Assembly: GCA_000310025.1 (NCBI GenBank)
Contig: FN649727.1
Coordinates: 8,122,835 to 8,186,834, forward strand
Length of the DNA: 64,000 nucleotides
Origin: Ectocarpus siliculosus
Lineage: Eukaryota; Sar; Phaeophyceae; Ectocarpales; Ectocarpaceae
Reading direction: 5' to 3'
A program made the position numbers and the translations under genes. This document shows, one piece after another, positions 1 through 64,000 of this stretch (its first letter is position 1; every line of letters starts with the position of its first letter). The notes under the pieces were generated by a model, which was given only the letters and a program-made list of their open reading frames with translations, was not told where the DNA came from and made no database searches.

Positions 1-352
1 TGCGGCATCAGTTTTCGCTCTAGGATCTGGATCTGGAGCAGGGGTGGTAATTTCTGGGGCTTGCCTTTTCAACGCGTTTAGCACGTGCGGATGGAACGCC
101 CTAGGTGTCGTTTCGACAGAGGCGTTTCCGACTGCCGCGAGGGTGTCGGGGATGGGGCTGGTGTCGGCGGCGGGGAGACTGGGTTCGATTGGGGCACAGT
201 TCGCGAACGGTTCCTTAGAGGGTAACGTTTTCCTTCTGCTCGCCGTGACGAGCGGATTGACATTGGTGGGAGGGTTAGCATCTTTGCTGCTCCCTGGAGA
301 AACGTTAGGGGTGTCTCTCGATGGCACGACGCCAGATCGTGCAGTCTCGTAG
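1..352 (+). CDS. Major facilitator superfamily transporter, SVOP/sugar-transporter-like, C-terminal end
   Basis: The frame is open from the window edge (first codon at 2) to a TAG at 350-352, so only about 116 C-terminal residues are present. They hold the last two or three membrane segments: a Gly-rich helix, then TEAFPTAARVSGMGLVSAAG, which matches the E-[LI/F]-[FY]-PT-x-x-R-x-x-G-x-G signature of the SV2/SVOP and sugar-porter branches, then a final hydrophobic helix (LLLAVTSGLTLVGGLASLLL) and a short tail ending LPGETLG. An acceptor-like CTAG lies at about 20-23, so the true exon edge may be there. The family moves small organic solutes across membranes with an ion gradient. The substrate cannot be read from this fragment. 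Confidence 0.8.
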   Translation, partial: AASVFALGSGSGAGVVISGACLFNAFSTCGWNALGVVSTEAFPTAARVSGMGLVSAAGRLGSIGAQFANGSLEGNVFLLLAVTSGLTLVGGLASLLLPGETLGVSLDGTTPDRAVS

Positions 353-1828
353 TCTAGGCTGTACCCTTCGAGTAGGGGGGCCGAGGGGGTTTTGGGGTTT
401 GTGTGGGAAGCGTGGTTCAACTTCTCGCGGTATTGAAACAAACAGTGCAGAGACATGCATGGGTCTCGCGAATTTGCCATTATTGTAGTGTGGCTTGTCT
501 GGTCCTGAACGTGTCAAATGCGAATTGAAACAGTTTTTTTTTGTACGAAGATGTAGTGCATTAGACCGCGATTTATGGGATCGAAATCTTGTCGATAAAT
601 CTTGATCTTGGCCAAGATATGTCAGTTTCACGATTTATGGGATCAAAATCTTCCGATATATCTTGGTCAAGATTTCTCGAGGCCCGAAATCTGCCCTTTC
701 GAACAAATCTTGACCCAAGATCTGTCGAAATGAGCCTTCCGACAAATCTTGAGGCGGCGTAACAAATCTTGCCTGGGCGCGGCGCGGTCACCGAAGGTCA
801 GTCAATCTAATCGTCCATAACGCCATGAAATCTTCACGTGGCACACTCGCAAGGGCCTCTAATGCACCCTGGCGTCACTGTGAACGAAAACGACCACGGC
901 GCGCGAAAAAAATGCGTATTTGCCCTGGCTCGTTCCACGCGCGTCATCACCAGTCGGTCGAGTGACCGTAAAAAAATAGTATTTTATTTTGAAGTAGAAA
1001 AATAGAGGAGGAGGAACGCTTTGCCAACACAGCTCTGTCGTGTGCGACGCTTCTGTCTCTTCATCGAATCACCCCACACCCAACCCGTTTGCACCCGAGC
1101 CAAATCCGTGAGTGCAGATGACAACGCCGGAGGTTTGACCTCGGTACGCCTACTACATAGTGAGATACGTGCATGGGTGTCATCGGCCTCGGGTTGATGC
1201 ACTTTCTTGTCAGTTGGATGGCAATGGAACAATATTGTTTCTCCGCTCGATATGAGCTCGTGGGCAACGGCTGCTATTTTGTACCCCAGGTAGGCGTCCA
1301 TCGCTAGTATACACGTATTCACCCTTAGTGTTGAGGCAATACTGCTGGGGGAGGGACGCCTCTTCTACAACTGCGTCATGCTCACTTTTCGCCACACCTC
1401 GGCATTTTCTGTGGACCAAGTGGCCGTTGTGCCTTTATCAAGTTCAAGCAGAAGACAGGAACAACACGCCGCTTTTTCAACATTCAACATATTTCCCCCA
1501 TAAATCGCGATACTGCAAATCTTGGCGAAGAAATATTGTGCGCAAATCTTGGGTCAAAATGCGAAGATATGTTTGCAAGATTCTGTTTCCGTAAAGAAGG
1601 GTCTTATCGGCGCGCCGTCCTGCTTGTTTTGTGTTCCTCGGGTACATCTGTTCCTATGCTCTACCGCTCGCGTCACCGTGTTCGCACAGCACTTTGGTAC
1701 ACTATTTCTCCTCCTGGAACATACCCATCCTTGCTGCCTGACTACGCCCCGTGCCCAAGACGCACACACGAAACAAAAGTTGAGGGGTAGTCGCCCCCGA
1801 TGACTACGGCGCATGTCATGGGCACGAT
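353..1828. other. Intergenic region between the transporter and Dnmt2 3' ends
   Basis: The two neighbouring genes converge on this stretch. I see no convincing coding exon; the short open frames lack family motifs and splice context. Its main content is the repeat-rich segment described separately (about 565-1590). Confidence 0.5.
565..1590. repeat. Possible non-autonomous mobile element with clustered AAATCTTG motifs
   Basis: The octamer AAATCTTG, or its complement, occurs at least six times between 584 and about 775, and again near 1518 and 1543 with a variant at about 1572. A short inverted match, CGCGATTTATGGG, sits near 568-580 and in complement near 1499-1511. Clustered subterminal motifs inside inverted ends are typical of non-autonomous hAT, Mutator or CACTA elements. 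No transposase fragment and no clear target-site duplication were found, so the family and exact ends are open. Confidence 0.4.
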
Positions 1829-4800
1829 TTACACCGTGGACACCTGCCGCTGCTCGGCCCTGAATCGTTCGCCCCAGTCTCCTGGCGCGTTTCCTTCGAA
1901 TAACATAAACTCGAGCAACAGTGCCACCACCTCTACGTTGACGCTGTTGCCTACCAACGCACAACGCTGACGTGGGGTGAGGGCCGTCGGGAAATCAAAA
2001 GCTTCCGGGAACCCGTGCAACCGGAGCATCTCCCCATCCGAAAACCACCGAACCTCTTTCCCCTCGGGCCCCAGGTCCAAACCGGATGGGAAGCGACCTA
2101 GCTTCTCCCCGCTAACCCGCCGTTCACCGTCATCCGTCAACAGCACGACCGGCCCCGCGCGTCCGGCGTGTTTGCGGTAGCCTTTGGTGAAAGTCGTCGT
2201 CTCGGTTGATTGTAGGGTGACCACGTCGAAACGAAGGGACGGGTTTGCGTGTGAACAGGCTTTCGGCGATAAGAGGAGTGGAACCGCCGCCTCCCCGTAT
2301 AAGGATGGATCCTGCGTGACAATGTTCGGTTGAGGTGTGCACAGACATGATCAAGTCCGCACAGGAATCGCTTGAGGATACGCCAGTCCTTAGAGGGGAC
2401 GCGAGCGTGGACGCGAGAGGCTACGGTATGCGCCTGTTTGCTGGCGAAACACTTCGCCGCTCGCGGCAAGCACGATGGTCTGTTAATTGTATCCCTAACA
2501 AGGTAGGCTGTGTTGTCGTTAACAAATGTTGACGGTCAAGAGCACATGAACTATCATGTCAGATTGTGTCCCTTAAGGGGGGGAAGAAGAGCAATGTTGA
2601 TGTTGAATTTTGAAAACAAACGCAAGAGGTCCAGAAATTGTACAACAGACATACAAGACCAGTCGGGAGGCATCGTGAAAAACAGCAATCGTTGATTCTC
2701 GCACAGGGCGGCAGTAGAGGCTTCTCAAAACATACATTTCACGCGTCTACCTCCACAGGCTTCCTTTGAAATCAAGATAAAAATTCACTCTATTCTAAAT
2801 TCAAGTCAAAAGAGCCCAAGCGGAAGGCGCTCAAATAAGGTCAGTTTTGAGGTTTAAGTTAGGCATTCTATTGTCAGCAGTAGAGGACATCATGAAGAGG
2901 CGTCGTGCGTGCTGGCACGTTCAGGTTTGCTACTGGAGCTGAAATATCGAAGGTCGCAGCAGCCTTTGAAAACAGTCCGAAATCTGCGCCGGAACCAAGC
3001 GGCATCCAACATTTGTCACAGCCATGCTCGCCGTCACCGACCTCAATCTCCTGAGCTACGGGTTTACAGCAGTAGCTGATGCCACTAGCTACTGCTAACA
3101 CCGTGGCGGTGAGCATGGCTGTGACAAATATTGGATGCCGCTTGGTTCCGGCGCAGATTTTGGACTGTTTTCAGCGGCTGCTGCGACCTTCGATATTTCC
3201 GCTCCAGTAGCAAACCTGAACGTGCCAGCACGCACGACGCCTCTTCATGGTGTTCTCTACTGATGGCAATAGAATGCCTAACCTAGCCCCGGCGGAAAGG
3301 TTGTTTTCTTTCTTTGTATAGGATTAAACTATGGGAAAAGAGCCAGCGTCAAAACCGCTGTTCTTCCCCCCCTTAAAGAGACCGTACCACCAAAACCACT
3401 CGTACCTACTCAGTAGGCTTTGGTTCGTCAGTCAGTAATCTTGGCTCCACAAGCCTTCGCGATAATACATCCCACTGCACAACACCTCTCACCAAGTATT
3501 TGGAGAGCGGACGCAAGGGAACGGCTGCCACGTCCTGGGGAAACGACTTTTTGACGTCGGTGGCCTCCCCCATACCGTCGGCATTTCTCCTCCGCGCAAG
3601 GCAGTAGTACCGCAGACGGCTATTTGGAATGCCCAGCTGATTAGGCGAAAGTAAGTACTGCTCTACGTCGAATCCCCGAGCGATTAAAGTCTAGGGTGAG
3701 CAGGGACACGGGCAGTGGAATAGGAGATGATTATCGCACTAAGTTAAAGAGTACAGCATCTTCAAACGATGTAAGGAGACCAGCACCGGGGCGACATACA
3801 TACACACATGGGCAAATACGGCCTGTGTACTCTTCCACCAAACAACAACCAGCCGTGTACAAGGCAAACATGAAACCTTGCGCAAACTAAATGCCAGGAG
3901 ACCAGTACCAGAGCGGCATACACGCATACATGGTCAAAATACGGGGGGTGTGCTCTTCCACTGAACCACAACCAGCAACTTACATGGGCAATTATGTGAC
4001 CTCGAACATGCAGGCCCTTACCTCGAGTAGGCGAAGATGGGCGTGTGAACCTTCGAACCCTTGCACGTTCTCTAGGAACAGGAACGACGGCGGTGTTCTG
4101 ATGGTTTTGAGCAGAGACAGGAGATGCAGGAAGCTGACCGAGCGGTTGTCCTGTTCGTCCATCTTATTTCCAACCCTGCAGAAAGGCTGGCACGGCGGGC
4201 TGCCCAAACGTAGACGTAGCGAAATGGATACAAATAGACAGAAAGTGAGAGTTGGCGCTCAGGCACACGTTCTGCGATGTTCTGTGTGGGACAGTCTTCG
4301 GAGATTCCCAACGGTTATCCGAGTACGTTGGGGCTGTAGGGAAATCTACTGTATGTAAATGATAAGACGAAGCAGTCGGGTTCTCAGCAACTATGCAAAC
4401 CGCCCCTTGAGCTCACCAACGAGCCCCGTACAATACAGGTTTCTGAACTTATCAACTATGAGAGAGAGAACAACGAACCAACCTTAGAAGCCAGATGTCC
4501 GCATCAACCTCAATATCTTGAGCCGAAAGATGCTCGATCGATCGTCTCGTCACGCTGCACCCAGGAAAGTTGTGCTCGTACACCTAGAAATATAAGTTGG
4601 ATCGGGTTCGAGGGTACATGTAGTTTCATGCTTCCGTGGAGACTCGCGGTAACAACCGTGACGCTCTTTACTGCCGTCCTTGAATGGTACCGTAAGTATG
4701 ACAGGCATGGTATCGTCAGCAAACTCACGTGCATGTGACAAGGTTTCGCGGTTGCAGGCGTCAAGCTGTAGTCAGTAGACTATGGCAGGATGTTATGTTA

Positions 4801-5320
4801 TGTGCGTACAAGTATAGAGTAGCCTACATGTGTATGTAGCATTGTTGCAGGCGTCCACTGCCATAGGGGCTCTCCTGTGTGAGACGAGCGTCACAGAAGG
4901 GGCGCTACGCTTCATTCGTTGGATTGAGGCATGCATCATGTACAATCGTCCAAACACTACTGCTGTACACGTTGGTCATGGATGCGACTGCTACTTACTG
5001 ACAGCACATGCTGGAAGGGACGTGCTCCTGTCCTGTCTCACCGAATTGGCAACAGACGAGATCTCGAAGCTGCCCACGCTTGTTTCAAGGCTGACCGCCT
5101 CTAATGCCTTCTCCAGGGAAACGCGCAGTCCACCTATCCCACTATAAAACTCTAAGGCCACCAAGGGATCCGCTCGTGGGGGTTCCACGAGGACGCCGGT
5201 CGCTCCCAGCGCATGACTTCCTGGTCGCTGCGGATGTGGCCGATGGTAGTGAGCAGTAGATGCAAACCCGGATGCTTGGACAATCGAAAGGCAAACCGCC
5301 GCAGCACGGAACGAGTGCAT
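1829..5320 (-). CDS. DNMT2: tRNA (cytosine-5)-methyltransferase, Dnmt2/TRDMT1 family
   Basis: Five exons join in frame: complement of 5042-5320, 4483-4583, 4022-4199, 3493-3690 and 1829-2311, giving 412 residues (human TRDMT1 has 391). Motif I is ALEFYSGIGG (residues 55-64). Motif IV is SPPCQPF with the catalytic Cys, split across the second intron. Motif VI is ENVQGFE, motif VIII is NSRLRYYCLARR, and motif X is LVGNSVNVEVVALL near the end. Family members methylate C38 of tRNA-Asp and some other tRNAs. The first ATG in the open frame is at 5320; about 50 residues precede the catalytic core and look like a targeting sequence. The Dnmt2 hallmark CFT-x-x-Y reads TFTKGY here, and the following GTGS is not kept. 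It is divergent with the giant gene and converges with the transporter. Confidence 0.9.
2858..3282. repeat. Foldback (long inverted repeat) element in Dnmt2 intron 4
   Basis: The sequence from 2858 to about 3040 is repeated in reverse complement from about 3101 to 3282, with roughly ten percent mismatch. The outer ends read GTTAGGCATTCTATT and its complement. The short loop holds a second small inverted pair (AGCAGTAGCT / AGCTACTGCT), so the whole unit could form one long hairpin. It has no coding capacity. It looks like a MITE or foldback transposon lying in the 1181-base fourth intron of the methyltransferase gene. No clear target-site duplication was seen. Confidence 0.85.
3774..4017. repeat. 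Diverged tandem duplication, unit about 122 bases
   Basis: Two adjacent copies begin AGGAGACCAG at 3774 and 3896. They share blocks such as TGTGCTCTTCCAC, ACAACCAGC and ATGGGCAA with many substitutions. The duplication fills most of intron 3 of the Dnmt2 gene and stops just before its exon 3 donor. It has no recognised function. Confidence 0.7.
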
Positions 5321-5703
5321 GTTTCCACGTGAACACGATCGGTAGTCGCAATCTTGTGCTGGACAAGCGGAGAGCACCCAGCCCCCAGCACTGGTTGAAG
5401 GTTGTAAGTTTTATATGGCAAGGTGGGCTGGAACGCTGGAACCCGAGGCGCGAGTCGCGAGACTGGCAGACGCGGAGCAATTTGTACAGAATGGGGACTT
5501 GGAGTTCCGCCGCACACCGTCTCACGTACGTCCCCACCGGTTCAGAGCCGGATCCAAGTCATATCCAACAGCACACGACTCTGCCATTCTGTGTCAAGGC
5601 TCACTGGTAGAAGTAGGCTGCCTTGGCTATGATATAGGGCGCCTTGCTGCCATCGCCTGGCATAGTGTGCTCCCGTCACGGCTTTTTGGGGTGGTGTGCG
5701 AAG
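5321..5703. promoter_or_regulatory. Shared spacer between two divergent start codons (putative bidirectional promoter)
   Basis: Only 383 bases separate the ATG of the Dnmt2 gene (5320, minus) from the ATG of the giant gene (5704, plus). Both promoters and 5' leaders must lie here unless an untranslated upstream exon was missed. I see no clear TATA box and no other coding exon. The promoter role is inferred from position. Confidence 0.45.
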
Positions 5704-5778
5704 ATGGCGTCAACAGGGGCTCGGATCATTGCGGCAGGGGTGGCAACAGCATCTTTGCAGCTTGTTTCGGCATGGCTG
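5704..5778 (+). other. Exon 1 of the giant gene: signal peptide
   Basis: The 25 codons begin MASTGARIIAAGVATASLQL and form one short positive start followed by a hydrophobic core ending SAWL, as in a secretory signal peptide. The donor is CTG|GTGAGA. It joins in phase 0 to the acceptor CCGGCAG|GTT at 6131, giving ...SAWL-VDFPTAEPW.... This start was chosen because it supplies a signal peptide directly before the first extracellular repeat. Confidence 0.65.
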
Positions 5779-7770
5779 GTGAGATATAGGACCTCAGCAA
5801 ACGTGCCCGGTCTATGCATGTTGTTGTAGGTGGGCGTTGTGTAGAGTCGGCACGGGTACAGCACGCTCCCATTGGTGAATGCGCTTAGGGTATAATATTC
5901 TGTTGTCTACGGTGTACATATGTACAGTACAAGTCTAGCTGCTCCCCTTTGGACGAGAGGTAGACCCTGTAGACTACTGTACAGAACAACAGTCAAATCG
6001 CACATGGTTTGCACAGCTGCTGCACACGCACCTTGGAGCACGTATGGAGCTTTCATGTGCCATTCCCTGGAGGTTCGTGAAATTGTATTGCCTGACCAGT
6101 TACACAACGTGTCCGTTGCACGGCCGGCAGGTTGACTTCCCAACCGCTGAACCCTGGCGAGTAAACGAAGACACTAAGGCAGAGATACCGCTTGTGCTCA
6201 GTGGCTTCGAGCGCTCCGCCGTTGTCTCAGTGCGTCTGTCCGCAAAATTTGGCCACCTGTGGGTGAAAGACTCGAATGAAATGGACACTGTTGAATCCTT
6301 GGTCGAGGTTGGGGGTAGCCTCACCCTACCAGGAACGCAGGACGAGATAAACGCTGCTCTGTTGAATGTGTGGTACTCGGCCCCGCCCGACTGGAATTCT
6401 CTAGGGCAGGACACATTCGAAGCCCTCAGTGTCCTTGTGGACGAACAAGACTCGGCTCAGGGTGGCGACCCTTACCCCGGCGTGCCAAGAACTTTGATAG
6501 TTCTGATCGCCCCCATCAACGACCCACCTCTCTTGCGAGGTCCGTCCGAGTTCACAGCCGTCGAAGGTCGAACGACGGTATTGGGCGGAATCGAGGTATC
6601 GGATGTAGACGCCCAGGACACTACCGGCAGTGTGTTAGAGGTCACAGTGTCAGCAGCGGAGAAGGGTAGCAACGTAGAGCTCGGTGCCAAGCTTGGACTC
6701 TTCATCAAAAATTCGTCGGACGAGAGCAAAACCTTCCAAGGATCTGTGACAAACATCAACAAAGCCTTGGCGGGCTTGACGTTCCGGGGTGCATTCGAGT
6801 TCTCCGGAGCCACGACTTTTAAGGTCGAAGTAGACGACATGGGCAACACCGGGGGTGGGGGAGCATTGTCCGACTCACTCTCGATTCCAATACATGTGAG
6901 CTCAGTGAACAACCCACCCCGAGTCACGCGAGAACAAGGCCTCCTGTTGGAAGGTGTTGAAGACGAGGTTGTGCCAGTGGATGGCATCATGGTGGAGGAT
7001 CAGGACGCGGGGGGTGGACGAGTCAAGCTGACCATTGAAGCACGTCACGGAAAAATATCGCTCGGCGGCAACCCTTCCGACTTGGAGTTTGACCGAGGAA
7101 AAGGCTCTCTGGACGATGAGGTTATTGTCTTTGGTACGATTGAGGTGAGAAACGTCCCACTGCATATCTGGTCGAGCCGATTGACTACCTCCCCTCAAGT
7201 CGCCTGGTTGTGCAGGAGCTCGACGTATCCACAAGCTTTGACAATATTGACCGTCGCGAGCATCGGATGTCGGGGGTATTGGTGTTCCATTGGTGGAATT
7301 ACGGAAATCAATACAGCGCGTCGTATGTGTATGGATTGCTGCGAACCGGTTCCTCTGGGCCTCTTTTCAGGCTAGCTTTCCGTCGTCAAAATAGGCGCAC
7401 CACAGGTTAGCATTTTCCTTGGCTCAGAGTGAACCGATTGGCATCCCGTATTCTTTTTTGCTCTGGCATAGTTCTCTCTGCGGACCACAGACCAGGGCCG
7501 CATGAATTAGAGTACATTCGACACCCATGCGACAGGAAGCTGCTGGTCTGTCTCTATCTAGCACTGCCGATGGGGCCGCACTCGCTGCAGTACCTTACAT
7601 GTCGAATACTTTACTCATCGTTCCGCCCGCAACGGCCAACCCCGTATGCAAGCAAGACGAGAAAACATCCGCTCTCTAACCAAGATTGTCCGCAATCAAT
7701 TGCACGCGCAACGTGTTCGCAAGATCGTCGCTATCAATTCCATATTGTCCCCAATCGCGCGTCCCGTGTG

Positions 7771-7840
<70 letters not shown>

Positions 7841-10800
7841 CTCTCTCTCTAACATGCAGCCGTTCGGTGAGATATTTCGTCAACCACGTGTAGGACAGAT
7901 CCACAGTATTCCGTGTGCACAAGATTTTCGTATAATCCTCGCTCGGTGCTCTCATGCGAATACAACAATGCATTCTGGTAGCACGTTTATCGTGTTTCTT
8001 GGACTCCCTTCGTTAAGCGTGGTGGCGTGAGACCGAGAACTCGAAAAGGGGGTAGGACTGTCCAGTGCAAGGTTGAATAGTGCTCGCCCCTCGACGTGAC
8101 TGACCTCCGCCTATTTTGTGATATACGACCAACAGGTCGAAAGTAACATTCTTCCATGGACGCACAATCCCCTCCTCCCTTTCTCCCTTCGTTCAGGCAC
8201 TGAACGAGGCTCTCGAAGACCTTTCTTTCACGCCGGACACAAACTCGAACGCTCGCAACACCGACGACTTGGCGTCGCTAAGTATTGCGGTCAGTGACCT
8301 CGGCCTATCTGGTGCGGGGGGTGTGCAGGAATCCGAACCCTTGCTTATCCGTCTGGTCTTGTACGCGGTCAACGACGGTCCACGGCTAGATCTGCCGGAC
8401 AATTTTGCGGCACGCGAGGATGTTCCGTTGTTGATGTCGGGGATCAGCGTATCGGACGCTGATTCGAATGAATCAGGAGGTGAGACCGCCTTTCCGCTTC
8501 AGGAAACGTGTATTCCTAGAAATATATTGCATTGACTACTAAGGAGTGGTCAAGTTGGGTAGGATAAAAACTGTTGCAGTAAGAAAGCCGTTCGTTGGTG
8601 TCAGCCATGTGAAGGATAAAGTGAACCTCCGAACTAGATTGTGCCAAAATGTTTTCGTAGCGAGCCTAGCGGGCAGTAGACAGTCCACACATGTAAAACG
8701 AAAATCTAAGGGCGGGAAAAGCCCCATTCAGCTAGCAATATCCGTCTTGACGAACTCGCTGCCGTGACCCTTGTTCGCCAGGAAATACCCTATTGGAAAT
8801 TTACTTGTGGGTGCACAACGGCACCCTTGCGTTGACGTCTGATGATTCCGTCTGCTCGGAGGGAGCTCTGGATGGGATTGGAAGAAAATCTATCAATTTC
8901 CAGGGCCCTCTCCATGCAATCAACAAGGCACTCTCAGGGCTGGTGTACCTGGTGAGATCTCGCTGAGGGTTGCTGTCGCTCCTCGTTTTGGTATTAAGGG
9001 AGCATGCTCACCTCCAGACTCTGCACCTGAAGAGAGCGCAATTTGAAGTGTGCGCATCGCGGTGCTTCCCTAGTCAACAAACTTATTCTTTATTGGTGCT
9101 TGGGGTGGCATATGTTGCAGAGGTGCACTTGACGGCATCCCCACCTATTGGCGGTCACCGTATTCCGTCCTGCCGCACCGTGGTTTCTGTTCATTCTTCA
9201 TAAACCTCTACCCCATCCACCACCCCACCGTCTTCTAGGGAGCCCTTGATTGGAGCGGTCCTGACACCCTCTCCCTGAACATCACCGACCTTGGCAACGT
9301 CGGGGCAGGGGGGTCGCTAGCCGCCACGGGCCAGGTGCAGATGACCGTGTTACCGGTTAACGACCCCCCCCAGATACTCCTCGACTCCGAAGGCCCCGGC
9401 CTGCTACCTAGCGGTGGAGCGCTGGGGACTGATGAAGACGTCCCTCTCCCTCTGGAGATGTTCGCTATCCACGACAACGAAATGTCTGCGGGAGGCGAAG
9501 GACGGCTAACGGTTTCCTTCCAATGTTCAAATGGACGAATCGCAGCATCGTCGGACAAGCTTGCCGATGAGAAGGATGCCGACTCTTTGATGGATGTGGT
9601 CTGGATCGTCGGAGGCGGTGCTGAGGCCGCCGGCACCGGGCCGTGGCAGGCCGTAGTGTTCTCTGGAGGGCTTCTACAAACCAATGGAGTACTGAGCAAA
9701 CTGGAGTATGTGCCTTCACCTCATTGGCACGGAGTAGATGAGCTGAAGGTGAGATAAATTAATGTGTTTTCACCCGGGCTGGTGTAGGTATCGTGCCTCA
9801 GGTATGTAGTAGTCCGTATGCAGCTGTTCCCCAATACCTAACTGAGCATAACAGCAGATCTATGAATACCTGGAGTATTGGCCCGGTGTGGTTGCTTGGT
9901 AGGTGGAAGTGAGCGACAACGGGTACGGCGGAGAGGGAGGGGTCCAGACGTCGTCCTTCAGCATACAGGTGGCAGTTATCGCTGTCAACGATGCACCCGT
10001 CGTCGTTCCAGCCCCTTCCGGAACGGCCGTGCCGGGGGAAGAAGAGGCACTCCCGGGGTTCTTGGTGCTAGACCCGGATACCGACACCGACGGCAGGCTG
10101 TCAGAACGAATGCTCAAGGTGCGATCGATCAACGCAAGGACGCATTCGCCTTAAGAATTCGGAATTTTTGTTGTGGAGAGGGTTCGGTTAGCGGACTAAG
10201 TGGTTCGCTAGCGATTCGGCGGTTTTTGTGTATTCTCCACAACTTCTAACCGTATGGTACGATTGCATCGCCGTTGCGTGATCGAGTTTCTCCTTGTGTA
10301 CCCCTTTCGCCTTGGTAAGTTTGTGGGCCGTCTTCGGGGCCCTCCGGAAAAAAACGTCAGGTCTACCTCCGCTCGTGCAAGACATCGATTCCACAAGGTC
10401 TCGGTTATTGTGAGAGTTCCGCACGAAGTTCTTCTGTAGCGTACTCTGAATGGGTGCCGAGAGGACGCAATGAATGAGCGACACTGAAACGAAAATCGGG
10501 TGTGGTGTCCACCCGTGCGATGTCTTGGCGCCGACTCTCCGTCGCAGGTGTCGGTAGAATGCTCGCTGGGGGCACTATCGCTCGCCAAAGGGCAACGTTA
10601 TGGCGTGGCGTTTCCAACCGGTTACAACGCCATTACCAACACCCTCTTCTTTACTGGCTTACAGGTTCGATTCGCGCGCATTCGTGCCTTACAGTGTTTT
10701 CGGCACGCGCTCGTTGTAAGTGTATATACATAGGAGTTTTAGTCCGCCAACGTTTAAGAAGTGTGCATGTCACGCCTGAACCAGCGACTGGAGGGGCAGG

Positions 10801-13800
10801 CAGACCAATGAAACCTCGTTCAAATCACCATCATCATCACCACTGCAGTTCGCTCTTCCGACGGGCCTTGAAACTCGAAAAACGCTCCAACACGATACCG
10901 GGGCGTGATGAACTTGACGCTCGTAAGTAAAGTTATGCCGAACCCCTGTTGCCCAGACACGTAACCTGCGCGGCGTCCGCCCCCCTCCCCGCACCGTGTG
11001 CTAACCGACGAAGGGCGAGATAAACCTTGCTCTTGCAGACCTGCGGTACACTGCAAGCGCCGATGCATCCGGCGAAGACACCGTTACGGTAACATCCTCC
11101 GATGGTCTCCTCGAAGGGACCAACTCCTCGACCGTAAGCCTAGCCTGGCCCACGGGCGCCGCCACCAGGCCCCCGACACTCTCTTTCCGTTCTCCCCTCT
11201 TGGAGATGCCAGAAGACGACTCGATTGTTCTGGGACCGGTTGATGTGAGGTTCGGAGATGGGAGGTCAGTCGTACAGGGCCAGGTGCACTGCTCGGCTGG
11301 GGTCCTTGAATTGGGACAGAATGACAACGATGACAGAGATGAGGGTGTTGTCGTGCTGGACGGGGGGGGAGACGAGGATGCTCTAGTTCTGCTGGGACTT
11401 CCTAGGGGTGTGGCGATGGCGTTATCGAGGGTGACTTACACGCCTCCGAAAGACTGGAACAGCAGAGTGCATGGCGTGGTGACCCTCAGCATGCAGGTGC
11501 AGGCTTCGGAAGAATCAGAGGTGAGGGTTCCAAGAAGTTTTCAAGCCGGAATCCCCAGAAGCCCGGGAGTATGACGGAGCATTTAGGGAGGCAAGGGGAT
11601 ATTCGTAGCCGAATGAGGTGTGGTATAGGATAGGACCATGTCCATCGCGGAAATGGCAACCACCTCGACAACATTCACGGTACATTGCCCCCCCCGGTCG
11701 GTGATGATCCATGCACCACCATATGAACCAGACCCGCGGCACCCTTGGCCTCGTCATTGGTACTCAGGAACCATCTTCTGCCGGCTTGTCTGCAAGCAAG
11801 ACCATCCAAATCATCGTGGACGCCATCAATGACGGCCCCTCTCTCACTGGGCCTCTCGCCATTGAAGCCGAAGAGGACACATCTATCACGGTGAATGGCG
11901 TCGCAGTGCAAGACCCCGACTGCGACGATGCTCCAAGGGGAGTATTGGAGATCACCGTGGCTGCTTCCAATGGTACCGTACAATTTATTGGCTCGGTTGC
12001 GGGGTTATACCTCATGGAAGCTCTGCCGGGCTCGTTGAAAGTTCGTGGGAAGACGGGGCCCGTGAACGCTGCGCTTGCGGGACTGAGCTACGAGGGCGTC
12101 GCGGAGTTCAGCGGAACAGACAAAATAGTCGTGACCGCGGATGATCTTGGCCACAGCGGCACGGGGAGTCAGCTTTCGGCTAGTTGGTCTATTGACGTGC
12201 TTGTGTCAGCCAGCAACGACCCCCCTCTTATTCAAGCCCCCCCAGAGCTTGATCTTATCGTGGGCGGTGTGCTGTTCGTGGTCGAAGATGAGTCATCGCC
12301 GTTGGGGGTCTTCGGAGTTTCGGATATCGACGACCCGTTTTTGCGGGTCACCGTTTCTGCGAGGGTCGGAAACGTTGGTTACGGTGGCATCGAAGAAGTT
12401 GGTATGGTGGCGGTCGCATCAACAGATGAAACGCCTACTGCGACGGGATCGAGCGTCTCTTTCGAAGGCACCGCGGACGAAGTGAGCGATGCGCTTGGTA
12501 GTCTTACGTACACGAGCTCACTGAACTGGAACAGCGTCGCCTACGGTAGGGATGTGGTGGAGGTGAGTCACGTCTTCAATACCATACCCGCACTCTTGCT
12601 ACGTTTGACGTTGGACGGCCCTGAGGTACCCCGAAAAAACGCAGCACGCTAATGTTGAAAGAAGGAATGTACTGGAAGCGTTTCGAAGTGGGAGACTTGA
12701 GGTCATGCTTGGCATGGTTGAACCAGGAAACGCCTTCTTCGTGAAATGTCTCCACTTGTTTTCGGAACAACGCAATGCCTTCGCTGTCAGCAAGCTGAAC
12801 CTCCGGCTTGTTCTATTGAGAGCATGGTACCACTATTAAGGGTGTCATTTCCGATTCCTCGCATGAAACCGCGTACAATGCAGGTGGAAGCGTGGGACTA
12901 CAGTCCCGCAGCGTCGTTGGAGGGAGGCTACGTATCTTTCTCCTTTGAAGTACACGTTTTACAAGCCAATGACCCACCGTCGATCCAAGGCCCAACCGGC
13001 GACACCTGGGCCGGCCAAGAAGATTCCAAGATTCCACTCAGCAACGGCGGAGGTATCGTGCTGCATGACCCCGACTCGAGCGACTCGGACGGCGACCTCA
13101 TGGAAGTTAAGATCGTCGTGGAAGAGGGCAAGCTCTTCCTGCCGCTGTCTCTGGCTGGCGGGCTGTACCTACTCAACGGCGATCATCCAGAGGGTTCGCA
13201 TGAGGTTTGGGCACGTGGCGGTCTCTTGGAGCTGAACCGCGCACTTCAAGGCCTCAAGTACCAGGCACCGGAACAATGGAGTGGGGTCGACGAAGTACAG
13301 GTCTGGATCAGTGATCTCGGTGGACACCAGCAGGGGCAGGTTGCTCTCGAATCTTCGGCGTTGTTTTTTGTGGCTGTCGACGAGGTTGCCGACACGCCAG
13401 AATTACACTTTCCCTGGACGGTGCACTACCTCGACGAGGACACGAAGTTGGAGATAGACTTCACAACTGTTTCCGACGCGGATCCTGGATCGATCCTCAT
13501 CGTGGAAGTGCGGCCGGACAACGGGAAGATTGGGGTCCGGCCGGAGCTTGCACTGGCAGAGGTTTGGAAATCAATCGAGGTCTCGAGCGATGCCTCTGCA
13601 GGGGTAGAAGGGGGAGTTCAGCATGGGGAACTGATGCTTCGAGGGACTGCAGCGGATGTGAATACGGCTGTCCAGATGCTGGAGTACACCCCACCGAAGG
13701 ACTTCGCAGGGCAGGTCGTGCTGTCGTTGCGTGCGACAGACGAAACTGGTTTGTCTACGGAAGCCGAAACTTATTTGTATGTCCGACCGATCAACGACCC

Positions 13801-16800
13801 CCCGGTGATTGAACTACCGACCGGCGAAGACGGTGAAAGATGGGTCCTCGAGATGACCGCTGGGGGTGCGGGTGACGCCGTCATGGGCATCACCATAACC
13901 GACGTCGACGCTGCTGACAGGTCAGACTTGTGCACGTATTTTGAAGGAGTGGAAGCCAGAAACGCTCTGTCTCTGCGCCTCAAGTCGAACTTCGGCAATG
14001 TTTCCATTGTAGCTGACAGCGCGATCGGGGTGCGCGTGGTTGACGGGCCCACCGCTGGTCCCGGAGAGACCTTGTTTCTACAAGGTTCCGCAAAGTCTCT
14101 CCAAGCAGCGCTGGACAGGAGGGTAGTTCTCTATAGCGCCGCGGCTGATTTCTCCGGGCATGACGTTATCACAGTGGACGTCGACGATGGTGGAAACTGC
14201 GGTGCCGGCGGAACACACTCGACGACAGGAGTTCTCGAGATAGACGTAGCACCGTACGACCCACCTCTCCTAGTCGCGTTCGACACTTCCGTCGTGTCGG
14301 AAAATTCTGCTATCTTCACCCCTGAAGGCGCACCCTTGGCGTTGCCTGACTTGGCAGTGACGGGCGGGTCTGTGGGGGAGCTCTCAGCGGTGGAAGTAGT
14401 CATCCTCGCCAAGTCCGGTAACGTGTCGATACAGCAACCCGGCCTCGACAGCATCCAAGTTCTTGACAGTGGTGAGCTGACCGGCGATCGTCTTCGTGTA
14501 CGGGGCTCCCCTAAGGCGCTAACTACTGCTCTCGCGGGATTGCAATTCGAACCGCGGCCGTATTTCTTCGGATGCTGGGATCGCAACATGTCGTTCGCCG
14601 ACGATACTCCTGTACGGTCTTCAAGGCGGCAAGGAGTGTTAGCTCTGGCCCGCATCTACGCCATCGCCACCCCAGACGGCACAGGTGGGGACGTTGGCTG
14701 GGACGGTTTGAGCGTGAAGCCACACCCGTCAATGTCCATCGCGCAGTTGAAGGTTTCTGTGGGTTGGGTTAACGACCCCCCGACCGTGGAAGCGCCAGAT
14801 ACCGTGATTGTCGTGGCCTCGAAAGCAGTGATCGAGCCATCGCTTGTGCCAGGTATTCGAGTTGAGGATGCAGATGTGGAGGACGCCCCAGAAGGACTCG
14901 GGCGTTTGGACGTGAACGTGTCCACGTCAATGGGCAGTGCGCTGGCTGTGGACACCACCATCGCCTTGAAGAACGGGCTTCGAAACATGGGGCCCAGCGA
15001 GCAGCACGTACGCCTGCTTGGGCAACCGGAGTACGTCAATAACGTGCTAGCAACGTTGACGATTTCTCCAAACACTACGGACGGTACTACTTCGTTTGCG
15101 CCTGGAGATCGCATTGAAGAGATTTCGGTGGTCGTGAGCGATCTGGGTTTTTCTGGGAGTGGAGGGGAGCAAAGCGCGACCGCTTCGATCGTCGTCGAGG
15201 CAGGAAAGCCGGAGCTAGACAGCCAACTCGACCACGACGTTTTCGCGCTTGAGAAAATGCTTCCTCTTGTGAGCACCACGGAAGGAGCGGCAGTCGCCCT
15301 ACCGGGCCTTGAAGCAGCCTTTTCACACTCCAGTGTAGTCGACGACCAGCTGGCAGTCATCGTGTCGGCAAAGGAAGGCTATCTGTCGCTAGGACCCAGC
15401 AGCGCGGGGGTAGCGGAGGCTGCAGCGAAGGAGGACTGGGGATCAGCAGTTACATTGGTTCACTTCGTCGGCGGTGCTGAGCAGACGTTGCCAGAAGTGC
15501 AGGTGAGCGGTCAGGAAACCCAACATTGACCTTGTCGGCCAAGGTTGGTTGTCTGCGTTTAGTTGTAGCAAGTGAAGGTTGAGTATAGACGTGGCGTGAG
15601 CATGTTTTGGGTATGAACATGAGGCAGCACACGCCTAAGTGCTTGCAAGACAACGCCACTCAGAACAGCTCGCAGAGACTGTTTCTGGCTGTTGTACGAT
15701 CTGCCGCCTCGAATAGAAACCCGTGTTTTTCTTGTGAATCAGTGTACCCATCCACCTTTGCAAACATCCGATCAGCCTAGACCGCATCCTTCGGAACATT
15801 AACGAACTACAGGTGGTACGTACGACAGTCCCATGGCGATACGAAGTGCAGCAAATCGACGTTATCGCGCCGGGAGATCTTTCCACAGCCGACGTATACT
15901 TTTCCCTGCAAGGGCCAGACAACGACACCGGCACAGCCTTTGGTACGTACGTCAACGGGGGCGCCGGGTCGATGCCCGGGGTCTCCCTTTTGGACCCCAC
16001 GACTAGCGCCGACGATCTGGCAGCGGCGTTGGATTCGCTACCGTCTGCTGGCAAGGTGTCTGTCAGGCGCGTGCCGGCCACATCTGTTGAAGACACTTCT
16101 ATCGCCAGCCGACACCTCGTGACATTCCTGAGCCGCGGGGGCGACGTGCCACTGCTTATTGCAGAGAAATGGACGGTGAACGGAACTGGCATGGGCAATG
16201 ACACTGACACCACCCTTGACGGAAGGTGAGACTTTCGTCACGATGATATCAAAAGTCACCCTCCCGCGTTAACGCAACTACGACATGAGCCAAGAAGGGT
16301 GGGGAAATGCGCGTGGCAGGTTTCTGGGTGACTCTTGTTCTTAAAAGAACACACGTCGTTCCCAAAGATTGAAGCTTTGTCATATACGCCAAGCAGCTTG
16401 CTGACTATGTTCTTTTCAAATGCATCCCCTCTCCGCGTGTGAAACATTGACATTGAACATCGTCGCCCGTTCCGCGCCGGACGGTACTTGCGCGCGTTCA
16501 TCCTTGCAGCTCGACCAACATCAGTGTTGAAGTCAACGAGCTCACGGGAGGAACCTTAGCAAACGAAGTCCAAAGTGTAACCCTCCGAGCGGCGGGAGGC
16601 ACGGGCACAACCGGCACCTTCCGTCTGGAGTTCACAGATCCATCGGCCGATGGTGAAGAAAGAAGCCGCGTTGATGCTGATCACGATGGCAGGTACTGGA
16701 CATCTCAGCTTAGCGCCAACTCTTCGGCCGAGGAGGTAAGAGCTAGGGTTAGAATAAACACCCCGCGGCTTGTCATGTTTAGAACTCACGTGAGTGCTGT

Positions 16801-19800
16801 TGACACTCGCGGGCATGTTGTAGCTCACACAAATGCTCTACAATAGAACGCATTTGATGGCGCTATTAGAGAAGACACCTCAGCGGTGGGGGGGGGGGAT
16901 TGACGCTAGAAACGTCTTTTCATCTGTTTGGGTTCCATACTTTCCAAGCAGGCGCAGATGGAAGGGATGTAACGTTGTGAGATAGAATGCTACGTCAAAT
17001 TTCCACCCGCATGGTTCGTGATTTTCCAACCCTTCCTGTCGCTAGGAGACCTGTACAATTACGTTGCTCCCAAAATGCGGTTACGGACTCTCCTTGTTTC
17101 AAGCAAACTAAACTGACTGGCGAGGTGCGCATGGAATGTCCTCGGTCCGTATCGTCTTTGTTTGGACGATGCCTTTTGAGACAAATCCAGTGCCACTATT
17201 GTACTTCAAACAACCGCGGTAGTTTGTTTACGGGTGTCTCGGCATTGGCAATGAAGTCGTACCGAGATCGCACGGAAGTACGCACTCATGATCACAGTTT
17301 CTCAACATGTACCGTCTAGGTTGACACAGCATTGATGGTGACATGACCACTCGTGCTACGATCCAAATTTATGATGATTTCGTTTCGTGACAGGTGGCCC
17401 AAGCGCTCGCTCATCTGCCGGATATCGGGTACATTCGCGTCCTGAAGGCTTCCGATGGCACCAATCGAACCTATTCGACTCCATCTAACGGCACGGTTGA
17501 GACATACGCGGTTTGGCAATGGGAAGTTACATTCGTGACCAAAGGTGGCGACCTGCCCCTTATGGCCGCAGTCTGGTGGAACGGTAGGACATCGACTGGG
17601 CAAGACGGCTCCTTCGGGATGACGGGGCGATCGGCACGCCTCACTTGCGCGTCTTGCGAACCCTTCGAGAATAGTACTTGGTCTTCCACTGCCGAAGCCG
17701 TTGTGGGGAACCGAATAGAGGTGATTGAGACCTGCCCGCAACGTATTCAAACGTGAACCTCTCAACTGCAAATAGGCGCAGGGAGAATGCGATCTCCTAG
17801 AATGGTTTCGGGTGATGGTCGATTCCTCTGTCCGATTGTCGATAAAAACAGATATCGTGACGCACGCGGAGTATTAATTTTGGCGTTTAATGAACCGGAC
17901 TGTCATTTCCTGACTCGCCCCATAAAAGCGTGGAATTAATATACGATTTTCGTTCTATATTTTGACAGGTCCAAGAGGTCATCGCTGGATCGAGCCCTAT
18001 TTCGGGTACGTTCTCGTTGATCTACCCGGGCCATGCCTTCCAGGAACCGACCGAAACCGTCCCAATTTCTGTGCACGCTAGCGCGGGTGCGCTCGCCTCT
18101 GAATTGACCAGTCTGGATAGCCTAGGAATCAACAGCGTTCAGGTATCGAGGTCCGGCCCGTCCGCTGAAGGTGAACTGGCGTGGACGGTGTCATTCGTTT
18201 CGGGAAACGGAGACTTACCGGCAATGCAAGCAGTACATGACGGCGTTACCGGGACAGATGCGGTGGTGCGCGTTGCGGAGGTAGCCAATGGCGTGGCTCC
18301 TGTTCGAGGATCCGTTTCGCTGGTGGTGTCCGGGGTGCGAGGGGAGGTGAGAAAATGAAGCGCACGTGTGTGTTCTACGTGTGTATGGTTCCAGGATTGT
18401 ATGGTGCGGTCTTGCTGTTCATGTTGCATTCAAAAAGAAGGAAAAGGCGTGTGTGCAGCTACTGGCACGCGTCTCCATGCACACTGTTGCAATCAACGTT
18501 GTTTTTTGCGGATTTGAGGCTAGCAAACATCCCTTAGACCTTCGTGCCGGCTACTAGGAAGGAGTGTTTGTTGAGTACCTCAAGCTACATTAGTGCGTCC
18601 AAGGCAGACAAGACATGCCCCTCATACCACATGACCTCCCACCGGCCCCTCCCACAAACATGCCACAGGCTCCCCAGGCCACGGCACCTCTTGCCCATGA
18701 CGCCTCAGTCGACACAGTGATCGACGCGCTTTCCGAGCTTCAGCCCGTTCGAGCTGCTGGTTTGCTGGTGGAGGTCGAGCGGAAGGGACCTTTCGTGGGT
18801 GGCGGCTACAGCTGGTCAATCGCGCTCAACCCTTCGAAAGACGTCGACGAGATTGCAGCCCTAGCGCCGACCTTTCCCACGATAGGGGTGCAGCAAGCCA
18901 ATGTCACGGGCACCGGGGCAAGGGTCAGGGTCGAAAAGCGAGAAGCGCAGGAGGCACCACCGTTGGAACACTTGGTGTCCCTTGCCGCACCTTTGCCTAC
19001 CGAGATAGCCGAGGTGCAGGACATGATATGCTCCCTGGCGGGGATGACGCCATCTGAAGCTGCGCTAGCTGGAGCCTCATTCGTGGTCACGTTTCGTGGA
19101 GAGACAACCGAGGTGAGCGCCCATGCCAACAGAGTAGTTTTGGCCGTTTGAACGCGTACAGAAAATTTCAAGGTACTACAGGTCGCGTATTCTACCTGAG
19201 GTACGTGCAGTGAGCCCCGGATAACTCTTCGCATATTTGACCACCCGACAAGTTTGTTTTTTCTCCAGTCTATGGCAGCCCTTCCCAACTCCGTCGGATA
19301 ACGCTCTGCGGGAACTTAACGTGAGTACTGCTTCCTTCCAGTGTCTCAACGGCTGAAACACCCAATCAACTCCGGTTGGGTGGAACACCTTGTCTGTATG
19401 TGTCCGTCTACCGTGCTCGTGGTATCATCGACAGGCTATAGCAGCAGACACCGTATTGAACCCAGGCGGGCTTCCTTCCTGCGGCCGGTTTGCCACAGGC
19501 CCTTGCCAGGGCGATGGCACCACGCTCAAAGAGCGCCTGGAAGCACTCCTCACGGTAGGGGAGGTCAATGTCACCGGAATCACGAGCGATGGGATTGCTG
19601 GCGACGATGCGGAGGTCTGCGGGGTGGATTCGGTAAGAGGTTCATCGTGGTGCATTCGCGTATGCCGATGGCTTGCACCACTGCTGTACTTGTGATGGGA
19701 TATAGAGGGCTGTTCAACAAGTGGGCATCGCACGCAATACACTGCTTTATCCACATACCAAGCTTGTTGGTGGCCGTTGTGATGCCCTTCCACTTCCAGG

Positions 19801-22800
19801 TCTCGATCGCATGGCTCGATGGGATTATTAACGCTGGAGACCTACCTCTGATGTCTGCAGTGAGCTCCAACGCCACGCTTATGCATGTGGAGGTGGTGCG
19901 ATCTGTCAAGGGATCGGCTCCGTTCGTGAGAGAAATTCAGCGCATCGCCATCACCACCTCTAGCACCAACACCAGCCCCACAGCGGGAACGTTTAGCATT
20001 GTCGTCGGCCGCAACCAGACAAGCCCCCTAGCGTACAATATCAGCGAGTCCGACTTGGCTCTCTCCCTGGAGAAACTACCCGGTATTCGCAGCGAGGTCG
20101 GGGTCCACGGCAGCAGCACTGGAGATTCCCGGAGCTGGACGGTGACGTTCATGTCACCAGGACCACAGAGTCTGCTGGCTAGCCCTTGCGAAGAAGACGT
20201 GGCTGGCAATGGCACATCCCCGGACTGCCTTCTCGAGAATGCTTCGGTGAAGATCCGCCGCATTGTGCGCGGGAAGTCGCCAGCCAGTGGAACGTTTCGC
20301 TTGGGGCTGGTTCCGGCTGACGGCGAAGCGGGTAGCACCAACGTCGCCGGCACACACACCACCGGACCGATTCCCTTTGATGCAACGGCGGACGAACTAC
20401 ACGCGGCGGTGGTGGGTGTGTCTGGCGGTCAGGACGCAAAGGTGACCGTCGCACCGAACGCGCGGGCAGAGTACGGGTTTGAATGGGGAGTGACACTATT
20501 CGACAACGGGATTTCTTCAGTTGAACTGGTGGAAGTGGACTTCGACGACCCGGGACCATGGTGTGCCGATGGAGTCACGGGACCAGCGGCCGCCGGAACC
20601 TCTTGCGAGTTCCCTTTCGCGGCGGGTCAGGACGGGAGCGACGTGCATTTCTCGTGTGCGGGTGCCGTTGGGTCTAGCCCAGGGTGGTGCTCCACGATTC
20701 CGACGTTCAATGATAGCCAGGATTGGGGAGGGTGCGTGAGGTGTGAAGGGATTTCTCTGCTCTCACCCCCAACTATCCATGTCGCGTCGCTTCGGCGCAG
20801 CTTTCGCCTGAGAGGGGAACTCTCGCAGGTGTCTCAAGCGCTCTCAGAGATTGTTTACCACCCGCGTACTTTGTGGAACGCTTGGCTTGGGGGTCACGAC
20901 GAGGTATCCGCCTATTGGTACGACGAGAACAGTTTGGACGGAAGCGAGCCTTTGTCGGGAGCCAAGGCCAGGAGCGTTTCACAAGTGTTCGTCGCCCCGG
21001 TTAACGACCCTCCCACGATTGACCTAGGCAAGGAAGCCCGGCTCGTGCACGAAGGTGAGGAGCTGCTACTGGAAGACGCCGAAATTCTGGACCCCGACTT
21101 GGCGGATAGACCTCGGACTCCTGTACGGGTGGAGCTTGAAGCCATGTCCGGCACGCTGGCGTTTGGGGACAGCGCTGGCTTGACGTTCATGTCGGGGTCA
21201 CGGGGCCCACATTCCTCTCAGCGCCTGGTGGTCAAGGGGCCCCTTAAGACGGTGCAAAATGCGATGCGGCAGGTCTATTACCGGCCGCTGCCAGTTTTCC
21301 CAGCAGGGACGACGGCGGGAGTGAGAACAACATTGGAGGTGCAGAGAGTAGAGCTGACGGCACCGATCGTCCCGATGGTGCAGTCGGTAACGACGTCGAC
21401 GACTCAGGGATACATCGAAGGCAACTTCACCCTTTCGGTCGACTGCAGTGCCTTTTTCGAGGAGGTGGACAATATTTTCGCGGACGTCAACGCTGTCAAC
21501 CAAACTACCATCAACTCGTCAGAAACAACGGTTGAATCAACTCCGATCGCCGCGGACGCCCCGGCAAACGGGAATGGGTCGATGGAGACCGGGGTGAGGG
21601 AGCTTCTCTCAGAGTGCGCCAGCCTAGCATGGGATCGGGCAAACGTCTTGAAGGAGCTGTCGAACGCAACTTCCGTTTCGGGAAATTCTTCATCAGCGGG
21701 AAACTTCACCCGCGACGCTCTCCCTCATCGTGGAGCTACTGCGGTTGTGTCCAGGGGTGAGCCTGATGTACACGGCAGTGTGAGTTGGATGGTAACCATG
21801 ATGGATGTACCTCACTCCTTCCCGGCGCTGGGGGTTGGTGCGAACAACCTCACGGGATCAGGGGTAGGGCTCGACGGATCACAATACGTTTTCGACGGCA
21901 CCATCCTGTCGGGGACTCCATCAGTATCAGTCGATGTCGTGCAGGCCCAATCGCCGTTGTCCGGCCCCAACGGAACGTATACCTTGACGGCTACCCCCGG
22001 GAAAGCGACTACCAGACCTATACCCACGTCGGCTTCCGGGGATGAAGTGGCAGCAGCCCTCACCTCTCTAGCTGACGTAGGAGCGGTCCAAGTTTCAACA
22101 GGTCCCATTTTGGCCTCGCCGCCTGCGACACCTGCGTTGGGGCAATACTGGGAGATCACGTTCTTGCAGTCCGGGTCCCCAATACAAATCGGGGATCTGC
22201 CCCTCTTGGACGCCAGAGGGGTTGGGTTTGATGCCGAGGGAACAGCATTGCGTGTGTTCGAGGTGACAAAGGGGCGTGCACCCCGCGATTCAGTGACGAT
22301 CAGGGTGAACGACCTCGGAAATGTTGGCGAGGGGGGGTCTCTCGAAGCAACTGCGGCGTGGAACATCACTATCGTGCCCAAACACGTGGCTCCGGTAGTG
22401 CACCAAGTCGACAACGGAACGGTGCACCCGGAGGACTTCTTGCGAACTTTCGAGGGCACCGTGTTGCAACTCCCCAGCCTCCAGGTTTCACACTTTCCTG
22501 CGTTTGAAGCAGCTGGGGATGACTCTTCCAATGGCCTACAGTACCTTGTGCGCATCACCTGTTCCAGAGGAAGTGTCAAGCCCACCTCGTCTGCAGCGGG
22601 ACAGGACTTGGCTGTTACGATGCCATCCACTACCGCCACCCTGCTGAGCGGCAAGTTGCCGGACATCAACCGCGCATTGTCAAACCTCGGATACTATGCT
22701 CCCCGAAGGTATCGGGGGGTCGATGATGTGGAAGTAGCCGCGAGAGTAGCAGGGTTTGGCTTTGACGGTGGCTGGGGAGCCACCAAGCTGTACGCTTTCG

Positions 22801-25800
22801 TTGATGGAGTCAACGACCCTCCCGAGCTCTCTGCACCTCGTTCTGCCTCAAGCAAAGGAGCCACGCCGACCTTGGTTGGCGGGATAAGCGTCACCGACGA
22901 TGACTCCACGGGAATCATCACGATCACAGTTGAGGCGGCACGTGGGCTGGTCTCCTTCCCACACTCGCAACGATTGAAGCAAATGGGTGCGTTCGAGGTG
23001 AGACAAGCAAAGCGGGTCTAACACAAACAGAAACCAAGAACCCCCTCAAAACCACTAGTACGGTGCGTGCAGAGGTTCGGTTTTACCTTTCGCAGTCTGC
23101 GCTCCGGGAAAGGTGGGAGATTCTCTTTTTTTGTGACAGGTGGATGAATTGTCATATTCGTTTGAGCGAAGATTTCTGCAAGAACGACATTTGTGTTTTT
23201 GGATCACAGAAAGAACACCTTGTGTATGCCATGGCGCTGTGTGCTTAGTTGATCTGATGGCCTCCGTCTGATGCTGCGATTTGAACTGGTACATTCACCC
23301 CCGCACTTTTCTTGCTTCTCTTAGGATGTGACCGTAAGCAACAGCAGCATCGTCGCATATGGGCAGCTTCAAGACATCTCGGACGCGCTGTCAGCTCTCA
23401 CCTACACCGGGCAAAGTAGCGAGTTCTCCGGCACCGACTCGATCACGCTCAAGGTAGTCGATGCGGGTGGCCTTACGGCGTCTCGCATCGTAAAAGTCGA
23501 AGTCGAAGCTTCCACTCCGCCCAAGATCACACGTGCGGGACGGCTGGCTTCACTCCCAAGAAACCCTGCTGTCGACGAAGACGGTGAGCTGTCGCTCGAT
23601 GCTCTTCATATCTCAGTGTCGGACTCGGCAGTGGAGTCCACGGTACAGGTAGAAATAGTCTGCACGAAGGGAGCTGTCTCGCTGCTGCTCTCTGAGCAAG
23701 AGCCGGAACTGTGGACTAGCACGGACGAGGGGCACAGTGTTATCGTTGCCGGAAAGACGGACCGCGTCAACCGGGCTTTGCGCTCCCTGGTGTACCGACC
23801 TGATGCTGACGTCTGGGGTTCGGACCAGCTTTCAATCGTTGCACGAGCGAGGAACGACAACGCCATCGGCAGTAATTCCGGGTGGAACACAGTTGCCGGC
23901 ATAAAATCGATCGTCATTCTCGTCGATCCGGTGAACGACCCACCAACGATCCACATTCCCGACCGCTTGGCCGGCGGGGTGCTGCCCTTGGCGTTCGCTG
24001 GCGAAGTGCTACCCCTGGGGGGCATCGTGGTGCATGATGCCGACGCTGGACAGCCCGGGGGAAGCCAGCTCGTGTCCGTCAGCGTAAGCGCTGTGGGTGA
24101 AGGAAGCACGGTTTCTCTGGCCATGAGCGATACCACCGTTCAAGGCCGTCTTCCAGGAGTGTTCTTCCTGGAAGGGTCGGCTGAGGGGGTGTACACGAGT
24201 ATCTCTTTCCGAGCCCCTCTCCACCTAGCCAACTCGGCGCTCGACCTGCTTCAGTTTTCGACCCCGTTCCGGCAGCCCAGCGGCCTGTACAACGTATCTA
24301 TTTCAGTTTCTGACCACGGGAACTGGGGCAAGGGAGAGGAAGAGATTGCTTCGGCTAGCCTGGCCATCGACGTAAGGTATCAGGACGACCCGCTGGCCGA
24401 CGCCGGCCGCGGTGGTTTGGTTCAGTGGGACACTCCTCATGGGGCACTTTCTGTTGACGAAGATGGCCACTTGCACGATCTCGGGATAACTCTGAGAGCC
24501 GACGTTGGGACCGTTTCATCCGCGAAAGGCATGTGGGTGGATGCAAGCCTCGACGTAGACCATGGCCTCATACAAATGCCCAAGAGCGGGGCTCAGATCA
24601 ACGGCGAGACTTTGTTCGAAGTCGTTCGTTACGGCCCTGGATCGCTAACCGTAAGCGGGGCGGTGACCGACGTGTCGGCGGCACTGGCGCATTCCAGCTA
24701 TACTCCGGAGCCGAACTTTCACGGGGTGGAAACTCTGGCCCTTTCCGTCCGCGACCACTTTGGCGAGGGGGAAAGTAACGCTTCAGTAGATGTTGTTGTG
24801 TTTTCCAAACCCGACCCTCCAACCATCGCCGTTGACATGTCCCACGAGGGTCTAACGGCTGAAGTGGGCTCCCGGCTTGTACTACACGGGGTGGAGGTGC
24901 AGCATGTTGATGCGTTGGACGAATACGCGAGTGGCACAGTTACTCTACGTGCACATTCCACCGCCAAAGGTGGCACCATCGCAATGAACAAGACACAACC
25001 CGGGCTTTGGGTTTACACGGAGGAGACTGGAGGCGCGCTGATGGCACGTGGCAGCGTCGAAAATTTGCAAATCGCCTTGGAATCGGGTGCGCTGGAATAC
25101 GTGCCCTCCGCGGGGTACGACGGGCTTGACGTAGTCTCGCTCAGCGTGTCCGCCGATTCTCCGTACGGTGCTTTTGGAGGCGAAAACTCGGCCTTGCAGG
25201 GGGCGATTCACAGCGGTACCGAAAACGAAACGGCTGAGTTGCACATCAACGTCGTCCCCACCTTTGCCTCTGCAGCCGTAATTTTCGACGGTGGTCCTTT
25301 GTTCCGCACTGTCGAAGGGAGCGGCATCGACATGGCTGGCATCAAAGTTCGAGCTCCCGGCCGACGAAACACTTCAGACATAGTCTTGTCCGTCAACTTC
25401 GAGACAGCTCATGGGAGCGTGACCGTACGCGAGGCAGCCAGCACCCGAGTCATTGTCGAGGGAAAAGGAAGATCAGCGATGAGCTTGACGGGGAAGGAGT
25501 TAGACATTAACATGGCTTTGGAGGGAGCTGTATTCAACGGAGATCCTTTCTACAACGGGGTCGCCGACGTAAAGGTGAACGGGGTGAATTGCTGTTCGTT
25601 TCGGTGTGCGTTTTGAGCGGATGTCTTTGGGTGGCTCGTTGTGGTCGGATTGTTGTTCGTGAGCAACAAAGTCACCCCACTTTTTTCCGGCCGCAGGTTG
25701 AGGTCTTGTCATCCAACGGCGACAATCTGGCCGAAGCTGTGCTATACGTCGTCGTGGAAGCTGTGAACGACGCCCCGTCCGTGATATGTCCCGCGTGGAC

Positions 25801-28800
25801 CATCATGGTGGAAGAGGATGCAGGCCCAACCAGAATCCCAGGAGTTTTCGTGACCGACCCCGATGTGCACGAGACCAAACGAGGCACGATCGAGGTATGT
25901 CCGATCTCCACAACCGTGCGCAACCACAGAAAGAAGCAAATGCGAACACCCACAGTTACGGTAAAAGTTAGCGCGCAGGAGGATTGTCTTCCTCACTCAC
26001 CCATCGAAAAACGTACCTCCCGGGGGACCTAACCATTTCTTGTCCGGCAATGACGCCCCTCTATGGCTTTCACCGTCAGGTGCGCGCCTCTGTCGACCCA
26101 CCCGAAGCGGGAGGACTATCTTTGAGTCAACCTGGACCCAGGTTGTTCCCATCGCAGTTACCTGAACCCGAGAGTGCCCCCGTCCTCTCTCTGACCAGCG
26201 AGCTCGACCAGGCCAACACAATCCTCGAAGGGTTGCACTTCTCGCCGTCTGCCGACTTTTTCGGCTCTGTCGCGGTGAACTTCGAAGTCAACGACGGGGG
26301 CGCATCTGGTCTAGGGGGGGTGTTGTCGGCTAGTTCCTCCATGTCTCTCGAAGTTACTCCAGTTAACGACCCGCCGACTGTGGCAGCGCCTAGAGAACGC
26401 CGTCGCTCGGGCGAGCGAGGACCGGTTCCCATTGAGGGGGTAGAAATCAACGACGTCGACGGAATCACCGGGGAGACTTTATCGGTCTCAATCACCGCAG
26501 AAACCGGATCAATAACTGTGGATCATTCGCCGGAAACCTTGATTTCAATAATCTGGGGAGAAGATGATGCGACCGTTACTGGGGTGTCCGTCACGGGTCT
26601 GTTGCCGGACGTCAGGAAAGCTCTCTCCTACGTTTGGTTTGTTCTTCCAAGCGAAGGCTGGGAAGGTGGAAGCGTTGTCACGTTTTCCGCCGAAGACGGC
26701 GAGGGTGCCACGGGATCGGCGGAGTGTGTGGTCGTGGTGTCAGACCCGGGCGTTCCGCCGATTATCACCGCCACAAACGATACGTTCGTCGCAGGCCAGG
26801 GGATGCAGACCTCTCTGGCGGGATTAAGTGTTACCGACTCTGTAGAAGACGCTGCCATCTTGGGTGGCTTATCTTCTCCGGTCTTCACCGTGTTGGTCTC
26901 GGCGGATATGGGAGGGGTTGGGCTCTTTCCTGTTCCAGCGGGCTTATCTACTGTGCCCGGAAGCGACACAGCGCTCAAGGCAGCGGCGGCAATCACCGCC
27001 GGCGAGGGTCTACGAGGCATTTTTGGGACACCGAGACCGACGCTATCGTTCCGTGGGACTCTTTCTGCAGTGAACGCGGCGCTTGAGGCCGTAGTCTACT
27101 TGAGCGCCAACGGTTCGACAGCGCTCGGGAACAAATCCGTGACGGTGGAGGTGGCTAGGCAAGGGAGAACCACCAACTACTCCGCCCGCCACGAGCTGAC
27201 AGTGGGAGTGCTGCCCGTGAATCAGCCTCCGGAAATCACGTGGAATGCGACTCACCCGAACCTGGAGTCGCCAGAGGTTGGCGGGTTCTCTCTGCGTGGG
27301 CTCGGGTTTGTCGATAATGACCTTGCTAAAGGGGGAACTCTAGGCGTGGAGTTGGAGGTCCTCGCAGAAGGTGACGGTCTTGTTGTCCGAACTGACGGCA
27401 GGGGACTAGAATTTTTCCGAGGGTCTGCCAATGGTCTGCCGAGCCCGGTCCTCGCTTTCCGCGGCAACGCCACAGTCATTGCAAGCGCTATTTCCGCGTC
27501 GGCCATCATCCTGAAAAATCCAGGACTATCGAGAGCTCTCGTTCCTGCTGTGAGGGTAGCCGTAGAGGATGATGATGGCGGTATAAGCTCACAGATTATC
27601 GAAGTCTACGGTAGCCACGTAAACTCGCCTCCTCAAGTCACCATCACGAATCCGCAGCAGATGTCCTTGAAGGAAGGGGGTGTCTTGGAAAGAGTGGGGG
27701 AGATGGCTGGTATAGAGGTACACGATGCTGACGTGGAGGATTCGACTCAGGGGTTTTTGGAGGTGAACGTTAGCACCAGCCACCGGGCCGTACTGGAAGT
27801 ACAGAGCATCACGACATCAGCAACAAGCATTCATCCCGTGCAGACCATTACTACCCGTTCCACATACAACGATGGCTACTCGACGGTGGAAGGGATGTTC
27901 AACCTCACGATGGATCTAACGGGCCTCTGCGAAGACTGTGGAGTGGAGGAAACCAGGCCGATTTGGCACGATGCTGTCGGAAACGAAGAGGATATTCACG
28001 TGGGGCTAGGCTCTGGCAGTGAGCCCGGGGAATCCGTCCAAGCCAAACTCGAGGCCCTCCCGTCCTTGCAGGCGCTCGGGGTCTCCGTACATTGTCAACG
28101 GGCTACCGGCCTTGGTTCGGAGGGCGGACGCGAGTGGCGGGTGACCTTCCTCGACGCTCCTGCCTCCCTGCCGATGATGAAAGCCATCGGCGATTCGCTA
28201 GCGGGAAATGATCCTTTCATCGAGGTGGCGTACGCTGTGAAGGGAAACTCTCTCTCGGGCAGCATCGCCCTGTCGCTTGGAGGCTATCAAACGGAGATGA
28301 TTTCGTACGATGCAGAGGCTCAACATGTGGCTGCCAAGCTTGAAGAGTTGCCTTCGGTCACGGCAGTGGGTGTAACAATGCGTCACCCGGTCGATCCTCA
28401 AGGCGGACGGCAATGGACGGTGACATTCTTTGACGCGTTAGAGGCGGGCGGCGATGTACCGCTCATGGAGGTGGACGGACGGGCACTCGGTGGCCGCGGA
28501 GCCGCCGTACGAGTGGTCGAATCGGTGCGTGGGATCGGTACGGCGGAGGTGTGGGAGGTGGAAACGTCAGCGGCACACCAGAACTTGGTCGTGTTCATCA
28601 CCTTGACAGGCGCCCTCCGAGCCAAGGGTCACTTTACCCTTGGGCTCGACTACGGCGGGCGACAAGCGTGGACGAGACCGATACATCCTCGAGCGGTTGG
28701 ACCTGTAAGCGACGAGGATGGAGGTTTTTGGTCTTTCGGGGGCGTTCCAGGAAAAAAACGCGGCGAATCTGTTGAAGCTCGTCTTCTGTCATTAGAAAAT

Positions 28801-31800
28801 TGGGGCGAGCTCGGGCCAGCTGCGCGGGTAACGGTCAAGCGAGTCGATTCTGCGAACGGCAACGTTGCAACGTGGACTATCACCTTCTTCGGCACTCCTC
28901 AAGACCTTGATCCGCCGACCATTCAAAGCACCAACCTCGCGGGGGGCGCCGTAGTTTCTGCCGAGGTGGCTTCGACACACAACCGCGTCCAGGGATTCTT
29001 CTATCTCTCGTACGGAGGCGAGGTCACACCACCTCTGGCGCACGATAGCTCGGGAACCGAGATCGCTACTGCACTCAATGCCCTCGAATCCCTGCATTCG
29101 TCGGATTCAGGAATTGGGGTAGTTGAGGCCACAAGACTGCAGAGTACGAGTTTGGAAGGAGGCCAGCGATGGTCCATCGCCTTCCTGAGTGACCCCGAAG
29201 TCCCATCAAACCTCTCCGCAACGGGAACTTCGACGACCGGACTCTCTGGAGGAAGCGCCCGGGCGTCGGCGACGCTTGTGCGCCATGGCGGTAGGGGGGC
29301 AATTCTACGGCTCGTCGATCTAGGCGGGGCGGCGTTTGGCCTGCCGGGATACACTACGGGGGAGCGTCTCGCTTTACGGGGTACGCCGGCTGCAATCACG
29401 ACCATGCTCGCAAGCCTGTCGTATTCGCCAAGGCATGGCTGGAACGGTGGCGCTGACATTCTGCTTCGGGCTTACGATGGCGGCTTCACCGGTGCGGGCG
29501 GAGCGCAATCCGGGTGGGGAAAGGTCTCCGCGACCGTTGAGGCGGTAAATAACCCGCCCGAACTACTATGGTGTGGGAGCGTGCTAAACTCGGGGGGTGC
29601 GATCATTGATGGTGTGGACGAGGATGCTCCTTTTAGGTTGGTGGACTTCGATTGTGGGGGGGGGGGTACTCCCGCAACGCCCGTCTTATTTGATCATACC
29701 GATCTAGGAGGTCCTGACGCGGGCTTGACTGTGCACGATCCCGACGGAGAAGGGTCGAGGATGCAGGTGAGACGACACGTCAATGACTGCCGAAGCTTTG
29801 CGTTGACCATGAGATGTCATGGCCCAACCCGTTGCTCTTTTCGAGGCAGAATACCACGAGCACGGCGGTACGTACTCGCTGCTTGGTGCATACTGTTTTG
29901 TATTTTCACAATAGGTCGAAAACCCAGTCGTTCCTTTGACGTTGCTGGTCCTGAGAAGCGCGAAACATAACCGTTTCAGCTCACGCTCGGAACTATTTTG
30001 CAGGTGGAAATTTCAGCCAAGCACGGTTTCGTTACACTGACCGGAGAAATTGCGGGCATGGTATCCGATACCGTGGTCGGGACACCCGCGACCGTGTCGG
30101 GCACCTCCTGGAAAGTGAACGCTGGACTCCGCTCGCTAGTGTACGTGTCTGCCGAGGACTGGCACGGCTGGGATAGAATCAGCATCACTGTCACCGATCT
30201 TGGGGACGACAGCCTCCAAATGCCTGCGGACCCCATGACCTACTACCTCCACGTGTCCGTGGCAGCGGTAAACGACGCTCCAGTCTTTACGGCCACGGGC
30301 TTCGAGGAGGTTACGCTTACGGACGGAGAATCCTCTCCTGGCGACGAGCAGACCTCGGCGCTCCTCGTCTTAACCCAAGAAGATACTGTCCGGATAATTT
30401 CCAGTGTGTCTATCTGGGATGTTGACACCAAGGCGGAAGGGGCGCTGCTTAACCGACCTGACGGTTTTTTCGGGACGGTCAGCACTGACGGTATGGGTAA
30501 CGGCGCGGAACTTCTTGCTGTGGAGCCAAAGGTCGCCCTCTCGTTGTCATGTACGTATGGGAGTCTCCGGTTGGGCGGAGGGCACGGGGGCTTAGAGGTC
30601 GTGGAGGGTGACCTCGACCGTGGTGGGCAGATCTTGTCCGTGACCGGTGCACTCTCCAACATCAATGCCGCGCTGATGGAAGGGATTGTTTTTACGCCGA
30701 GCTCCGACTGGAACGGGATCGACGTGGTGGAGGTAAGGGGGCGTCGTCGTTAAAAGCACGTAACGAATGACAATTTTCCTGAGAAACGAGGCGACTCTCT
30801 GCGAAACCTTGATCGCCTCATGCGTGTCTTGGCGCACGTGCACGATTGGATAGTCTGCACGAATTCGCAACGTATTTTGCTTGGTGTGGGCGGGGTCAAG
30901 CTCAAGCGGCCCATGGTCACCCAAGTATTAGTTTGTCGAGTTTTACATTGGTCCAGCCACGGAACTAACCTTTCGCTCAACAGCGTACACAATACCACAG
31001 GAGCGCCAACCCATGCCGTGGCAGCAAATCACTGCCGCCTAAACTTGGGTACCTCTTTCTGTCCGCCGTTTTCGTTTTGTTCGTAGGCGATCGTTGACGA
31101 CCGCGGAAATGGCGGGAAAACGCTCCAGGGCGCGAACGGCTCCCAGACTTCCAAGCTCCTGCTGGCGGTCGAAGTCAAACCTGTCAATGATCCGCCGACG
31201 TTTACGGTCCCGATCACAGACGCTTCCTCTCCTTCTTCTTCTTCGTACCTCATCGCGGAAGAGGACCGCGTCGGCGTTGTGGGGATTGATCACGTCGGTT
31301 GGTTAGACACGAACATCCTCGACTCGACCACCATCTCAGCTTCCAGCATCGTGCTCGAAGACGCCGATACGGTCTATGCGCCCGGTGGAACCACCCCCCA
31401 ACCTCCGCAGAGCCGGTGGACGCACGAGTCGTCGACGTCACCGCCTGCTTCGGCCAACGACACCGTGGAGGTTACGGTTCAAGTCTCGCACGGTGGCGTT
31501 CTCCTGGCTGGTGCGCCGTCCGAAGTATCGCTTGTGGTCGTTTCTTCAGCCCAGACATCAGGCGTGAATTCTTCAGAATTTGCTGCTGAAATGCGACTAA
31601 GTGGGCCGTTGTGGGCGGTGGCAGACGCTTTGAAGGGAATCCTCTACAGGACCGATCTCAACTGGAACAGCTGGGTCGGGTCGGGTGGAAATCAGGTTCA
31701 GCCTGTCGTAACTGAGGTAGGTGCATAGTCAGTGAAAGGCTTCGTCTTTAGCGCTGACCACAACGAGCTCCATGTTTCAACATATTTCGACGCTGAATCA

Positions 31801-34800
31801 ACTGGAACCAGAAAAATAATTTACAACTTCTACCCTTACTATGACGGTGGAGTTGTATCGACATCACAACCGTGAGAGGGAGAGAGGTCTTTCGAACTAC
31901 CTTATGTGAATACGATCTATTGTCTAACCTGGAGTTCCCTTGTCTAACGGCGCTTGCTACCCATCACAGGAGATTTCCCTTCAAGCAACAGACTCTGAGG
32001 GGACCACAGCGGCCGCAGTTCTCCGGTTTGTCGTCCTCCCCGAGAACGACCCGCCCGTCCTCGAAATGGCCTCCGCCAGCTACAACCCGTCGAGGCTAAC
32101 ACACGACGGGCTCTCCAACCTTGTCGATTCGGTGGATCTGCTCAGCGTCAGCGAAGACAAAGACCTTGCCGTCCCTGGGCTGTCCGTGCGAGATGTCGAC
32201 CTCGGGGTTTACGGAACGTCTACATTCGGTGGCGATCCTGGGTTCGTAGACCGCCGCCTTCTGGAAATTACGCTGTTTGCCAGCAACGGCACGACTTCCC
32301 TCGGGACTGGAGTGTCCGGGTGCACGTTTCTTGTAGGTGATGGCGTGGACGATGGGATAATGTCGTTCCGAGCGTCTTTGGACGGCGTGAACCGGGCATT
32401 GGCCGGGCTGACTTATCGAGGAAAGCCAGACTTCTACGGTACCGATGACCTCGTGGTGACTGTGGACGATGGCGGAAGGTTTGGCCGAGGGGCTCTGTGC
32501 GGAGACAGCTCGTCGGGTGGTGGCGTCGACGTCGGCGGTGACCCTCCGCCTTGTCCTCAGGTATTGAGTCTATTGTCGGCGGAATTTGCATTGTACATTA
32601 TGTCGATGCCAAGCGAACGGTGCCAGGCAGCAGGCTCAAGCGCGTGTGTCACTTGTAGGGTTCACAGTGCTCAGAGCACTTTAGGAGTAGACAAACCAGA
32701 CATGGTGCAGACCGCACTTGTTCGGCCGAGGGGGCGAGAATGTTCCCTTGAGACAACAATACAACATCTAATGTAAGGAATGTCGAACTGCAGCCAGCCT
32801 AATTTATTTTGGAACCATGTTGATGTGCCAACATGTCAAGAAGTACAGGCATTACAGGCATGTCTGGTTGGGTGATGAGTTTCCTCAACACCCCGCTCTA
32901 TATTCCACCCTGACCGTGCATATCCTCCCCCGTGTTCTGCTCCCCCACCAGAGCGACACCCTGACAATCCCGATACAAGTTCTTCCAGAGCCAGACGTGC
33001 CAGGGGTGTACTTACCCCAGGGCGGCCTCATACAAACAACTGAAGATACTGATCTGGTGCTGGAAGGGTTGGCAATCGTCGAGAGGGACGGCTTTTATCG
33101 AGAGGGAGAAATGGAGGGCGAGATAACGACTGGCGACTTAGATGCCAACCCCAGCGATGTGGAAGACGAGGGAGTGGTCGTGTTCGGCGGACCCTGGCCC
33201 GGCGAGGTGGGGTAAAAACATTTCTACCGTTGCCGGTGCTCACAACTATGCGCAGATAGGGCGAGTAGTTTTAGTCGTTGAGGACTTTCGTCGAATATGC
33301 TCGCACCGTGATCAGAAACGACTTGCAGGGAACAAAACGAGGACAACGAAAAATTGACCGCCCTCGGACGTCGCACCGTTCGCCGGGTCTTATTTCTGCC
33401 TGTTTTTTCTGCAACACAATACAGATTCGCATCGAGCTCTCAGCCCCTCACGCGCAGCTCACGTTGTCGACGGTAGCTGGTCTCACGTTCGAGTCTGGCA
33501 GCGGGTACGGTGACGAGTTCGTTTCGTTCACCGGCCACCCTGGTGACGTCAACAGAGCTCTGCTCGGTACGATCTACCGCGGAGACCGACACTGGAACAC
33601 CCTCGGGAAAGGGCCGAACGAAGTTACCATTGTGGCTAGCAACAGCCACGCCGGCCTAGGAGGTCTTGAACCTTTCGGCGTCGAGAGTACCCATACATTA
33701 TGGTGAGTTGCTCGTTCAAGCAGAGACGCTACGCCTGGCCATGACGTCATGAAAGCACCCGCTGCAGGCTAACGAGGGGGGTTTGGACATGAAGTTTTCT
33801 GTGGTGTCGACTCAACAAGTGTTGCACTTGATATAACTCAGTCGGTTGACTTTGTATCGGGTAGCGACGAACCAGATCCGATCGTTTCCCGGAGTCATGG
33901 TTGTCCTAACCAAGTGTGCGAGGAACACGTACGTACCGTGTGTGCCGTTAGTCAACTTCGCAAGCTAAGGAATACGTGGTCACTCCAAGAGCAGTAGCCT
34001 TCCGCCATTACCGTTAACCTAAAAGACGACCAACGCGTGCCATTTCCCCGGCGCGCTCTTTTAATCATTCGCAGGATCGAGATCAAGGCGGTCAACGACC
34101 CACCGCGGGTCCATCTTCCGGGACAAGTGTTCCACCGCAACCTGTCCGTGGTTTGGCCCGACATCGAGGAACTGGGTGTGGCTTTCACACACTCTTTGGT
34201 CGTGGACGAGGATACGCTGCTCGACGTACCGTCGGTGTCTGTTTCAGGCAAGGGACCTGGATCAGACTCGAAAACGTTACAGAGCCGCATGGTAATGGTC
34301 TTACTCATACGATGAGCCTCTACATGCCCCCCCCCCCCTGTTTTGACACGTCAGTCTCCCCCGAGTTATATTGTACAGCAGATCAGACTCAACCCCCCCG
34401 AACCGGGAAAAACCTGTTGATGACGGTTGTACTTGCAACGATCCTTTGCGTGACGGAATTCTGCCTAAATCACCGCCCGGGCGGGCGTCGCATGGTGTTC
34501 TCATTGCCAAACACGTCCCACAACAATCGTTTGAAAGACGCACCTCTCAAGCAAATCCCCACCAAACGGTCCAAACGGAACGCAGACGTGGACGTCGACG
34601 AGCATGTCGGGTCGTACATCTTGGTCGTTCTGAGCTGCGACTACGGCACCCTGACGCTTTCGCCCGCGGCTGGTCTGAGGTTCGTCTCTGGAGAAACAGC
34701 TGTCTGGGCGGGAGACGTGTCGTTCAGCGGCACAGCCTCATTCTACGCGGGCTTGAGCACCGCCAATGGAGCTTTGGGAGCCATGACGTACCTGCCGAAT

Positions 34801-37800
34801 AAGGACTGGCATGGGAACGACACCCTGACCGTTGTCGCCGATGACCGTGGTTGGTCGACTGAGGTGGGGACCACTACCCTTCTTGTAGGACTGCTTGCTG
34901 ACGGAAGCTGATGTAATGTTGTGTTGCCTGGCAATTCTGATGGTGTTGGTCGGCGTCTAGAGCAATGAGGCAAGGCGTCCAAAGAGCATCCGCGTGATTC
35001 CTGCTTTAAGACGTTGACAGAGACCATACAACAAGCGCAAGAATGACTCTCTAGTGAGCTTAGCCCCTCATTCAATGACCGCGGTAATTTCCACGCGTCC
35101 GAGGAATATCACGGTATTGTGCTCCTAAACTTGAGGTTCCGCCTTCCTCATTCAAGCAAAGTATAGTTGTCTTAGCTGCGTGCGGCAGCATCCCAATGGC
35201 ACGTTCCTCACGTGCCTATTTTCTCGCCGAGTGCCCATCTTTCGCTCGTCCGACACTCGACCGACGCAACCGGACCACCAACACTCGTAGCACCCCCGGC
35301 AACTGACGCAACCAGGCAAGCACCGGAGACAGGCCTGGCTTGACGAGCAACCACTCGCTGACGATCGTGGTCAACCCTCTGCCGGACCGTCCCTCATGGT
35401 CCGCTCCGCCGTTCCCCCTCATGGCGGCGGAGGACGAGGCAATGCCTGTGGCCGGTGTCTCCGTCACGGATCCCGACGATGAAATCTATCTTCGGGTGGA
35501 TGTGTGGGCGGAGCAGGGAAGAGTGGGGCTTCCCAGCGCAGCGAATGCTTCATCTTCGCTGGAGGTTGAGGAGGGGATAGGGGACGATGGACAGGGAGAC
35601 GGCGCCTTTGCCTTGACGGGAGATGAAGCCGCCGTGAACTTGGCCCTTACGGGGTTGGTATACTACCCCCCTCCGGACTGGACTTCGTTCAAACAGGTTT
35701 GTGAGGCGTGATACTGTTTTGTAAGTCAACTGTTCGAGAAATAAAAATGACCCGGCCGGTCCTTGCAGCACCAATCCATCCTTAACTGTAGTTGGCATCA
35801 CGTACGGCCGTCTATCGGAAGCTTTCGAGATATCGCTACAGGGGGAACTCACTTACACGGCGTGTACCATCGACAGAACAAGTTGTTGTTGCTGTCGTTG
35901 TGGCTGTCTTTACCTTGAAAACAGTCTGCCATACACACTATAACAATGGTCTCGACGTGTGTACCGAACTGCTTGCCCAGGCCGACGGGATCCATCTCTC
36001 AGCAGAAGACCCTTCAGGCCTGTCCTCTCACGTGCGGTTGGTGGTGGTGGTTGCCTCCGGACGCAACGATCCCCCTCAAGTGCACGTGCCCGGGGCGACC
36101 TACGTCGAAGAGCCATGCGACTCACAATCGGGGAAGATCGGGTTGCCGTCTCCGCAGCACCCACCTGCAATCGGCCGGCAATGTCGTCGCATCACCACCG
36201 TGGATCGAATCCAGACGAACGAAGACGAGACGTTGGCGATTGAGGGCGTTTACATCGAAGATTCCGACTTTCACGAGGCCGGGCCGGGCGCGCAGATCGA
36301 TGTGGACGTCGAAGCGCAGCACGGCTCTCTGGGATTCGCGGGAATGTCCGGGTTGCCCCCCACGGGCATCTTGTTCCTGCCCGACGGGGAGAACCAACAA
36401 GGAGAGCGCTTGCTGTCCATGCGTGGAGCCTTGTCTTCCGTAAATGCCGCTCTGGCCAGGCTCACTTACACCCCTGACCCTGATTGGAGCGGATCGGACG
36501 AGGTAGAAGTGATAGTTAACGACAGGGGTTTCTCCGGTAGCGGGGGGGCGGGCACCGATTCACGGGGCATCCCGATCGACGTGGCCCCACAACAGGACGC
36601 CCCCCTGCTGTTGGTGACTGCCACGGGGGCGGCAGGGGCGGGAGCAACAGCCCCGCCTCCTCCTCTAGATGTATGGGAGGACGCACGGGTGGTCCTGCAC
36701 AATGTGACCCTCTACGATGCCGATGTTAACCCGAGAGAGCTTCACCGGCAGATCTTCGGCATTTCTTCGAGAACGCCATACGACGACTATCCCGCAGACG
36801 TTTTCGGCGGGATGTTCCAGGTGACCGTCAAGGTCGACAATGGTAGAGTATTTTTCCCGCGGTCAGCCAGACTCGCCTTCGAACCTGCCACGGCCGTGGG
36901 CTTAGAGCAGAGCGTTGTGGGCGGCTCGGCGGGGCAGAGCATGACCCCGTTCACCCAGGGAGCGAAGTTCGCTCCATCCACCCTCGACAAATCGGCGGCT
37001 GCTGTAGCCACCAACGAAAGCGTGGGTTCAGGGGATCTGCATGTGCCGTGGTGGCGAGAAGCGAGGTTCACGGGACGATTGCATGACTGCAACGACGCCC
37101 TGGGTGCCATGACCTACTGGCCGGATGTAAACTGGAACGGGGTCGATCGTGTTCACGTCAGCGTTATTGAATCGTCGCCAGACGGGGCAGCGAGCGGCGC
37201 CGGCAGCAGCAGCAGCAGCAGGAAAGACGCTGACGAAAACACGCCCCCGGGGTCTGATGTCGCTGTCGAGGTTTCGATGTTTGTGCGGGTAGCCGCCGTG
37301 AACGATGCCCCCGTAGTTACCCCTCCTTCGCCTCTGTGGCATTCCACTCTTCGCACCGGGGACCTCCTTTCCCCTGCCGCACGCTACGGAAGTCGGGTGT
37401 TTGTGGCAGAGGACAGCGAGCTAATGCTCCCGGGTTTTGTCATCCGCGACGTTGATCTCGTTGAAGGTGGTGGAGAGAGCGCAATGGTCACAGTCACGGT
37501 GACATGCGGACATGGCACGGCTTCCATCACCTGGCATGGCGTTCGAGCCGGGGTGGGACCAGGGGACAGTCGCCACCCCCAGGAGCAAAACTCAATGGGC
37601 GCAGACCTCACGGGGCTCCTCTTCCGCAACGAAGTAACCGGGGACTGGGCTCCTTGGGAGGGCGAGGGTATGGGGGTGGGGCGGAAAAGCTTCACTTTCA
37701 GGACGCCTCTTGCCGACGCCAACGCCGCCCTGCAAACATTGGCGTTCAGACCCACGGATAACTATTTCGGCGGCGGGGCCTGGGTGAGGGTAGAGGCGTT

Positions 37801-40800
37801 CGATGAAGGTTCTTCCGGACAAGGTTCGATCGGTGCCGCCACAAGCGCCGCAGCAGGCCAGTCAGCCCAGCTTGGTGCTGCAACCGGGTACACCGGAGTC
37901 TCTTCACGAGGGGCAGCTACCGCACCAATCACGGTCCTGGCCGTCAACGACCCACCCAGTATCCAGCTGCCCTACGCAGAGGACGGCAACGTTATCTTGA
38001 GGATAGATGAGGGAGAAGAGCGACGTCTGGACGGGGCGAGGTGGCGGGGCTCTTTCGCCGCTGCCGTGCAGGCGTCAGCGTACTTCCCGAACCGGAAAGG
38101 GATCGAGCTGTGGACGAGCCAGGGGATGTTTCCTGGGAGAGATGCGGGGAGATGGGGGAGAGGGTCCGAGCTGGAGTGGAGAGAGGCGTTAGTGTTGGAC
38201 CTAAACGAGGGACTTGGAGACGGATCCCCGAGGGATTTCGTGGTGTGGGGCGGCTATTTGTACTTCCAGGTGGGTGTTGCGTGTGAAGATATGGGGTGAA
38301 ATGGTGTTAGGTAGACCAATGCGCCCGGGTGTCGTTCGCACAGGCCTCATTGCAAGACGCAAGAAACTATGTTCCGGATGGATGGTCCGACTCAATCGGA
38401 TGGCAGCCAGCCGTCGTTCCGCACCGACAAGCACCGACAAGCAACTTGTTGCCCGGCTCTGTTTGTGGTACTTGCCAAAACCATATTTCAATTCGACGCA
38501 AGACATATCGTGCCAAGTGGACGATGTTCGACGCCAATCTTCTCATGGTTTGACCTCCTCTCATTTATGTACCAACCCTTGCCAAATCCCTCAGGCAACC
38601 GATGCAGAACACGGTGCGGAGTTGTGGCGCACTGACGGTACGGGCGCTGGCACGGTTCTTGTGAAAGACATATATCCCGGCGAGAGAAGCGGGTCCCCCA
38701 CTTCTTTGACGGCGTTCGGAGACTACCTTTATTTCCAGGTACTACGCAACAGGGGCGTAGCAGCAGAGCAGCGGGTGCATTGGGTGGGGCTGAAAACACG
38801 CCGACCGTGCTACACCTGCTGTTAAAGAGTGCCTTGATGCGGGTCTTTCATTTCATGGGCTGAGCGGCGTTGTTTTGTTTCATTTTTTCGACCATTCGCG
38901 CCAAAGATTACTGACAGACACTTGTGCGGGTGGAAACGGAATGGGTGAAGGATATTTTCGATATCGGTGGATTCCATCAGCGAGAAGCTGTGGCGCTCAT
39001 GTACCTAGCCTATGCCTAGGTGCAAGGATCGAAAAGCAGGATCCTCACTATTGCCGGTAGTAGAGCGTATTTATTTCAAAGAGCATCAGGATCAACGAAA
39101 ACATTCCACGTTTGTGCTTCTAAATGCACAGTTTTTGTTTCAAACCAGTTGCCGCGTTCCTTGGTCCTCGTAGTGTTGTCCCGGGATGAAGCAACGCCTT
39201 TCCCCGCCTCTGCATTAACTCATCCCTGAAAAAATAGGCAAATGGCTTGGACCTAGGATGGATGCTGCCGTCTGACTACCAAGACCTGTGCGGAGGGTTC
39301 CGACAAAGCTCCTTCGATTCTGCCGTGTTCTTCGCCGTGTCAGAGGTAGGTACCGTACCTCATTCCGCCTGTACAGCAGAGGAATAAAGCTTCTTCTCTC
39401 GCGACCACCTGGAATTTTACGCTTCAATGGATATCTTCGTTTTGCGGCGAAGATTTGACACCGGTGGTCATGCATGATATGATTTTCCTCGGCGGAGTAG
39501 ATAGACGTCACTTTAACGTATATAACGTTGCACACCGGCAGTGCTCCTTACACATACGCAGCACCATCGAACGTCTCCGTTGAGCTATCGAGGTCGATTT
39601 GGGTTGCACAGCCAACGGCTGAATCGTTGGCCTTGCATAGCTGCCCATCGTCTTGTTGGTGCCAGGCCGGTTTACGTGTGTGGCTTGTGTACGGTAACCA
39701 GCCCCCTACATGGCGTATCGATTGCAGGAGAACAAGTGGGATCCAGATACTCGCTACGACTGCCCCGACGGCTTCCACCATGCTAGCACCGCTCAGGTAC
39801 GCAGCCCATGCTGAATTGAACATGTGTTTGTGGCGAAACCGGAACGCACTGCATGTCGTTAGCTCAGTTTTCTCGACGGCACGAGAATAGTTTGCACCAC
39901 ACCTTTCTAGGTGGATGCGAGACGGAAACGGGGCTACGTGTAGCGTACCGTTGTAAAGGCGGCGCACCACGGACGTTGTCAACGAGCGAAAGGGTAACAA
40001 ACCAAACGGATTGCATGTGTTCGTGGGGGCGTCAAGCTGAGCTTGACTAATCCTATCGCGGACGAAGCAAGGTTCTCTGCGCGGTGCGCACCATTCTCCC
40101 GAAATACTTCCTACCAGGGCTTCGCGTTGTTCACGGGGACCCAAGACGATGACCGCGAAGCCGCGTCCATGGAGCCTACGGTGTACTTCGGACAGTGCGG
40201 GTGGGATGGCTACACCTGGGGTGGACGCTCTCGGATGTACTTCCGCTTCTCTGACAGTGGAAGGTACGCACCGCATCGTATCTCGTCGCGTACCATTGCA
40301 TCACAAGTCCATTGCTGGTGCAACTACTGCCGTACTGTTAAGTCACGACGGAAACTCGGGTCGATCAATGCGTACATCACGAACGATTCCTTTGTAGATT
40401 AAGCAACCTCGGGCCTATTGCGTACCACGGTGTTGGTGTGACCACCGTACCCTTACACACTCCCCGCCCCACCTCTTCGTTTTTCCCAGGACTGGTGCCT
40501 ACAAGCACGCCGGCCGTCGAGACTCCTACCGGCCAGGCATTGACAACGACGACATCGGTGACCCCGCCGCGGGTTTCGCCGGCATCGTCTGCGTCGACAG
40601 CGAGCAAGCTGCATCGTATCTTTCTACCACAACGGCTGCCACCACGAGAGGCTCACTGGCACCCGGAGCGTGTCGATGGGGTGAACGAGCGAACACTGGC
40701 TGCTATTCACGCGCCGGAGTAGAGCTCTGGCGTACGGACGGCAGTGCCAAGGGCACGCGTCGGGTGGACGATTTGCGGTTTGGTGTATCAGGATCGTTCC

Positions 40801-43132
40801 CGAGCTATCTGACGGTCTTCGACGGAGCTCTGTTCTACGCCGCCCACACGGACTTAACGGGCATGGAGATGTTCCGCAGTGATGGCACATCGGGCGGGGC
40901 TAGTATCGTCGAGGTGCAGTGGAGATGGAGACAAGCGGATTTGCTGCCATGTGATTGTTGCATCGAATGCAACTTGTTTTGCCTCTGCTCTCTTTATTGA
41001 CTCTCTCGCCGTGATCAGAGTCACTGAGGAACATGCGTACATCGTGACTTTGTTTGCCTGGTACTTGATACATACTTTCATCACAAAATCGAAATCAATT
41101 GAATTGCAGCCGTTTGAAACCTCCACCCCTCTTCGTTTAGGACATCGTCCGAGGGCACCAAGGGTCCAACCCAATGGACCTTGTGGCCGCCAGCGGGACG
41201 GCGCTGTTCTTCACCGCGGACGACGGTATTGCCGGCCGGGAGCTGTGGCGCAGCGATGGCGCTCTCGGCTTCCTAGACGCACGGCCCGAACTAGGCTTCA
41301 GGGTCACCGGTGGATCCGGCACACGCCGGGTGAAGGACGCACGCCCGGGCAAGCTAGGCTCGGAGCCCCTGCACCTCACGTGGGAGCCAACGCGGTCGGT
41401 ATTGTTCTTCTCGGCGGATGACGGGTTTTCCGGGCGAGAGCTGTGGTCCAGCGATGGCACCACCGCGGGGACTGCGATGGTGGCGAACATCTGTCCTGGC
41501 GTGCGAGGGTCGGGACCGTCGCACCTTATCGCGTGGGGTGGGGCCGTCTACTTCCAAGCGGACGACTGCAGCACCGGGCCGGAGCTGTGGGTGTCGGACG
41601 GCAGTGAGGGAGGTACGCTGTTGCTGGCCGATGTCCGAGCTGGCTCGGCAGGGGCGTTCCCCTCCTACCTCACGCTGCTAGAGCCAACAGCCGGTGGGGG
41701 AGAGAGGCTGTTCTTCTTGGCCAATGGCGGTGGCTACGACGCCGCCGCAGCAACGGGGCTGGCGCAAGGGTGGGGAGGAGCGCAGCTGTGGATGACGGAT
41801 GGGACGGGGAAGGGGACGCAACGGGCGTTCGGGCAGAAAACGGCAGGTGATTTTATGCCCGACCGGGTTTCGCTGGATGCGGGAAGGCCACCGCGCATGG
41901 CAGCATTCAATGGCGCGCTATATCTTCCCGCTACCGAAGACCCATTGGTGGCCGTTGAAACCTTGTTGGGGATGAACGAGGCTTCGGAGGAGGGGGTGTC
42001 GCAGGTGAGCAATAAAGAAATTGACGGAATCACCGATGATAGGATCGTACACATGCGGTCGGTAGCTGTTGGCAATGCCGTATCCAGCTACTCACAACAG
42101 GTTTTATGCCAAGGCATGGATAGACGGTTGCGATGAACCTCTACATACTTAGCCTGCGGCATATTCTTTGGTCTGTTGCGTATATGATAACAGGCAATGG
42201 TTATCTACGACGTCGACGGCGGCCCGGGGAGTGTTCTGAGCGTCATTATCGAGTGCGACGAAGGAGAGCTAATCATGGGTGACGGTTCCGGCCTGGTGTT
42301 CGACAACTCCAACGAGGCAACGATCGACGACCAACCCGACGACCAGTCATCACCGCCCCCACCGTCCGGCGTTCTACGATTCAACGGCACCGCCGCCGAC
42401 ATTAACCGCGCCATGCGGGACCTGCGATATAGAGGCCTCCCCGGACGAGCTGGTCAAGATGTCATCCGGATAACCGTCACCGACGACCCGGATCCGTGCC
42501 CGGGCGACTACAACGTCTCTTCGCCCGTCTTCAACAACGCAACTACTTCTGCGGGAGTCAACGCGACAGCAAGAGGAGTAGATCGGGCGCCGTGCGCGCT
42601 CGGCGGGCCGCAAGCAACGGAGGGGCGGATCCAGGTGTACCTATCTGCTGTCAACCGGCCCCCTTCGGTTAACGTCCCTCAAGGAACCCTTAGAACAGTG
42701 GTCGACGCCGCCCAGGCGACAGGTGTTGGAGCCGGTGGGGCTCTATCGGTAGAAGATCCCGATGTGCGAGAGACGGCGTACTACAGTGCTGGCGGTTTGA
42801 GAGTAGAAGGGCCGGTCAGTGTTGCCGTAGTTTGTGCGAACGGTCGCCTTAGCTTGGGAGCTAGAGGGGGATTGTCTTTCTCTGAGGGGGAAGGCATCTC
42901 CGACCCAGTCTTGCGGTTTGGTGGAGCGATTGACGATGCCAACAGAGCCCTGGCCACGTTGAGTTATCATTGTTCGTCTTTGTACGATTGCGTGGCCGGA
43001 ACGCATGAGATTTCGGTCACGGTTGACGACAACGGCTTCACGGGGAAGGGGGGGGCGTTGTCGGCCAACGCGACCTTTAGTGTGACAGTAGACGCAGCCG
43101 TGGAAGAGTTGCCAGGGATTAACAGATACTAG
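5704..43132 (+). CDS. Giant secreted multidomain repeat protein (about 8,750 residues, about 38 exons)
   Basis: Exons joined by frame and phase: 5704-5778, 6131-7144, 8197-8479, 8782-8951, 9239-9748, 9903-10118, 10548-10664, 11014-11520, 11732-12562, 12884-15502, 15813-16225, 16510-16735, 17394-17720, 17969-18346, 18669-19112, 19162-19172 (tentative), 19269-19320, 19435-19632, 19800-22997, 23325-25574, 25697-25894, 26080-29766, 30004-30732, 31087-31716, 31970-32560, 32952-33206, 33425-33702, 34075-34291, 34387-34863 (start uncertain), 35316-35696, 35981-38269, 38595-38738, 39238-39345, 39728-39796, 40118-40263, 40490-40913, 41141-42004, 42194-43132. Order: signal peptide; cadherin-like repeats; GTF modules and an FN2-like module; more cadherin-like repeats with two further GTF blocks; ELW propeller; last repeats; stop. 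Acidic DxD and ED-T sites suggest Ca2+ binding. With no membrane segment, an extracellular matrix or adhesion role is inferred. Most introns are phase 0. I see no other genes inside the introns. A neighbouring annotation could split it into several models. Confidence 0.8.
6131..15502 (+). other. First cadherin-like / tandem-95-type repeat array (exons 2-10)
   Basis: These nine exons code residues about 26-2114. The repeating unit is about 100-120 residues. It has a linker such as VNDPP, an acidic ED-T-L or EDE site, a D-x-D pair, a V-V-A-x-x-G strand, an F-x-G-x-x-x-x-V-N-x-A-L-x-x-L-x-Y segment, a W-x-G-x-D turn and a DDxGNxGxGG end. Linkers are seen near 6510, 6907, 8368, 9356, 9984, 11826, 12212, 12964, 13789, 14257 and 14769. 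This resembles bacterial tandem-95/VCBS and Cadherin_5-type repeats more than classical cadherins. Several repeats are split by introns at or near the L-x-Y segment. Confidence 0.8.
7774..7836. repeat. (CT)n microsatellite in intron 2 of the giant gene
   Basis: This is an almost pure CT dinucleotide run with one interruption. It lies inside the 1052-base second intron (7145-8196) and makes long spurious Ser-Leu open frames. No coding exon is seen in the rest of the intron. Confidence 0.95.
15813..20540 (+). other. GTF-module block 1 of the giant protein (exons 11-18, first part)
   Basis: Here the cadherin-like pattern stops and a different unit of about 100 residues takes over. It reads G-T-F-x-L, then A-x-A-x-x-V/L-x-x-A-L-x-x-L-x-x-I/V-x-V-x-V-x-R, then W-x-V-T-F, then G-D-L-P-L-M, then a V-x-G-T/A-V-R-V strand. 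Good examples are TFVTKGGDLPLM (near 17530-17570), SGNGDLPAMQAV (near 18200-18235) and AGDLPLMSAV (near 19830-19860). I count about seven copies, covering residues about 2115-3045. I have seen similar units only in large stramenopile and alveolate extracellular proteins and cannot name a family with certainty. Confidence 0.7.
19162..19172 (+). other. Tentative 11-base micro-exon of the giant gene
   Basis: The exon ending at 19112 is phase 0, but the next good exon (19269-19320) is open only if entered with two bases carried over. An 11-base exon with acceptor GCGTACAG and donor GTACTA supplies exactly that and codes K-I-S-S across the junction. Other pairings I tried gave a stop. A larger unrecognised exon or a sequence error could explain it as well. 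Confidence 0.3.
20555..20748 (+). other. Fibronectin type II-like module within the giant protein
   Basis: Inside exon 18, residues about 3049-3112 read WCADGVTG..., SCEFPF, HFSCAG, GWCSTIP and DWGGCVRC. The order C-x-F-P-F ... F-x-C ... W-C-S-T ... D-W-G-x-C matches the fibronectin type II fold, including the FPF and WCST signatures and four paired cysteines. It sits at the end of GTF block 1, just before the cadherin-like pattern resumes. In animals such modules bind collagen or gelatin; the ligand here is unknown. Confidence 0.75.
21340..22290 (+). other. GTF-module block 2 (two units) inserted in a cadherin-like repeat
   Basis: The host repeat runs to the L-x-Y segment (MRQVYYRPLPVF). 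It is then interrupted at VELTAPIVP by two GTF-type units (GNFTLSVDCSAFF...; NGTYTLTATPG...WEITF...GDLPLL). It resumes as DSVTIRVNDLGNVGEGG, the usual last strand. Residues are about 3310-3627. Five asparagines in an Asn-Ser-Thr-rich stretch near 21500-21690 are possible N-glycosylation sites. Confidence 0.65.
27800..29280 (+). other. GTF-module block 3 (four units) inserted in a cadherin-like repeat
   Basis: The host repeat starts normally with GIEVHDADVEDSTQGFLEVN and breaks off after its next strand. Four GTF units follow (REWRVTF, RQWTVTFFD, ATWTITFFG and QRWSIAFLS mark their central strands). The host repeat then resumes at LALRGTPAAITTMLASLSYS and ends with DGGFTGAGG. Residues are about 5252-5746, all in the single exon 21. 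Confidence 0.7.
30004..38100 (+). other. Third cadherin-like repeat array (exons 22-31)
   Basis: Exons 30004-30732 through 35981-38269 carry about ten more repeats. Linkers lie near 30268, 31183, 32044, 32990, 34091, 35373, 36064, 36592, 37300 and 37944. Some units have long acidic or Ser/Pro insertions (near 31370-31450 and 37190-37250). The exon at 34387-34863 has a weakly supported acceptor and its first 60 codons do not fit the repeat. It may really start later. Phase-2 introns occur after 33702 only; the other junctions are phase 0. Confidence 0.7.
38041..42004 (+). other. ELW-DGT repeat domain, probable beta-propeller (exons 31-37)
   Basis: Eight motifs of the type E-L-W-x-T/S-D-G-T/S occur: a weak one (IELWTSQG, near 38105) and then units at about 38617, 40720, 40867, 41238, 41440, 41578 and 41785. 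Each is followed by T-x-L-V-x-D-I-x-P-G-x-x-G-S-x-P-x-x-L-T and a G-x-L-Y-F-Q strand. The block closes with GALYLPATED near 41915. ELWxxDGT repeats are known from bacterial and stramenopile secreted proteins and are expected to fold as propeller blades. The domain is framed on both sides by pieces of one cadherin-like repeat. Confidence 0.75.
39238..40715 (+). other. Cysteine/aromatic-rich module inserted between two ELW blades
   Basis: Exons 39238-39345, 39728-39796, 40118-40263 and the first half of 40490-40913 code about 165 residues unlike the ELW unit. Features are DLCGGFRQ, WDPDTRYDCPDGFHHASTA, FGQCGWDGYTWGG, RMYFRFSDSG, AYKHAGRRD and FAGIVCVD. The blade strand GDYLYFQ lies directly before it and its ELW partner (GVELWRTDGS) directly after. 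I recall similar CGW-GYT/FRFSDS modules in stramenopile predicted proteins but cannot name the family. Confidence 0.65.
42194..43132 (+). other. Last exon of the giant gene: two cadherin-like repeats and stop
   Basis: The exon opens with MVIYDVDGGPGSVLSVII, the D-x-D strand that normally follows an EG-E-x-x-L-G segment, so it completes the repeat begun before the ELW domain. A second complete repeat follows the linker VNRPPSV. The reading ends VDAAVEELPGINRY then TAG (43130-43132), exactly where the next linker would start. No membrane or GPI-like segment is present. A further exon cannot be excluded. Confidence 0.7.
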
Positions 43133-43725
43133 GGTGGATAGATATGGGTGTACTAGTTTTTGATGGGCACATATGCTGGTGTTGAGGTGCTAAATGTTTG
43201 GTACGGTGACAGTCTGGGAACGAAATTCGATGTGCAAGTGTAAGCACGAACCAAATTCGAAACATGCCCTAGCAGCATGCTACCGCATGCAATCTGGTTG
43301 GTGTACCCTCAGAGTCCGATCTCACACTGCCTTGCTGCGGTTCTTCCCTCGGATTGTCCTGATCAACCCCACAGCCCCGGACATGACGCAGCAACACACT
43401 ACCTACGCAGTCAGTTGCAAGACAGATTGTAGATCGACATTTTCGCGAAGAGCGGGAGACGGCCAGCATCGAACCTGGCCAATACGTAGGTCACAAGTGC
43501 CAAGCCACGACAACGAGTCGCGCATTTGCGCACGCGTACCCATTTTTGACATCAAACGAACCTAGGAAAAAACAGAGATTGTCCCCCTTTGCAGATTGAT
43601 AACAAGTCCTACGCAAGTACATACATAGCTTCCGTTTGACGCCAAAACTTCCCGGCATTTCAAACTTGGACCTCAACGACTAGGACTATACAAACGCTCT
43701 GCACAACGGTTTTTTCACGCGGCCA
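43133..43725. other. Convergent intergenic spacer
   Basis: This is the 593-base gap between the stop codons of the giant gene and the PDCD2-like gene. No coding exon, RNA gene or clear repeat was recognised. It should hold both 3' untranslated regions. Confidence 0.5.
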
Positions 43726-46700
43726 TTACGGCGGCGGTTGGCGCCATACGAACTCCTCCACGTACCCCACCACAGGAGGACCCTCTTCATCCTCGTCTAC
43801 TCCCCCTCTCGCTGTGTTTTGGGTCACAGCGGGGCAGCTGTCCGGGCACGTGTACACCGCTAGAGTGCCCCAGTCCATGCACTCCCCGGTGATGAGCGGG
43901 GGTGCTGCTGCCCCTGGCCCTTCCCTTCTGTGTGCCGCCGCCTTGGTGTCGAGGGCTTTCACATTGACGTTGGCATCCACGCCCAAGTGGTGAAGGAGAT
44001 GTGGCATCACCTGACAAAAGGGAGATATTGGCGTCATTATTACAACGCCAGCAGGAGTAAGGCGAGGGATCCTAAGCCCATAAGTCAAGCCAAAAGGGCG
44101 AGGAACTTTAGCAACGTCTGCCACGCTACAGCATCGCCAAAAGATGCACAAAGGAGTTGGTCGATCGGTGAGCTGAAAACTGTACAGCGTTCCTTCAGAA
44201 CTGACGATCGGGATGTAAAAGGTTCCCGCATGTCAAATTCGTCCAAGTGATACTTTGAAATACCACGAACATCCTACGATACGATGGTATAAACCACGTT
44301 CATTTCCGTTTTTTGTGTACCTGGAACTCAAATTTTCTCGTCCGACCGCATCGCGCGCAGGGAGGGACGTCCGCTTCCTCGGGAATGTTTTTGCTCGAGG
44401 ACCATAGCGGACCCGCACCGACTGCGTCATAGCGAACAACCTACAGGACAAACAAGAGACAAGAGACAAGAGATAAGAGAGCGGTGTGGTGTGTGGTGCG
44501 TGAGATGAAAATCACAAAAATTGACACGCCTCCGAAGAAACAAAGTGGACAAACAATTGACGGCCCGGTGCAATAGCCAACACGACATATTCACTGCACC
44601 AACACAGCCTCGCTGCCTTGATTTCATCGTCATCGGGCAACCACCTGTGTGCCACCCGTTCAAATGAAGCGCTGGCACATACACTAACTCGGCGTATCGC
44701 AGAAATGGAAACTCTCGAACATATGGGGTAGATGTATCACTCTCGCCCCCGTGGCCATGTCTTACGCACCGCGGAAATTCAAGAACAGGGCAGATACACA
44801 CCACACCCACCACACCACACCTGCGGGTTCGCTTGCGTTCGAGTGAGGAACTGAAGAGTGGTCTTGTCCTTCACTCCATGCACGCCCTGAATGAAACCAG
44901 CGTTACAGGTATCGTAGGCCGCAGAGCGAGGCCCCATGACGAGTAAGTAAGGCGGAAGGGGGTCGTGCGAGGGGTTAAAGAGGGGGGAGAGGTAGCGGTT
45001 CGCATTGGCAGACACGGCAAGCGTCTGATTGATACCACCAGGGACAGCACGGTGAGGCGTCAACCCCTTGGACTGGCCAGCCGACAAATCGAGGTCGTAA
45101 CAGTTGTTGGCCTGTGGCGCTGCAGCAACGTCCATCACTACCCGTCGCCAATTTTACCACCGAAAAAATGTCAAAAACGCGAAAAAACAGATAGAAAGAC
45201 ACCCCCGCCTGTGTGGTACTGGCGAAGCGAGTACACTAACACGACCGTGTACTCACCGCCACCTTGTCAAGCTCTGCCTGCGAAAGCTTGGAGTCGTCAT
45301 CTTCGCCATCCGCGGGTTCCCCATCATCACTGCTACCTGCACGGCAGCAGCGGCACCCCGTTACCGTTTGTCAGAGCGAGAAAACCGCTTGGCGTTATCG
45401 TAACGCGTACGGCAAACACACTCGAGTCTCAACAACTTAGAGAAGGCTTCCGAATGCGTAACTTCGATATTTTGCGTCCTCGGTCGCACCGAATAGAAAA
45501 AAACCGTATCCGGGCTCGAAAAAACGAGAACTCCACAGGTAGAGCAGTGGACACCGTCGAAGCGCAGTCGAATACCATGCTAAAAATATTGCTTCTGAGG
45601 GGGACAGAACCTCCATTGTGACAACGCTTCGCTTATCACACAGTCCCAACGAAACTGCGGTCACGTCTCCCGGGTTGGCACGCTATGTATGCCATGCATG
45701 TTGGACAACTTCGATGCGAAGACGCCCCTCCATCTCCCACACAACACCAGCTAATGGACGCAACAACCCTCGCCACAGCATTGTTTGTCACGCGCGCTGC
45801 CATCGTCCGGTGAGCACCCCAAACAACGCACCCGCACCTTCCAAGCCCATTTGGCCCATCAAGACATTCTCCGCCGTTCGACCATCTGGTGCAGGCGGTG
45901 GCGGCGGAGGCTCCGGTCGAACTTCCACCTCGAACTCCCGAAACACCGAGGCTGATACCAACGTTTTCGGTGTTGTTCGGGCGTGCAACGTTCCAGCGGT
46001 ACTCTTCGGTGCTGCTATTGTACCCGCTCCGTTATCTGATGCGCAAGCCTGAGGTGCAAAGAGGGTCAGGCGGGAGACAAGCAACTGTTGATTCAAAATA
46101 GTTGTTGCCTCTGTTGTTCCCTGTGTGTTCAAATCTGCAAAGGATTCGAACAACATGTCATAGCCAGCACCAACCCAAGAGAGTTTGGCGGGCACGCACA
46201 ACACGTTGCCTCGCTGCCGTGCCGTGCAGGAGAAGTACTGCTCCCCGTGTGATAAACCGCACCATGTTGTCGCCATTTCCAGCGCACCCGTACTCAGCAA
46301 ACACAAGTCAACAGGAACGAAGAATTGTTGCATAACACACAGAATAACACGCTTGAACAAGCTACAAGTAGCCGTCATGCTGCACCACTGTCGAATCGCA
46401 CCTTCTTGTGCCCCCCGGTTTTCCAGTGAAGCGCTTGGTGCTCACGCCCACAGTACCGTGCGATCCTGCACTTCGAGCAAGCGCTCTTCGCCGACTGACC
46501 ACACACACAGCAAAGCTTGGCCCCCCATGTCTCGGGGTCAGACCCCTTCTGTTGCTTCGCCAAGATCGACGCCTGGCCACAACAAAACAGGGGAAACCGG
46601 GAGGAACGAGTGATTTTGCGGTCTGGTCCCGAGGGGCATCTATCTGCATCTGCTTCGGCGACCTCTTCTATTCTAGCAGATGCAAGGCCGGACGTGAAGG

Positions 46701-48800
46701 CCACATTATGAGTAAATACGTAACCCCCCGAAGTAGGATTGAGCTTGCCGATAGAATCAGGGGGGGGGCGCGCTGAAAAGAGATCTGGCATGATATTTCA
46801 AGTTGCCGCAACAGCAGTAGTTCATGGATTGCCCCCCACAGGTGTACCACTCCATGGTTCTACCTGGCAGTAATGCCTAATAGAGAAGAGACCATAGTCC
46901 CGTCTGGTTGAATTGTAGCCTAATCCGTTCCCACCGACGGCGCACTGACCTTGTGGCTTGGCTCGTAAGGATAGAAGTCGTTCTCCCTGGGCAGCTGGCA
47001 GCGCAACGCCTTGACGCTAGAGTTCTTGGAGCAGGAGGCCTGAACGACACGACCAGAAACGCGCAAACAGGAAAAGTATTGGGCACAAAATGAGTGTGAA
47101 TAATCAGCAGGCAAAGAGTTCTCTCCTCGTGTGCAGCGAGAGTAGGATTGGATTTGTCGCGTGCTTCTGCTGTCTTGCAGGTTCACTGTAATTGTTCTGT
47201 ATTCTACCTACAGGGATTACGATACTCTCCTCCCGGAGCATCCGACATCAAGCATCGACACGAGCAGCCCTGTCTCCTAGCCGTCCACAAACAAGCATCG
47301 TGGCTACTGTATGCTTCCACAAAAATCAAAATCTCCGAGGGAGCTATCTCCGAAAGCTGCATCAAGAACGGATTGCAGTCGTCACGTCGCTTCCAGCCCA
47401 CCGCTAAGGAGGTTAACCGAACAGGACTATCGTACGGGGCTGCGCCAGAGTAAACAAAGGCTTTACGGGCTGCCGGCACCTGATCGGTTCACGTCAAAAC
47501 TATCCACCTTGCGCAAGGTAAACAGAGTAGACACTCAAGTCCTGACCATGACCACACCAAGCACAACTTACCTTGGGACAACAAAACACGTAAAGACAGC
47601 GGTGGAACGCGTCATCTTCGTGGTCAAGGGGGCAGTACAGCTGCACCAGGAAAGACAGGGGATGGCTGCACTCGCCGCAACGCATGTCTTGCGGGGCTGG
47701 GAGATCGCGAGGGTTGAGCCACACCTGAGTTCCCAGTACAGACAGACGTTGAGTGCAGCACAGATGTGGAACGACGAATATATTGAAAACGATCACCACG
47801 ACCAGTTCGGCGGAAATGAGTGATTGGATTGCTTTCCTCGAAGCGGTGTGGAAGTCTAACTTCCAACAGGAGCATGAGCCCGGTACGGAGCTTTCAACGC
47901 GCATGGTCGGATGAAGCGGGGAGGATGTGTTGGGATACCCTCTTTGAAGATAGTTCGCAATTAGACACCGAGGTATGGTAGACTTGTGGACTTGCACACA
48001 CACTCATGTTTTCACAATTCGCGAGTACTGTACTTGTAGTGGTGACCGAAGAGGTCATTCTGTGGGGGGTAAAATCGGGGAGTCAACAGCCGGGGAACAA
48101 ATTCGGCACGATTACATCCCCAGCTTCCGGCCCCCCAAAATCCTGAGGAATGGACGAACCTGTCGATCATTCCCTGCCCCACCCCCCCCAAAAAAAGCGT
48201 GGCAAAGGCCAAGAGGGTAACAAAAAAACAGGGACCATCTCACCCCCGCCCAACTACAATACTGCTGTATCTCCAATTGCATCTCCACCGTTCGATGATT
48301 TGTGGGGTGTTATGCCGTGCTGAACGATTCAGCGCGGCACCATATCCGAGTGTGAGGTCCTCCAGCTGGGACAGGAGGCCTAATCCGAACAGATCCAATC
48401 CTTCCTATCTCCAAGCGACCCGAAAGTGGAGACGAGAATACCGTGTGAAACCAAAAATGGATACTCCGTACATGACGGCGGAGTAACCTCTCCTCCAACT
48501 TCAAACAAAACAAACGCCCATGCCGACAACCGTCCGTCTCTTGTAACAATACACGTGTTGTATCTCACAGGCCATCCTCCGGCCTTTCCACCGTCCCAGT
48601 CATGCCAGTCCACGTTCTTGAACAGGACGCTGTCTGCCAGCGATACCTCCAGGGGTAGGACCGTGCCGAGCTGCACCCCAGTCTCCTCGTCTGCCCCTTG
48701 AAAGCTCTCGTACTCATCGTCGTAGTCGTCGAAGTCATCGTCCTCAACAGCAGTCTCACCTTCCAAGCGGAATCGAAACACACGCTCGAAATTCAATGCA
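43726..48800 (-). CDS. PDCD2: PDCD2/Tsr4-type MYND zinc-finger protein (ribosomal protein uS5 chaperone family)
   Basis: Nine exons join in frame on the complement: 48569-about 48800, 47572-47724, 46950-47039, 46402-46572, 45838-46048, 45257-45336, 44821-44886, 44321-44440 and 43726-44010, giving about 470 residues. The N-terminal domain has GVQLG, VWLNPRDLP, MRCGECSHPLSFLVQLYCPL and AFHRCLYVFCC. QLPRENDFYPYEP follows, then a MYND finger (CCVCGQ, CSKCRIARYC, HQALHW). The C-terminal PDCD2_C domain has GPLWSSSKNIPEE, PPCARCG, KFEFQVMPHLLHHLGVD, MDWGTLAVYTC and GYVEEFVWRQ. In yeast and animals this family escorts uS5 into 40S subunits. No in-frame ATG opens the first visible exon; the start probably lies in an upstream exon I could not resolve. 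The stop is at 43726. Confidence 0.9.
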
Positions 48801-48805
48801 TACAC

Positions 48806-51721
48806 GTGCGCGGCGCCTTTTCGTCATCCGGCTTTTTTGTCATCGGCTGGCCGCAGGGGTACCAGGTTGAAGGCCTTGGGCAACAGCTGCAACTGGGTGC
48901 AAGTGTCGTGAACAGGAGCACCACGACCACCACCACCACTACTGCTGTAATGTACTTCTTCGTATGTATCTGTAGGTGACACAAGACACCACACCACCTG
49001 GACCGATTTTCAAAGCTCGACTATACATACTCCGCGTAGAAGAGGATGGTGTCAAAATCAACAGATGCGGTTTTGGAAAGATCTCGACGACATGGTTCCA
49101 ACACCATCATATTCGTCAACGTCATTGTTTTGGCTGCAGAGAATGTAATCGAGCTTTGAAATCGGTTCCGGGGGTGTGGTATCTTATGTCACCTACGGTA
49201 GTACTGCTGTACTATTCTAGTATACATGTACACATGTTTTCTGTATGTATTCCCGCCGAGCAATAACAAGGGAGCTGTCACGGTGGAAAACAGCTCCTCG
49301 AGATGGGTTCATGTCAGGGACTGACCTAGCAGGTCGTAAGAAACACTGGGACGCTTGTGGAACAAGACACACCGCCGCACCAGCACACCGTTCAACAGGT
49401 ACTGCTGCTGGATGGTTTGGCCGCTGGCCCGAACGACACCACCAGTGCTTATGTTGCTGGTTTACGACTCCCTGCTATCCCCTGTATCCCGAAAGAGTGA
49501 CATCTACTTTGTCTGTGCGGGTCGCCGGTCGTAGAAGGTACATGATTCCTTGCTTTGCCCGCATTCGGTTGTTGCTGAGCTCTCTGGTGGGCGTTGTGTG
49601 GTGCGCCCAAGGGCGATCGGTCGCGATCGTGACGGGGCAACAGCAAGTGTACAAGTGTACCACTTCATTGTGAGCCCAACCCGCACTGGCAAGCGCAGAC
49701 CAACAAATCGCATGGGGATAGGAGAATCTACTCACGTTTGCTTTGTTTGGTGGCCATCCTCGCTGCGCGCGGCCCGTCGTGGGACAGATGGGGGTAAGGC
49801 TAATACTGCTGCTGCTGCTGGTGCTGATGGATGGTTCGAAAGGTGGTGCGGGGTGCGGCGTAATTAGTCTTCGGGGCGCAAGTGTTGGCCAATGAACGCG
49901 ATACGCTTGGAGAACAGGTGAAATGAGTAAAGCCTGCCGCACAAATAAAGCTACTTCACTCGCGCAAACATAGCACTGAGCAGCGGGGACGAGCGCTGCA
50001 GGTAAGGTTTGGTTCCACTTTTCTTGCGCCAAAGCAGATGCAGGGTGTTGGGTTTTCCAAGCAAATCGTAGCTTCGCCACGCCGGCCCTCTCCTCTGTCT
50101 CTCTCATTGCTATTAGCCGCTTGAAGAGGCTCTTCTGCCCTCCTCTCTTGTCGTGACACGCGGCCCTTCCTGCTTCCTGTGACGGACCCAGGGACCCACA
50201 GGGAGTGTCTGATAGCCCCTTACGCTCAAAGGAGCTCACGCCGTTCCCTATCGTCTTCGGAACCATCACGGATGTGCAATTTTACACGTGTTCGGACAAG
50301 CAAGTGCGAGAGAGAGAAAACCGCCTTGTCTACGGCAACTTGGTCAACGTTACGATATGGTCGTACACCAGTATGGTGTACCATGTGGAACTCTAGATAC
50401 AAGAGAGGGATTCACCGTCACGCTGAACGGGCATTGCCATGAACCCCCTCAATCGGCTCGACCACGGCTATCCCCGCGCGTGATGTTTACTTGGCAGCAA
50501 GCCATACCTGCTTGTCGAACCTTGTACATAGGTATACAGCAGTTCACAGATGTGCATTCTTCGTGTAAGCATAGACTGGACTTCTATACGCAGTTTGTCG
50601 CCGAAATGGTGCTGTAGCCTAACCCCCAGCAGTATGGTAATAGCGTCCATGGACACCACACCCACCTGTATTCTCTTTCGGAACGGACCCCGTTATCTCA
50701 ATATGTTAAGTTCGGCACGGGCGTCGATCTGCTAGGCAAGTACATACGTAGTGAAGGCACCGCAGAACATTTACTACGTACATACGGTACAGAGTATTGT
50801 AGTTCAACATCAACAGACATCCGTGTAAAGCTTGGTCTATAATGCTGAAGCTAATGGTTCCCTTTATCATACCGCATGGGCAAGGCCGCACAAATATGGC
50901 CGGTCCACCTCCATTCAGTAGCCTCCATTAGATCAGTGAAATCGTTGAATCCTAAATTTTAAGCAATGGATGGTATTTATTTTATCTCGTCTGCTTCGCT
51001 CAGAATCTCGGAATAGTGTCGGGTCCCCGGGATTAGGGGCCAAATCCCTTGCTGCTCTCCATACCGGCTTAACAGAGATCGCGACTGCTGCAGTCTTCAG
51101 AGTAGTCAAAGGCAGGCAAGTGTCGCCTCACATTGCGCGATTAATTTAGTCTTCCTGCCAAATTCCAAACCTAAACTATCTTGGTTGGCTACTCTGCGAG
51201 CATAGCGTGAGTTCCTTCCATCGACCTTAGAGCCAGCAGGGTGATGTTCGCCCACTCAAACGCCACACTCCTCCCATATAAATCGTCAACACAGAGCAAC
51301 TTCAGGGAGCATCACGGATGGGTACCATGCACTTGAGTTCCAATACATATCCAAAATATTTCCGTTGTCTTCAACACGCCTCGCATATAAAAAATCGACA
51401 CGGAGCAACTTCAGGGATTTAACGCGAATCTATATGCGTTCGAAAATGTGCCATGCCCCTCTGTAGCGAGCACGTGTGTTGAGCTCCCGCCCAACCTTGG
51501 TGCACCAGTAAACCCCTCCTTGCCCCTCCTCATCCACACCGTTGCTTCTTGCAATCACTCCCGGTTTTCAGGAGAAAGTAGCGTGTTTTCCCGCGTGGAA
51601 TGGCAGCAGGTGGGCCCCTCAAGGACAGCGCAAAACCAGAGGCCGCTAGCTACGCTTGGCGCTAGCTACGCTTGGGAGACCCGAAGGGGAACGTATCGAA
51701 GCGCCAGCGATACTGTACGTC
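48806..51721. other. Long divergent intergenic region, no gene recognised
   Basis: This lies between the PDCD2-like gene and the HERP-like gene, which point away from each other. It should hold both promoters and perhaps the missing PDCD2 first exon. A 264-residue open frame on the minus strand (49475-50269) has no motif or splice support. Notable contents are two copies of ACTGCTGTA (48941 and 49203), one TACAGCAGT (50535), and a pair of 34-base direct repeats near 51275 and 51384. Confidence 0.45.
51275..51417. repeat. Two direct repeats upstream of the HERP-like gene
   Basis: Copies at 51275-51308 and 51384-51417 share CATATAAA, then a CGACAC/CAACAC variable core, then GAGCAACTTCAGGGA. 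They lie 109 bases apart and 300-450 bases before the ATG. Both contain a TATA-like CATATAAA, so they could be promoter elements or remnants of a duplicated segment. A second short duplication (GCTAGCTACGCTTGG twice) lies at 51644-51674. Confidence 0.6.
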
Positions 51722-52648
51722 ATGGCGGCGGCGGCAACGGTTGGGGAGTCAGACACAAGGGCCGCTGGGCGTTCGCACCCCGAGGCGGAGATGGTTGCGG
51801 CTGCGAGGGGCAGCGACGGTACGCCGGTCAACCTTTCCGTCACCGACGTCTACAACCGCAGCAGCGAGGTTTTTAGCCTGGAGACAACAATCACGATCGG
51901 CGACCTGAAGCGGTTGTTACAGGAAACGTTCGTTGGCAGACCTGCGCCGCAACAGCAGCGCCTGATTTTTCGGGGAAAGCAGTGCAAAGAAGAGACGCAG
52001 CAGCTTGGGCACGTCATGAGAGGGGTGAGCTTGGTTTGTTCGAACTTGATGCTTTCGTCCACTGCTAACGCTCTGTATCGCAAGCACGAGGTGTGTTTGC
52101 ATTCTGCGCTGCTGTTGGGAGATGTTAGCGTTCGTCCCGCTGGGTTCATGCTGGACTTGGTGAAAAATCGTCCGTGGCCAGTGCAGAAGTACGGGCACAA
52201 CAACAGTTGTATCTTGACTCGTATGCCTCCCCCAGGGTGCTTTTTTGTTTCACACGGTATTGTGGAAAGTGTTAATATAACCGGTTCTGACGTATGTTGC
52301 TGCAACGGCAGAGGGAACAAACAGTCGGTGGTACCTCACCAAATTTCGACGAAAGACAGACGCACTTCTGTCGCTCACGGTGGGTGTCTGCTGTATGCAC
52401 CTTTCCTTTCCTTCCTTCTCTCGACCTTTGCTGCAGCTCGATCTTTCGGGGCAGCACAACATGCACCTGATCGTTTCGCAGCCCGTCGAACAAGACCCTG
52501 CGGGTGACAGCACTGCGGATGTCGCGCGAACGCCCACAGCACAGCAATCGTCGTTGCCGCAGCAGCGGCTTCAACAGCAGCCGCGGCTACAGACGCCGTC
52601 GCTGAGAAGCAGTAGTGCAGCCCCGGCTGCTCCTCCCGACACTGCAGC

Positions 52649-52683
<35 letters not shown>

Positions 52684-54436
52684 CTTCGAACGAACGTCCC
52701 GAGCGTATTCAGTTGAGTCAGACGCAGCTGGAACAGCTACAGCGGCAGTACGAGCAAGCGTTGAGAGAAAACGAGAAGGCCCTGGAAGAGCACCGGCAGA
52801 GGTTCAACTTCCTGTCGGCGCAATCAAGAGCCCTCACGCAGCAGCGGCAATACCGGCACCGAACGCCAACCGCCACCTACAGCAGTCCCGCACCGCCGTC
52901 GCAGCAGCAGCAGCAACAGCAACAGCAGCAGCAGCAGTACACCGAGGTATCTGCGAGGGCCGCGACCCGGGCGCTAGGCGGCAACATGCCGGGGCCAGCG
53001 GGGGGGGGGGGCGTGAGAGATGTGACGGGACCCCCCCCAGAGGGCCACATCCCGGCCGCGGGGCTCGGGCAGGAAGGCGAGGTTGGGAGGGGAAACTTGG
53101 TTGACCCGGCTCCAAACGGTCCCGATATTGGCAGAGAAGCGCGGGGCTGGTTCAAGATGGTGTTTCAATGCATGGGAGTTATCCTGGTGTTCGGAATCGA
53201 CGCGAACGGGTGGGTGCTGGCGCTGCTGGCGCTGGGCGGTCTCTTCGCGTTCCTCTTCAGGACGGGCCTGTTGAAGGAGATGCTGGGGAGTGGGAGAGAA
53301 GGGGGCGGGCTTTGGAAGAAGCTGTGCACGGGGGCTACGGTCATCATGGAGGGAGGCGGGATACTGCTGGACGCGAGATACTTCTTCTCCGCCTTCTTTT
53401 TCAGCTTGTTTCCGAAGTGAGTCAGCTGGAGCCATTCGCTTCTTTCGCAACCCAAGACTTGCTTAGAGAGTGCGGGTACGCTTTGTATGGGATGCTTTCA
53501 CTGCTTGTTGTTGTTGGCAATGCAAGGAACGTGTGGGCGCTTGGGGTGGTTCAATCGTCCACAAGCCGCGAAAGGACGTCCTGCGAACAAACCACGCCTG
53601 TGCGTTTCGCATTCATGTTGAGGAATACAACAAGTTTGTCCTTATCCGTGATGAGAAAGCCCCATGGTGTTCCTTTTCTATCACCCAGCGAACAGGCAGG
53701 GGTATGGTTGCGGCCGAATGACGGCTCGTGATGGAGAGAACCGTCTTAGATCGATCGCGATCAGGTGACCTCGCGCACGTGTGTTTTGTCCTGACCTTCC
53801 TCCAATCTCTGCACTCGCTACAGCAGTTCAGATCCCAGACGAACCCCCTACGTCCTGTTGCATACGTATGCATATGTACTGCACGTGTCTAGCAGTGCAA
53901 TGCTTGGTGAATTGTATGTTCATCACCTACACTGTTCTCCCTTCCGCTTACCGTTGAACCGTTGAACCGTCTGGCTTTGGTGTTCATTCAGGTGGCAGCC
54001 AGTGCGATCCCCGGAGGCAATCGCGGAGCAAGCGGCTACTCAGGCAGCAACCCAGGCGGCTGCTCAGGCGCAAGCGGCTGCTCAGGCGCAAGCGGCTGCT
54101 CAGGCGCAAGCGGCTGCTCAGGCGGCTCTCCAGGTGGCTGCTCAGGCGCAAGCCGAGACGCAGGCGGCTGCCCAGGCTCAAGCCGAGGCGCAGGCAGAGG
54201 CCTTGGTGGCAGCGGTGAGGGTCCAAACGGAGCAGACTTTGCGGGAAGCTGTGGCCGCGACAGCAGCGGCGGCGGCGGCTACGACGCCCGCCGCTGACCA
54301 CGGAGCGGAGGGGGCGGACGGGGCCGTCGAGGGTGTTGTGCCGGCAACGGAGACGGTGGCGGTGACGAGTGAGGCCACGGACGCGTCCCCCAACGCCGGG
54401 CCGGAATCAGAAGTTGACCCTGCAGCTCTGGATTGA
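51722..54436 (+). CDS. Ubiquitin-like-domain membrane protein, HERP (HERPUD)-like
   Basis: Three exons (51722-52024, 52437-53416, 53992-54436) code 575 residues. Residues about 36-120 form a ubiquitin-like domain (VNLSVTDVYNRSSEVFSL, IGDLKRLLQETF, QQQRLIFRGKQ, then NMHLIV). Next come poly-Ala and poly-Gln runs, a charged coiled-coil-like helix (QTQLEQLQRQYEQALREN), and a Gly/Pro linker. A hydrophobic pair follows the GWFKM motif (MGVILVFGIDANGWVLALLA; LGGLFAFLFRTGLL). The order, Ubl then two close membrane segments, matches HERP proteins, which anchor ER-associated degradation complexes. The Ala/Gln repeat tail (exon 3) is not typical. The exon 2 donor AA|GTGAGT carries two bases into exon 3; without splicing the frame would stop at 53418. 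The ATG at 51722 is the first in frame. Confidence 0.75.
52644..52938 (+). repeat. Coding CAG/GCA trinucleotide runs (poly-Ala and poly-Gln)
   Basis: A GCAGCAGCA run near 52644-52681 codes about 13 alanines, and a CAG/CAA run near 52901-52938 codes about 12 glutamines. Both lie in exon 2 of the HERP-like gene, either side of its coiled-coil-like helix. Such runs often vary in length between individuals. Confidence 0.9.
54036..54205 (+). repeat. Coding minisatellite, unit about 18 bases (AAQAQA)
   Basis: The unit GCGGCTGCTCAGGCGCAA repeats with small changes through exon 3 of the HERP-like gene and codes an Ala/Gln tail. The same DNA is open in a second frame, reading Gly/Ser/Cys repeats, but only the Ala/Gln frame matches the splice phase from exon 2. 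Confidence 0.85.
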
Positions 54437-55916
54437 TGATTGATGCCGCTCTGTCTCCCTTGCTCTGTTCTGTCTGTATTCCAGCCAGCAAACCTTCGTA
54501 CGGGCTGCGGTGTGTGCGCTGAGCTCTTGAAGGGATGATTAGATGGGCGGATGGGTACGTGTGGAAGGTCCAGGAGGGTGGGGGGCAGCCGGGAGGGAGG
54601 CCTACCGCTGTTTTAGGGATACAGGCGCACCTCGTGTACTGCTAGTCATGAAATGTAAATGATTTTGACATGTACCACTGCTGTAGCGGCACTGCTGCAC
54701 CGTGGTTCGATTGGATAAACTTGTGCTTGTCGTTGTCACCGTCGAGCCCTCATCATACGGACGGCCTTTGATCGAGTTGACGAATAGAGATGTATGTATT
54801 TTGCGTGTGATACTCAGAGGCACCAAATGTGTACCGGTAGAATAGGAGAGAGAACGAGCTGCACGGTTTACCGGTGTTGAGCCGTCAGGGGAACAAGCAG
54901 CAGCCTACGACAGCGGTGTGCACGTGTTTCTGTCACTGCTGTCACGAAGAAAACACCTCCGTGGAAACGTCGACAGAGGTGAATATTTCCAGCAGCAGCG
55001 AGCGTCTTTCAATTGAACCCTCCATCCCCTTGTGGTGGCGTGCTGTTCGAGGGGGGATTCAAGTGTCGTGTAACGTTTGATGGGGGGAAATCGTTGTCGT
55101 TTGAAGCCCGAATGCACACATGTTACTGCGGCGAGCGAGTGCCTCTGTGCCGGCAAGAAGGCTCCTTCCTGCAAGTATGCTATTTACCAGAGTCGGACGA
55201 GTATTTGCTTTTTATTGTCGTCACACCCCCCGCCACACCGCCGCTCGGTTTGTTTGTTACACGTGGGACACCCGTGCTCTGCCGCATTTTTGGTGCATGC
55301 CGTTGCACCCAAACGCCCAACAAATTAGTATAGCTGCGTCAACAGCACGCCTTGGTATTTACGGCATTACGGCAACCAATGCCCTACGTTGCGTGCCGCA
55401 CCTCACCCAGGGCCATCGAAAACAAAACATACTGTAGGACACATGGCCCATCAACAGAGTTTGGAATACTTCACCCACACCATTAAAAACAACACACTTT
55501 TTGCAGAACACATGGACACAGGGATAGGCTACCTTGAGAGACCTCCTTTGTATTGCTGTGCCTGGCCTACCGCGAATGAAACTTCCCTCCTAACGACACC
55601 TGTCAGATGCACAAAACCGTGCTTCAACACGGTTGTAGCTTCACCGGTTTTATTTCCGTAGCGGCGGGACAAGGGTCCCTCCATTCTCACAAACGACGGC
55701 ATGTATGTACATCGCTGGGAAACCGTGGTGCGAACGCAGCCCAAGTCCCACAGAAAATACTAAATACATGGATCAGGCTGAGCAGGCACGACCGATGTGG
55801 GACAGAGCCACGGCCACGTACCCTGCCACATCTCGGCTCCAATCGTCCAACCTATGTACCACAACTGCACACCGACCAACAAAACACTCGGAACAAGAGA
55901 GGCATCACGCCCTTCC
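54437..55916. other. Convergent intergenic region, no gene recognised
   Basis: This lies between the stops of the HERP-like gene and the minus-strand gene at 55917. It contains one ACTGCTGTA (54677) and short open frames without motifs or matching splice sites. Nothing else was recognised. Confidence 0.45.
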
Positions 55917-57150
55917 TTATCTGCAACCGTCCTCAGGTTCCGCGGGTCGAGAGAACACTTCCTCCCGAACTGTTGCGAGCAAATCGCCCATCCACACCGC
56001 TTGTTCGTACGCCGCGCTTGCCGCGTCAGCGGCCATGCCTACCGTAGCCATGGCGGCCTCTACCGGATGTCTCGCCGTCCAAAGAGCGCCCTCTCCTGCC
56101 CGACAAGCCAGACCCGTCACTCCCCCCGCTCGGTCCAGCTCCTGGCTCGCCAGTCTCAGCGTCTGCTTTGTGGCTAACTTGCTCGCTACCCAGCCGAGCT
56201 TGCCGAGCTGGACGTTAGGGGGATCAAAGTGCAGTCGCGGTGCATCACGAAAAGACAGCGGGGGGCAGCAACGGCATGTTATAGCGGCAGTGGGGGCAGC
56301 CCAGCGAACGACACGCACATGTCGTGTATGTAAGGGGCAACAGGAACTGCTACGGGCGTCGGGTCTATACTGCTGTCGGAAGAAAGAAGCGTGGTCCGCC
56401 AAAAACCGTGCCGGCCACAAACCAGCAGGCATGTAAGCTACTTGTATGTATACAGTAGCTTTGATTCGTTCCGCCGTAAGCACAGCATGTAGTCCATCGA
56501 TCGATCGACCTACTGCTGTACCGTGTGTTCTTCGAGGCCATGGCCTGCCTACCTCAAGTGTGCATAGCACTGCAGCACACAACCCTCTACACCAGACACC
56601 TTCCGTGCCATTAACAGGATAGGACAACCTTCCCCCGTCTAACCCCACCCCCGGCTACATGTACGTAACTTTCCTTCTTCGAACTCACAAAGAACCGTGA
56701 AAACCGTGCATGTGCACCCACCACCACCCGCCCCGCAATTCACCGCCCAGGCGCTGCACCCACCGTGCCCACTCGCTCACTCACCTCCACAGCATTCTTG
56801 GTCCCATGCCCCACCGTCCTCCCCACGGGCGTGGCAGCCCCCCACTGCAGCGCCGCGTCTCCGGCCAACACCGGCGCCCCCAAGAACACGGCCGCCCCGG
56901 AGAACGGCAACGCGGCCGCCAACACCACCGCCGCCGTGAAGGGCCGCTCTTTCCCTTCCTCCGCCAACCGCCGGGCCTCCTGCAACAGCCTGGGGGCGAG
57001 GGGGTCCCAAGGCAAGCCCCCACCCTCATGGCCGTCATCCTCGTCCTCGTCCTCGTCTACCTGGAACAGCTCACCGACACGTGCCGCCGCAGGGTTTGCT
57101 TCGGCGGAGGCGTTGTTGTTGTTGTTGTTAGGGTCGGCGTGAACTGCCAT
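55917..57150 (-). CDS. Unrecognised two-exon protein with one probable membrane segment
   Basis: Exons are complement of 56785-57150 and 55917-56207, joined in phase 0 (NAVE-LGKLGWVASKL), for 218 residues. The start ATG at 57150 opens MAVHADPNNNNNNASAEANP. An acidic run (VDEDEDEDDGHEGG) and an amphipathic helix (PRLLQEARRLAEEGKE) follow. Next is a hydrophobic stretch (TAAVVLAAALPFSGAAVFLG), probably one membrane segment or hairpin. The second exon is an Ala-rich helical region ending SRPAEPEDGCR. I do not recognise the family. The GC-rich coding bias and clean splice pair support a real gene. It converges with the HERP-like gene. Confidence 0.6.
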
Positions 57151-57662
57151 TCTTGCGCGCTCTCGGCGGGGTTGGAAGGGCACGCGGCATAGCTGGGCTA
57201 GGCTCCTGTGGGTGCTCTTGGCGTAGCCGACCAGTATTCGGAGAGAGATGAGGGTCATCTGGTAGTTGAGGGTTGGGGGGGGGCAGGAGATCCGCCGAGG
57301 GAAACGGGGACAATCAGCCAGTCGGTCAACTGAGACGTGTTCTACGATGGCCATAGAGGCAGGCGCATCTTGTACTAGGGCGAGAGTCAACGTGCAAGTT
57401 TAACCGCGCCCCATTTTTCCTTCCGTTCGGTCGCTATTGTGATCCAGATGATGTTAGGTACTTGTCGAGTACTGTAGGCTAAATTATAGGCAGCCCGTGA
57501 AGACGGAAGGCGCCTGCGTTAGTTCGACCAGCAAGAACGTTCAATGAAGGCGGTATACTGACAAGAAGAGATCGGAACTCTTCGACATGCCAAGACGACA
57601 ACAGCAGCAGTTGGGGAGAGCTCGCTTACCGACCGAGCACTTTCCAAAATCTCACCAAACGT
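57151..57662. other. Short intergenic spacer, nothing recognised
   Basis: This is the gap between the starts and stops of two minus-strand genes. It is probably the promoter and leader of the 57150 gene plus the 3' end of the 57663 gene. No feature was seen. Confidence 0.4.
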
Positions 57663-59078
57663 TCACCTCCCAAGGTACCACCTAAATTGCTGCACAGAAA
57701 AGTTCATAAAATAACCTCCGGGATGTAGCTTTAAAGGTACACGCGGTCTATGTATGAAGCATCAACAGGTTGAACCGTTAAACCTTGGACGAAACTTGAA
57801 CGGTAATCACCGTCCGTACTTGCGGCCTACAACGTGGGGCGACGACACCGAAGAGCTGAACCCCTCCTCCCTACCTGAGCTAGCTCCTCCAAATCGCTGT
57901 CATCAAACTCCAGCAGCACGTTCTGCACATCAGATATCATTGTTCGCACCCAGCCAAGAGCGCTCACGATATCCTGTGCAGGATAGATACAAATCACGAC
58001 AGACAAAGGCACGATGAAAAGCATATTATTAAACTCCAATACAGCGAAAACAACGAACGATACCAAGGAATATCCGGGGGGGGGGGGTCGGACTGATTAA
58101 TCGATCCATGGATTCATCCGCCAAAGCGTGTCAGTACCTTGAGCGACAAACATTTTTCAAGTGGAAAGCCGTGGGTTGCATCTCAGGAAAGTGCAACAAC
58201 GCCATCCAAGGGAGGACGAAACCGTTCCAAGTACATTTCAACACGCGAGAGGGCAAACCGAAGATCGTCAGAAGAAAGAGATAACCAAGGCTACAGCACA
58301 CCATCACAAAGAAGAGACTATACATCACAAAGAAGACAACATACTAGACTCCAAGGGTAGCAAACGTTTCTCCGAAGGCGAACATAGAACGGCGTGGAGA
58401 GTTTGAACGACTTGTCGGGTGACCAAGGCACGGGGTTGCAGTTGTTGTACACTAGGCCAGAAAGCGGACATGTGGCGTACGCCTCTCCCGCGCAAGCTGT
58501 CCACCGTCCCCCTCACCTGTTCCGTGTAAGGAAGCTGTAGCGCACCGAACTCGTCGCCCACACGCCGCATCTGGTGAGGGGACACTTGCCCCTCTATACT
58601 ATTAACAACACTTTCATGACTTTCATCACGCCCGCCTTCCGGGGTGGTGCTGGTCGTGGCATCGAAAAGAAGAGCCCTGATGGTGCGAAGCGGGGGGCGG
58701 AGTGAAAGAGAGAGAAAGCATTAGCACACTTAGTACACCAAGTCCGCCGTCCCGGAACAATAGCAGCTCCTCAACCGACGATTTCGCTACCAAAATTTTC
58801 CACCAGCGTAAAGTAGTGCCGTCTGACTAGCGGGGCGGAGGGCAGAACGATTGCCAGGGCCCTGCTAAGACCCGTTTGTTTGTTTCCACCTACCATGGTA
58901 TCGCCCTCTCACATGTGTCCTTGCCCTCGCCTTTCGGATGGCTGTGCACGACCTCCTTCCCGACTGGCTTCCAGAAAGCGCTGTGCGTATTCCCTCCGGG
59001 TGTACTCGTCCTGTGGCAGGTGTCGGGAAACCTCTTCCAACGCACGACGCACAGCCCCGATACCATCCGCGATAATTT
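57663..59078 (-). CDS. Unrecognised multi-exon gene, 5' end not resolved
   Basis: Exons that join in phase on the complement are 58913-59078, 58517-58676, 57875-57973 and a 27-base last exon at 57663-57689. Readable parts are DGIGAVRRALEEVSRHL, QDEYTRREYAQRFLEAS, ALLFDATTSTTPEGG, MRRVGDEFGALQLPYTEQ, DIVSALGWVRTMISDVQN and LLEFDDSDLEELAQ, ending QFRWYLGR. The protein is mainly helical and charged, with no signal peptide or membrane segment in the visible part. About 150 residues are seen. The exon at 59078 is entered with one carried base, so at least one exon lies upstream, in or beyond 59100-59260. I do not recognise the family. Confidence 0.5.
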
Positions 59079-60151
59079 CTGCCGAGTGAAAAGGGGCAAG
59101 AAAATACCAGATTAAAATGCCGACATATGCCCCATGGCCACTGCTTTGCTGGGCATATCCAGTCTACAGTATCGCGAATGTTCACGAAAATGGCAAACTC
59201 TGCCGGGCCAATGACAAGAATTCCTGGGAGTGCAGCACTGCTGTAAGCATTCTCGCTAAGGCTTGTTCTAAACAGCCTGTTTGCGAACAGCCTGTTTGCG
59301 TTCGAGGTGTTGACAAGAGGTCAATCGCCCACTCGTGTTCGCTGCTCGATCGTGCTTTCCCCCCCGTTTAACTTGCACTTCAAACAGTAACAGTTGTATC
59401 AGTTGAGAATTCCGTGAGAACGTTCCATGCATTTTCCGCGTGGACGCCTGAGAGCTCAGTATTCCGTTTTTCGGGCTCTCACAGAGCAGTTTTCCCGATT
59501 GTTCAGGCCCTCTCACAATCATCGTTTCGAATAATTTCTCATTGTGAGGGTAACTGTCTCCGAGTGGATGTCTGTCTGTCTGCCTCTCTCACTCTCTCTC
59601 TCTCTCTCTCTCCCTCTCTCTCTCTGTCTTCTTCTATTCGTCTATTTTCTTCTATTCGTCTCTCAGATCTCCCAGCTCACATTTATTTTATTTACCGCAT
59701 TATTATTCCGAACACACCGGCCTCTTTTCCGCTTTCTATCTGATCACACATCACACATGGGCTGTCGGTGTGTCCCTTCGATCTTTCTCTGTCTGGAACT
59801 CAGGCACTCCTTTGCGGCTCTTCCCATTACACGAGGTCTATCGCTCTTCGTTTCGCTCTCTGTGCGGATCTCACGCACTCCTTTGCGATCATACCAGGTG
59901 TATCTCTCTGTCTGGATCTCGCATCCGGGCGTTTTCCGTTTTCCCCGTCCGTCGGATTATCCGCCTGCATTCTTCAATTATTTTCCGACATCTGCAACAA
60001 GGTCTATCTCTCTGTCTGGCTGCGCAGCTCTCTCCTTCTCTCTCCCTCGCACACGCGCTCCCCCCCTCTCCTCTCAATCCCCCCCTCCGCTCACTCCTCC
60101 CATAGCGCCCTTCACTTACTACCAGCACCCGTCCACCTACAATACTGCTTC
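59079..60151. other. CT-rich repetitive spacer
   Basis: This contains a (CT)n run at about 59585-59630, a tandem pair of a 15-base unit near 59272-59301, and three degenerate copies of a roughly 70-base unit with CTCTGTCTGGA...CTCACGCACTCCTTTGCG near 59787, 59857 and 59913. The long open frames here are low-complexity Ser/Leu/Phe readings with no family signal. One ACTGCTGTA lies at 59237. Confidence 0.6.
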
Positions 60152-61299
60152 ATGTCCGCACGCAACATCTTCAGCGCCGCCTTTCCTGCTGCGAAGCGTA
60201 AGTCTGGCGATCGGTGAGTTTCAGCTCTGCGAGGTCATCGGACATTGTGTTCGGACATTGTGTTCGCGAGGACTGCGACGGAGCTCCAGACACCCGCAGG
60301 GTGCGCCAACTTTGGCGGGTGCGAGAATTACTCGCGGGGTTGCAAATACAAAATTTCCATCCTCTCCATCGCTTCGCCCTGCATCGCGTGCTTGACGGAC
60401 ATCAAGCCAGGGGTCGTCTGCTTGGGTGTACCCAACCCCAACGCCGAGAAGACCAAGACTGGCAAGATAGGGGCGTTCATGCTTATTGTGTTTACTATGT
60501 TTATTTTACACCTCCACCTTTCGTTCCACGCCTTTTTTGCGTTTCTTCCACTCTTTGCATGTCTTCCACTCCTTTCGCTTTTGTCTGTCCAGACCTTTCC
60601 GTTTCTTCCACTCTGTGCATTTCACTTCCCGATCAACATCCTTGCGGATTGTGTTTTGCAATCCTCGCTTGTCGGCCTCTCTTTTCTGTCCTCTATATTT
60701 ATGAAAGCGTTCTGCCCCCTTTACTCCCGTACACGATTACTGCTCCCTCTTTGAATCCTACGTCAACACCCACCTGGAGTGGGAGGACTGTCTGGGCACG
60801 AAGCTAAGCTGGCGGGCAGGAAGCTTACCGGTTTGTCGACAAGGTGGAGGAACACGACGACAGGATCGACGTGAGTTTTCTCTTCCAATATTAATATTCC
60901 ATGCATTTTTTCTCTTCCGATACTCCCACGATCTTTCGCTTTTTGTTTTCTACCGCTTCTCTCTCTTCTATGAATATAATCCAACGACCCTTCGCTTTTT
61001 TCTACCGCTTCTCTCTCTTCTATCCTGTAGTTCGCTTCTTTTGTACTCATGCTTCTCTCTCCGTCGTTCATGCCCACCCCTTTCCCCCCTTTTTCGCGCG
61101 GAAGCTCCCTTGCGTTCGTTGCGAACTAGAGATTAGGCAGGGGGGCTACATCATCAGGACGTACCAGCCCAACGCCACGAGTCCCCTGCCCCCCAACGAC
61201 CCGCTGCACGCCAAGGACTGCGCGAAACTTCCGTTCGACAACAGCCGCGACCAGTTCGTCGACAGCATGCGGCTGGACGGTCTGGATCCTGAGAAGCTC
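60152..61299 (+). CDS. Unrecognised cysteine-rich protein, incomplete (runs into assembly gap)
   Basis: Three coding-looking blocks are seen. The first begins at the ATG at 60152 (MSARNIFSAAFPAAK) and continues near 60271-60470 with TPAGCANFGGCENYSRGCKY, IASPCIACLTDIKPG and CLGVPNPNAEKTK. The second (about 60750-60870) reads ESYVNTHLEWEDCLGTKLSW. The third (about 61108-61299) reads LPCVRCELEIRQGGYIIRTY, DPLHAKDCAKLPFDN and SMRLDGLDPEKL and stops at the N run. Repeated CxxC and spaced cysteines suggest metal binding or disulfides. The exon edges are not settled: a 13-base tandem duplication lies at 60239-60265, and the second block seems to change frame near 60820. I do not recognise the family. 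Confidence 0.4.
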
Positions 61300-61762
61300 N
61301 NNNNNNNNNNNNNNNNNNNNNNNNNNNNNNNNNNNNNNNNNNNNNNNNNNNNNNNNNNNNNNNNNNNNNNNNNNNNNNNNNNNNNNNNNNNNNNNNNNNT
61401 AGAGGAGCACTTGCTTCGCCGGTTTCCATCCCAGCGTCTGCGGTCAGACGATAAAAACTCCAACTGAAGGCTTTTGCGATTTTTGGTAGTACCCGGGTTT
61501 CCCGGCCCAACCCTGTGGCCCCCATCGCCTCGCTTACCCCCCCCACCCCACGCAACGAGCTTCTCAGGATCCAGACCGTCCAGCCGCATGCTGTCGACGA
61601 ACTGGTCGCGGTTGTTGTCGAACAGAAGTTTCGCGCAGTCCTTGGCGTGCAGCGGGTCGTTGGGGGGCAGGGGACTCGTGGCGTTGGGCTGGTACGTCCT
61701 GATGATGTAGCCCCCCTGCCTAATCTCTAGTTCGCAACGAACGCAAGGGAGCTTCCGCGCGA
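61094..61762. repeat. Inverted duplication flanking the assembly gap
   Basis: The 206 bases at 61094-61299 recur in reverse complement at 61557-61762 with only a few mismatches. Between them lie the 100-N gap and about 157 bases of unique sequence. The right copy therefore carries the third coding block of the neighbouring gene on the opposite strand and continues past the point where the left copy meets the gap. Confidence 0.9.
61300..61399. other. Assembly gap of exactly 100 N
   Basis: A run of 100 N is the usual placeholder for a gap of unknown size. The order and distance of the sequence on either side are not certain. Confidence 0.99.
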
Positions 61763-61764
61763 CT

Positions 61765-62476
61765 ACAGTTGTTCACTTAGACACGGATTACCTACGATTC
61801 AAACATATTTTCGACGAAGACCAGATGCGAAACTTCGTTGCTCAGCACCTACCGAACCTTACCAACGAATAGCGTTCTGTCTACGACAACGTCGTCCTCA
61901 ACGTCTCCCAACGAAACGGCGCACCCTCAACCGACGACTTCATGATTGATGCGCCCGCTGGAACAGGGAAGACATATACGGATACACATAATATGTGCGC
62001 ATCTTAGATCACTCGGAATACTTGTGCTATGCGTAGCAAGCACCGGCATAGCGGGACTCCAGTTGACACGTGGTTGGACTGCACATTCCACCTATAAGTT
62101 CCCGCTTGACGAAAAAAATATCTCGGGCGCAATGTGTAACATCTCCGCGGAAACACAACGAGCAGAGGTGTTGCGCAAATGCGACCTCATATTTTGGGAT
62201 GAAATTCCCATGAGCCGTCGATTTAACGCCGAGGCTCTCCACCTTACGCTAAAGGACCTAATAGGAAACGACCTTCTAATGGGCGGGAAAACTGCTTTGC
62301 TCAGCGGAGACATGCGTCAAATAGGACCTGTGGTCAAGTACGGTGGACCGACAGAAACGATTGATGCTTCTATTATTTCAAGCCCACTTTGGCCGCACGT
62401 CCATAGAATGCGCCTGACTACGTCCCAACGTGATCGTGAGGATGCCTCATACGCCGCCTTTGTCCGTAATATATGA
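61765..62476 (+). mobile_element. Helitron-type Pif1-like helicase fragment, decayed
   Basis: Translation gives a Walker A region (FMIDAPAGTGKTYT, near 61938-61979), then ASTGIAGLQLTRGWTAHS, LIFWDEIPMSRR (a Walker B-like DE box), GNDLLMGGKTALLSGDMRQI and MRLTTSQRDRED. This is the order of the N-terminal half of Pif1-like helicases carried by Helitron rolling-circle transposons in oomycetes and other eukaryotes. The coding sense is broken at a few points, and the C-terminal motifs and the Rep domain are absent from the window. It is therefore a remnant. It lies directly beside the inverted duplication at the gap. A host Pif1 gene is less likely given the decay. Confidence 0.75.
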
Positions 62477-63181
62477 CGAGCTGAGTTGGCTGGTTGACCC
62501 TTCGGCGCGAGAATTTTCAGACCAAGAACCCGAAGGTGCAACGAGGGAGAATCGAGGAACCGAATGGGAAGGACAGCAACGAGAGCGTGTACGGACGGAG
62601 CGGGTCGAGTTTGGTCGTGCTAGGACTGGCCGCAGCGACACCGGAGCAGCGGCATCGAGCAGCGGCACCGGAGCACACGGACGACATCGAATCGTGACGC
62701 ACGGACGAACATTTTGTGTTGTCGAGTATTTTCCGTTTTTCCCCTGAACATCGGTGTTGGGTGTGTGCGATGACGTCCCTGGTTTTGTAGAGAGATGGCG
62801 CGGATATTGTGTACCTGCATCGTGGAAGACCCCTTCGATGTGGAACGATTCCTAATCAGTGTCGATTATTTACACTGCTGTGTCCAACACAGATAACACA
62901 GATGATCAGGGGTAGATTCGGTGATTGTCAATTGCAATGATGGCTTTGGTTGGTTGTTCTTTTTCACTGTACTTTATGTCCACGGACGCATTCTGACAGC
63001 ACTTCAGACAGCAGTTGCGCGCCCCGAACTTGTACCATGCCTACATACCATGGTGTTAATCGTACAGGCAGCACTCCAGACAGCTGTACGCTGTAGTCGA
63101 CAAACATTCATTTTGGTAAAGAAAGTGTAGGACAGGGGGGATGATGCTGCTGTAGTCGAATTTAGCGTGTGGACGGGTAGT
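62477..63181. other. Non-coding stretch, nothing recognised
   Basis: No coding exon or repeat could be supported. It may contain the rest of the decayed Helitron. Confidence 0.4.
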
Positions 63182-63973
63182 TCAGTTTTGGGCACGCAAA
63201 CGTGCTGCAGGGATGTAGGTGTAGCTCTTCGGGCTTGTTGTGTACCTTTTCTTGCTAGTTTGCGTGTTCTTTAGATCTTCTGCTGGCTCTAGCATGTTTG
63301 TGACCACGGACCGCGTCTTTTCTAGATTTTGGGATAGCAACTGACACGAGTTTAATGTGAAGACAACAACGACAACAACAACTACTGCTGTAAGGGTTAA
63401 CGCTTCCCGGCTCTCTTGGGGTGGGATTGATTTTTCCTTAAATCTCTCCGTTCGAGAGTCACCCGTCCACAGACAGAACTTATCCATCGTAATGACTGGC
63501 ACCTAACGTACCGATAACCTTGAGTGGTGAACTGATAACGGTGTACGGTCTCGAGAAAATCACATGCAGTCTAAGCAGTCTGTGCCACATTACTATAATA
63601 ATGTACAAATACCTTTCATGTGTTGTTCGCCAATGTCTCGCGTGCCCTTGTCAGCCCTCACAATAAGCACACATAGGAAGTTTAGAGCGGTGATTGCCAC
63701 ATTTTCCGAGAACTCAAAAAGATCAGCACCCTCCGCAGGAGCCAGCACGTTCAAATCCTCCACTGCTGCCTCCATTGTTGCTGGAAGTGGTAACTGCTGT
63801 GTGTACGTGCTGGTTCCGCCGAGCTTTTGGTATGTGACGGGGGGGGCTACGCAGAATCAGAAGGGACCCCCCAACTCGGTTGCCTTACCCCAAAATGAAA
63901 ATCACATGCGAAATACAGGCACACACCAGCAGCCAAACGGGCTACCCACGCCCTTCTCACCTCGAGACGCCAT
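63182..63973 (-). CDS. Unrecognised gene with start at the right edge (first exons)
   Basis: A 13-base first exon (complement 63961-63973, ATG plus three codons and one base) joins in phase to complement 63662-63780. This gives MASR-ATMEAAVEDLNVLA, GADLFEFSENVA and ITALNFLCVLI, then the donor GTGAGG. A possible last exon on the same strand (about 63182-63485) reads FCLWTGDSRTERFKEKS, a poly-Val hydrophobic segment, QLLSQNLEKTRSVVTNMLEP and a basic tail ending IPAARLRAQN. Its acceptor (GATAAG|TTC) is weak. If right, this is a small protein with one membrane segment. The family is not recognised. Confidence 0.4.
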
Positions 63974-64000
63974 GGTTTCCTTTGCAAATGGGCGACGAGA

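What the first reader, a model, noticed from the sequence alone, without database searches (positions are those of the whole stretch)
37950..42290. Three-level nested domain insertion at the C-terminal end of the giant protein
A cadherin-like repeat starts (VNDPPSIQLPYAEDG, then RIDEGEERRLDG) and is broken exactly before its D-x-D strand. The missing strand (YDVDGGPGSVLSVII) appears at 42200, after the whole ELW-DGT domain. Inside that ELW domain, one blade is split in turn: its strand GDYLYFQ lies at 38718 and its partner GVELWRTDGS at 40717, with the cysteine-rich CGWDGYT/FRFSDSG module between. Seen directly: the split halves and their order. Inferred: that each inserted piece folds inside a loop of its host. 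Stacked insertions of three unrelated domains in one chain are rare.
Basis: partly seen in the sequence, partly recalled or inferred. Interest (0 to 1): 0.85.

Follow-up and report, generated by a model that had tools for sequence, protein, structure and literature searches.

The report
Propeller nested inside a cadherin-like repeat
Near the end of a giant eukaryotic protein, a domain predicted to be a nine-bladed wheel, carrying a small cysteine-rich domain in one of its own loops, sits in the middle of a cadherin-like repeat; three other repeats of the same protein are interrupted as well, so the chain may be a repeat fibre with side branches.

Summary
One 37-exon gene model (nt 6039-43132, 8,796 aa, no internal stop) joins them. 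A profile from 33 other repeats of the protein matches the left stub (positions 8-43) and right part (45-134) as complementary pieces of one repeat: joined 69.4 bits against 44.3 for the right part alone, 0 of 500 in each control, and the best of 961 cut pairs is the proposed junction. The 663-aa insert is an ELWxxDGT domain; a bacterial relative folds (AlphaFold2, pTM 0.85) with what I read as nine blades. The hairpin of its third unit holds a 178-aa, six-cysteine module without relatives in the collections searched. New here: 4 of 40 repeats are interrupted, two of them inside single exons, by 325-1,018 aa. In one, AlphaFold2 gives both host halves high confidence across the insert, though the whole model is weak (pTM 0.41). 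Nested insertion is known (integrins, RNA polymerase), so this is a new variant of a known kind; an adhesive or matrix function is inferred.

The parts
37943..38035 (+). Left part of the interrupted cadherin-like repeat (VNDPPSIQ...RIDEGEERRLDG), inside exon 35981-38269
   Evidence: Profile positions 8-43 of the repeat HMM, 19.5 bits alone
38036..38269 (+). Start of the ELW domain (unit 1, KGIELWTSQG...GGYLYFQ); no intron between it and the host repeat
   Evidence: Weak ELW motif hit (-3.0 bits) followed by a 12.3-bit hit to the rest of the unit; exon and donor site
38595..38738 (+). Exon B: ELW unit 2 and first strand of unit 3 (GDYLYFQ)
   Evidence: ELW unit HMM 74.6 bits; GT-AG, phase 0
39238..39345 (+). 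Exon C: last residues of the unit 3 strand (AN) and start of the Cys-rich module (GLDLGW...)
   Evidence: Gene finder; coding log-odds 15.9 nats
39728..39796 (+). Exon D: module (ENKWDPDTRYDCPDGFHHASTAQ)
   Evidence: Added by hand, skipped by the gene finder; log-odds 6.8 nats. Least certain exon
40118..40263 (+). Exon E: module core (QCGWDGYTWGG...YFRFSDSG)
   Evidence: Gene finder; log-odds 24.0 nats
40490..40913 (+). Exon F: end of the module, then the ELW unit 3 partner strand GVELWRTDGS (40716-40745) and start of unit 4; no intron at this module edge
   Evidence: ELW unit HMM 44.7 bits from profile position 9; joined unit 66.0 bits
41141..42004 (+). Exon G: end of ELW unit 4 to unit 8 and a degenerate ninth hairpin (RMAAFNGALYLPATEDPLVAVETLL)
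   Evidence: TIGR04534 E 1.9e-56, 187.9 bits, cut-off 65; ninth hairpin placed on bacterial blade 9 by MAFFT --add
42194..43132 (+). Exon H: right part of the interrupted cadherin-like repeat (42194 to about 42660), one further repeat, stop codon
   Evidence: Profile positions 45-134, 44.3 bits alone; next repeat 77.4 bits. No Pfam or NCBIfam hit for this exon
27577..29559 (+). Second interrupted cadherin-like repeat, within one exon: 492-aa insert (junction 27879|29356)
   Evidence: Joined 88.0 bits versus 33.2 and 48.9 for the halves; 0 of 500 in each shuffle control
20964..22412 (+). Third interrupted cadherin-like repeat, within one exon: 325-aa insert (junction 21308|22284)
   Evidence: Joined 93.0 bits versus 65.9 and 17.4; 0 of 500 in each control; AlphaFold2 model
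15266..20924 (+). Fourth interrupted cadherin-like repeat: 1018-aa insert over several exons (junction 15451|20805); insert holds other beta repeats and a fibronectin type II-like stretch
   Evidence: Joined 45.5 bits versus 12.6 and 23.3; 0 of 500 in each control; fn2 E 0.016, 15.6 bits, below the Pfam cut-off of 22.2

Best explanation
One gene encodes a giant fibre-like protein made mostly of about 40 cadherin-like beta-sandwich repeats. In the next-to-last repeat, the loop between the strand ending RRLDG and the strand with YDVDG holds a complete ELWxxDGT domain, predicted to be a nine-bladed beta-propeller; in that propeller, the hairpin of the third unit holds a six-cysteine module. Shown: the split sequences, their order, one reading frame, complementary profile coverage, and three further interrupted repeats. 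Supported by prediction: the ELW domain as one propeller, and a host repeat folding across an insert. Inferred: the propeller stands beside the fibre on two chain connections rather than in line with it and shows the cysteine-rich module on one face as a binding head, so the protein works as a branched extracellular adhesion or matrix protein, much as an integrin carries inserted domains on its propeller and hybrid domain. The architecture is likely (about 0.85); the adhesive function is a guess from domain types (about 0.35).
For: Gene model without internal stop, 31 of 36 introns phase 0. Join tests and cut-point grid (with an earlier, shorter profile 52.6 joined against 45.3). ELW family membership. 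AlphaFold2 of the bacterial L007 domain, pLDDT 85.7, pTM 0.85, whose strand list I read as nine blades with the N-terminal strand completing the last; first PDB match by E-value is the sortilin Vps10p domain, TMq 0.56, a ten-bladed propeller by recall. The window ELW part without the module can be laid over all nine hairpins of L007. In 306 bacterial hairpins measured the longest loop is 12 residues, so the 178-aa module is an addition. Interruption 2, contiguous in DNA: host residues 11-120 and 451-480 of 500 have block-mean pLDDT 85-96.
Against: No cDNA. The interruption-2 model as a whole is weak (mean pLDDT 56.6, pTM 0.41; 249 of 500 residues under 50), its alignment ties the host halves together by homology, and no contacts or PAE were available. 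Foldseek on it found no close fold: 3 hits with E under 0.001, TM by query 0.15-0.16. The nine-hairpin laying-over is a forced MAFFT addition; the profile search in the same call gave two local pieces out of register, not one end-to-end match. Bacterial arrays vary: of 30 reading frames, 3 have nine hairpins, 2 eight, 10 have 17-18 and 15 have other counts. The N-terminal closing strand of bacterial ELW domains has no clear counterpart in the window. No Pfam family was found for the 1,220-aa spliced tail and no NCBIfam family for exon H. No transmembrane segment stands out (highest 19-residue hydropathy mean 1.82) and no signal peptide was established, so secretion is unproven.
Confidence: 0.6

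Rival explanations
1. The insertion is real in sequence but the host repeat no longer folds as one domain: the left stub and right part are remnants, and the ELW propeller sits in line between two damaged ends.
Against: The two parts meet in register (profile 43 then 45); three other interrupted repeats keep both halves, and one is predicted with confident halves across its insert.
Confidence: 0.2
2. Gene-model or splicing artefact: two genes, or transcripts in which the ELW part or the module is skipped.
For: Exons inferred from one genome sequence; exon D is weak.
Against: Host left half and ELW unit 1 lie in one exon, and module end and ELW unit 3 lie in one exon. Two other interruptions lie wholly inside single exons. 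No phase-0 GT lies within 30 nt of 38035; the nearest are 38066 and 37991. Skipping exons C-E (108+69+146 = 323 nt) would break the frame.
Confidence: 0.07
3. The ELW part is two shorter arrays (units 1-2 and 3-8) joined by the module as a linker, so only one level of insertion exists.
For: The module divides the units 2 to 6; the gain on joining unit 3 is only about 11 bits; unit 1 is weakly matched; bacterial arrays vary in number.
Against: The break falls inside a unit, between its two hairpin strands, and the total (8 plus a degenerate ninth) equals the nine of the L007-type domain.
Confidence: 0.13
4. The inserts came by exon shuffling between phase-0 introns.
For: 31 of 36 introns are phase 0; introns sit at the right edge of the ELW insert and two codons from the left edge of the module. 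The module carries three internal introns in 534 nt against 0.66 expected (Poisson P about 0.03).
Against: The other edge of each of these two inserts has no intron, and interruptions 2 and 3 have no intron at either edge.
Confidence: 0.25

Closest known systems
Integrin alpha I domain inserted in the alpha-subunit beta-propeller (PMC10659397, passages seen)
   Same: An extra domain inserted in an extracellular beta-propeller
   Different: There the insert lies between blades 2 and 3 of a seven-bladed propeller; here the module lies within the hairpin of one unit, shows no vWFA match, and the propeller is itself inserted in a beta-sandwich
Integrin beta subunit, betaA domain inserted in the hybrid domain (PMC12383024, passages seen)
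   Same: An inserted domain held by two peptide connections, which there transmit movement
   Different: Unrelated domains; no evidence for allostery here
Nested insertions catalogued from ECOD, including six levels in cyanobacterial RpoC2 (PMC13114784, abstract, passages and section 2.3 seen)
   Same: A1-B1-C-B2-A2 nesting
   Different: That survey reports inserts smaller than hosts in 77.0% of events; here all four outer inserts (325-1018 aa) exceed their hosts (about 140-200 aa), and the hosts are repeats of one tandem array
Bacterial ELWxxDGT repeat proteins (TIGR04534)
   Same: Repeat family; domain of the L007 type
   Different: No bacterial hairpin of 306 measured holds a domain; 2 of 30 ELW reading frames have any cadherin-like hit, and neither shows a repeat split around the array (in L017 a partial hit, positions 112-154, 11.9 bits, follows the array with no left half listed before it)
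Bacterial tandem-95 / Big_9 / Cadherin_5 repeats
   Same: Sequence family of the host repeats
   Different: Four repeats of this array are interrupted by other domains

Membership tests
ELWxxDGT repeat protein (TIGR04534) | Score above the curated cut-off of 65 bits | tested here: met
   187.9 bits for exon G alone
ELWxxDGT repeat protein (TIGR04534) | Complete array of nine hairpins with closing N-terminal strand, as in L007 | tested here: inconclusive
   Eight ELW hairpins plus a degenerate ninth can be laid over L007 by forced alignment; closing strand not evident; profile search gave two local pieces
Big_9 / Cadherin_5 / tandem-95 cadherin-like repeats (host array) | Big_9 score above 23.6 bits | tested here: met
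   26.6 bits for exon A, from intact repeats
Big_9 / Cadherin_5 / tandem-95 cadherin-like repeats (host array) | tandem-95 (NF012211) above 90 bits; Cadherin_5 above 26.5 bits | tested here: not met
   37.7 and 17.6 bits for exon A
Big_9 / Cadherin_5 / tandem-95 cadherin-like repeats (host array) | The interrupted repeat itself matches these library families | tested here: not met
   No Pfam family for the spliced tail, no NCBIfam family for exon H; it matches only the profile made from this protein
Big_9 / Cadherin_5 / tandem-95 cadherin-like repeats (host array) | Calcium binding between repeats | not testable with these tools
   No structure of the array
Nested domain insertion (A1-B1-C-B2-A2) | Each host's two parts cover complementary stretches of one domain profile | tested here: met
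   43|45 for the host repeat; ELW unit 3 joined 66.0 bits
Nested domain insertion (A1-B1-C-B2-A2) | The two parts of each host pack together in space | tested here: inconclusive
   Not modelled for this region; indirect support from interruption 2
Integrin-type inserted (vWFA/I) domain | Inserted domain is a vWFA domain with a metal site | tested here: not met
   No Pfam, NCBIfam domain or PDB sequence match for the module; fold not tested

The most novel reading that the evidence does not exclude
In this protein the tandem cadherin-like array acts as a general acceptor: large domains or whole domain arrays sit in loops of four single repeats, at three or more different loops, without loss of either half of the repeat, giving a branched polypeptide fibre with side heads, one of which carries a head of its own. 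(Some of the four may descend from one event by duplication.)
Probability: 0.4. Interest if true: 0.65.

Novelty: new variant of a known kind. Interest (0 to 1): 0.52.

Why it matters
Domain insertion is usually a smaller domain entering a larger host (77.0% of events in PMC13114784). Here one protein shows four interruptions of one repeat family by inserts about two to seven times longer than the host, one nested to three levels. That makes a natural test set for which loops of a beta-sandwich tolerate insertion, and a possible way to build side-branched extracellular fibres. It also shows a bacterial-type ELWxxDGT domain in an intron-bearing gene and predicts that an ELWxxDGT domain, for which exon G gave no PDB match by sequence, is a nine-bladed propeller. 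Nine-bladed propellers as such are already described (listing, e.g. PMC4125824; listing only).

Tried and rejected
Module relatives: none in viral contigs, plasmids, phages, PDB sequences, PHROGs, Pfam or NCBIfam beyond the flanking ELW piece; in 13 bacterial genomes that hold ELW loci, 2 of 13 gave only chance-level matches (E 0.126 and 0.635); no second copy showed in the window. No eukaryotic genome collection was on hand, so the module may well have eukaryotic relatives. A C-type-lectin-like fold for the module came to mind from its cysteine motifs; that is recall and no call supports it.

Foldseek on the interruption-2 model gave 3 hits with E under 0.001 (B4GALNT1 chains, TM by query 0.15-0.16) and weak cohesin-like hits, so the exact fold of the host is not settled. 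A first alignment with extra repeats pulled host tails into the insert and was replaced by one without them.

Limits of the controls. The repeat profile (33 rows) leaves out the four interrupted repeats, except that about 19 residues at the end of interruption 2's host enter through the flank of its neighbour. The rows of the ELW alignment were cut by me to about nine hairpins each, which favours that count.

Two separate genes were rejected because key boundaries lie inside exons. Exon shuffling as sole mechanism was rejected because interruptions 2 and 3 lie inside single exons. The organism was not identified: no genome is held for the window; a brown alga or related stramenopile is an impression from recall only.

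Literature searched: 'ELWxxDGT' 0 papers; brown alga / giant protein / beta-propeller / cadherin-like, at least three of four, 0 papers; Ectocarpus and cadherin 14 papers, listing only; nested domain / domain insertion / inserted domain, two of three, 45 papers, 15 listed; domain insertion with propeller, blade, cadherin 5 papers, 4 listed, 3 of them on integrins; nine-bladed and propeller 17 papers, 15 listed.

Full report
What is there. The stretch 37950-42290 is the C-terminal part of one large gene on the + strand. A codon-composition gene finder produced a single chain of exons with GT-AG introns from about 5.8 kb to the stop at 43132 without an internal stop; it was trained on long reading frames of this gene and on introns I had drawn by hand in this region, so it supports consistency rather than giving independent proof. 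After adding one short exon by hand and dropping a 9-nt first exon, the model has 37 exons and 8,796 residues; 31 of 36 introns are phase 0. The true N-terminus is uncertain. In the region of the finding the exons are 35981-38269, 38595-38738, 39238-39345, 39728-39796, 40118-40263, 40490-40913, 41141-42004 and 42194-43132.

Host repeat. Iterated searches found 43 hits of one cadherin-like repeat profile in the protein, which I count as 40 repeats because three pairs of hits are halves of single repeats. A longer profile was built from 33 repeats without the four interrupted ones, apart from a 19-residue overlap at the tail of one. The left stub (aa 7780-7821, ending RRLDG at nt 38035) matches positions 8-43 and the right part (from aa 8485, nt 42194) positions 45-134. 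Joined they score 69.4 bits, against 44.3 for the right part and 19.5 for the left. 0 of 500 shuffled stubs and 0 of 500 random pieces of the insert do as well, and of 961 combinations of cut points the best is exactly the proposed junction. With one more residue on the left the joined score is 70.0, and 0 of 500 shuffled right parts reach it. An earlier, shorter profile gave the same picture with a smaller gain, 52.6 against 45.3. Library families do not recognise the interrupted repeat itself.

The ELW insert. Exon 41141-42004 alone scores 187.9 bits against NCBIfam TIGR04534, cut-off 65. A unit profile trained on bacterial sequences finds the units from 38096 to 41827, unit 3 lacking its first positions and units 1 and 8 weakly matched. 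With the module taken out, the 485-residue ELW part can be laid over all nine hairpins of a bacterial domain (L007): eight ELW hairpins and a degenerate ninth. This is a forced MAFFT addition; a profile search in the same call gave two strong local pieces (198.2 and 136.7 bits) out of register, as repeats allow. In 30 bacterial reading frames with ELW hits from 22 loci, 3 have nine hairpins, 2 eight, 10 have 17-18 and 15 other counts, some of them fragments. AlphaFold2 on L007 with 18 other bacterial segments, cut by me to about nine hairpins, gave pLDDT 85.7 and pTM 0.85; I read its strand list as nine four-stranded blades with the N-terminal strand completing the last. The first Foldseek match in the PDB by E-value is the Vps10p domain of sortilin, TMq 0.56.

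The inner module. Between the two hairpin strands of unit 3 (GDYLYFQAN and GVELWRTDGS) lie about 178 residues with six cysteines. Joining the strands raises the unit from 55.2 to 66.0 bits, 0 of 500 in each shuffle control. The corresponding loop is at most 12 residues in 306 bacterial hairpins measured; wider spacings between some bacterial hairpins (80-127 residues, and one of 326) look like missed units and were not examined one by one. No relative of the module was found in any collection searched; none of these holds eukaryotic genomes. It has three internal introns in 534 nt where 0.66 are expected from the rest of the gene (Poisson P about 0.03), a weak hint of separate origin.

Beyond the finding. 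The same test shows three more interrupted cadherin-like repeats: after nt 15451 by 1018 aa, after nt 21308 by 325 aa, and after nt 27879 by 492 aa. Joined scores are 45.5, 93.0 and 88.0 bits, each well above either half, with 0 of 500 in every shuffle control. The second and third lie wholly within single exons, so they cannot be splicing artefacts. The breaks fall at profile positions 83|98, 119|125, 70|94 and, for the finding, 43|45. The first and third may share one variable loop, so at least three loops are involved, and some interruptions may be duplicates of one event. The 325-aa case could be folded: with 22 other repeats as alignment, residues 11-120 and 451-480 of 500 have block-mean pLDDT 85-96, while 249 of 500 residues are below 50 and the whole model is weak (pTM 0.41). 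That agrees with a host folding across its insert, but the alignment itself ties the halves together, and no contact map was available.

How it most likely works. The repeats form an extended stalk. An inserted domain is held to the stalk by two chains that leave and re-enter the same repeat, so it stands beside the stalk. The propeller carries the cysteine-rich module in a hairpin, at one face. The likeliest use is a side head for binding, in an extracellular adhesive or matrix protein. The geometry follows if the halves pack; the function is inferred from domain types only. No transmembrane segment stands out, no signal peptide was established, and the strongest next coding signal downstream is on the other strand.

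Comparison. Integrins are the closest in kind: an I domain inserted between propeller blades 2 and 3 (PMC10659397, passages) and a betaA domain inserted in the hybrid domain, joined by two strands that pass on movement (PMC12383024, passages). Nested insertion is documented, to six levels in cyanobacterial RpoC2; insertions occur in 20% of multidomain proteins and are smaller than hosts in 77.0% of events (PMC13114784, abstract and section 2.3). What is unusual here is the repeated use of one tandem repeat family as host and the size of the inserts relative to the host.

Verdict. It is a new variant of a known kind, of moderate interest, raised by the three further interruptions.

Noticed in passing
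15266-20924, 20964-22412, 27577-29559: Three further cadherin-like repeats of the same protein are interrupted by 325-1018 aa, largely by another beta-repeat family; the parts of it that were scanned had no convincing Pfam or NCBIfam match
   Followed up: yes
20550-20783: Fibronectin type II-like stretch with cysteines inside the first insert; Pfam fn2 E 0.016, below cut-off
   Followed up: partly
1869-2342 and 5053-5208, minus strand: Coding signals of a C-5 cytosine methyltransferase-like gene: Pfam DNA_methylase E 2.5e-07 for the larger piece, no hit for the smaller; a TRDMT1/DNMT2 label would be recall
   Followed up: partly
61094-61299 and 61557-61762, with an N run at 61300-61399: A 206-nt inverted repeat, 99% complementary, whose left arm ends at a 100-N gap; it may be an assembly artefact
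   Followed up: no
L007:8700-9983: This bacterial ELWxxDGT domain is predicted as what I read as a nine-bladed propeller; exon G of the window had no PDB match by sequence
   Followed up: partly
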